Shown: positions 1-32,451 of the stretch, one piece after another
Numbering within the stretch: position 1 is the first letter of the stretch
How the letters are laid out: each line of letters begins with the position of its first letter
DNA from: an uncultured Nitrospinota bacterium
Lineage (GTDB): Bacteria; UBA8248
Direction of reading: 5' to 3'
Assembly (NCBI GenBank): GCA_947258645.1
Contig: CAMYJL010000005.1
Span: 1-32,451 of the forward strand
DNA length: 32,451 nt
Translations under genes and position numbers: made by a program
Notes under the pieces: generated by a model
Database searches by the model: none
What the model was told of the DNA's origin: nothing
Seen by the model: only the letters and a program-made list of their open reading frames with translations

Positions 1-684
1 GAACTCGAGTGGCTCCCTCTTTTTTCCGTGTACGAACGTCTCCACATATAGAACCGGTTCCATGATACCAATACCAAGGTGCGAAGCCACCTCATTGCTC
101 GCCGTTCGGGCCTCAAATGTCTGGTGAATTTTCCCGACGGGAATTCGGAGTTTTTTATTGATGATGTCCACCATGCTCCGATTCAGAATATCCTGTCGGG
201 TCACCTTTTTGGCCAGATGGACGGGCAGAAAATTCATGACGTAGCAAAAGGACGTTTTTTTCACGATGAGCAGGCGTCGAATCCTCGTCAGAAAATCCTC
301 TTCCGTAATTCCGAAAAATTCCGCCTGATGTTGAGTAGGCGGCACGTCACCGATCGAAACGATACGGCGCTTGTCCACATGCGACGCATCCTGACCGATA
401 ATTCCGGTGAGCTTGATCTTTTGGGGGCTTTTGGGATTTTCGGTGACGAAAGTTCCCTGTCCGCGTTCCCGGGTTACCAGTCCTTCCGTTTTCAGGATGG
501 ACAGCGACTGGCGAAGCGTTACCCGGCTGACGCCGAGCGCTTTGGATAAATCGAGTTCTTTCGGGAGCTTTTCTCCTGGCGCCAGCTCACCCAACTCGAT
601 TTTTTGGCGAAGCAAATTCGCAATTTGAAAATAATAGGGAATCGACCGATCGATCACCGGACTTTCCGAAGCAAATCCTTTCAT
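1..684 (-). CDS. GntR-family transcriptional regulator with UTRA effector domain (3' end outside window)
   Basis: Read on the minus strand from an ATG at 682-684 with a GAAGGGA ribosome site just upstream; the frame is open through all 228 codons to the window edge, so the C-terminus is missing. The N-terminal 80 residues form a GntR winged helix: YYFQIANLLRQKIELGEL, then PGEKLPKELDLSKALGVSRV and TLRQSLSILKTEGLV, followed by the wing RGQGTFV near residues 74-80. From about residue 95 onward the protein resembles a UTRA (HutC/FarR-type) ligand domain, which normally binds a small effector and releases DNA. The gene is divergent from the SDR and catabolic genes, with perfect dyads in the shared 318-base gap, so it probably represses that cluster and itself. 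The family call is strong; the effector and regulon are inference. Confidence 0.9.
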   Translation of the reverse strand, partial: MKGFASESPVIDRSIPYYFQIANLLRQKIELGELAPGEKLPKELDLSKALGVSRVTLRQSLSILKTEGLVTRERGQGTFVTENPKSPQKIKLTGIIGQDASHVDKRRIVSIGDVPPTQHQAEFFGITEEDFLTRIRRLLIVKKTSFCYVMNFLPVHLAKKVTRQDILNRSMVDIINKKLRIPVGKIHQTFEARTASNEVASHLGIGIMEPVLYVETFVHGKKREPLEF

Positions 685-720
685 GTGGTCCCTTCGCGGC
701 GAAAAGAAAAATCACGTGAA

Positions 721-740
721 TCAAAGCGCGGCCGCTTTGA
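721..740. promoter_or_regulatory. GC-rich inverted repeat in the leader of the GntR-type gene
   Basis: A perfect 8-base inverted repeat, TCAAAGCG / CGCTTTGA, with a 4-base centre CGGC. It lies 37 bases upstream of the regulator start, inside its probable 5' leader. It could be an mRNA hairpin or a protein site. The function is not known. Confidence 0.35.
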
Positions 741-810
741 GAACGCCAAAAATAGAATCATTTTCTGCGGTCCGCAACCTTGAGGTTTCCAAGTGAAATC
801 ACCCTTCGTT

Positions 811-829
811 TATGACAAATTCTGTCATA
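811..829. promoter_or_regulatory. Candidate operator: perfect dyad TATGACA-N5-TGTCATA
   Basis: Seven-base perfect arms, TATGACA (811-817) and TGTCATA (823-829), flank the centre AATTC. The dyad is in the gap between the divergent regulator and SDR genes, where GntR-family autoregulatory operators usually sit. The size and symmetry suit a dimeric winged-helix protein. Which protein binds is inference. Confidence 0.5.
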
Positions 830-871
830 TATGACCGAAAAAAGTGTTGTATTGCCCCAGACGAAATTATA

Positions 872-891
872 AGGTATTAATAATAATACCT
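872..891. promoter_or_regulatory. Candidate operator: perfect dyad AGGTATTA-N4-TAATACCT
   Basis: Eight-base perfect arms at 872-879 and 884-891 around a 4-base AT centre (ATAA). It lies 112 bases before the SDR start and just downstream of an AT-rich, possibly promoter-like stretch (TTGTAT at 847-852, TATAAG at 868-873, a 15-base spacing that is short for a sigma-70 promoter). A bound repressor here would block transcription of the catabolic genes. Its sequence differs from the dyad at 811-829, so two regulators or two kinds of site are possible. Confidence 0.5.
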
Positions 892-1002
892 GAATTATAT
901 GGCGCATGGGAAAGAATTTTGAGCCGAAGGGGTATCCGCTCGCTCAGGGGGGTGATCGGATTTCCGGAAGATGGGTCCATGCCATTGTAACCGAGGGGCG
1001 GA

Positions 1003-1755
1003 ATGGGTTTGGAGGGTCGTGTTGCGCTCGTTACCGGCGGGAACCGTGGAATCGGCGGAGCGATTTCTCTGGCTCTGGCGAGGGACGGCGCCGATGTGGG
1101 CGTGCACTATCACTCGAATCGTGAAGGGGCCCTTGAGGTTGCCGAGGCCATTCGGGGGCAGGGCCGCAAGGGGGCCATGTTTCAGGCAGATGTCAGCCAG
1201 CGGGATTCCGTTGAAGAGATGGTCCGCCAATGCCGGGAAGAGCTCGGCCCGGTGGATATTCTGGTCTGCAACGCCCGTCAACTCGTCAAGGGACGGAGTT
1301 TCATGGAAATCACCTGGGAGGAGGATTATGTTCCCCAGATTGAGGTCATGCTCAAGGGCACGTTCAATTGCTGTCAGGCGGTCCTTCCCGAGATGATCGA
1401 ACGGCGATGGGGCCGCATCATCAATATTCTCACCACCGTTCTGGGGGAGCGAAGGCCCCGGACGAATTCCTACGGGACCATCAAGTCCGGCCTGTTGTAC
1501 TTCTCCCAAAATTTGGCCACCGAGATGGGCCCTCACGGCATCACCGTCAACATGGTATCCCCGGGGCTGACGGCCACGAAACGGCCGATTCTCCATTCAG
1601 ACGATCACACCCAGGATTACATTCGGAAAACGCCGGTGGGCCGCCTGGGAACCCCGGAGGACGCGGCGGAGGCGGTGGCCTATCTGGCCAGCGATGGGGC
1701 GGAATTTGTCTCTGGCGTGAATCTCGCAGTTTCTGGTGGAAAGGTAATGTTTTGA
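1003..1755 (+). CDS. SDR-family NAD(P)-dependent oxidoreductase (FabG-like fold)
   Basis: A 250-residue classical-length short-chain dehydrogenase. The cofactor loop TGGNRGIG is at residues 11-18, the structural NAG motif appears as CNAR (89-92), and the active-site YxxxK is Y157/K161. The usual catalytic Ser, about 13 residues before the Tyr, is Thr144 here (NILTTV), so catalysis would rely on a Thr hydroxyl or be weakened. The late motif VNMVSPGLTATKRP and the C-terminal SGG are typical. The start at 1003 has GAGGGGCGGA directly before it. It is the first gene facing the GntR-type regulator and probably oxidises or reduces a hydroxy/keto intermediate of the pathway encoded downstream. Being FabG itself is unlikely, because no other fatty-acid synthesis genes are near. 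Confidence 0.9.
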   Translation: MGLEGRVALVTGGNRGIGGAISLALARDGADVGVHYHSNREGALEVAEAIRGQGRKGAMFQADVSQRDSVEEMVRQCREELGPVDILVCNARQLVKGRSFMEITWEEDYVPQIEVMLKGTFNCCQAVLPEMIERRWGRIINILTTVLGERRPRTNSYGTIKSGLLYFSQNLATEMGPHGITVNMVSPGLTATKRPILHSDDHTQDYIRKTPVGRLGTPEDAAEAVAYLASDGAEFVSGVNLAVSGGKVMF

Positions 1756-1852
1756 TGGTGTAAAGCCACAACCCACCGAATAAATGGATTGAATGAGGGA
1801 AGCCTTTTTTACGGAAGGTATATTTTGGCATTTTTCAGGGGAGATTGTTTGA

Positions 1853-2995
1853 GTGAGCCTATCAACAAAAGAGCGTGACCGTCGCTATCAAAACATTCGG
1901 GCCGGTATGGACCGCGAGAATCTGGATGTGCTGGTTGTTTATGGAAACAGCGGCAGGCAGGGCCCAAACACGGGCAACTTGGCATATGTTTCCAACTATA
2001 TTCCCTTCTCCGGGCAGCAGGTGCTCGTATTTCCCAAAAAGGGGGAGCCAGTTCTTTTCGTTGGCGTCGAGAACCAGCGCATCGAGGCCCTTCGGAAAAG
2101 CTGGATTACCGATTGCCGGTGCGAAGCGATGACACCGGTTCCCGCCCAGGCAGCCGAATACCTCAACGCGGAGTTCGGCGGGGCAAAGCGGATCGGTATT
2201 TCGTCTCTCTCTATGGTGCCGGTGAATTGGTACCAGTTATGGCAGGAGAATTATTCGGGCAAGGAGTGGATCGAGGCGGGTGCTTTGATTCTGGAAAATC
2301 GTTTCGTCCAAAGCGATGAGGAGCTCGAAAAAACCCGCTGGGCGGCCGAGTTGGGCGATAAAATTTGGGAACGCGTCAAAGGCATGGCCGCTGAAGGGGT
2401 GACGGAGCTTGAGATTCGGGCGGAAATGGACGCTGTCATCCTTCCGGAGGGCGGAACGGAAAATTTCAACATGATGGGTCTTGGGGGGATGGCTAATGGG
2501 GGTGAAGCCCCGTGGGGTTATGTCATTCCTCAGACCAAGCGGGCGATGAAGAAGGGAGATGCCCTGCTCCTGGAAATATCCCCTCGGGTGGAGGGCTACT
2601 GGAACCAGATAGTACGGGTTTTAACGCTGGGCCCTGCGGAGGACTGGCTTGTGAAAGCGCACGATTTGGTGCGCGATGCCAGGGATGAAACTTTGAAATA
2701 TTTGAAGCCGGGCGAGGGGATGGTGTCCCTGGTGAACGCCATGGACGATGTTTTCAAGAAGCATGGACAAGAGGTATGGCCGTACGGTCTGGTCCATCTC
2801 ACGGGCCTGGATCTTACCGATTACATGATCACGCCCAAGTCCACGGGTGAAATCAAGCCCGGGATGGTCGTCACGGTCCACCCGATGTTTAACATTGCGC
2901 CGAACCGCCAGATTTTCTGGGGCGAAACTTACGTTGTGACGAATGATGGATACGATCAAATGAACCGGAGTACGGATGAACTGGCTTGTCTTTAA
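1853..2995 (+). CDS. M24 (creatinase / Xaa-Pro peptidase-like) family protein lacking canonical metal ligands
   Basis: 380 residues with a GTG start preceded by AGGGGAGA. The N-terminal half matches the creatinase N-terminal domain (LDVLVVYGNS near 24-33, TGNLAYVSNY near 40-49) and the C-terminal half is the pita-bread fold. In metal-dependent M24 peptidases, two Asp residues 11 apart, one His and two Glu bind metals. Here the corresponding positions look like E241 and Q252 (LEISPRVEGYWNQ), H315 (VHLTG), H343 (VTVHPMF) and E358. The first two acids and the first late Glu are therefore altered. Creatinase itself uses this fold without metal, so a metal-independent amidinohydrolase or C-N hydrolase activity is plausible; a non-catalytic role is also possible. 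The second M24 gene at 10819-12039 keeps all five ligands. Confidence 0.85.
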   Translation: MSLSTKERDRRYQNIRAGMDRENLDVLVVYGNSGRQGPNTGNLAYVSNYIPFSGQQVLVFPKKGEPVLFVGVENQRIEALRKSWITDCRCEAMTPVPAQAAEYLNAEFGGAKRIGISSLSMVPVNWYQLWQENYSGKEWIEAGALILENRFVQSDEELEKTRWAAELGDKIWERVKGMAAEGVTELEIRAEMDAVILPEGGTENFNMMGLGGMANGGEAPWGYVIPQTKRAMKKGDALLLEISPRVEGYWNQIVRVLTLGPAEDWLVKAHDLVRDARDETLKYLKPGEGMVSLVNAMDDVFKKHGQEVWPYGLVHLTGLDLTDYMITPKSTGEIKPGMVVTVHPMFNIAPNRQIFWGETYVVTNDGYDQMNRSTDELACL

Positions 2996-3043
2996 TCTCT
3001 AATGGAAAGTTGATTTCGTCAATGATCGCTGGAGGGGAACAAC

Positions 3044-4564
3044 ATGAAGAGATTTAGGCTCTATGCGTTGGTTTCACTGATTGCCGTAATGCTGTCGGTC
3101 GGCGTGGCGGCGGCAGCACCGAAAGGAAAGGTGACGTTGGGCATGGCGGGTTCGCTGACAACCTTTGACCCGCACACGTTCAGCTCCCTGCCGATTTCGA
3201 TGCACCATCCGAATGTTTTCGAGACGCTACTGGCCCGGGCACCCGACGGAAGCCTGGTCACCCAGTTGGCCGAAAGCTACAAAATGGTGAGCCCGAAGGT
3301 GTGGGAGTTCAAACTTCGGAAAGGAATAAAGTTCAGCAACGGAGATCCTGTGGATGCCGAGGCGGTGAAGTTCAGCTTCGATCGGATTCTCGACCCGAAG
3401 ATGAAGTCCCGTCAGTACCGCTACTTCAAGAGCCTGGCGCGGGTGGAGGTCGTTGACAGTCACACGGCCAGGATTCACACCAAGAAGCCGGATCCGATGC
3501 TCCCGCCGTTTCTGGCCATTTACGGGTTCATCGTCCCGCCGAAGTACTACAAGAAGCATGACAAAAAGCATCTCTCACGGAATCCGGTCGGGAGTGGTCC
3601 CTATGTCCTGAAAAAATGGCGCAAGGGGCAGGAGGTGGTCTACGAGGCCAACCCCAACGCATGGAGAAAACCCAAGGTCAAGATGGCGGTAGTGAAGTTT
3701 ATCCCGGAGTCGACGACGCGTGTGGCTGCCCTGGTTTCCGGAGACGTGGACGTTATCGATAATCTTCCGCCGGGGCTCAGCGTGCGGGTCAAGAGCAGCG
3801 CCAATTCCCGGGTCATCGCCAAGCAGTCGCCCCGGACCAACTACATTCTCATGGTCATCAAGGAGGGTGCCCCCTGGATGGATGTCAGGGTCCGCAAGGC
3901 CATGAACCTGGCGATCGATCGGAACTCCATCACCAAAAACGTGATGATGGGATTCGCCAAACCCGTGGCCGTTCTGGATGGTCCCACCAGCTTCGGACAT
4001 AACCCGTCCCTGAAGCCTTATCCCTATGACCCTGGCCAGGCGAAAAAGCTGCTTGCCGAGGCCGGCCATGCGCAGGGATTTTCATTCGATGTGTACATCC
4101 CCAAAGGGCGTTTCATGATGGGAAAAGAGGCGCTCGAGGGCATCGCCGGCCAGTGGGCCAGGGTCGGCCTCAAGGCCAACGTCAAGGTGATGGAATGGGG
4201 CGCGATGAAAAAGATCATCTTCAGCAAGTACAAGGATAACGTGAAGCCGTTCTTGTACTATCTGGCGCGCATGAACACGGCGTTCAGCACCGAGCATATG
4301 TTCGCCGGCGCGATCAGCAGCCGCTCTGCTTACGGTGGATTCCGCGACAAAACGATTGACAAGATGATCAACGAAGCCAGGTCCACCATGGACAATGCGA
4401 AAAGAGAGAAAAAGTATCAGGAAATCGGCCGAATTTTGCGCGAGGAAAAAGTGCCTATCGTGCCCCTGTACCAGACTTTCCGGATTTTCGGAGCGAACAA
4501 GAAAATCGACTGGACCCCCCGGGCCGACGGCAAACTGATTGCCGCCGAGGTGGGCCTGAAATAA
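3044..4564 (+). CDS. ABC transporter substrate-binding protein, family 5 (oligopeptide/dipeptide type)
   Basis: 506 residues with a strong ribosome site (GGAGGGGAACAAC then ATG). A Sec signal peptide covers about residues 1-25 (basic MKRFR, hydrophobic LYALVSLIAVMLSVGVAA, small residues AAA before the probable cleavage). No lipobox cysteine is seen, so the protein should be soluble in the periplasm. SBP_bac_5 hallmarks include LAESYKMVSPKVWEFKLRKG and FSNGDPVDAEAVKFSFDRI near residues 80-120, and RKAMNLAIDRNSI near 285-297. It would capture a peptide-like or other amphipathic ligand and hand it to the two permeases just downstream. Family members also bind nickel, heme or opines, so the ligand is undetermined. 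Confidence 0.92.
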   Translation: MKRFRLYALVSLIAVMLSVGVAAAAPKGKVTLGMAGSLTTFDPHTFSSLPISMHHPNVFETLLARAPDGSLVTQLAESYKMVSPKVWEFKLRKGIKFSNGDPVDAEAVKFSFDRILDPKMKSRQYRYFKSLARVEVVDSHTARIHTKKPDPMLPPFLAIYGFIVPPKYYKKHDKKHLSRNPVGSGPYVLKKWRKGQEVVYEANPNAWRKPKVKMAVVKFIPESTTRVAALVSGDVDVIDNLPPGLSVRVKSSANSRVIAKQSPRTNYILMVIKEGAPWMDVRVRKAMNLAIDRNSITKNVMMGFAKPVAVLDGPTSFGHNPSLKPYPYDPGQAKKLLAEAGHAQGFSFDVYIPKGRFMMGKEALEGIAGQWARVGLKANVKVMEWGAMKKIIFSKYKDNVKPFLYYLARMNTAFSTEHMFAGAISSRSAYGGFRDKTIDKMINEARSTMDNAKREKKYQEIGRILREEKVPIVPLYQTFRIFGANKKIDWTPRADGKLIAAEVGLK

Positions 4565-4598
4565 CCAACGTGGTGCAGTCCCGACGGAAAAATCGTTC

Positions 4599-4629
4599 AC
4601 CGGCGGGGGAGGTTGACTCCCCCGCCGGT
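4599..4629 (+). terminator. 13-bp GC-rich stem-loop between binding-protein and permease genes
   Basis: Perfect 13-base arms, ACCGGCGGGGGAG (4599-4611) and CTCCCCCGCCGGT (4617-4629), with the loop GTTGA. It starts 34 bases after the binding-protein stop codon. No good T-run follows directly, so it is more likely a partial terminator or an mRNA 3'-end stabiliser. Such hairpins commonly let the binding protein be made in excess over the permeases; that role is inferred here. Confidence 0.6.
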
Positions 4630-4674
4630 CCTTTCCGCGCCGGAACCGCATCTTTTTTCAAAGTAGAAATCTAA

Positions 4675-5592
4675 ATGGGTGGATATGTAGTCAAACGATT
4701 GATCCAGGCGATTTTCCTGCTCAAGTTGGTGATGATCATCGTCTTTCTGCTTCTCCACATGACGGGAGATCCCGTGACCGTCATGCTGGACACCGACGCG
4801 ACGCTGGAAGACATCGCCCGTTTGAAAAAACTGATGGGCCTGGACCAGCCTTTGTGGGTTCAGTACTCGCGGTTTTTCATGAACGCGCTGCACGGCAATT
4901 TCGGCGAATCCATCGAACATGGTGAGCCGGCCATGGGTCTCGTTCTTGAGCACTTTCCGGCGACGATTGAAATGGCGGTTGGCGCCTTTGCATTTGCGGC
5001 AATTATCGGGATTCCCTTCGGCTGTCTTGCGGCGTTCAAGGAGGGGTCTGTATACGACAAAAGCTGCATCGGTGTAACGGTTTTGATTCAGGCAATACCG
5101 GATTTCTGGCTGGCCATCATGTTCATCATGTTTTTCTCCGTATTTCTTGGCGTTTTGCCGTCGTACGGCCGGGGCGGCTGGAGCCATTTTGTCATGCCGG
5201 CGTTCGTCGCTTCGACGTACCACCTGGCGCGTCTGGCACGCCTGATGCGCTCGCAGATGCTCGAGGTCATGCGTCAGGATTACATCACGACTGCCCGTTC
5301 CAAGGGATTGAACGAGAAAATCATTCTGATGGTCCATGCCCTGAAAAATTCCGCCATTCCAATCGTGACGGTTCTGGGACTGGATTTGGGAATTCTCCTG
5401 GGCGGTACGGTGATCATCGAAGTCGTGTTCGCCTGGCCGGGTGTGGGGCGCCTGGTGGTCGAGTCGATTTCCACCAGGGATTTCCCGGTCGTCCAGGCGG
5501 CCGTTTTCTTGCTGGCATCGGGCTTTGTCCTTATCAATCTGGCCGTAGATTTATTGTATGCCGTACTTGACCCGCGGATATCATACTCATGA
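4675..5592 (+). CDS. ABC transporter permease, DppB/OppB family
   Basis: 305 residues. The N-terminus has a first transmembrane segment followed by a periplasmic portion containing GDPVTVMLDTDATLEDIARL and LMGLDQPLWVQY, the usual DppB/OppB layout. Several further membrane segments follow, and the cytoplasmic EAA loop that contacts the ATPase reads DYITTARSKGLNEKIILM near residues 201-218. Residues near the end (VIIEVVFAWPGVGRLVVESI) are strongly conserved in the family. It overlaps the next permease by four bases (ATGA), showing coupled translation. With the upstream binding protein it forms the membrane half of a peptide-type importer. The ribosome site before 4675 is weak, fitting lower expression than the binding protein. 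Confidence 0.92.
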   Translation: MGGYVVKRLIQAIFLLKLVMIIVFLLLHMTGDPVTVMLDTDATLEDIARLKKLMGLDQPLWVQYSRFFMNALHGNFGESIEHGEPAMGLVLEHFPATIEMAVGAFAFAAIIGIPFGCLAAFKEGSVYDKSCIGVTVLIQAIPDFWLAIMFIMFFSVFLGVLPSYGRGGWSHFVMPAFVASTYHLARLARLMRSQMLEVMRQDYITTARSKGLNEKIILMVHALKNSAIPIVTVLGLDLGILLGGTVIIEVVFAWPGVGRLVVESISTRDFPVVQAAVFLLASGFVLINLAVDLLYAVLDPRISYS

Positions 5593-6515
5593 CGGAAGAG
5601 ACATTCGGGACACCCCAAACGGTATTCGTCGAAGAAATCGGAGAAGAACGCCAGGAGGAGCGGCCCTGGCAAAAGCTCCTGGATTCTCTCTACAAGGACA
5701 AGTCTGCCCTTTTCGGTGTCCTGATTCTCTTCGGGGTTGTTTTTGCTGCATTGCTGGCGCCCGTTCTCGCTCCGATGAACCCGCACGAACAGTTGCTGGA
5801 GCGTGCCCTGAGGCCTCCTCTTTCGACGCACGGGGAGCATTTTTTTATTCTGGGTACCGATCATCTGGGCCGTGACTATCTCAGCAGGCTGATATACGGG
5901 GCGAGGGTTTCCCTGATGGTCGGTTTTTTTGCGGTGCTGCTTACAGGAAGTATTGGACTGTTGATTGGTTTGATCTCGGGATACTTTGGCGGAAAGATTG
6001 ATTTTATTTTTATGCGAATTGTGGATCTGGTGCTTTCATTTCCGTTTATCCTTCTGGCCCTGGCGACAATTGCAATCGTGGGGCCGAGCCTTACCGATTT
6101 AATTTTGGTCATGTCAATGCGGATTTGGGTGAATTACGCCCGGGTGGTACGCGGGGAGGTGCTCAGCCTGCGCGAGCAGGAATTTGTCCAGGCGGCGAGA
6201 AGCATCGGGAGCAGTCACGCACGCATTTTATTCTTTCATATTCTTCCCAATGTGCTGGCTCCGGTCATCATCATCGCATCGCTCTATCTGGGAAGAATGA
6301 TCATCATTGAGGCGGGCCTGAGTTTTCTGGGCCTGGGCGTCCCTCCGCCCACCCCGACCTGGGGAGGTCTTCTCAGCGAGGGGAAAGTTCACCTTTACAC
6401 AGCGTGGTGGGTGGTAACACTTCCCGGCCTTGCCATCACGGTCACGGTACTGGGGGCCAATCTGGTGGGCGATTGGTTAAGAAATGTTTTGGATCCACGC
6501 ATGAAAACACTCTAG
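5589..6515 (+). CDS. ABC transporter permease, DppC/OppC family
   Basis: 308 residues beginning inside the stop codon of the preceding permease. A charged cytoplasmic N-terminus (about 35 residues) leads into the first membrane helix (FGVLILFGVVFAALLAPVLA). The family signature LGTDHLGRDYLSRLIYGARV follows near residue 93, then four to five more helices. The EAA loop is EFVQAARSIGSSHARIL, and the GLSFLGLGVPPPTPTWG motif near the end is diagnostic. It pairs with the DppB-type permease to form the pore. No ATPase gene (DppD/DppF type) follows; the next gene is a dehydrogenase, so the energising subunits must be encoded elsewhere. Confidence 0.93.
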   Translation: MTEETFGTPQTVFVEEIGEERQEERPWQKLLDSLYKDKSALFGVLILFGVVFAALLAPVLAPMNPHEQLLERALRPPLSTHGEHFFILGTDHLGRDYLSRLIYGARVSLMVGFFAVLLTGSIGLLIGLISGYFGGKIDFIFMRIVDLVLSFPFILLALATIAIVGPSLTDLILVMSMRIWVNYARVVRGEVLSLREQEFVQAARSIGSSHARILFFHILPNVLAPVIIIASLYLGRMIIIEAGLSFLGLGVPPPTPTWGGLLSEGKVHLYTAWWVVTLPGLAITVTVLGANLVGDWLRNVLDPRMKTL

Positions 6516-6553
6516 GCAACCCATAAGCGAGCTGGAGACAGGAGAAGAAATAT

Positions 6554-7582
6554 ATGTGCGCAGAACCATTGAAAGTCGCCTTTGTCGGTCTTGGGCGCTG
6601 GGGTTTTACATTGGGTTCAGCGGCCCAGAAATCGCCGAAGTTGCAGATCGTGAATTGTTTTACCCGCACCAAGGAAAAGCGGGACAAATACTGTGAACAA
6701 TTCGGGTGCAGACAGGAAGAGAGCTTTGAAGCGATCTTGAAAGATCCCGAGGTCGAAGCAGTGATCGTGTCAGCGCCCAACAACAAGCACCATGAGCTGG
6801 GCATTGCGGCGGCCAAAGCGGGCAAACATGTATTTGTCGACAAACCGATCGCCGCCACCACCGCCCAGGCCCATCAACTGATTCAGGGTTGTGACGATGC
6901 CGGAGTGACTCTGGCCGTGGGGGCGAGCTCCCGCCGTCTGAAGGGTCATCGCCTGTTCAAGAAATTCCTGGATGAAGGCAAGCTGGGGACCCTGGCGTTG
7001 GCAGAGACAAACTACTCGAATGATCGGGGGCTCCACTACACACCCGACAACTGGCAATGGTATGCCTCAGGGTCGCCTGGAGGCCCTCTTTTGCAGGTCG
7101 CCATCCATCAAGTGGATAACCTCTATTATCTGTTCGGGCCCGTCCGGAAAGTATCGGCCGCTTTCAGCAAGGTGAAAACCAAATCCGAAATTCCGGACGT
7201 CGCTGTCCTGTGGCTCGAGTTCGAGTCGGGCCTGCTGGGGACCCTCGGTACGAGCTTTATCAGCCCGCGGACACCGAACGGGCATTTTACTTATTTTCTG
7301 AACGCCTACGGCGACGAGGCGAATCTGTACCACGATCGCTGGGAGGGAATTTTCACGCTGAAAACGGACAGCAAGGAAAGAGAGCGCGTTCCTTTTGAAG
7401 AGTACAAGGGACACGATTATTTGACAGAGGAGTTAGAGGATTTCGCCGACGCGATCCGGGAAGGGCGTTCCCCCGAGGTCAGTGGTCCGGATGGGCTCCA
7501 CGTTCTGGGGATTGTATATGCCGCGATGGCATCGGCCGAGCGGGGCCAGCCGGTGGAGGTGGCGGAAATTCTTGCAAAATAG
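6554..7582 (+). CDS. Gfo/Idh/MocA-family NAD(P)-dependent oxidoreductase (first copy)
   Basis: 342 residues. The N-terminal Rossmann domain opens with VAFVGLGRWG (residues 8-17), the glycine motif for the nicotinamide cofactor. The family EKP motif appears as D96-K97-P98 (VFVDKP). The C-terminal domain carries GGPLLQVAIHQVDNLYYLFG, where the His is a candidate catalytic residue. Members oxidise or reduce sugars, inositols, imines or related compounds. Its closest relative in the window is the gene at 12125-13123; both share a distinctive VNCFTRT segment just after the first Rossmann unit, indicating an old duplication. GGAGAAGAAA precedes the start. The substrate is unknown; a role on an imino or keto intermediate of the imported compound is inference. 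Confidence 0.88.
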   Translation: MCAEPLKVAFVGLGRWGFTLGSAAQKSPKLQIVNCFTRTKEKRDKYCEQFGCRQEESFEAILKDPEVEAVIVSAPNNKHHELGIAAAKAGKHVFVDKPIAATTAQAHQLIQGCDDAGVTLAVGASSRRLKGHRLFKKFLDEGKLGTLALAETNYSNDRGLHYTPDNWQWYASGSPGGPLLQVAIHQVDNLYYLFGPVRKVSAAFSKVKTKSEIPDVAVLWLEFESGLLGTLGTSFISPRTPNGHFTYFLNAYGDEANLYHDRWEGIFTLKTDSKERERVPFEEYKGHDYLTEELEDFADAIREGRSPEVSGPDGLHVLGIVYAAMASAERGQPVEVAEILAK

Positions 7583-7643
7583 ATCGGTTTTCGAACTTTT
7601 TGCGTAAACCGAAAAAATCCATTTCGAAAGGGAAAAGATAAAT

Positions 7644-8921
7644 ATGGTTGATTTCAGTTTGACCGAAAAACAACTCGAATATCAAAAAATCGCTCATGAT
7701 TTTGCGAGGGACGAAATCCGGCCGATTAGCCTTGAGCTGGATCATAAGGAAGACCCTCTCGAGTGCGCCTATATGCCGCATCTTCTCGAGAAGTTCGATA
7801 AAGCGGGTCTTCGAACCATGAGCATTCCGAATGAATACGGCGGGGGCGGTGTGGACGACCTACTGACACACTGCATCGTGGGCGAGGAAATTTCATGGGG
7901 AGACCGGGGCGCCACCGGATTCCTGCTGTCCACCACGAAAGTCACCCATGTGCTGCTGAGCAAGCTCATCGGGGATAAGGAATTGGCGGATTATTGGCTG
8001 CGCGAGTATGTCAAGGATCCGACCTTCCTGATCGGTACGGCGACGACCGAGCCGCTCTCCGGAGCCGAAAATCAGCTCCCCTACAACGGCGCGGACGGGG
8101 GCTATCGCACCACCGCGGTCCGGGATGGGGACGACTACATCGTCAACGGGAAAAAGCATTTCATCTCCAACGTCGGGTGGGCGAGATTGATGTTTACTTT
8201 CGTTCGTACCAATCCGTCGGTTGGAGTGGAGCAGGGCGCTTCTCTCCTCATGGTGCCCATGGACACGCCCGGTGTTCGTATGGGCAAGGTCCACAACAAG
8301 ATGGGGTATCGTCTCAACCAGAATGCCGAGATCATCTTTGAGAACGCGAGAATTCCGGTGAAGTACCGGCTGGGGGATGAGAACGGCGGTGTTTCGGCAA
8401 TTCGCAGGCACCTGCGCGGAGATGCCCTGATCAACGCGGCGGGTCAGATTGGCACCGCGCGCGCCGCATACGAAGCTTCTCTCGAATACGCCAAAGAGCG
8501 GATCGCCAGCGGAAGACCCATTGCCCACCATCAGTCCGTCGGGCTGAAACTGGTCGATATGTACACCAAGCTTGAAGCGGCGCGCTCTTTCGTTTGGCAG
8601 GCCGCATGGCGCCAGGATGTGCGGAACGAAATCCCGATCGATCCGCCGATGACCCTCGCCGCGAGCGCGTTTGCGCATGAAATCTCCTGCGATGTGACGA
8701 AAATGGCGATGGAGATTCATGCGGGTGTGGGAGTCCAGCGCGAGAATTTCCTGGAGAAATGGTTCCGCGACTGCCACAACATGCTTTTCTCGAGTGACGG
8801 CGGAAACAACATGAAAAAAGTGCGCGCCATGTATGCCCTCACGGGCGAATGGGGCGCGCGGAGCGAGGAGGAGAATCCCGTATCGGGCGGCGCCTATGTG
8901 GCTGTCGGGGATGGACTCTAA
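7644..8921 (+). CDS. Acyl-CoA dehydrogenase family flavoprotein (first copy)
   Basis: 425 residues, covering the helical N-domain (FSLTEKQLEYQKIAHDFARD), the beta middle domain (ATTEPLSGAENQ near 133-144; NGKKHFISNVGWA near 168-180) and the helical C-domain with RIASGRPIAHHQSVGLKLVD. It should hold FAD and remove hydrogens from a CoA thioester, passing electrons to ETF. The catalytic Glu of medium-chain enzymes would fall in the segment WFRDCHNMLFSSDGGN; the nearest acidic residue is D385. D260 (RGDALINA) aligns with the alternative base position of isovaleryl-CoA dehydrogenase. A C-terminal tail of about 25 residues is absent from the neighbouring paralog. It is co-directional with that paralog, 159 bases away. 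Confidence 0.92.
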   Translation: MVDFSLTEKQLEYQKIAHDFARDEIRPISLELDHKEDPLECAYMPHLLEKFDKAGLRTMSIPNEYGGGGVDDLLTHCIVGEEISWGDRGATGFLLSTTKVTHVLLSKLIGDKELADYWLREYVKDPTFLIGTATTEPLSGAENQLPYNGADGGYRTTAVRDGDDYIVNGKKHFISNVGWARLMFTFVRTNPSVGVEQGASLLMVPMDTPGVRMGKVHNKMGYRLNQNAEIIFENARIPVKYRLGDENGGVSAIRRHLRGDALINAAGQIGTARAAYEASLEYAKERIASGRPIAHHQSVGLKLVDMYTKLEAARSFVWQAAWRQDVRNEIPIDPPMTLAASAFAHEISCDVTKMAMEIHAGVGVQRENFLEKWFRDCHNMLFSSDGGNNMKKVRAMYALTGEWGARSEEENPVSGGAYVAVGDGL

Positions 8922-8946
8922 TCACCCGGAGCGGAATTTCGGGTGA
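8922..8946 (+). promoter_or_regulatory. Inverted repeat after the first acyl-CoA dehydrogenase gene
   Basis: Arms TCACCCG (8922-8928) and CGGGTGA (8940-8946), perfect over 7 bases with an 11-base centre. It begins immediately after the stop codon and lies in the 159-base gap between the two paralogs. No T-run follows. It could be an mRNA-processing hairpin that sets different levels for the two dehydrogenases, or it could be chance. Confidence 0.3.
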
Positions 8947-9080
8947 ACGGAAATTGCCGGCACCGATAACGGAATTGCTTTTTCAGTGTGTTGAATAGTG
9001 CGGTCTCTCCAGCCCGCAGGATTCATGCGAAATGATGAGTTGCGTCATTCGTACAATTTTTTTAAGGGAGGAGAGAGCAA

Positions 9081-10298
9081 ATGTTTGATTATCGTCTGAC
9101 GGATGAGCAGGTTGCCCTGCAACAGCTGGCTCATGAGTTTGCCGAAAAGGAAATTCGGCCCATCGGCTTGGACCTGGACCACAACCCGGATCCGGCCAAA
9201 TCGGCTTACATGGAGCCGCTCCTGGAGAAGGCCGACAAGGTGGGCCTCCGGACGATGGGGCTTCCGGAGAAGTACGGCGGCGGTGGCGTCGATGATCTCT
9301 TCTCCCATTGCATCGTGGCCGAGGAGCTTTCATGGGGAAACCGCGGAGTTTGCGGAATGCTTCTCTCCGCGACGAAGATCACGCACCTTTTGGGGAATGA
9401 AGAACTTTGCCCATCGGAGGAGATCCGGGAAAAGTGGCTTCGGGCCTATTGCGAGGATCCGAATTTTCTGATCTCCACCGCGACGACCGAACCCAATTCC
9501 GGCTCGGAGAACCTTTACCCCTACAGCGCGCCCGACGCGGGATACCGGACATCGGCCGTCCGGGACGGGGACGAATACGTTATTAACGGTATGAAGCATT
9601 TTGTGTCCAACATCGGGTGGGCCAAATTGTATTTCGTCTACGTGCGGACTGACCAGACAAAAGGGATCGATGAAGGCGCTTCCCTGATGATGGTTCCCAG
9701 AGATACTCCCGGTGTCTCTCACGGACGGGTGCACGACAAGATGGGCTACCGGCTGAATCTCAACCGCGAGCTCATTTTGGATAACGTCCGAATACCGGTC
9801 GAAAACCGGCTGGGACCCGAGAATTGCGGGGTTTCGTATATCCGCAGGCACATGCGGGGCGATGCCTTGATCAACGCAGCGGCGATGATCGGGCTGGCGC
9901 GCGCCGCCTACGAAGATACCCTCGAGTATTCAAGAAACCGGGTGGCCAGCGGAAAGCCCATCATCGAGCATCAGGCCATTTCGATGAAGCTGATCGACAT
10001 GTACACGGCGATCGAGGCCGCCCGGGCTTATGTGTTGTATGCCGCCTGGCGCGTGGACGCTCAATGGAATGGTGTTGACGGAAAGAATATTCCGGGCGAT
10101 CCCAAAATGTCGCCTTCAGCCAGCTATTTTGCGCACGAAGTGGCTTGTGACGTGACGCGCGCGGCGATGGAAATTCACGGAGGGATGGGGGTCATGAAGG
10201 AGCTTCCAATTGAAATGTATTTTCGGGACGCGCACAACATGATGCACAGCGACGGCGGAAACATCATGAAGCGCCTGAAGGCCATTCGAAATCTGTAA
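9081..10298 (+). CDS. Acyl-CoA dehydrogenase family flavoprotein (second copy)
   Basis: 405 residues, clearly paralogous to the preceding gene across its whole length (for example YGGGGVDDL, MKHFVSNIGWAK, MRGDALINAA). The start has GGGAGGAGAGAGC just before it, one of the strongest ribosome sites in the window. FAD and substrate motifs are intact (STATTEPNSGSENLYP near 132-147). At the usual catalytic Glu position the segment is YFRDAHNMMHSDGGN, placing D391 where medium-chain enzymes have Glu; D261 aligns with the other known base position. The two copies may form a heteromer, as some acyl-CoA dehydrogenases do, or act on successive intermediates. Both readings are inference. Confidence 0.92.
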   Translation: MFDYRLTDEQVALQQLAHEFAEKEIRPIGLDLDHNPDPAKSAYMEPLLEKADKVGLRTMGLPEKYGGGGVDDLFSHCIVAEELSWGNRGVCGMLLSATKITHLLGNEELCPSEEIREKWLRAYCEDPNFLISTATTEPNSGSENLYPYSAPDAGYRTSAVRDGDEYVINGMKHFVSNIGWAKLYFVYVRTDQTKGIDEGASLMMVPRDTPGVSHGRVHDKMGYRLNLNRELILDNVRIPVENRLGPENCGVSYIRRHMRGDALINAAAMIGLARAAYEDTLEYSRNRVASGKPIIEHQAISMKLIDMYTAIEAARAYVLYAAWRVDAQWNGVDGKNIPGDPKMSPSASYFAHEVACDVTRAAMEIHGGMGVMKELPIEMYFRDAHNMMHSDGGNIMKRLKAIRNL

Positions 10299-10325
10299 CC
10301 TGAATCGCAGGAGAAAGGAAATATT

Positions 10326-10712
10326 ATGGGATGCCGAACTCATCACGTGCATCATGTGGCAAAAGATCCGCAAGTGGCTGCGGATTTCTACATCCAGCAT
10401 TTTGGCGGGATCCTGCATACACCCCAGATAGATTACATGGGTGCTCCCTATATCAGCGTCATGCTGGACGGTGTAGAAATTCGAATTCGCGGGCTTCGTC
10501 CCAATGAAAACGATGAAATGGTCAAGGTCGGCCGGGGACTGCATCACTTCGGGATTCAGGTGGACAATCTGAAATCCTTCGCGGAGAAGCTGGAGAAGGC
10601 CGGCGTGGAGTTCACGAAGAAACCCGGCCCGGGCGTTTTGGGGTCGACGACGTCGTTCATCAAGGCACCGGATGACGTTCTGATCGAACTGGTGGAAGAG
10701 CCGGCGGCGTAA
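10326..10712 (+). CDS. VOC-superfamily protein (glyoxalase / methylmalonyl-CoA epimerase-like)
   Basis: 128 residues made of two beta-alpha-beta-beta-beta units, the standard single-chain VOC size. The first unit is HHVHHVAKDPQVAADFYIQH with ISVMLDGVEIRIRG; the second is LHHFGIQVDNLKSFAEKLEK with DDVLIELVEEP. Likely metal ligands are a His in the HHVHHV start, the Glu of GVEIRIRG, a His of GLHHFGI and the Glu of LIELVEE, matching the H/E/H/E pattern of epimerases and lyases in this superfamily. AGGAGAAAGG lies just upstream and the gene follows the second acyl-CoA dehydrogenase by 27 bases. An epimerase or lyase acting on the same CoA pathway is plausible but unproven. Confidence 0.82.
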   Translation: MGCRTHHVHHVAKDPQVAADFYIQHFGGILHTPQIDYMGAPYISVMLDGVEIRIRGLRPNENDEMVKVGRGLHHFGIQVDNLKSFAEKLEKAGVEFTKKPGPGVLGSTTSFIKAPDDVLIELVEEPAA

Positions 10713-10818
10713 TAGCCTTCGATAAACCAATAGACGAAATCGCAACCGGGCCATTGTGCCCGTAGGGGAGTCGTGCATTCATAGGGATAATTCCGATGGA
10801 TTCATAGGAGATGGTCAA

Positions 10819-12039
10819 ATGATGGAATTCGCACGGGGTCAATTTTTGGTCGACTACGAGCATCGGGTCGATTTGAACGCCTTGCGATCGAAACGAGTTG
10901 ATAAGGCGCAACAGTTCATGAAGGACTCCGGGGTTGATGCGTTGTTCATGACGAAGGTCGAAAACGTCCGCTACCTGACCAGCCTGCGGGCGTCGTTCCT
11001 GGCGCACCGGGAAGGGGTGCGGGCGATGACGCTCCTGACCCAGGACGAAAAACCCCATCTGTTCACCAACGGGGGGGAAATTCCGCGGATCACCCGGGAC
11101 ATGCCCTGGATCGACCATTTCCACAGCATGCCCAAGCTCGAAGAGCAGCAGCTGATGGACAAGATGGTCCGGGAAATCCTTCGCCCGGCCCTCGAGGAAC
11201 TGGGCGTGATCGGCGGCAAGCTGGGCGTCGATGTCATGGGCTACCACATGCTCAGCGCGTTTCAGCGCATATTGCCCGACATGGAACTGGTGGACGGCGA
11301 TACGCTGATGCACAAGGTCCGCCGCCGAAAGCTGGAAGAAGAGGCCTACATGATCCGGGAAGCGAGCGCTATTGCGGACTCGGTTTGCCAGACGGCGATG
11401 GAACACGTGAGGCCCGGCGTGCGCGAGTGCGACGTGGCGGCGGAGGCCATGAAAACGCTTCACCACTATGGAGCCGAAATGGCGCATCTGGTGTCTCCCT
11501 TCGTCGCCTCGGGGGAGCACATGTCGCCGCCGGCGAGGTATGCGACAGACAAGATCATGCGCAACGGCGATATCGTATTCATCGACATCGGAGCCCAGTG
11601 GAACGGCTATTTTGGCGACGTCGCCCGGACGGTGATTTGCGGTAAACCCTCGGATTTCCAGAAAAAGATATACACGGCAGTTTACGAGGCGCTTCAGAAG
11701 GGGCTCGAACGGATGCGGCCGGGGTACACCAACCAGGAGGTGGCCGACGAGATTTGGGGAACCGCCGATAAGTATGGCCTGAGGGATCACTGGTTCAGCT
11801 TGAGCATCGGCCACGCGCTCGGGACTTCTCCAAACGAGCCGCCCTATATCGGAGAGCCCGATCCGGACTCCGAGGTTGTCCCCTTGGAGCCGGGAATGGT
11901 GTTCGCCGTGGAGCCGCTTATCTGGGTACCGGATACCAAGGGCGGCGGCGGCGTCCGGATTGAGGAGACCGTGATGATCACCGAGGATGGCCATGAGGTC
12001 ATGACCCGCTGTGACATGGACGATCGGCTGCTTCTTTAG
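10819..12039 (+). CDS. M24-family metallopeptidase (Xaa-Pro aminopeptidase / prolidase-like)
   Basis: I chose the ATG at 10819, which has AGGAG 8 bases upstream; an in-frame GTG at 10756 would add 21 residues with no family similarity. The product is 406 residues. The creatinase N-terminal domain covers about 1-165 (VRYLTSLRASFLAHREG) and the catalytic pita-bread domain follows. All five metal ligands are present: D256 and D267 (IDIGAQWNGYFGDVART), H332 (SIGHALG), E365 (VFAVEPL) and E382 (VRIEET). It is therefore expected to be an active di-metal hydrolase of an Xaa-Pro or related amide bond, in the cytoplasm. It contrasts with the ligand-altered M24 protein at 1853-2995 in the same cluster. 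Confidence 0.9.
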   Translation: MMEFARGQFLVDYEHRVDLNALRSKRVDKAQQFMKDSGVDALFMTKVENVRYLTSLRASFLAHREGVRAMTLLTQDEKPHLFTNGGEIPRITRDMPWIDHFHSMPKLEEQQLMDKMVREILRPALEELGVIGGKLGVDVMGYHMLSAFQRILPDMELVDGDTLMHKVRRRKLEEEAYMIREASAIADSVCQTAMEHVRPGVRECDVAAEAMKTLHHYGAEMAHLVSPFVASGEHMSPPARYATDKIMRNGDIVFIDIGAQWNGYFGDVARTVICGKPSDFQKKIYTAVYEALQKGLERMRPGYTNQEVADEIWGTADKYGLRDHWFSLSIGHALGTSPNEPPYIGEPDPDSEVVPLEPGMVFAVEPLIWVPDTKGGGGVRIEETVMITEDGHEVMTRCDMDDRLLL

Positions 12040-12124
12040 CCGTTCAGTTGATTCAAAATAAACGATTGGGGGAATGGCGCATTTCCTGGATCAATGTCCT
12101 GTTCGAAATTCGTGAAAGGAAGAG

Positions 12125-13123
12125 ATGATGGCTGCAGATAAGGCACGTGTGGCGTTCGTTGGGCTGGGAAGATACTCGAATGTGTTGGCTGATGCTGCTG
12201 GAAGGGCGGGCAATCTGGAGGTTGTCAACTGTTTCACGCGGACAGCTGCCACACGGAAGGAATTCACCGAGAAATACGGCTGCCGGGAATCGGACAGCTT
12301 GGATGGCGTTTTGAGCGATTCCGAGGTCGAAGGCGTGGTCGTCGTGACGCCGCATTCCACTCACTCTGACATCATCTGCCTGGCGGCCTCCGCCGGGAAG
12401 CACGTTTTCATTGAAAAACCCCTGACGCTGACCGTCGCCGATGCGGACCGGGCCATTGATGCGGCATCCAAGGCAGGCGTTGCCCTTCAGGTCGGGCAAC
12501 ATCGCCGATTTCAGGGAGCCACCCGGCGTATTCGGCAGATGATCGATAAGGGGGAGCTGGGCGATCTGTATCAACTTGAGTCCAATCTATCCATGCCGGG
12601 CGGAGCGCTGCGACCGGGATGGCGCGAAGATCCCGCCGAGTGCCCGGTGGGATCGATGACTGGCCTTGGGGTCCACATGGTGGACAATCTCCACTATCTG
12701 GCCGGTCCGGTGAAGCGGGTATCCGCCTTTTCAACGAAGCTCAATTCGATCGGGGTATTGGATAACGTGACGAGCATCGTGCTTGAGTTCGAATCCGGCG
12801 CGCTCGGGTACATCGGAACCTGCTCCGGGGTTCCCAAGCTGTTCAACACGGCTGCGTTCGGCACCGAGTGCAATGTCTGGTGCGAGGACGAGGGAGATAA
12901 ACTATTCCTTCAAAAGAGGGAAGAGAGGGTTCGCTCTGAAGTGCCTGTCGAGGGCGGCGATGCCATCGTGGACCAAATGGCCGCGTTTGGCCGCTCCATT
13001 CGCGTTGGAGAGAGGCCGGAAGTGGGCGGACCGGAAGGACGAGAGGTCGTCGCTGTTCTCGAAGCCGTCATCGAAAGTGTAGATACGGGAAAGTCCGTCG
13101 AGGTGGACAAGTTTCGACCCTGA
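12125..13123 (+). CDS. Gfo/Idh/MocA-family NAD(P)-dependent oxidoreductase (second copy)
   Basis: 332 residues. The Rossmann motif is VAFVGLGRYS (9-18) and the EKP motif is E97-K98-P99 (VFIEKPLTL). The C-terminal domain contains GSMTGLGVHMVDNLHYLAGP, with a candidate catalytic His in GVHMVD. It shares VNCFTRT and the general layout with the gene at 6554-7582. Its start is preceded by GGAAGAG, with a second in-frame ATG one codon later. It is the last gene of the co-directional catabolic series; a 457-base gap follows. The two copies differ in the active-site loop (GGPLLQVAIHQ versus GSMTGLGVHM), so they probably use different but related substrates. Confidence 0.88.
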   Translation: MMAADKARVAFVGLGRYSNVLADAAGRAGNLEVVNCFTRTAATRKEFTEKYGCRESDSLDGVLSDSEVEGVVVVTPHSTHSDIICLAASAGKHVFIEKPLTLTVADADRAIDAASKAGVALQVGQHRRFQGATRRIRQMIDKGELGDLYQLESNLSMPGGALRPGWREDPAECPVGSMTGLGVHMVDNLHYLAGPVKRVSAFSTKLNSIGVLDNVTSIVLEFESGALGYIGTCSGVPKLFNTAAFGTECNVWCEDEGDKLFLQKREERVRSEVPVEGGDAIVDQMAAFGRSIRVGERPEVGGPEGREVVAVLEAVIESVDTGKSVEVDKFRP

Positions 13124-13580
13124 ACGTTAGCCATGGGAAGTCTTGAGAGGACCGCTTGGTGTGTCCACGGCGGGGCGAGATTCCCGCCATGGGCATCGCC
13201 CTCGGCGGATCGTTCAATTAGGCTCAGGTTTCCATCGAATACGTGTTTTCGTCGAAAAAAAGCCGTTCCAGCGGGGGGCCTCATTCGGCAGTTTATCCCC
13301 TTAAATCCTTGATTATTTGAATTATCCAGAAAATTTACCCAATGAAACCAAAATATAGTTGCCAGATCGATAAAAGAGGCATAAATAAGATATAAAGATA
13401 TTTAACTCCTTAAAATAGAGGCGCATCATTTTCATCTCATACCTTATGGAACTTTTCCCACAAAAGGGGCCATCAGCATTCAGGCCATGTCCATGTGGGG
13501 TTTCAAGGTGAGGGGGACGGTCGGAGTCGGCTTTTTCCTGGTCTCAAAAATCCATTGGCCAAGCTATTGGAGGGTTTTTT
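13124..13580. other. Intergenic gap of 457 bases with a strongly AT-rich centre
   Basis: No gene is supported here. A short GC hairpin (GGCGGG at 13169-13174 with CCCGCC at 13183-13188) sits 45 bases after the preceding stop codon without a clear T-run, so it is at best a weak terminator. Bases from about 13300 to 13440 are markedly AT-rich and are the likely location of the promoter for the nap-like operon. I could not place a convincing FNR-type, NarL-type or sigma-54 site. Confidence 0.4.
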
Positions 13581-14312
13581 ATGCGAAAAGTTCGGTTCGT
13601 TTTTTTCCTCGGCTTTTTTATCGTCGGTGTCTTGGCCTGGACGATCCCGGGGGATGATGAAGCCGCCGCTTACCGGGACGGGGGATGGAACGCCACCTAC
13701 TCGAAGGGCCAGAAACTCTTTTCCATCCATTGCGCCGCCTGTCACGGAAAAAACGGGCAGGGCGGTATTGGTCTTCCGCTCAACCTCCAGAGTTTTCTTT
13801 CGGTCGCCCCGGACGGGTACATCCGTAAATCGATTTTTTACGGCCGCCTTCCCCGTCAAATGATTGCCTTCAACGCGATTCTCAAAAAAGAGGAAATCGA
13901 AGCCATCGCCTCCTATGTACGGGGCTGGCAGGTCAGCGACTACCAGGGAATCGACGCCAAGCGCGTGGCCGGATCGGCTGCCAAAGGAAAAGTTTTTTTT
14001 GACGGAATGTGCGCCGGGTGCCACGGGATTAACGGCCTGGGCGGTCCCCAGGTGGGCGGCGGCCACGTTACCAACTCTGTCGCCGGCTACGCCGGACCGT
14101 CGCTCAACAATCAGGGTTTCCTGAAATCCGCGACGGACGGTTACATCAAGGCGACCCTAATGTCGGGACGGGTCGGCACCCCGATGGGCGCCTACCTGAA
14201 GGGAAAGCAGGGCTTTGTGGAACTGGAGGAAAAAGAGATTAACGACTTGGTGGCCTATATCCGCTCCTGGGAAAAACAGGGCGCGGGGCCGCGCGACCCC
14301 TGGAGGGATTGA
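13581..14312 (+). CDS. Periplasmic diheme cytochrome c
   Basis: 243 residues with GGAGGG upstream of ATG. An N-terminal hydrophobic stretch (VFFLGFFIVGVLAW, residues 7-20) is a signal peptide or anchor. Two class I cytochrome c domains follow: CAACH at 51-55 with a probable Met ligand M94 (RLPRQMIAF), and CAGCH at 144-148 with probable M202 (RVGTPMGAY). Both domains contain GxGG loops after the heme site. The gene ends two bases before the NapA-like start, so it is almost certainly co-translated and is the likely electron donor to, or acceptor from, that enzyme. It may replace the diheme NapB, to which it shows no evident similarity by eye. Confidence 0.9.
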   Translation: MRKVRFVFFLGFFIVGVLAWTIPGDDEAAAYRDGGWNATYSKGQKLFSIHCAACHGKNGQGGIGLPLNLQSFLSVAPDGYIRKSIFYGRLPRQMIAFNAILKKEEIEAIASYVRGWQVSDYQGIDAKRVAGSAAKGKVFFDGMCAGCHGINGLGGPQVGGGHVTNSVAGYAGPSLNNQGFLKSATDGYIKATLMSGRVGTPMGAYLKGKQGFVELEEKEINDLVAYIRSWEKQGAGPRDPWRD

Positions 14313-14314
14313 AT

Positions 14315-16954
14315 ATGCCACGCTTCAACCGGAGGAACTTTCTGCAAGGCTCCGCCGCCGCCCTGGCCACCGGCCTGGCGATGGGCGGAAACCTCACCCG
14401 GAACAAGGAGATGTTCCAGTTTCTCGGCGACGCCGACGCGGCGTCCTCGGACACGCGCAAGCTGGTCCCGACGCAGTGCGCCTACTGCGGGGTTGGCTGC
14501 CACACCTACTTCGTCGTCGAGAACGGAAAGATCGTCGCCTCGGTTCCCGACAAGGACTCCCCGGTCAACCTGGGCCTTCAGTGCATCAAGGGCCTGACCG
14601 CCGCCGAGGCGCTCTACGTCGATCGGCTGGACAAGGTTCTCATCCGCAAGGACATGTCCAACCCGCTGACGGGTCACGTCTCGAAGACGAAGGGCCGCTT
14701 CGACGACAGCGTTTTCCGCGAGGGAACCTGGGAAGAGGGGATGGAGATCGTCTCCGACATGCTCGCGGGAGTTGTGAAAAAGTACGGCGGAAACTCAATC
14801 GGCGTCTTTCAGTCCGGCCAGCTCACGATGGAAGAGCAGTGGCTCGACAACATCTTCTACAAGGGCGTCCTGCAGTCCAACACCATCGAGGCCAACGCGC
14901 GGATGTGCATGACCTCCGCCGTCACGGGCTACATTCACAGCCTGGGAAGCGACCACCCCCCCGGCAACTACTCCGATATTGAGGATGCCGACTTCATCAG
15001 CCACTGGGGGCACAATGCCCGTGGTTCGCACCCTGTCCTCTTCTGGCGGGTAGCCGCGACAAAGGAAAAACGCAACATCCCGACCATGGTTGTCGACCCG
15101 CGCTACACGGGGACGATGGACGGATATGCCCAGGTGAACCGGCAGAATAGCCTCTCCGTCACCATCCGTCCGAACGGGGACATCTCCCTTCAGAATGCTA
15201 TCGCCCATGTCCTCATGAAGGAGTATCCACAGGCCGTTGACGAGACGTTTATCCGCACGCACACCGATGGTTTTGAGGAATACCGGAAAGGAATTATGGC
15301 CCGCTACAGCCCCGAGCAGGTCATCGACCGGACGGGTATGGCGCCCTCCGTCGTCCGGCGGATCGCCGGCATCTGGGCCGACGCCACGCTCAAGGGCAGG
15401 CGGCGCGGCAAGGGCGGCGTGCTCACCTTCTGGGGAATCGGCTACAACCAGTCCATCCACGGGCAGCACCGCACCATCAATCTGATCAACCTCCACCTCT
15501 TGACCGGTAACATCGGTAAGCCGGGCTGCGGACCGTTCTCGATGACGGGTCAGCCCAACGCCATGAGCGAACGTCTCATGGGCGGCCTCACCGGCCGGCT
15601 CCCCTTCAATGAGGGGCTCGGAAACGACAAGCACCGTGACCACATCGAAAAAGAGTGGGGTCTGCCGCAGGGCCGCCTGGATGTGACCGCCAAGATGAAG
15701 AACAAGGGCATGGCGATCGGTATGTTCGAGCGCGCCTTGAAGGGCGAGGTCAAGGTGATGCAGTTCGCCTACGCCACCCACATCGACCTGCCTGAGGTGA
15801 ACACCCTTGTCCGTCCGGCCATCACGAAAACCTTCACCTACATGGCCGAGGCCTACCGTCATGCGCCAAACCTGCTCTACGCAGACGTGGTTTTCCCCGC
15901 GGCGACGCACGGCGAGAAGTGGGGCGTCTACCAGAACAGCGAACGCCGCATGTACGTCACCGACAAGGCCATGGAACCTCCCAAGAACTGCATCCCTGAC
16001 TTTGACATCATCATCCGGGAGGGAAAAAAGCTCTCCAAGAAGCTGGGGCTCGACCCGGACAAAGTGTTCCCCTACAAGCCGAAAAAGGACGGCCTCTACG
16101 ATCCGGAAGACGTCTTCCGCCACATTATCCGAGCGAGTGAGGGTTCGGACGCCGATTTGACCGGTATGCTCGAAGTCGAGAAGCGCGATGGCATCTCGCC
16201 CTACGAGCAGCTTCGCAAGCTCAAGGGCATTTACTACCCTGCGCCGACCTACGAGATCGCCAAAAAGGGAGGCGTCGCGCGCAAGTACATGGACCAGGAG
16301 GGATGGAAGAAAAAGCCCTATGGCGCTTTCCGGCGCAGCAACGGCCACGCCAAGTTCAAGCTCACCGAGCAGGACTACTCGCGGGCGAGGGAGATCATCG
16401 GCAAGCTCGACAAGGTGGGCAAAGACCCGAACTTCTTTGTCATCGATCACTACGATGTACTCGTCGAGATGCGCGATAATGCGCTCACGCCGGAGTTGCC
16501 CGACTTCGACTACCACGGGAAATCCATCGAGGAGACGAAGAAGGCGGACAAATATCCTTTCTGGTTGAATCTCGGTGTGGTTTTCGAGCACTTCCATACG
16601 ACGAAGACCATTCGGGCGGCGACGACCAGAAGGCTCGTCCCGGAGCAGTATCTCGAGTTGAATCCCCGCGATGCGCGCCAACTCGGCATCAAAGACGGCG
16701 AGTGGGTACGCATTGTCACCCCGCGGGGAAACTACGAGGCCCGCGCCAGTATCGGTATCAAGAGCAAGGTCAAGCCGGCGCGGAACAAGGTCATGCCTGG
16801 TCAGCTCTTCTCGCCGTGGAATCTCTCGGTGGCCGACAGCGCCGACCCGAAGAAGAACAAGTGGATGGTCAACGCCGTCGCGCACCGTGCCTTCGACCCG
16901 GTTTCCGGGCAGGCGGACTACAAGCACCTGAAAGCGCGAATCGAGAAGATCTAA
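14315..16954 (+). CDS. napA: NapA-like periplasmic molybdopterin oxidoreductase (nitrate reductase family)
   Basis: The ATG at 14315 has GGAGGG 7 bases upstream; a TTG two codons earlier is less likely. The 879-residue product starts with a Tat signal (NRRNFLQGSAAALATGLAMG). The [4Fe-4S] site is C55-x2-C58-x3-C62-x27-C90, followed by the conserved Lys (CIKG, K92). The likely Mo ligand is C198 in IEANARMCMTSAV, which matches the NapA motif NARHCMASAV. Other NapA-like stretches are HLLTGNIGKPGCGPFSMTGQ and PNAMSERLMGG, and the C-terminal domain with VFEHFHTTKTIRAATTRR. The sequence is clearly of the NapA clade but divergent, and about 50 residues longer than the enteric enzyme. Nitrate is the best-guess substrate; another oxyanion is possible. 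NapD, the usual maturation factor, is not seen nearby. Confidence 0.85.
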   Translation: MPRFNRRNFLQGSAAALATGLAMGGNLTRNKEMFQFLGDADAASSDTRKLVPTQCAYCGVGCHTYFVVENGKIVASVPDKDSPVNLGLQCIKGLTAAEALYVDRLDKVLIRKDMSNPLTGHVSKTKGRFDDSVFREGTWEEGMEIVSDMLAGVVKKYGGNSIGVFQSGQLTMEEQWLDNIFYKGVLQSNTIEANARMCMTSAVTGYIHSLGSDHPPGNYSDIEDADFISHWGHNARGSHPVLFWRVAATKEKRNIPTMVVDPRYTGTMDGYAQVNRQNSLSVTIRPNGDISLQNAIAHVLMKEYPQAVDETFIRTHTDGFEEYRKGIMARYSPEQVIDRTGMAPSVVRRIAGIWADATLKGRRRGKGGVLTFWGIGYNQSIHGQHRTINLINLHLLTGNIGKPGCGPFSMTGQPNAMSERLMGGLTGRLPFNEGLGNDKHRDHIEKEWGLPQGRLDVTAKMKNKGMAIGMFERALKGEVKVMQFAYATHIDLPEVNTLVRPAITKTFTYMAEAYRHAPNLLYADVVFPAATHGEKWGVYQNSERRMYVTDKAMEPPKNCIPDFDIIIREGKKLSKKLGLDPDKVFPYKPKKDGLYDPEDVFRHIIRASEGSDADLTGMLEVEKRDGISPYEQLRKLKGIYYPAPTYEIAKKGGVARKYMDQEGWKKKPYGAFRRSNGHAKFKLTEQDYSRAREIIGKLDKVGKDPNFFVIDHYDVLVEMRDNALTPELPDFDYHGKSIEETKKADKYPFWLNLGVVFEHFHTTKTIRAATTRRLVPEQYLELNPRDARQLGIKDGEWVRIVTPRGNYEARASIGIKSKVKPARNKVMPGQLFSPWNLSVADSADPKKNKWMVNAVAHRAFDPVSGQADYKHLKARIEKI

Positions 16955-17020
16955 CTCTTCCCGTCACCGGGGATGCGAGGCCATCCCGCCTCCCCGGTGC
17001 GGCTTTAAGGGAGGTTTCTT

Positions 17021-17617
17021 TTGGTTTCGACGCTGAAGCGAAGAGCCTTTCTTCAGATGGGCGCGGCGTTCATGGGCACGGCTGCCTTTTGTCTCGCCAC
17101 GGGCGGGCGGGCGATCGCGCAGGCCGCAAAACGCATCCGCCCCTTCCTGCGGCCGCCCGGAGCGCTTCCCGAGGAAGAATTTCTTCAGCGCTGCATCCGG
17201 TGCGCGCGCTGCGCCCAGGTCTGCCCCAACACCGCCATCCGTTTGAAGGGTTTCGGCTCCGGCCTGAAGCACCTGAACACCCCCTATCTCAGGCCGCGCG
17301 ATCAGGCGTGCATGCTCTGCATGAAATGCACCCAGGTTTGCCCGACCGGCGCCCTCAGGCCGATATCGGTGGCCGACGAAACCGTCCGCGCCGAAGTGCG
17401 AATGGGCCGGGCCGTCGTCGATAAATCGATGTGTTACTCCTACCAGAAGCGCACATGCGGCGTCTGCATCCGCGCGTGTCCCTTCCCCGGCGTCGCGATG
17501 AAAACGGGGCTTTACGAGCAGCCCATCGTGACGGACGCCTGCGTGGGCTGCGGCCTGTGCGAGCGTGCCTGCATCCACATCCCGCAGGCGATCCGCATCG
17601 TGCCGGTGGAGGCCTGA
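17021..17617 (+). CDS. NapG-like ferredoxin-type protein, first copy (four [4Fe-4S])
   Basis: A TTG start with GGGAGG 7 bases upstream; no ATG or GTG is better placed. The 198-residue protein starts with a Tat-like sequence (LKRRAFLQMGAAFMGTAAFC) and has four cysteine sets in order: CIRCARCAQVCP, CMLCMKCTQVCP, an extended set beginning CYSYQKRTCGVCIRACP, and CVGCGLCERAC. That arrangement matches NapG/MauM. NapG passes electrons from the membrane protein NapH to periplasmic acceptors, and the NapH-like gene starts 4 bases after this stop codon. A second NapG-like gene at 20103-20780 has the same four sets, so the two are duplicates. Confidence 0.88.
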   Translation: MVSTLKRRAFLQMGAAFMGTAAFCLATGGRAIAQAAKRIRPFLRPPGALPEEEFLQRCIRCARCAQVCPNTAIRLKGFGSGLKHLNTPYLRPRDQACMLCMKCTQVCPTGALRPISVADETVRAEVRMGRAVVDKSMCYSYQKRTCGVCIRACPFPGVAMKTGLYEQPIVTDACVGCGLCERACIHIPQAIRIVPVEA

Positions 17618-17621
17618 TCCC

Positions 17622-19148
17622 ATGCCCGGATGGCCTAGGCGCGTTGTCCAGATCGGCGCTCTCGCGTTTCTTCTCGCGGTTCCCGCGCTGAACTACGGGG
17701 GTGTCCTCTACCAGCAGTACGGAAAGAACGCCTACCACACCATTTCCCTCATGGGGACCGGCTTCGAGCGGGCGCTGTATCATCTTTTTTCGGCTGCGGT
17801 GGGCTTCCTGCCCGATCCGGCGGCGAGTTCAATCGCCATCGCCGGCGGGTTCGGCTCGTTCTCGCTCTTCGGGATCACCTTCCTCGATCCAGTGGTCGCC
17901 CTCGAAACCCTGCTGCGCGTGCCGGGGGCCTGGGCCAGTCTTCTCGCCGGGAGTGCGCTGACCCTTCTGATTGCTGCGCTGATGGGCCGCGTCTTCTGCG
18001 GGTGGATATGCCCGGTGAACACGATCCTGGAAGGTTTCGACGCGCTCCGGAAGCGGGCGCTCCCGCGCCTCGGCTTCCGGCCCCCCGACGTCGCAGCGCC
18101 GCGCTGGTTGAAGTGGGCGCTGCTGTTCATTGGGCTCGCCGCAGCGCTTCTGGCGGACCTGGCCCTGTGGGCGCATCTTCTGCCCCATGTGCAGATCGGA
18201 CGGGACGTTTTTTCGCTCATGGTTTTCGGTGGGGCGACTCTCGGCGCATGGATTTTCGCCGCCATCATCCTCGCCGAACTTTTATTCTCCCGCCGGGTGT
18301 GGTGCCGCTCGCTTTGTCCGACCGGCGCGTTGCTCGGCGGGCTCGGTTCTTTCGCCCTGGTTCGGGTCCACAAAAGCGTGGGGGCCTGTCTCGCCGATTG
18401 CGCCGCCTGTGCGCGAGTTTGTCCGATGGCCCTGAACCCGGCCGGGGCGTTTTCTCAGGCCGAATGTGTCAACTGTGCCGTTTGCGTCTCGTCGTGTCCG
18501 GCCGATCTGCTCCATCTTCTCCCGGCGTGCCCGCAGCACGCCGGTCTTTCGGAGGTATCTCCTGTGTTGAAACGGACAGCGGTGTTCATTCTGGTTCTGG
18601 CGGGCATGCTTCTTACCTATTCGCTGGTGTCGGCCCACCACATGCGGGGTCAGCCGCATTACGGGTACACGGAAAACTATCCGCAGACGCCGACCAAGGA
18701 AACCCGGGCGCATATTGGAAGGTTCGACGTCACCGTCGTGAGCTATTTCTTCGAGGGACTACGCCGGGAGCGCTCGGACACCCCGGACGACGTGCAGTTC
18801 TACATCAGTCTCGCGAACTCGAAGACGCATCAGAGCTACACCGGTCCGCTCGCCATCGAGCTCTGGCGGGAGGACCGCCGCATCGCGGCCTTCGATCACG
18901 CGCAGCCGTTCGAGGAGGCCGTCTACCGGTTTCGGCAGGCGGTTCCCGGGCCGGGGCGCTACGAGTTGCGCCTGGCTGCCGGGAAGGTGCGGGGCCGGGT
19001 GCATGTCGAAGTCGAGGGGAAGCCGGTCTCCAAAACGCCTTACGTCATCGGGGGACTCGCCGTCCTCCTCGCCGCGCTCTTTGTCCTGAACCGCCGGCGA
19101 CTCCGGATCGGCCGAAGAGGGAATGTTGATGTGGTACCTGGCGCGTAA
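17622..19148 (+). CDS. NapH-like membrane iron-sulfur protein with long C-terminal periplasmic domain
   Basis: Start at the ATG at 17622, with GGAGG 9 bases upstream and 4 bases after the NapG-like stop; an in-frame GTG at 17565 lies inside the previous gene. The product is 508 residues. The core has several membrane helices, two NapH-type Cx3CP motifs (FCGWICPVN and WCRSLCPTG) and two cytoplasmic [4Fe-4S] sites (CAACARVCP with its upstream cysteine, and CVNCAVCVSSCP). Unlike NapH (about 290 residues), it continues with a helix and then HHMRGQPHYGYTENYPQ near residue 339, about 130 residues of beta-rich sequence, and a last helix. The extension resembles the Ig-like periplasmic part of CcoG/FixG-type proteins in position; its His-rich start could bind metal. 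The core probably oxidises quinol or takes electrons from the cytoplasm. Confidence 0.85.
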   Translation: MPGWPRRVVQIGALAFLLAVPALNYGGVLYQQYGKNAYHTISLMGTGFERALYHLFSAAVGFLPDPAASSIAIAGGFGSFSLFGITFLDPVVALETLLRVPGAWASLLAGSALTLLIAALMGRVFCGWICPVNTILEGFDALRKRALPRLGFRPPDVAAPRWLKWALLFIGLAAALLADLALWAHLLPHVQIGRDVFSLMVFGGATLGAWIFAAIILAELLFSRRVWCRSLCPTGALLGGLGSFALVRVHKSVGACLADCAACARVCPMALNPAGAFSQAECVNCAVCVSSCPADLLHLLPACPQHAGLSEVSPVLKRTAVFILVLAGMLLTYSLVSAHHMRGQPHYGYTENYPQTPTKETRAHIGRFDVTVVSYFFEGLRRERSDTPDDVQFYISLANSKTHQSYTGPLAIELWREDRRIAAFDHAQPFEEAVYRFRQAVPGPGRYELRLAAGKVRGRVHVEVEGKPVSKTPYVIGGLAVLLAALFVLNRRRLRIGRRGNVDVVPGA

Positions 19149-20106
19149 GACGACACAAACCCTCGTCTTCCTCCTCGTCATCGCGGCCCCGGCGGCCGCG
19201 CTTTATGACGTGGCACAGCACGCCCGATCCATTTACGGGGAAAGCCTCGCCGCCCGGCGGATCGCCGAGATGGGCGCCGTTCCCGATCTTATGGTCAGGG
19301 CGCAGGAGTATATTTGGGGGTCACGGTCCCGGAATGCGCCGCCGCTTTCGGAATCTCTGGCCGGAAGCCCCTGGGCACTCCGGATCGGCGGCTACGTCAT
19401 GATCGAGCCGCTAAACGCGCTCGGCGCACTCGCGGCGGGTGGCGGCGCCGCCGGGAAAATTCTCCTGGCCGTCCTGCCGCTTCTTCTGCTTACCATCGTG
19501 CTCGGGCGGGTGTTCTGCGGCTGGCTGTGCCCGGTTCATTTCCTGCTGGAGATGACGGACAGCCTCCGGGCCACTCTGGTCCGTCTGGGCGTCCCCGTCC
19601 GGAACCTCCGCCTCAAACGCGGAGTGAAGTTCGCCGTCCTGGGTTTGGGGGCGCTTTCCACGTCCGTGATCGGCGCCCAGATATTCCCCCTCATTTATCC
19701 TCCCGCGGTTTTCGGAAGGGAGATGTTCGAATTTATTTTTTACGGGAGCTTGGGCGGGGGCGCTATTTTTCTGCTCGCCGTCGCGCTTGTCGAAATTTTT
19801 CTCTCCCGGCGCATCTGGTGCCGCTATCTTTGTCCGGGGGGCGGGCTCTACGCTCTCCTCGGGAGCTTCCGCGTTGTTTCGATCAATCGAGTTCCCTCGC
19901 TGTGCGACAGTTGCGGAGACTGCAATGAGACGTGTGCGTTCGGCCTCTCGCCGATGACGGATCGGACGGGCATGGAATGCACATCCTGCCTGGAGTGTGT
20001 ACGTTCCTGCCCCACGGACGCACTCGCCATCCGCCTGAATCTCCCCGGACATTTCAGGCCTCATGCGGATGCCGCTTCTTCGCTTTCCGGCGAGGAAGCC
20101 GCGTGA
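19123..20106 (+). CDS. napH: NapH-like membrane iron-sulfur protein, second copy
   Basis: 327 residues, with an ATG at 19123 overlapping the previous gene by 26 bases; GAAGAGGG precedes it, and an ATG two codons later is an alternative. Several membrane helices carry the Cx3CP motifs FCGWLCPVH and WCRYLCPGG, followed by two cytoplasmic [4Fe-4S] sets, CDSCGDCNETCAFG and CTSCLECVRSCP. Length and layout are those of ordinary NapH, without the long extension of the first copy. NapH forms a quinol-oxidising membrane complex with NapG. The gene overlaps the second NapG-like gene by 4 bases, so H-G form one translational unit here, in the opposite order to the first G-H pair. Confidence 0.88.
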   Translation: MLMWYLARKTTQTLVFLLVIAAPAAALYDVAQHARSIYGESLAARRIAEMGAVPDLMVRAQEYIWGSRSRNAPPLSESLAGSPWALRIGGYVMIEPLNALGALAAGGGAAGKILLAVLPLLLLTIVLGRVFCGWLCPVHFLLEMTDSLRATLVRLGVPVRNLRLKRGVKFAVLGLGALSTSVIGAQIFPLIYPPAVFGREMFEFIFYGSLGGGAIFLLAVALVEIFLSRRIWCRYLCPGGGLYALLGSFRVVSINRVPSLCDSCGDCNETCAFGLSPMTDRTGMECTSCLECVRSCPTDALAIRLNLPGHFRPHADAASSLSGEEAA

Positions 20107-20780
20107 AAACCGCTCGTCCACTGAAGAAGGGGGCGAAGTTGCATCGCCGGACGTTCGTGCGCCTGATCGGCTGGGCGGTTTCGGCGCTCGCCGTTGGCGG
20201 CGTCTCGTGGCTGGCGCGCCCGCTCGTCCAGCGCCCTCTGCGCCGGAGGCTGGCGGAGGATCATCCCTTCGCCGTTTACGTGAGCGGCCCGCTCCGTCCT
20301 CCCGGAGCGGTGGAAGAATCGCTTTTCCGGAAACGCTGCACGGGATGCTATCTTTGCGGGGAGGTCTGCCCGGTGAAAGCCATCCGCTTCGTGAGCGGAA
20401 CGGGGCTCGCCTCAGCGACGCCACTTGTCCTGCCCAACACGCGCGGGTGCATCCTTTGCATGCGGTGCACCCGGGTGTGCCCGACGGGGGCGCTTTCGCC
20501 GCTGGAAGAAGAACAGGCCGACCAAGTGCGGATGGGGGTGGCGGTTCTCGACAAGCGGACCTGTCTGCCGCACATCCACCGGGGTCGCTGCGAGGCCTGC
20601 TATACGGTTTGCCCCTTCAAGGGGGAGGCCATCATTCAAAAGGGGTTGCTCAAGCCCGAGGTCGTCGCGGAAAAATGCGTGGGCTGCGGTCTCTGCGAGG
20701 AAGTGTGCCCCGTTCCGACGAAAGCGATACACGTCCTGCCCCACGGAACGAAAGGGCGGCCGGCCCGGCGGCTGGTATGA
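20103..20780 (+). CDS. napG: NapG-like ferredoxin-type protein, second copy (four [4Fe-4S])
   Basis: A GTG start embedded in the previous stop (GTGA). The 225-residue protein begins with a Tat-like segment (LHRRTFVRLIGWAVSALAVG) and has four cysteine sets: CTGCYLCGEVCP, CILCMRCTRVCP, a spaced set ending CEACYTVCP, and CVGCGLCEEVCP. It is the size of classical NapG (about 230 residues) and longer than the first copy. It should be exported folded and bound to its clusters, linking the second NapH-like protein to periplasmic acceptors. It overlaps the following ferredoxin gene by 4 bases (ATGA). Confidence 0.87.
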   Translation: MKTARPLKKGAKLHRRTFVRLIGWAVSALAVGGVSWLARPLVQRPLRRRLAEDHPFAVYVSGPLRPPGAVEESLFRKRCTGCYLCGEVCPVKAIRFVSGTGLASATPLVLPNTRGCILCMRCTRVCPTGALSPLEEEQADQVRMGVAVLDKRTCLPHIHRGRCEACYTVCPFKGEAIIQKGLLKPEVVAEKCVGCGLCEEVCPVPTKAIHVLPHGTKGRPARRLV

Positions 20781-21397
20781 AGAACGGATTGGCTCAAGAC
20801 ATGGCGGACGAAAAGAGCATCGACCGGAAGACTTTTCTGAAAGAGGCGCCGATGGTGTTTCTGCGCGCCTTCGCGGAGGGCGCCCGCGAGGAGCGCTTCC
20901 CCGTAAAGCATGCTTCTCTTCCCGCCCTTCGCCCGCCCGGCGCGGCGGCCGGGGAGGAATTCCTGGAGCTATGCTGCGCAACCGGGGCGTGTGCGGAGGC
21001 CTGTCCGGCGGACGCCATCCAGATCCGCCCGCTCGAAGAAGACCCGGGGCGGGCCGCCCCCGTCATTGTGCCCACCGAGGCCGCCTGTGTTCTTTGCGAA
21101 GAGCTGGCCTGCATGGCGGCCTGCCCGAGCGGGGCGCTCACGCCCGTGCCCCGGGAGGAGATCCGGATCGGCCGGGCGCGGGTGAACCCCGACGAATGCC
21201 TCGCGTGGGGGGGGGTCGATCCCGGCTGCGATTATTGCGCCGACCGCTGCCCCCTCGGGGCTGGCGCCATTTCCATGGAAAAAACCGAACAGGGCAGGGG
21301 CCCAGTCGTGAAAGAGGGGTGTGTCGGCTGCGGGGTGTGCGAATTCTATTGCCCGGCGGGTCCGGCGGCGATTCAAATTATGGAACTACCTTCCTAA
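20777..21397 (+). CDS. NapF/NapG-like ferredoxin protein with four cysteine clusters
   Basis: The ATG at 20777 overlaps the preceding stop. The 206-residue product has four cysteine groups: CCATGACAEACP, CVLCEELACMAACP, a third starting CLAWGGVDPGCDYCADRCP, and CVGCGVCEFYCP. The N-terminus (DRKTFLKEAPMVFLRAF) lacks twin arginines and a convincing signal peptide, so a cytoplasmic location is more likely. That suits a NapF-like role, where NapF assists NapA maturation or feeds electrons before export. The first two groups have unusual spacing (C-C-x4-C and C-x2-C-x4-C), so not every cluster need be a normal [4Fe-4S]. It is the last gene of the operon. Confidence 0.8.
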   Translation: MKNGLAQDMADEKSIDRKTFLKEAPMVFLRAFAEGAREERFPVKHASLPALRPPGAAAGEEFLELCCATGACAEACPADAIQIRPLEEDPGRAAPVIVPTEAACVLCEELACMAACPSGALTPVPREEIRIGRARVNPDECLAWGGVDPGCDYCADRCPLGAGAISMEKTEQGRGPVVKEGCVGCGVCEFYCPAGPAAIQIMELPS

Positions 21398-22264
21398 ATT
21401 TTCGAACTGCCCTCCTGGAAAACACATCGCATCCCAGAGTGACCGTTTTCGAAAATCCAACTCATCCATCTTGCCCTGAAAATCGTCCGAGTCCAGCGGA
21501 GATACCCGGTCCCAACAAGTGCGAAGCGGGTTGCCGGGACGGCCGTTAAGGAAAAATCGGCGGCATCAGCAGGGGAGAAGGGTCCGCTCGAAACTCTCTT
21601 TTTCCAAGTAATTCAATGGGTTGTCCTGAAAGGGGCAGCCCCTTGTGTTGTCTGCTGCGGCGATGGCCGTCACTCTACTGAAAGCCGGTGTGTTCCAAGG
21701 GGCCGCATTTTCGGAGGCGCACCGGAATTTCGGGCAACCGATCGTCGGAGCCTGGAACAAATGTCAATGCAATGACTCAAGACGGACTGCCGATTGACGC
21801 TATTCAACCCGCATGCAGCTCAAGTGAGCTTTCTCAGAAACAAGGGCCGGACATTCGCGAATAATTTTTGCGCGGATTTAAAAGGAATATCCCTCGATCG
21901 AAAAATGCATGGCTTCTGTTTGGGCGCAATCGTTATATAGGCATCAAAATTGCTCAGTTCCATCATGCGGAGGCTATGAAGATGTAGCCGACAAAAACCC
22001 TGACAGCTGTTTCATGATTTTCTGGATGTCCGGTGGTGATTTTCCATCTGTCCATTCCGGAAATTGGGAGTGTTTTCACTGCTTCCCCGGGTGGATTCCG
22101 TTTCTCGTGGGCTTTCAGTCATATCAACGCTCTTGAATGCCTGTGAAGGCAGAAAGAGCTATCGGAAACACAGCGTGAGAGTGGCAAGGAATTTCGTTCC
22201 TTCGTCAGGAAGGTTGAGAAAGCGAATATGTCCTTGAATTGAAAATGATTTGAGAGAGTGATCT
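21398..22264. other. Intergenic gap of 867 bases without a supported gene
   Basis: Short open frames are present on both strands but none has a credible ribosome site, codon pattern or known motif. A compact hairpin (AAGGGG at 21630-21635, CCCCTT at 21639-21644) could be a terminator, though no T-run follows. A TTGA-N6-TCAA sequence at 21794-21807 resembles the core of FNR/Dnr-type sites. The base composition is lower in GC than in the flanking genes, as expected for non-coding or decayed sequence. The promoter of the pentaheme cytochrome gene should lie in its right half. Confidence 0.45.
21794..21807. promoter_or_regulatory. Weak FNR/Dnr-like half-conserved site TTGACGCTATTCAA
   Basis: Both four-base arms of the TTGA-N6-TCAA core are present, but the inner R position of the right half is T. 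It lies about 460 bases before the pentaheme cytochrome start, far for a class II activator site. Regulation by oxygen or nitrogen oxides would fit the genes, but the match could be chance. Confidence 0.2.
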
Positions 22265-24409
22265 ATGAACATCCGAAATGGTAAATTCCCGTCTGTGCTC
22301 CCGGCCATTGTTTTGTTGATACTCATCCTTCCGTTTCCCGTCTTTTTCATCCAGGCTTCTTCCGCGGCTTCCGAGGCGATCAAGACACAGGAAATTCTTC
22401 AGCTGGGGCAAAAATTAAAAAATAAAAGCGATGGTGTCTATCTTCTCAGTGGCTCGCCCGGGAAAGCACCGAAAGACGATCTTCTTTCGGAGCCCGTGAA
22501 GAAATCCGGCGAGGACGATCTCCTGTCCGGGCCGGAGGAAAAAACAAAATCTGAAGCCCAGAAAATAGACAATAAGGACGATCTTCTCAGCGGCTCGCCC
22601 GAAAAAAAACAACAAGACGATCTTCTTTCGGAGCCCGTGAAAAAATCGGACGATAAAGATCTCCTCTCTGAACCGGACAAAAAATCAAAATCTGAAACCC
22701 GAAAAATAGACAATAAGAAAAAGACCTCCCAGACAGTCACCGAGGAGGCCAGCGCGGCCCATGAGAAACTGTTTGCGGAGAGCCGCTATCCGTCGGCCGC
22801 CACCTGTGGAACCTGTCACCCCAAGCATTACCGGGAATGGTCCGTTTCGCAGCATTCCTACTCCCAGTTGAGCCCCGTTTACCTGTCGATCAGTAATTTT
22901 CTCAACTCAACGACCAGCGGAAGCATGGGGGATTTTTGTCTTCGCTGCCATAGCCAGGTAGGGGCGAACCTGAATGAGTCCCCCGCCATTTCCAACCTCG
23001 AACGGCATCCCACCTCCCGGGAGGGCATTACCTGCGTCGTATGTCACCGCATGAATCTGCCCTACAACAAGGCCAGCGGCCGGGTGGGCCTGGTGGAAGG
23101 GGATCTCCTGAAGCCCATCTATGGGCCGACGGGCGACAAGGAACTCCAGCGTGTCCTGAAGAATCCGGATAAATACCGGGTTGTCACTGAGTCGGGAAAG
23201 GCCGGCCGGAAGATTCACACCAACATCAAGAAATTCGAGCCCATCTCATCTTCCACCTTCTGCGGCTCCTGCCATGACGTCACGCTGTTCAATGGTTTCC
23301 GTCTCGAGGAGGCTTTCAGCGAATACCGGACCTCTCCGGCCGCGGCGAAGGGCGTGACTTGCCAGGATTGCCACATGGGCAAGACGCCGGGCGTTCCCTC
23401 GGGCTATGAGCGGGGCCCTGCGGCCGTCATCGGCAAGGTGCCGACGTCGCCGAGGAAATTGACCAACCACATGTTCCCCGGGCCGGATTTTTCGGTCATT
23501 CATCCGGGAATCTTCCCGCACAACGCCGAGGCGCAGAAGTTGGCCACTCTTAAGGAATGGCTCCAGTACGACCATAAGGCTGGGTGGGGGACGGACAAGT
23601 TTGAGGACAATGTGCCGCCCGGCTATCGATTCCCGGATCGGTGGAAGTCGGTGGATGACAGGGTCGAGGCCCGCGAGATTCTCAACGAGCAGTTCAAGCG
23701 GCTCGAGTGGGCGCGCGGGAAACGAAGGGAGATCCTCCGCAACGGATTCCGTCTGGGCGAGGTGGTGACGACCCAGGCGGACAAAAACGGGATCCGCCTG
23801 AAGGTCAAAGTGGAGAATCTCACCGACGGACACAACGTGCCGACAGGCTTTACCGGCGAGCGGGTGATCTGGCTCCAGGTGACGGTAACGGACGGGGATG
23901 GAAAGGTCATTTTCAAATCCGGCGACCTGGACCCGAACGGGGACGTGCGGGACCAGGAATCCGCCTATGTCCACAACGGCGAGCTGCCGTTGGACAAGCA
24001 ACTCTTCAATCTGCAGTCGCGGTTTGTTCATTCGAATGTGCGCGGCGGGGAACGTCTCCAGGTCATTCCCATACCGTTCACGATTACGGCGTTGCCGATT
24101 GTCCGGCCGTCGATTCAGTCCCTGATTCTAACCGGTGAGCCTTTGACCGAGCGGAACCATCGCAAGGGAATTGAACCCCTCGGCCACCGCTGGGCGAAAT
24201 ACACGATCGATTCGAGCGCCCTGACGGGGAAGGGCCCCTACGAAGCGAATGTACGGCTGATGATCGCCCCGATTCCGGCCAATTTAATCGGCGCCGTGCA
24301 AAGCGTGGGGTTCGACTATGGCATGAGCGCACGGCAGATCGCCGATACCGTGGTCGAAGGGCACGAAGCTCTTTGGGAGAAAAAAATCGCGATCGAGATC
24401 AAAAAATAG
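22265..24409 (+). CDS. Periplasmic pentaheme cytochrome c with N-terminal repeats and C-terminal beta domain
   Basis: 714 residues. A Sec signal peptide spans about 1-35 (VLPAIVLLILILPFPVFF then QASSAASE). Residues about 59-152 are a charged low-complexity segment built from DDLLSxP-type units. Five CxxCH sites follow: CGTCH (181), CLRCH (225), CVVCH (257), CGSCH (333) and CQDCH (366), with extra His residues available as distal ligands; the spacing resembles cytochrome c554-type folds. From about residue 490 a beta-rich domain (ENLTDGHNVPTGFTGERVIW, TVTDGDGKVIF) resembles the Ig-like tails of large multiheme cytochromes. It is followed 59 bases later by an outer-membrane barrel gene, so it may deliver electrons to or through the outer membrane. 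The exact family and acceptor are unknown. Confidence 0.85.
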   Translation: MNIRNGKFPSVLPAIVLLILILPFPVFFIQASSAASEAIKTQEILQLGQKLKNKSDGVYLLSGSPGKAPKDDLLSEPVKKSGEDDLLSGPEEKTKSEAQKIDNKDDLLSGSPEKKQQDDLLSEPVKKSDDKDLLSEPDKKSKSETRKIDNKKKTSQTVTEEASAAHEKLFAESRYPSAATCGTCHPKHYREWSVSQHSYSQLSPVYLSISNFLNSTTSGSMGDFCLRCHSQVGANLNESPAISNLERHPTSREGITCVVCHRMNLPYNKASGRVGLVEGDLLKPIYGPTGDKELQRVLKNPDKYRVVTESGKAGRKIHTNIKKFEPISSSTFCGSCHDVTLFNGFRLEEAFSEYRTSPAAAKGVTCQDCHMGKTPGVPSGYERGPAAVIGKVPTSPRKLTNHMFPGPDFSVIHPGIFPHNAEAQKLATLKEWLQYDHKAGWGTDKFEDNVPPGYRFPDRWKSVDDRVEAREILNEQFKRLEWARGKRREILRNGFRLGEVVTTQADKNGIRLKVKVENLTDGHNVPTGFTGERVIWLQVTVTDGDGKVIFKSGDLDPNGDVRDQESAYVHNGELPLDKQLFNLQSRFVHSNVRGGERLQVIPIPFTITALPIVRPSIQSLILTGEPLTERNHRKGIEPLGHRWAKYTIDSSALTGKGPYEANVRLMIAPIPANLIGAVQSVGFDYGMSARQIADTVVEGHEALWEKKIAIEIKK
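22440..22721 (+). repeat. Two tandem 141-bp units encoding DDLLS-rich peptide
   Basis: Copies at 22440-22580 and 22581-22721 align without gaps at an exact 141-base (47-codon) period; several blocks are identical, such as GACGATCTTCTTTCGGAGCC. Within each copy the peptide motif DDLLSxP recurs about every 14-16 residues. The duplication keeps frame and sits in the linker after the signal peptide. Confidence 0.9.
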
Positions 24410-24468
24410 AGCCGGTCCGGCGGACGGCGTTCATTGGCAATCTCCGGAGGCAAAAAGAAAGAGACAAT

Positions 24469-26277
24469 ATGATAGAACCTCCCTGGCATCTTTTTCGTGG
24501 CCTAATATACGGCACTGTCTTCATCATTTTGGTATGGCATCAAATCTTTTATAGTCACCTGGCAAGGGCTTCGGAAGGAATTTATTACGTCAGGAGAATT
24601 GTAGAGCGGCGCGCCCGAAGCAAACCGGCGGTCCGGAACAGGCGGGTGGTTCGGAACAAGCAGACGGCCCGAAACAATTCCGTTGAAGTGGCTCGGAACC
24701 ATCCGGAGGAAACGGCCCGGCGAGAAGCGTCTGAGTTGGCCCGGATCGATTCTAATGAGACGGCCCAAAACGGTTCAACTGGAGCCGCGTGGAGTGTTGC
24801 GAAGAAGACAGTTCAAAGTGGTTCGGCTGGAACTGTCTGGAGCGATGCAAAAAAGACGGCCCAAAGTGATTCAACTGGAGCCGCCTGGAGTGTTGCGAAG
24901 AAGACAGTTCAAAGCGGTTCGGCTGGAACGGCCCGGAAAGAGCCAGTTCAGGTCGCCGGAGGATTTGCCATCGGCGAGAAAACCGGAGAGAGCCGCCTCT
25001 CGGATAAACCGACGGAATTTCATTCGGCGGACAAGGTCCCGGAACGTCCTCCCTTGCTGATCGAGCTGGGCGATCCGTTTCTCCATCAGGGGAACCTGAA
25101 TCCCGGCTTCGAGCTTCCGGGCGGGGCGGTGTGGCAGCCGCGCCTTTGGATATTCGGAACACTTCGAACGGCGATTCAATCCTTCGATAACGGCGTCGAT
25201 CCCGGAATCACCGAGTGGGCCAGCCGGTTCGATCTTTTTGCCAATCTCCAGCTGACGGGAACGGAGAAAATCCTTGTCGGAATCCGCCCCTTGGACCGGA
25301 ACCGGTTCAGCGAGTTCACGCGGTATTCGTGGAGCCCGGAAAATTCGTTCCGCGACGAAACCAACGTCGACATCCGCACCCTGTTTTTCGAAGGCGACTT
25401 CGGGAGCCTGTTTCCCTTTCTGGATCCGAAGGGGACAAAGCCGATCGATTTCGGGTTCTCCGTCGGCCGCCAGCCTCTCGTATTTCAGGACGGCATTCTG
25501 ATCAACGATACCGTGGACGCAGTGGGAGTCGTCCGGAACAACATTCATCTTCCGGGTGTCTCGAATTTGCGGGCCACCGCGGTGTACGGGTGGGGCGAAC
25601 TCGACAGCAACCGCCCCGACCCCGATGCGACCATGATCGGCCTGTTTCTCGCGGCCGACCTTCCCGTCAGCACGGTAGAGATCGACGGAATCTACGTGAA
25701 AGATGACGGTCAGGGGAACGACGGCTCTTTCCATTTTGGCGCCTCCGCGACCCAACGGATCGGCGAGCTGAACACCACCTTCCGCGCGAATGCTTCCACC
25801 GCCGAGGACAGGGACACCGTGGGAGTCAGCGACGGCGTGCTCCTCTCGGCGGAGCTCTCGTTTACGCCGCACCGATCGGACGACAACGTTTATTTCAACG
25901 CCTTTTGGGCCATCGACAACTACACCCAGGCCGGGCGGGAACCGGTGGTCGGAGGGCCCCTCGCGACGTTCGGAATTCTTTTCGCTTCGGTCAGTCTCGG
26001 AAATTATCTGTCCGAGCTGAGCAGCCGGGCGAACGAGGTGGCGGGAGGCGCGTTGGGTTATCAGGCATTCTGGGATCAGCACCGGAAAAATCTCGTTTTC
26101 GAAATCGCGGGCCGATTCGATACGAGCGGGAAGGGAAACGACGATATCGCCCTCGGAATCCAATACCAGCAAAAACTGACCCAAAGGCTTCTCTGGCAAA
26201 TCGATACTTTTTATTCGTTCCAGGACGGACGCGACGACGCCTTCGGGGGGCGGATGGAGCTTCTCTACCAGTTCTAG
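24469..26277 (+). CDS. Outer-membrane beta-barrel porin-like protein with N-terminal tandem repeats
   Basis: I chose the ATG at 24469; an in-frame TTG at 24373 would add 32 charged residues in front of the signal peptide and overlap the previous gene. The product is 602 residues. A signal peptide ends near residue 38 (GLIYGTVFIILVWHQIFYSHLARAS). Then comes a basic, Arg/Asn-rich stretch and a 16-residue tandem repeat (about 97-161). From about residue 205 the protein shows alternating amphipathic strands (PRLWIFGTLRTAIQSF, WASRFDLFANLQLTG, IDFGFSVGRQPLVFQDGILI) and ends in ELLYQF, with the C-terminal Phe needed for BAM insertion. The fold resembles alginate-export/phosphate-selective porins. 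It may be a channel or a barrel partner for the adjacent cytochromes. Confidence 0.8.
   Translation: MIEPPWHLFRGLIYGTVFIILVWHQIFYSHLARASEGIYYVRRIVERRARSKPAVRNRRVVRNKQTARNNSVEVARNHPEETARREASELARIDSNETAQNGSTGAAWSVAKKTVQSGSAGTVWSDAKKTAQSDSTGAAWSVAKKTVQSGSAGTARKEPVQVAGGFAIGEKTGESRLSDKPTEFHSADKVPERPPLLIELGDPFLHQGNLNPGFELPGGAVWQPRLWIFGTLRTAIQSFDNGVDPGITEWASRFDLFANLQLTGTEKILVGIRPLDRNRFSEFTRYSWSPENSFRDETNVDIRTLFFEGDFGSLFPFLDPKGTKPIDFGFSVGRQPLVFQDGILINDTVDAVGVVRNNIHLPGVSNLRATAVYGWGELDSNRPDPDATMIGLFLAADLPVSTVEIDGIYVKDDGQGNDGSFHFGASATQRIGELNTTFRANASTAEDRDTVGVSDGVLLSAELSFTPHRSDDNVYFNAFWAIDNYTQAGREPVVGGPLATFGILFASVSLGNYLSELSSRANEVAGGALGYQAFWDQHRKNLVFEIAGRFDTSGKGNDDIALGIQYQQKLTQRLLWQIDTFYSFQDGRDDAFGGRMELLYQF
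24759..24950 (+). repeat. Two 96-bp tandem units (48-bp sub-period) in the porin gene
   Basis: The second unit repeats the first after exactly 96 bases (GACGGCCCA at 24759 and 24855). At protein level each half is a 16-residue motif, AQxGSTGAAWSVAKKT alternating with VQSGSAGTVWSDAKKT, in about 3.5 copies. The frame is preserved. This is a minisatellite-like expansion in a linker, not a CRISPR array. Confidence 0.9.
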
Positions 26278-26339
26278 ACCAAATGACCGGCGCCGCTGCC
26301 TCAGCCCGGTCTGATTTTGTCATCGGATGAAACGGAGCC

Positions 26340-28151
26340 ATGAACTTGACGCAATTATCGGAAATGTGGGACGGGCTCTCGGCCACAGTGGAGATGGCCG
26401 ACATTTTTCATTTCGCCATCCTGGCCATCTTCTCAGTCATTCTGGGCGAGATGATCGCGATGCTGTTCTCGCGCATGTACCGCATGATGTATGAGCGCGC
26501 CCAGCAAAAGCTCCGCCTCTCCCTTCTGAGGGCAGAGGTGGACCAGGCGATCGGCCCTCATGCCGGTGCCCGGAAGAGGGCCCATGCCTGGCAAGGCTAC
26601 CGGAAGTTCCGGGTTCTCAAAAAAATAACGGAGTGCCGGGATGTCTGTTCGGTGTATCTGGTTCCCCATGACGGGAAGCCGCTCCCTTCCTTCCGGCCGG
26701 GACAGTTTCTGACGCTTCGCCATCGCGCGCCGGAGATGAACATTGGCAACGGAAAAGAAGTCGTTCGCTGTTATTCGATTTCGAGCAGTCCCGATGTGAA
26801 TGACTGTTACAGAATATCCATCAAAAAGGTTCCCCCTCCATACGGAAGCGTGAATATCCCGCCGGGTCTCATGTCGAATTACTTCCATCACCACGTCGAC
26901 AATGGAGACATCGTAGATGTCATGGCGCCATCCGGGAACTTTTCCTTGGAGGCAAAACGGAACACCCCGATTGTGCTCATTTCCAACGGCATCGGGATTA
27001 CCCCGTTGCTCAGCATGCTGGACGCCATGATCCAATCGGGAGAGAAGCGCGAGGTGTGGTTGTTTTTCGGGTTCCGGTGCAAGGAGGAACACCCTTTTCA
27101 GAAACATATCCAGAATATCGCGGAAGAAAACGATCAAATTCATTTGAACGTCTGCTACAGCAACCCCGGACCGGGCGATTTGCCCAGGTGGGACTATGAT
27201 CACCAAGAACGGATTGGCGTCGATCTGCTGAAGCGGCTTCTCCCGTCCAATAATTATAAATTCTACCTGTGCGGCTCCCAAGAGATGGTGACGACCCTGA
27301 CGGACGGACTCAGGGCGTGGGGGGTGCCAGATCCTGACATCAAGTCGGAATCATTTGGCCCCGGAGCCGCAACCCGGGAGTTGATCCCCAGTTCCCCGCC
27401 GGAGCGGGCGAACGGAGAATGTCCCCTGAATTTTTCTCGGGGAAAGCTGGGAATGACCTCCTTTAAAACCCTGGGCGCGGTGAAATGGAGCCTGGTGTGG
27501 ACGAAGACGCAGAGCCGTTCGGCCAAGGCTGGGTTAAATGGTGCCTCCCCGGCCGGAGAGAAGTTTATGGGCTGGTTGCTCATGAGCCAGCAAAGCGGAT
27601 GGCGGGCGGTCATGTCCTTCAACGCCTCAGGGAAGTTTCTGAGCGGGTCGCTCTCGCCGTCGAGCCGAATGACGAGTCCCTTCAAGCAACTTCTTTCCGA
27701 ATTGACCGGAAGGGAACCGGAGGAAGTCATCGTCCGGCTGGAGAGACTTTTTGAGCAGGACCGGAACAAGGCCGAGGCGCTGGACCTCTCCGTCTGGCTG
27801 AAACTGATCCGGGCGTTTCCCGCCGTAAAGGCGGACAGCGCGCCTTACAGGATGGCGTTCCATTCGGCTCTGAACGCAAAGCCCGAAACGGAAAAGAAAG
27901 TGACAGTGACGTTTTCCAAAAGCAAGAAAACCCTGGAATGGGACTCGTCGTCCAGTTCGCTCCTGGATTTCGCCCATCGGAACGGCGTCTCCATCGAAGC
28001 GAATTGCCGATCGGGAAATTGCGGTGCGTGCATTACGGCGTTGAAAAAAGGTGGGGTCGTCTATCTGCGGGCGCCGGGAAGGGAAACGGCAGATGGTTCA
28101 TGCCTGACCTGCATCGCCGTTCCCAAGGAAAATTTAACGCTTCAAGCCTGA
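26340..28151 (+). CDS. Membrane-anchored FAD/NAD(P)H oxidoreductase with C-terminal [2Fe-2S] ferredoxin domain
   Basis: 603 residues; ATG with CGGAGCC upstream. A membrane helix lies near 23-46 (DIFHFAILAIFSVILGEMIA). The FAD domain has FRPGQFLTLRH and the flavin motif RCYSISSSP. The NAD(P) domain follows with LISNGIGITPLLSMLDAM, YKFYLCGSQEMV and ESFGPG. After a roughly 150-residue middle segment, a plant-type [2Fe-2S] domain closes the protein with CRSGNCGACIT and a final cysteine in SCLTC. The order FNR then ferredoxin matches Hcr/Hmp-like and phenol-hydroxylase-type reductases, but the anchor and long middle segment are unusual. It would feed NAD(P)H electrons into the membrane or cytochrome chain. 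The middle part shows signs of a frame disturbance between about 27470 and 27680. Confidence 0.85.
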   Translation: MNLTQLSEMWDGLSATVEMADIFHFAILAIFSVILGEMIAMLFSRMYRMMYERAQQKLRLSLLRAEVDQAIGPHAGARKRAHAWQGYRKFRVLKKITECRDVCSVYLVPHDGKPLPSFRPGQFLTLRHRAPEMNIGNGKEVVRCYSISSSPDVNDCYRISIKKVPPPYGSVNIPPGLMSNYFHHHVDNGDIVDVMAPSGNFSLEAKRNTPIVLISNGIGITPLLSMLDAMIQSGEKREVWLFFGFRCKEEHPFQKHIQNIAEENDQIHLNVCYSNPGPGDLPRWDYDHQERIGVDLLKRLLPSNNYKFYLCGSQEMVTTLTDGLRAWGVPDPDIKSESFGPGAATRELIPSSPPERANGECPLNFSRGKLGMTSFKTLGAVKWSLVWTKTQSRSAKAGLNGASPAGEKFMGWLLMSQQSGWRAVMSFNASGKFLSGSLSPSSRMTSPFKQLLSELTGREPEEVIVRLERLFEQDRNKAEALDLSVWLKLIRAFPAVKADSAPYRMAFHSALNAKPETEKKVTVTFSKSKKTLEWDSSSSSLLDFAHRNGVSIEANCRSGNCGACITALKKGGVVYLRAPGRETADGSCLTCIAVPKENLTLQA

Positions 28152-28163
28152 GCTGGCGAGCAA

Positions 28164-29246
28164 ATGGAGAATCCTCTGGTGTCCATCAACCGATCGCGAA
28201 AGATGAAAATGAACCCCGGAATTTTTTCTGAACTTCCTGCGGGAGCGCAAATTTTGGTAGGCGCCTGTCTGGTGGCAATCGCCGTTTTCTATGCGGGTCC
28301 GAAAGAAGCCCATGCCGCTCCCGACCCCAAGCTGGTTGTCGGGCCGGGCGAGTGCGGCGAGTGCCATGCCTCCGAGGTGACGGCATGGCGAAAGACCAGA
28401 CATTTCAAAGCGTTTCGCGGCCTCACCCGGAGGGGCGACGCCCTCCAGATTGCCAAGAAAATGGGGATCAAGCGCATTAAGCGGGAAAGTCTTTGCATGA
28501 ATTGCCATTTTACCTCGAAGCCCAGGAAAAAAAGGATCAAGCCCATCGCCGGGATTTCCTGTGAGTCCTGCCACGGGGCGGCCAAAAAATGGGTCGATGT
28601 CCATCAAAACTTCGGGGGAAAGGGGGCCACGAAGAAGACGGAACCCCCCGAGCACAAGAAGCAGCGTCTGATGAAGATGAAGGCGGGGGGGATGATTCGT
28701 CCCGCCGAGATTTATCGGCTCGCCCGGAACTGCTTTCAGTGCCACACGGTTCCCTATGAAAAACTGGTCAACGTCGGAGGCCATACGCCGGGCAGCAAAT
28801 TCGACCTGGTCTCGTGGCTGCAAGGAGAGGTTCGCCACAATTATCTGGCCAGCAACGGGAAGAAAAACGCCAAGGCGTCCCCGGAGCGCAAGCGGGTTCT
28901 TTTTGTCGTCGGAAAGGCGGTCGAGCTTGAATACAACCTGAGAGGGGTCGCCAAGGCCACGAAAAAGGCCACCTATGCCGTGAAGATGGCCAGGCGCGCC
29001 AAGGCCGCGATGGATGCCTTCAAGAAAATTTCCGGTGTCGTGTCGGCCCCCGAGATTCAAAAAATTCTGGCCGCCTCGGCATCCGTCCGGTTGAAGCTGA
29101 ACAACGAAAAGGAATTGCTGCGCGCGGCGGACATCGTCTCCCGGGAGGCGGAGAAGCTTGGCAGGAAGTACGACGGGGCCCGGTGGGCCAAGCTGGATCC
29201 GCTCATCCCCAAGCAGGATCAATACAAAGGAAAGCCGGCAAAGTAA
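28164..29246 (+). CDS. Tetraheme cytochrome c554-like periplasmic protein
   Basis: 360 residues from the ATG at 28164; an ATG at 28203 (14th codon) would give a shorter, more usual signal peptide and may be the real start. Neither has a clear ribosome site. The signal peptide ends near KEAHAAPDPK. Four heme sites follow: CGECH (64), CMNCH (111), CESCH (133) and CFQCH (190). Numerous His residues nearby (TRHFKAF, VDVHQNF) can be distal ligands. The arrangement fits the cytochrome c554 family, known from ammonia oxidisers as the acceptor for hydroxylamine oxidoreductase. The C-terminal 130 residues are helical, Lys- and Ala-rich and without hemes. The gene lies 12 bases after the reductase. A shuttle role between membrane and outer-membrane partners is inferred. 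Confidence 0.85.
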   Translation: MENPLVSINRSRKMKMNPGIFSELPAGAQILVGACLVAIAVFYAGPKEAHAAPDPKLVVGPGECGECHASEVTAWRKTRHFKAFRGLTRRGDALQIAKKMGIKRIKRESLCMNCHFTSKPRKKRIKPIAGISCESCHGAAKKWVDVHQNFGGKGATKKTEPPEHKKQRLMKMKAGGMIRPAEIYRLARNCFQCHTVPYEKLVNVGGHTPGSKFDLVSWLQGEVRHNYLASNGKKNAKASPERKRVLFVVGKAVELEYNLRGVAKATKKATYAVKMARRAKAAMDAFKKISGVVSAPEIQKILAASASVRLKLNNEKELLRAADIVSREAEKLGRKYDGARWAKLDPLIPKQDQYKGKPAK

Positions 29247-29285
29247 TTCTCTTTTTTGGGAAATTTGGGAAAACTCTGGGACACG

Positions 29286-31004
29286 ATGAGAAATTCATTC
29301 CGATCGATACGAACACCGCAACGGTGGGATGAGCCGTTCGGGCCGGACATGACGGACGCGGACGTGGATTGGCTTCTGAAAAAAGATCCGTTCAGTGAAA
29401 TCGATCCCGCGAATTTTTCCGAGACCACACCCTTCCGCGGCATTCTGAAAAACGACACGCGCATCACGCGGTACAAGCGCGGCGAAATCGTGATTCGGAA
29501 GGGGGATTACGACAATTTCGCTTTCCTGATCCTCGAGGGGAGCGTTCGCGTATTTCTGGACGACCTGGATGAGGAAATCCTCGGTCGGCAAAAGCCCGAA
29601 AAAAAATACATTCTCCGATCGTTCCGCCAGTTGTGGTCCAATTCTCCGATCGCGGAGTTCCGGGATGTCTCGTCTTTCCAGAATTCCAGTGGAACCAGGT
29701 TGCGCCGGGAAGGAAAGGACATCCATGTTTTCCTGCAAAATTATCCCTCCGTGATCCATCGTTACAGTACGGATCGCCTCGAGGAAGGGAGCATGTTCGG
29801 GGAAATTGCGGCGCTGGGGCGAACGCCTCAACCGGCCACTGTGATAGCGGACGAAGGCTGCGTTCTTTGCGAAATCAGGTGGCAGGGGCTGCATGAAATC
29901 CGGCGGCGGGACGAGGGAATCCGCCATTACGTGGACCGGCTTTACCGCGAGCGCAGTTTAAAGGAACACCTGCGGAACACGCCCGATTTCAGTCATCTGG
30001 ATGAGAAAGATATCCAGTTCATCTCGGAAAACACGCTGTTCGAAACCTACGGCGATTTCGACTGGCATACGAGCTATACCGCCTTCTCCCGGATGGACCC
30101 CGCCGAGCGGCTGGAGTACGAGCCGATCATCGCCGAGGAGGGGAGTTATGCGGATGGTCTGATCATCATCCGGGCCGGATTCGCCCACCTTCTTGAAAAG
30201 GTGGATCACGGCTACCGCACCATCAGCTACCTCGGGCGAGGGGCGACGTTTGGGTTCAATGAAATCTGTCACAATTACCGGTTCGACGAAAAAGTCCCCT
30301 TTCAGCAGACCTTGCGGGCAATGGGGTATGTGGATGTTCTGCGGGTGCCCACCTCGATCGTGGAACAGTATGTGGTTTCGTCCATGCCGGAGAAGAAGCT
30401 GCCGCCCCGGATCCGGACCGGGCAGCCTTCCCAGTCGATCTGGAAAAAGGTGAACAGCGAACGCAAGCTCGAGGCCGGGTTGTGGGAGTTTCTCGTCGAT
30501 AACCGGTTTATCAATGGCACGAGTACCATGCTCATCGATCTGAATCGGTGCACCCGTTGCGACGATTGCGTGACGGCATGCGCCGGGGCGCATGACGGTA
30601 ATCCCCGGTTCATCCGGAGCGGCAAGCGGTTCGGCAAGTTCCTGGTGGCGAACGCCTGCATGCATTGCATCGACCCGGTGTGCATGATCGGATGCCCCAC
30701 GGGAGCGATCCACCGAAGCTCATATGAAGGGCAGGTCGTCATCAATGACAATACGTGCATCGGATGTTCCACCTGTGCGAACAGTTGTCCCTACGACAAC
30801 ATCCAGATGGTCCAGATTCGGGAAAAGCACGGAGCATTTGTCATCGATCAGGCAACCAACGCTTCGATCGAAAAGGCGACGAAGTGCGATCTGTGCATTG
30901 ATCAAATCGGCGGACCGGCCTGTCTGGGTGCCTGCCCGCACGATGCGTTGGCGCGCATCGATGTGCGGGACGAAGACGCCCTCCTCAAATGGACGCAAAG
31001 ATAA
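29286..31004 (+). CDS. Fusion of two cNMP-binding-like domains with a four-cluster ferredoxin
   Basis: 572 residues from the ATG at 29286; an in-frame TTG at 29256 is the alternative start. Domain 1 (about 45-215) is a cyclic-nucleotide-binding barrel with an internal insert; its phosphate cassette reads FGEIAALGRTPQPATVIA, where the Arg that contacts the cyclic phosphate is Gln. Domain 2 (about 235-360) is a second barrel (EEGSYADGLIIIRAG, YLGRGATFGFNEI), also without the canonical cassette. The C-terminal 150 residues form a DmsB/HybA-like ferredoxin: CTRCDDCVTAC, CMHCIDPVCMIGCP, CIGCSTCANSCP and CDLCIDQIGGPACLGACP. It has no signal peptide, so it is cytoplasmic. It abuts the cytochrome b-like gene (TAATG), suggesting a complex that takes electrons to or from the membrane, with the barrels as a docking or sensory part. 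Confidence 0.85.
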   Translation: MRNSFRSIRTPQRWDEPFGPDMTDADVDWLLKKDPFSEIDPANFSETTPFRGILKNDTRITRYKRGEIVIRKGDYDNFAFLILEGSVRVFLDDLDEEILGRQKPEKKYILRSFRQLWSNSPIAEFRDVSSFQNSSGTRLRREGKDIHVFLQNYPSVIHRYSTDRLEEGSMFGEIAALGRTPQPATVIADEGCVLCEIRWQGLHEIRRRDEGIRHYVDRLYRERSLKEHLRNTPDFSHLDEKDIQFISENTLFETYGDFDWHTSYTAFSRMDPAERLEYEPIIAEEGSYADGLIIIRAGFAHLLEKVDHGYRTISYLGRGATFGFNEICHNYRFDEKVPFQQTLRAMGYVDVLRVPTSIVEQYVVSSMPEKKLPPRIRTGQPSQSIWKKVNSERKLEAGLWEFLVDNRFINGTSTMLIDLNRCTRCDDCVTACAGAHDGNPRFIRSGKRFGKFLVANACMHCIDPVCMIGCPTGAIHRSSYEGQVVINDNTCIGCSTCANSCPYDNIQMVQIREKHGAFVIDQATNASIEKATKCDLCIDQIGGPACLGACPHDALARIDVRDEDALLKWTQR

Positions 31005-31870
31005 TGGCGATTTCCGCGAAAGAATTTCTCAAAACCGCTGCGCTGCTTGTGTTGTGCCTGGCGGCCGTTCTGGTGCATCGGGCCTACGGCGCTTCCCTGC
31101 TCCATTCGCAGTACTGGAGCGGGTGGACGCTGCTTTTCCTCGTGATTTTTCTGTCGCTCTACAATGTCCGGAAAAAGCTGACGTTTCTCCCGTTCGGCAC
31201 AGCTTCGCTGTGGCTCCAGGCCCATGTGCTGGCCGGGTGGTTCTGCGTGCTCCTTTTTCTGCTCCATGTGGAGATGCGCCTGCCGAACGGACCTCTGGAA
31301 TCGGCCATGGCCTTTATTTTTATGGGGGTGGCCCTCAGCGGGCTGATCGGGTTGTGGATTTCCCGGAGCTTTCCCCCCCGTCTGACGCGGCATGGCCACG
31401 TGCATCTTTCGCGGGTTCGGCGCGAATGGGGGAATATGGATGAAGATGTGATTTACGAGAAAATCCCGGAATTTTACCGGAAGATTCGGGAGCGGGCGGA
31501 AGCCATCGTCATCCAGTCGGCGAAGGAATCCCGTTCCAACACGATCCCGGATTTTTACGTTGACCGACTCGACGCCTTCTTCAGCGGTCCCCGGAGCTTC
31601 TGGCTCCACATTATCGGCTCGAGCCGGCCCTTGGCTGCAATTTTGAGTGAAATCACGATCCTCGAGCAGTATCTCAACTCCGAGGAAAAGCGGCTATCCA
31701 GGGAGCTGAGCGCGCTGGTTCGCCTCAAGTGTCACATGGATTTTCATCATGCCCTTCAGGGGCTTTTGAAACGGTGGTTGTTCGTCCATATCCCGCTGAC
31801 TTATGTTCTTCTGCTTTTTATTTTTGTTCACGTGGTTCTGGTCTATGCTTTTTCGATGGGAAATCCGTGA
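31004..31870 (+). CDS. Five-helix membrane protein, probable diheme cytochrome b
   Basis: Start at the ATG at 31004, sharing one base with the preceding stop; an ATG five codons earlier is possible. The protein is 288 residues. Helices lie near 11-28, 40-54, 70-90, 100-120 and 258-282, with a cytoplasmic or periplasmic loop of about 135 residues between the fourth and fifth. Two helices each hold a His pair at the same spacing: H74/H88 (AHVLAGWFCVLLFLLH) and H262/H276 (VHIPLTYVLLLFIFVH). H-x13-H on two helices is the pattern that holds two stacked b hemes in cytochrome b and NOX/ferric-reductase-type proteins. No similarity to a specific family is certain. It would pass electrons across the membrane between the cNMP-ferredoxin protein or quinol and the cytochromes c. 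Confidence 0.75.
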   Translation: MAISAKEFLKTAALLVLCLAAVLVHRAYGASLLHSQYWSGWTLLFLVIFLSLYNVRKKLTFLPFGTASLWLQAHVLAGWFCVLLFLLHVEMRLPNGPLESAMAFIFMGVALSGLIGLWISRSFPPRLTRHGHVHLSRVRREWGNMDEDVIYEKIPEFYRKIRERAEAIVIQSAKESRSNTIPDFYVDRLDAFFSGPRSFWLHIIGSSRPLAAILSEITILEQYLNSEEKRLSRELSALVRLKCHMDFHHALQGLLKRWLFVHIPLTYVLLLFIFVHVVLVYAFSMGNP

Positions 31871-31884
31871 GATCGTGATTCGTA

Positions 31885-32451
31885 ATGCGAATTTTTGAGC
31901 GGCCTCAATATGAACGGCCGTCGCAGAGATGGGTATGCGGCTGGGCGTCGGAGGGGCGCCCTTGCGCCATTGGGCCGAATCCCCGGGGCCGTTGCATCGC
32001 CACCTGTGAATGCAGCCCGATCCGGAAGGAAGGGCGGTGGTTCTGTACGCGATCAAGCGCCTACGGAGGCCCGTGCGCCGAGGGGCCCCTGCCGGATGGC
32101 GCTTGCTGTAAAACCATCCAGAAGTGCCAACCGGTTCTGAGCCAACGCGCCAGGCGGGGCACGCTTTCGAAATCGCTCTTCTGGTCCGCATTCGGGGTCT
32201 TGCTGCTTCTCATTCTCAGCTCTTTGGGGCCGGCGGTCATCTCTCCGGGAGAGCTCGCCGCTCCCCACAAATTTCTGAATCAAAAATGCAAGACCTGTCA
32301 TTCGGCCTTCGAGTCCGGAGCGGCGGGATGGCTGTCTGCTGCCCTGACCGCCCGGGAGCGCCCGGATGAGAGCCGGAAATGTCTGGCCTGTCATGTGCTC
32401 GGCGACAGCGGGCAAATGGCGCATGGCGTGGCGCCCCGCCGTTTGTCAAAA
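31885..32451 (+). CDS. Membrane-anchored multiheme cytochrome c with duplicated Cys-rich cytoplasmic domain (3' end outside window)
   Basis: The frame is open from the ATG at 31885 (14 bases after the previous stop) to the window edge, 189 codons. Residues 1-95 hold ten cysteines between 18 and 81, arranged as two similar halves: RWVCGWASEGRPCAIGPNPR and, further on, RWFCTRSSAYGGPCAEGPLP, each ending in a G-x-C. An Arg-rich segment and one helix (FWSAFGVLLLLILSSLG, about 99-115) follow, so by the positive-inside rule the cysteine part is cytoplasmic. Beyond the helix are two heme sites, CKTCH (135-139) and CLACH (166-170), with more probable downstream. The cysteines could bind zinc or an iron-sulfur cluster. 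The start is not backed by a strong ribosome site, but the in-frame TGA at 31876-31878 limits the alternatives. Confidence 0.72.
   Translation, partial: MRIFERPQYERPSQRWVCGWASEGRPCAIGPNPRGRCIATCECSPIRKEGRWFCTRSSAYGGPCAEGPLPDGACCKTIQKCQPVLSQRARRGTLSKSLFWSAFGVLLLLILSSLGPAVISPGELAAPHKFLNQKCKTCHSAFESGAAGWLSAALTARERPDESRKCLACHVLGDSGQMAHGVAPRRLSK

Follow-up and report, generated by a model that had tools for sequence, protein, structure and literature searches.

PCC4 subgroup II was predicted from genomics in a survey of iron-oxidizing bacteria (He, Barco, Emerson and Roden, 2017; PMC5566968) and comprises a porin, multiheme cytochromes (MHCs) with four, five and ten hemes, and an inner-membrane protein that bears two WX3HX13H motifs and an SGXXG motif. 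A pfam13247 Fe-S gene is found upstream of the gene for the inner-membrane protein, a redox gene upstream of the tetraheme gene, and no extracellular MHC is encoded (PMC5566968). The hosts reported in 2017 were Zeta-, Gamma- and Alphaproteobacteria and Planctomycetes; an analogy between the inner-membrane protein and ferric reductase/NOX was drawn, and the electrons were proposed to flow from a donor outside the cell to quinone (PMC5566968). Later use of the name PCC4 in the literature searched was found in a single passing comparison, and no experiment on any PCC4 member was found there. A barrel gene placed next to a gene for a periplasmic multiheme cytochrome is also typical of MtrCAB, MtoAB and PioAB, whose resemblance to the locus described here is one of working principle only.

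The window analyzed is a stretch of 32,451 nucleotides that represents one whole contig of the draft genome of an uncultured Nitrospinota bacterium (UBA8248; GCA_947258645.1, contig CAMYJL010000005.1), with its last gene cut at the contig end. Its final third carries a cassette that is almost certainly a PCC4 subgroup II operon. The present analysis adds to PCC4 a wider taxonomic spread, a division into core and module, a conserved cNMP motif, gene fusions and the size of the barrel.

Gene content and comparison with PCC4 subgroup II

Seven closely spaced plus-strand genes occupy positions 22265-32451. The gaps between them (59, 62, 12, 39, -16 and 14 bp) indicate an operon, and 867 bp separate the cassette from the block upstream. 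The first gene (22265-24409) encodes a periplasmic pentaheme c-type cytochrome of 714 aa with a signal peptide, a low-complexity linker, five CXXCH motifs and a C-terminal beta domain, and the second (24469-26277) an outer-membrane beta-barrel, or "porin", in which a low-complexity N-terminal region precedes a barrel of about 18 strands. They are followed by an NAD(P)H reductase, membrane-anchored at its N-terminus, with FAD_binding_6, NAD_binding_1 and C-terminal [2Fe-2S] (Fer2) domains (26340-28151) and by a tetraheme c-type cytochrome of the c554 family with four CXXCH motifs (28164-29246; PF13435, E 1.7e-17). The product of the fifth gene (29286-31004, alternative TTG start at 29256), referred to as cNMP-ferredoxin, consists of two cNMP-fold domains and then four [4Fe-4S] sites. 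The sixth gene (30989-31870) encodes a diheme inner-membrane cytochrome b with WX3HX13H at residues 75 and 263 and SGXXG at residue 117, and the last (31885-32451) is the 5' part of a decaheme cytochrome gene, covering a Cys-rich cytoplasmic domain, one TM helix and the first two of ten CXXCH motifs.

Pfam and NCBIfam models detected c554/c7 heme domains, the combination FAD_binding_6, NAD_binding_1 and Fer2, and cNMP_binding together with Fer4_11 (PF13247), while no Pfam family matched the barrel or the membrane protein. The ORFs and these matches recover the seven adjacent genes of the kinds that had been listed in an initial annotation made from the sequence alone, and its count of at least 13 heme c sites holds as well (CXXCH 5 + 4 + 2 in the cassette, plus two in the diheme protein at 13581-14312). 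Judging from the motifs, the full set would bind 19 c-hemes, two b-hemes, four [4Fe-4S] clusters, one [2Fe-2S] cluster and FAD.

The cassette shares with PCC4 subgroup II the porin, recovered by a barrel model and Foldseek, the inner-membrane protein with its two WX3HX13H motifs and SGXXG, and the absence of an extracellular MHC. The pfam13247 gene lies directly upstream of that of the inner-membrane protein, with a 16-bp overlap, and the redox gene upstream of the tetraheme gene is the FAD/NAD/Fer2 reductase. Cytochromes with four and five hemes are complete in the window, and the ten-heme cytochrome is recovered as 2 + 8 motifs across two contigs of this genome (C5 and C307) and with all ten in two relatives. 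One Mariprofundus (Zetaproteobacteria) locus and loci of Pirellulaceae carry the cassette too. The window differs from the published subgroup in belonging to another bacterial lineage, in a reductase with a unique insert and in the opposite direction of electron flow that is favored here. Neither the tandem cNMP domains nor the cytoplasmic Cys-rich domain of the decaheme cytochrome appear in the 2017 main text, in which the term "cyclic nucleotide" is absent (PMC5566968), and no literature linking cNMP, multiheme, 4Fe-4S and Planctomycetes was found. The exact set of genes had been presented in the initial annotation as unfamiliar; it had already been named in 2017 from genomics, so that this claim of novelty largely falls. 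A second candidate, the verrucomicrobial porin-MHC system (He et al., 2017, mSphere), was rejected, the periplasmic cytochrome of that system having eight hemes.

The truncated last gene could be followed beyond the window. Its full-length form in G006 and G014, two genomes from the family of the window, carries ten hemes, and the very end of contig C307 of the window's own genome (G000:C307) holds a 477-aa frame with eight CXXCH motifs. By protein homology, this frame is the continuation of the decaheme gene (2 + 8 = 10 CXXCH); there is no overlap between the contig ends, and a gap of about 40 residues separates the two parts. The N-terminal domain of the decaheme cytochrome (31885-32151 in the window; L037:16700-16999 in another locus) contains two repeats of four Cys each, all eight nearly invariant, ahead of the TM helix. 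It matched no known family; binding of metal or Fe-S is possible. Downstream of the cassette G006 and G014 have a glutamate-dehydrogenase-like gene (L035:11035-12414; G006:C97), unlike the window's genome, where an FAD-binding, phytoene-dehydrogenase-like gene comes after the decaheme frame of C307.

Core genes and outer-membrane pair across bacteria

A total of 84,980 species genomes were scanned with the cNMP-ferredoxin alone and the best 80 loci were taken, hence the frequencies given below are those of this sample and not those in nature. Since the ferredoxin was the sole query, the neighboring genes provide independent evidence. The best 80 loci belong mostly to Alphaproteobacteria, Verrucomicrobiota and Planctomycetota, with further hosts among Acidobacteriota, Elusimicrobiota, SAR324, Kiritimatiellae and Mariprofundus. 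Loci from at least six bacterial phyla have the core with its gene neighborhood preserved, and two genomes of the window's own family (G006 and G014) contain all seven genes in the window's order. Within that family the full set is present in only 3 of 18 genomes.

The arrangement was resolved in 35 deep loci, those flanked by 8.5 kb or more in both directions. The reductase (FNR), cNMP-ferredoxin, cytochrome b and decaheme cytochrome occur in all 35 and the tetraheme cytochrome in 29, whereas porin and pentaheme cytochrome are both present in 21, both missing in 14 and never found one without the other. Comparative synteny thus delimits a five-gene core (reductase, cNMP-ferredoxin, cytochrome b, membrane-anchored decaheme and tetraheme cytochromes) and a predicted outer-membrane module, the pentaheme cytochrome with the 18-strand barrel, which is optional and strictly paired. 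Heme numbers of 5, 4 and 10 are nearly invariant across the loci. The window shows the commonest full order (pentaheme-porin-FNR-tetraheme-ferredoxin-cytochrome b-decaheme), which is seen in 16 loci, and in 10 loci the outer-membrane pair is placed after the decaheme gene. Among further neighbors no eighth constant member emerged, only scattered families and the verrucomicrobial tetraheme-like gene described below. A ferredoxin homolog on the short contig L116 has no cytochrome b or decaheme gene within the 6 kb downstream. A ferredoxin tree built by a quick method groups the sequences mostly by phylum with several exceptions; the spread may be ancient and include some transfer.

Several verrucomicrobial loci that lack the porin and pentaheme genes (L069, L087, L094, L098, L104 and L124) contain a divergent, oppositely transcribed tetraheme-like gene with three CXXCH motifs and an apparent CX4CH. 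In some such loci, further large barrel-like or multiheme genes lie close by and may represent an alternative outer-membrane module.

Gene fusions occur in distant relatives. On a Sphingobium plasmid (WP_231568103 to WP_037469325) a pyridine-nucleotide flavoprotein is fused to cNMP-cNMP-4x[4Fe-4S], and this gene is followed by those of a cytochrome b with two HX13H pairs and a TM-anchored 10-heme protein, the same row of components as in the window. The flavoprotein of the Sphingobium locus differs, being a fused protein of pyridine-nucleotide-disulfide type, and so does the decaheme protein, which has a cytoplasmic FHA domain; no PCC4 pentaheme or porin gene was found near this locus. In two other genomes the cNMP-ferredoxin is fused to cytochrome b.

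The block upstream of the cassette (13581-21397) encodes a NapA-like molybdopterin oxidoreductase, the diheme c protein at 13581-14312 and duplicated NapG/NapH-type ferredoxins. Its GC content is about 0.62, compared with about 0.55 around it, the catalytic gene scores 332 bits against the NCBIfam NapA equivalog cut-off of 904, and in two related genomes the block is not beside the cassette. It was rejected as part of the system on account of this lack of linkage, the different GC content and the weak NapA score, and is possibly an acquired, non-nitrate molybdoenzyme. The proposal of the initial annotation that the locus serves nitrogen or sulfur respiration thus finds no support.

Predicted properties of the proteins

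The cNMP-ferredoxin (29256-31004 when read from the alternative start) matched both PF00027 and PF13247, the latter with E 3.2e-10, and its 16 conserved Cys correspond to four 4Fe-4S sites. Its structure model (pLDDT 84) retrieved the tandem CNB domains of PKA-R/PKG in Foldseek (E 3e-16), so the two cNMP-like domains and four clusters read initially from the sequence are confirmed, with domain 2 degenerate and devoid of the phosphate-binding Arg. Nearly all of the 48 homologs compared display in domain 1 the motif FGE-x-AL-x-R-x-P-R-[TS]-[AS]-T; the phosphate-binding Arg is present in 46 of the 48 and the G-E is likewise kept. As the motif is retained so widely, a cyclic nucleotide may gate the entry of electrons. 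In the window's own copy Gln replaces this Arg, and the sequence reads Q-P in place of R-T/S (residues 191-193; 29826-29834).

The reductase, whose N-terminal segment is hydrophobic, contains an insert of about 150 aa (27387-27839) between the NAD and [2Fe-2S] domains that is absent from all of the other homologs (about 70). No other copy of the insert was detected in the rest of the genome and no direct repeats flank it; it is either genuine or the product of misassembly. Considering the insert together with the Gln-for-Arg replacement, the window's PCC4 copy may be atypical or decaying.

In cytochrome b, His79, 93, 267 and 281, which form two HX13H pairs, are invariant in 76 of 76 sequences, as are the Trp of the motifs. 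A PDB sequence search gave no match, nor did PF01794, the ferric reductase TM domain, with which only the HX13H pattern is common. The likeness to ferric reductase/NOX lies in the two HX13H pairs for two b hemes and the FAD/NAD(P)H donor; here, however, the reductase is a chain distinct from the b protein, with a polyferredoxin as the bridge.

The pentaheme cytochrome gave a profile match to 5ze8, the penta-heme cytochrome c552 of Thermochromatium tepidum, and its heme region is homologous to c552 and to the ExtKL/MccSep pentaheme family, although it scores 36 bits with the ExtKL model, far under the 250-bit cut-off, and differs from these proteins in its barrel partner and long N-terminal linker. 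Five hemes are present in 37 of 38 homologs, along with at least five further invariant His outside CXXCH, enough for bis-His ligation. The tetraheme cytochrome adds to its four CXXCH motifs four conserved distal-type His, as expected for a bis-His electron carrier and not for an enzyme; the same probably applies to the pentaheme cytochrome.

In 37 of 38 cases a homolog of the barrel gene adjoins that of the pentaheme cytochrome and shares its strand. The AlphaFold model of the barrel (pLDDT 82.5, about 18-19 strands) resembles AlgE/OprD/MOMP in Foldseek (E down to 4.5e-11); it should be noted that the structure models are of single chains without heme. With an AlgE/OprD-like barrel of some 18 strands, the threading of a large cytochrome through it in the manner of MtrAB is doubtful, and a cytochrome docked at the barrel would be compatible with the model. 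The pair differs from MtrCAB, MtoAB and PioAB in this barrel of about 18 strands, which without a Pfam match is not MtrB_PioB (PF11854), and in its globular pentaheme partner; in addition, the entry point is an NAD(P)H reductase chain and not a quinol dehydrogenase.

Proposed electron path, direction and alternative readings

Electrons would pass from cytoplasmic NAD(P)H to FAD, [2Fe-2S] and the four [4Fe-4S] clusters of the cNMP-ferredoxin, and from there to the two b hemes, crossing the inner membrane to the decaheme cytochrome. The tetraheme cytochrome would shuttle them to the pentaheme cytochrome at the barrel, which may deliver them to an acceptor beyond the inner membrane and perhaps outside the cell. 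This order is based on the fusions of flavoprotein to cNMP-ferredoxin and of ferredoxin to cytochrome b in distant relatives. A similar chain had been put forward in the initial annotation; its parts and sequence agree with synteny, and its outer-membrane step is tentative, the barrel model of about 18 strands being AlgE/OprD-like and not MtrB-like.

NAD(P)H-driven export is considered the probable main direction, with modest confidence. It is favored by the presence of a cytoplasmic NAD(P)H-type reductase in every deep locus, by the fusions, which place the flavoprotein at the cytoplasmic end, and by the absence of RuBisCO, looked for as a sign of lithoautotrophy, from the 18 genomes of the window's family, 16 of which encode heme-copper oxidases; mixotrophic use is compatible with that absence. 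In NOX and ferric reductases outward electron flow through bis-heme b proteins follows the membrane potential, as would presumably apply here, and import to NAD+ would have to work against that potential. Among porin-cytochrome MAGs studied in 2026, carbon fixation was found in few, and that study likewise favored export. None of these points is decisive, and the lack of the porin-pentaheme pair in 14 of 35 deep loci counts against the proposed chain. The chain would conserve no energy by itself, so its role could be redox balance, acceptor reduction or metal acquisition.

The published PCC4 model runs in the opposite sense: an extracellular donor, for example Fe(II), would supply electrons that enter through porin and pentaheme, pass the tetraheme and decaheme cytochromes and reach quinone at cytochrome b, after which the Fe-S proteins and the reductase would make NAD(P)H. 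The occurrence of PCC4 in marine zetaproteobacterial Fe(II) oxidizers and in Hyphomicrobium relatives from water filters, and its lack of an extracellular MHC, as in MtoAB and PioAB (PMC5566968), are consistent with uptake, and so is the Mariprofundus locus among the best 80. Quinone reduction, however, needs neither a cytoplasmic NAD(P)H-type reductase nor four [4Fe-4S] sites, the transfer of electrons to NAD+ without assistance is strongly uphill, and the missing RuBisCO argues against uptake as well. Most of the hosts found here (Nisaea, Tistlia, Lacipirellula) are not known as iron oxidizers, which also speaks against uptake, and this direction is regarded as unlikely.

Also unlikely is a periplasmic reductase with its own substrate porin, in which the barrel would admit a small oxidized solute, the pentaheme or tetraheme cytochrome would reduce it with electrons from NAD(P)H, and none would cross the outer membrane. 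The likeness of the barrel to AlgE/OprD/MOMP solute channels fits such a system, the 14 deep loci that manage without porin and pentaheme are in line with it, and the Geobacter ExtI porin sits with the ExtKL pentaheme cytochromes and is reportedly linked to selenite/tellurite reduction. But the tetraheme cytochrome, and probably the pentaheme, have His for bis-His ligation at every heme and leave no open catalytic heme visible, and neither porin nor pentaheme is present without the other, a pairing also known from porin-cytochrome conduits. A chance neighborhood of unrelated redox genes beside the nap block, suggested by the mixed gene families and the molybdopterin/NapGH block upstream, is refuted by synteny and has practically no probability left: the same content recurs in at least six phyla with the core in all deep loci, and the nap block is unlinked elsewhere.

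Returning to export, PCC4 can tentatively be pictured as a cyclic-nucleotide-gated, NAD(P)H-driven exporter of heterotrophs, a modular inner-membrane machine with swappable outer-membrane modules. If this is true, reducing power would be discharged, in response to a signal, to acceptors in the periplasm or outside the cell. Both a direction and a regulatory input are thereby suggested, and no earlier proposal of either was found. The invariant core and the optional paired module extend across many phyla, including the cultured Nisaea, Tistlia, Lacipirellula and Hwanghaeella, of which Nisaea denitrificans has both core and pair, so that a system so far named from genomics only is now testable in culturable strains.
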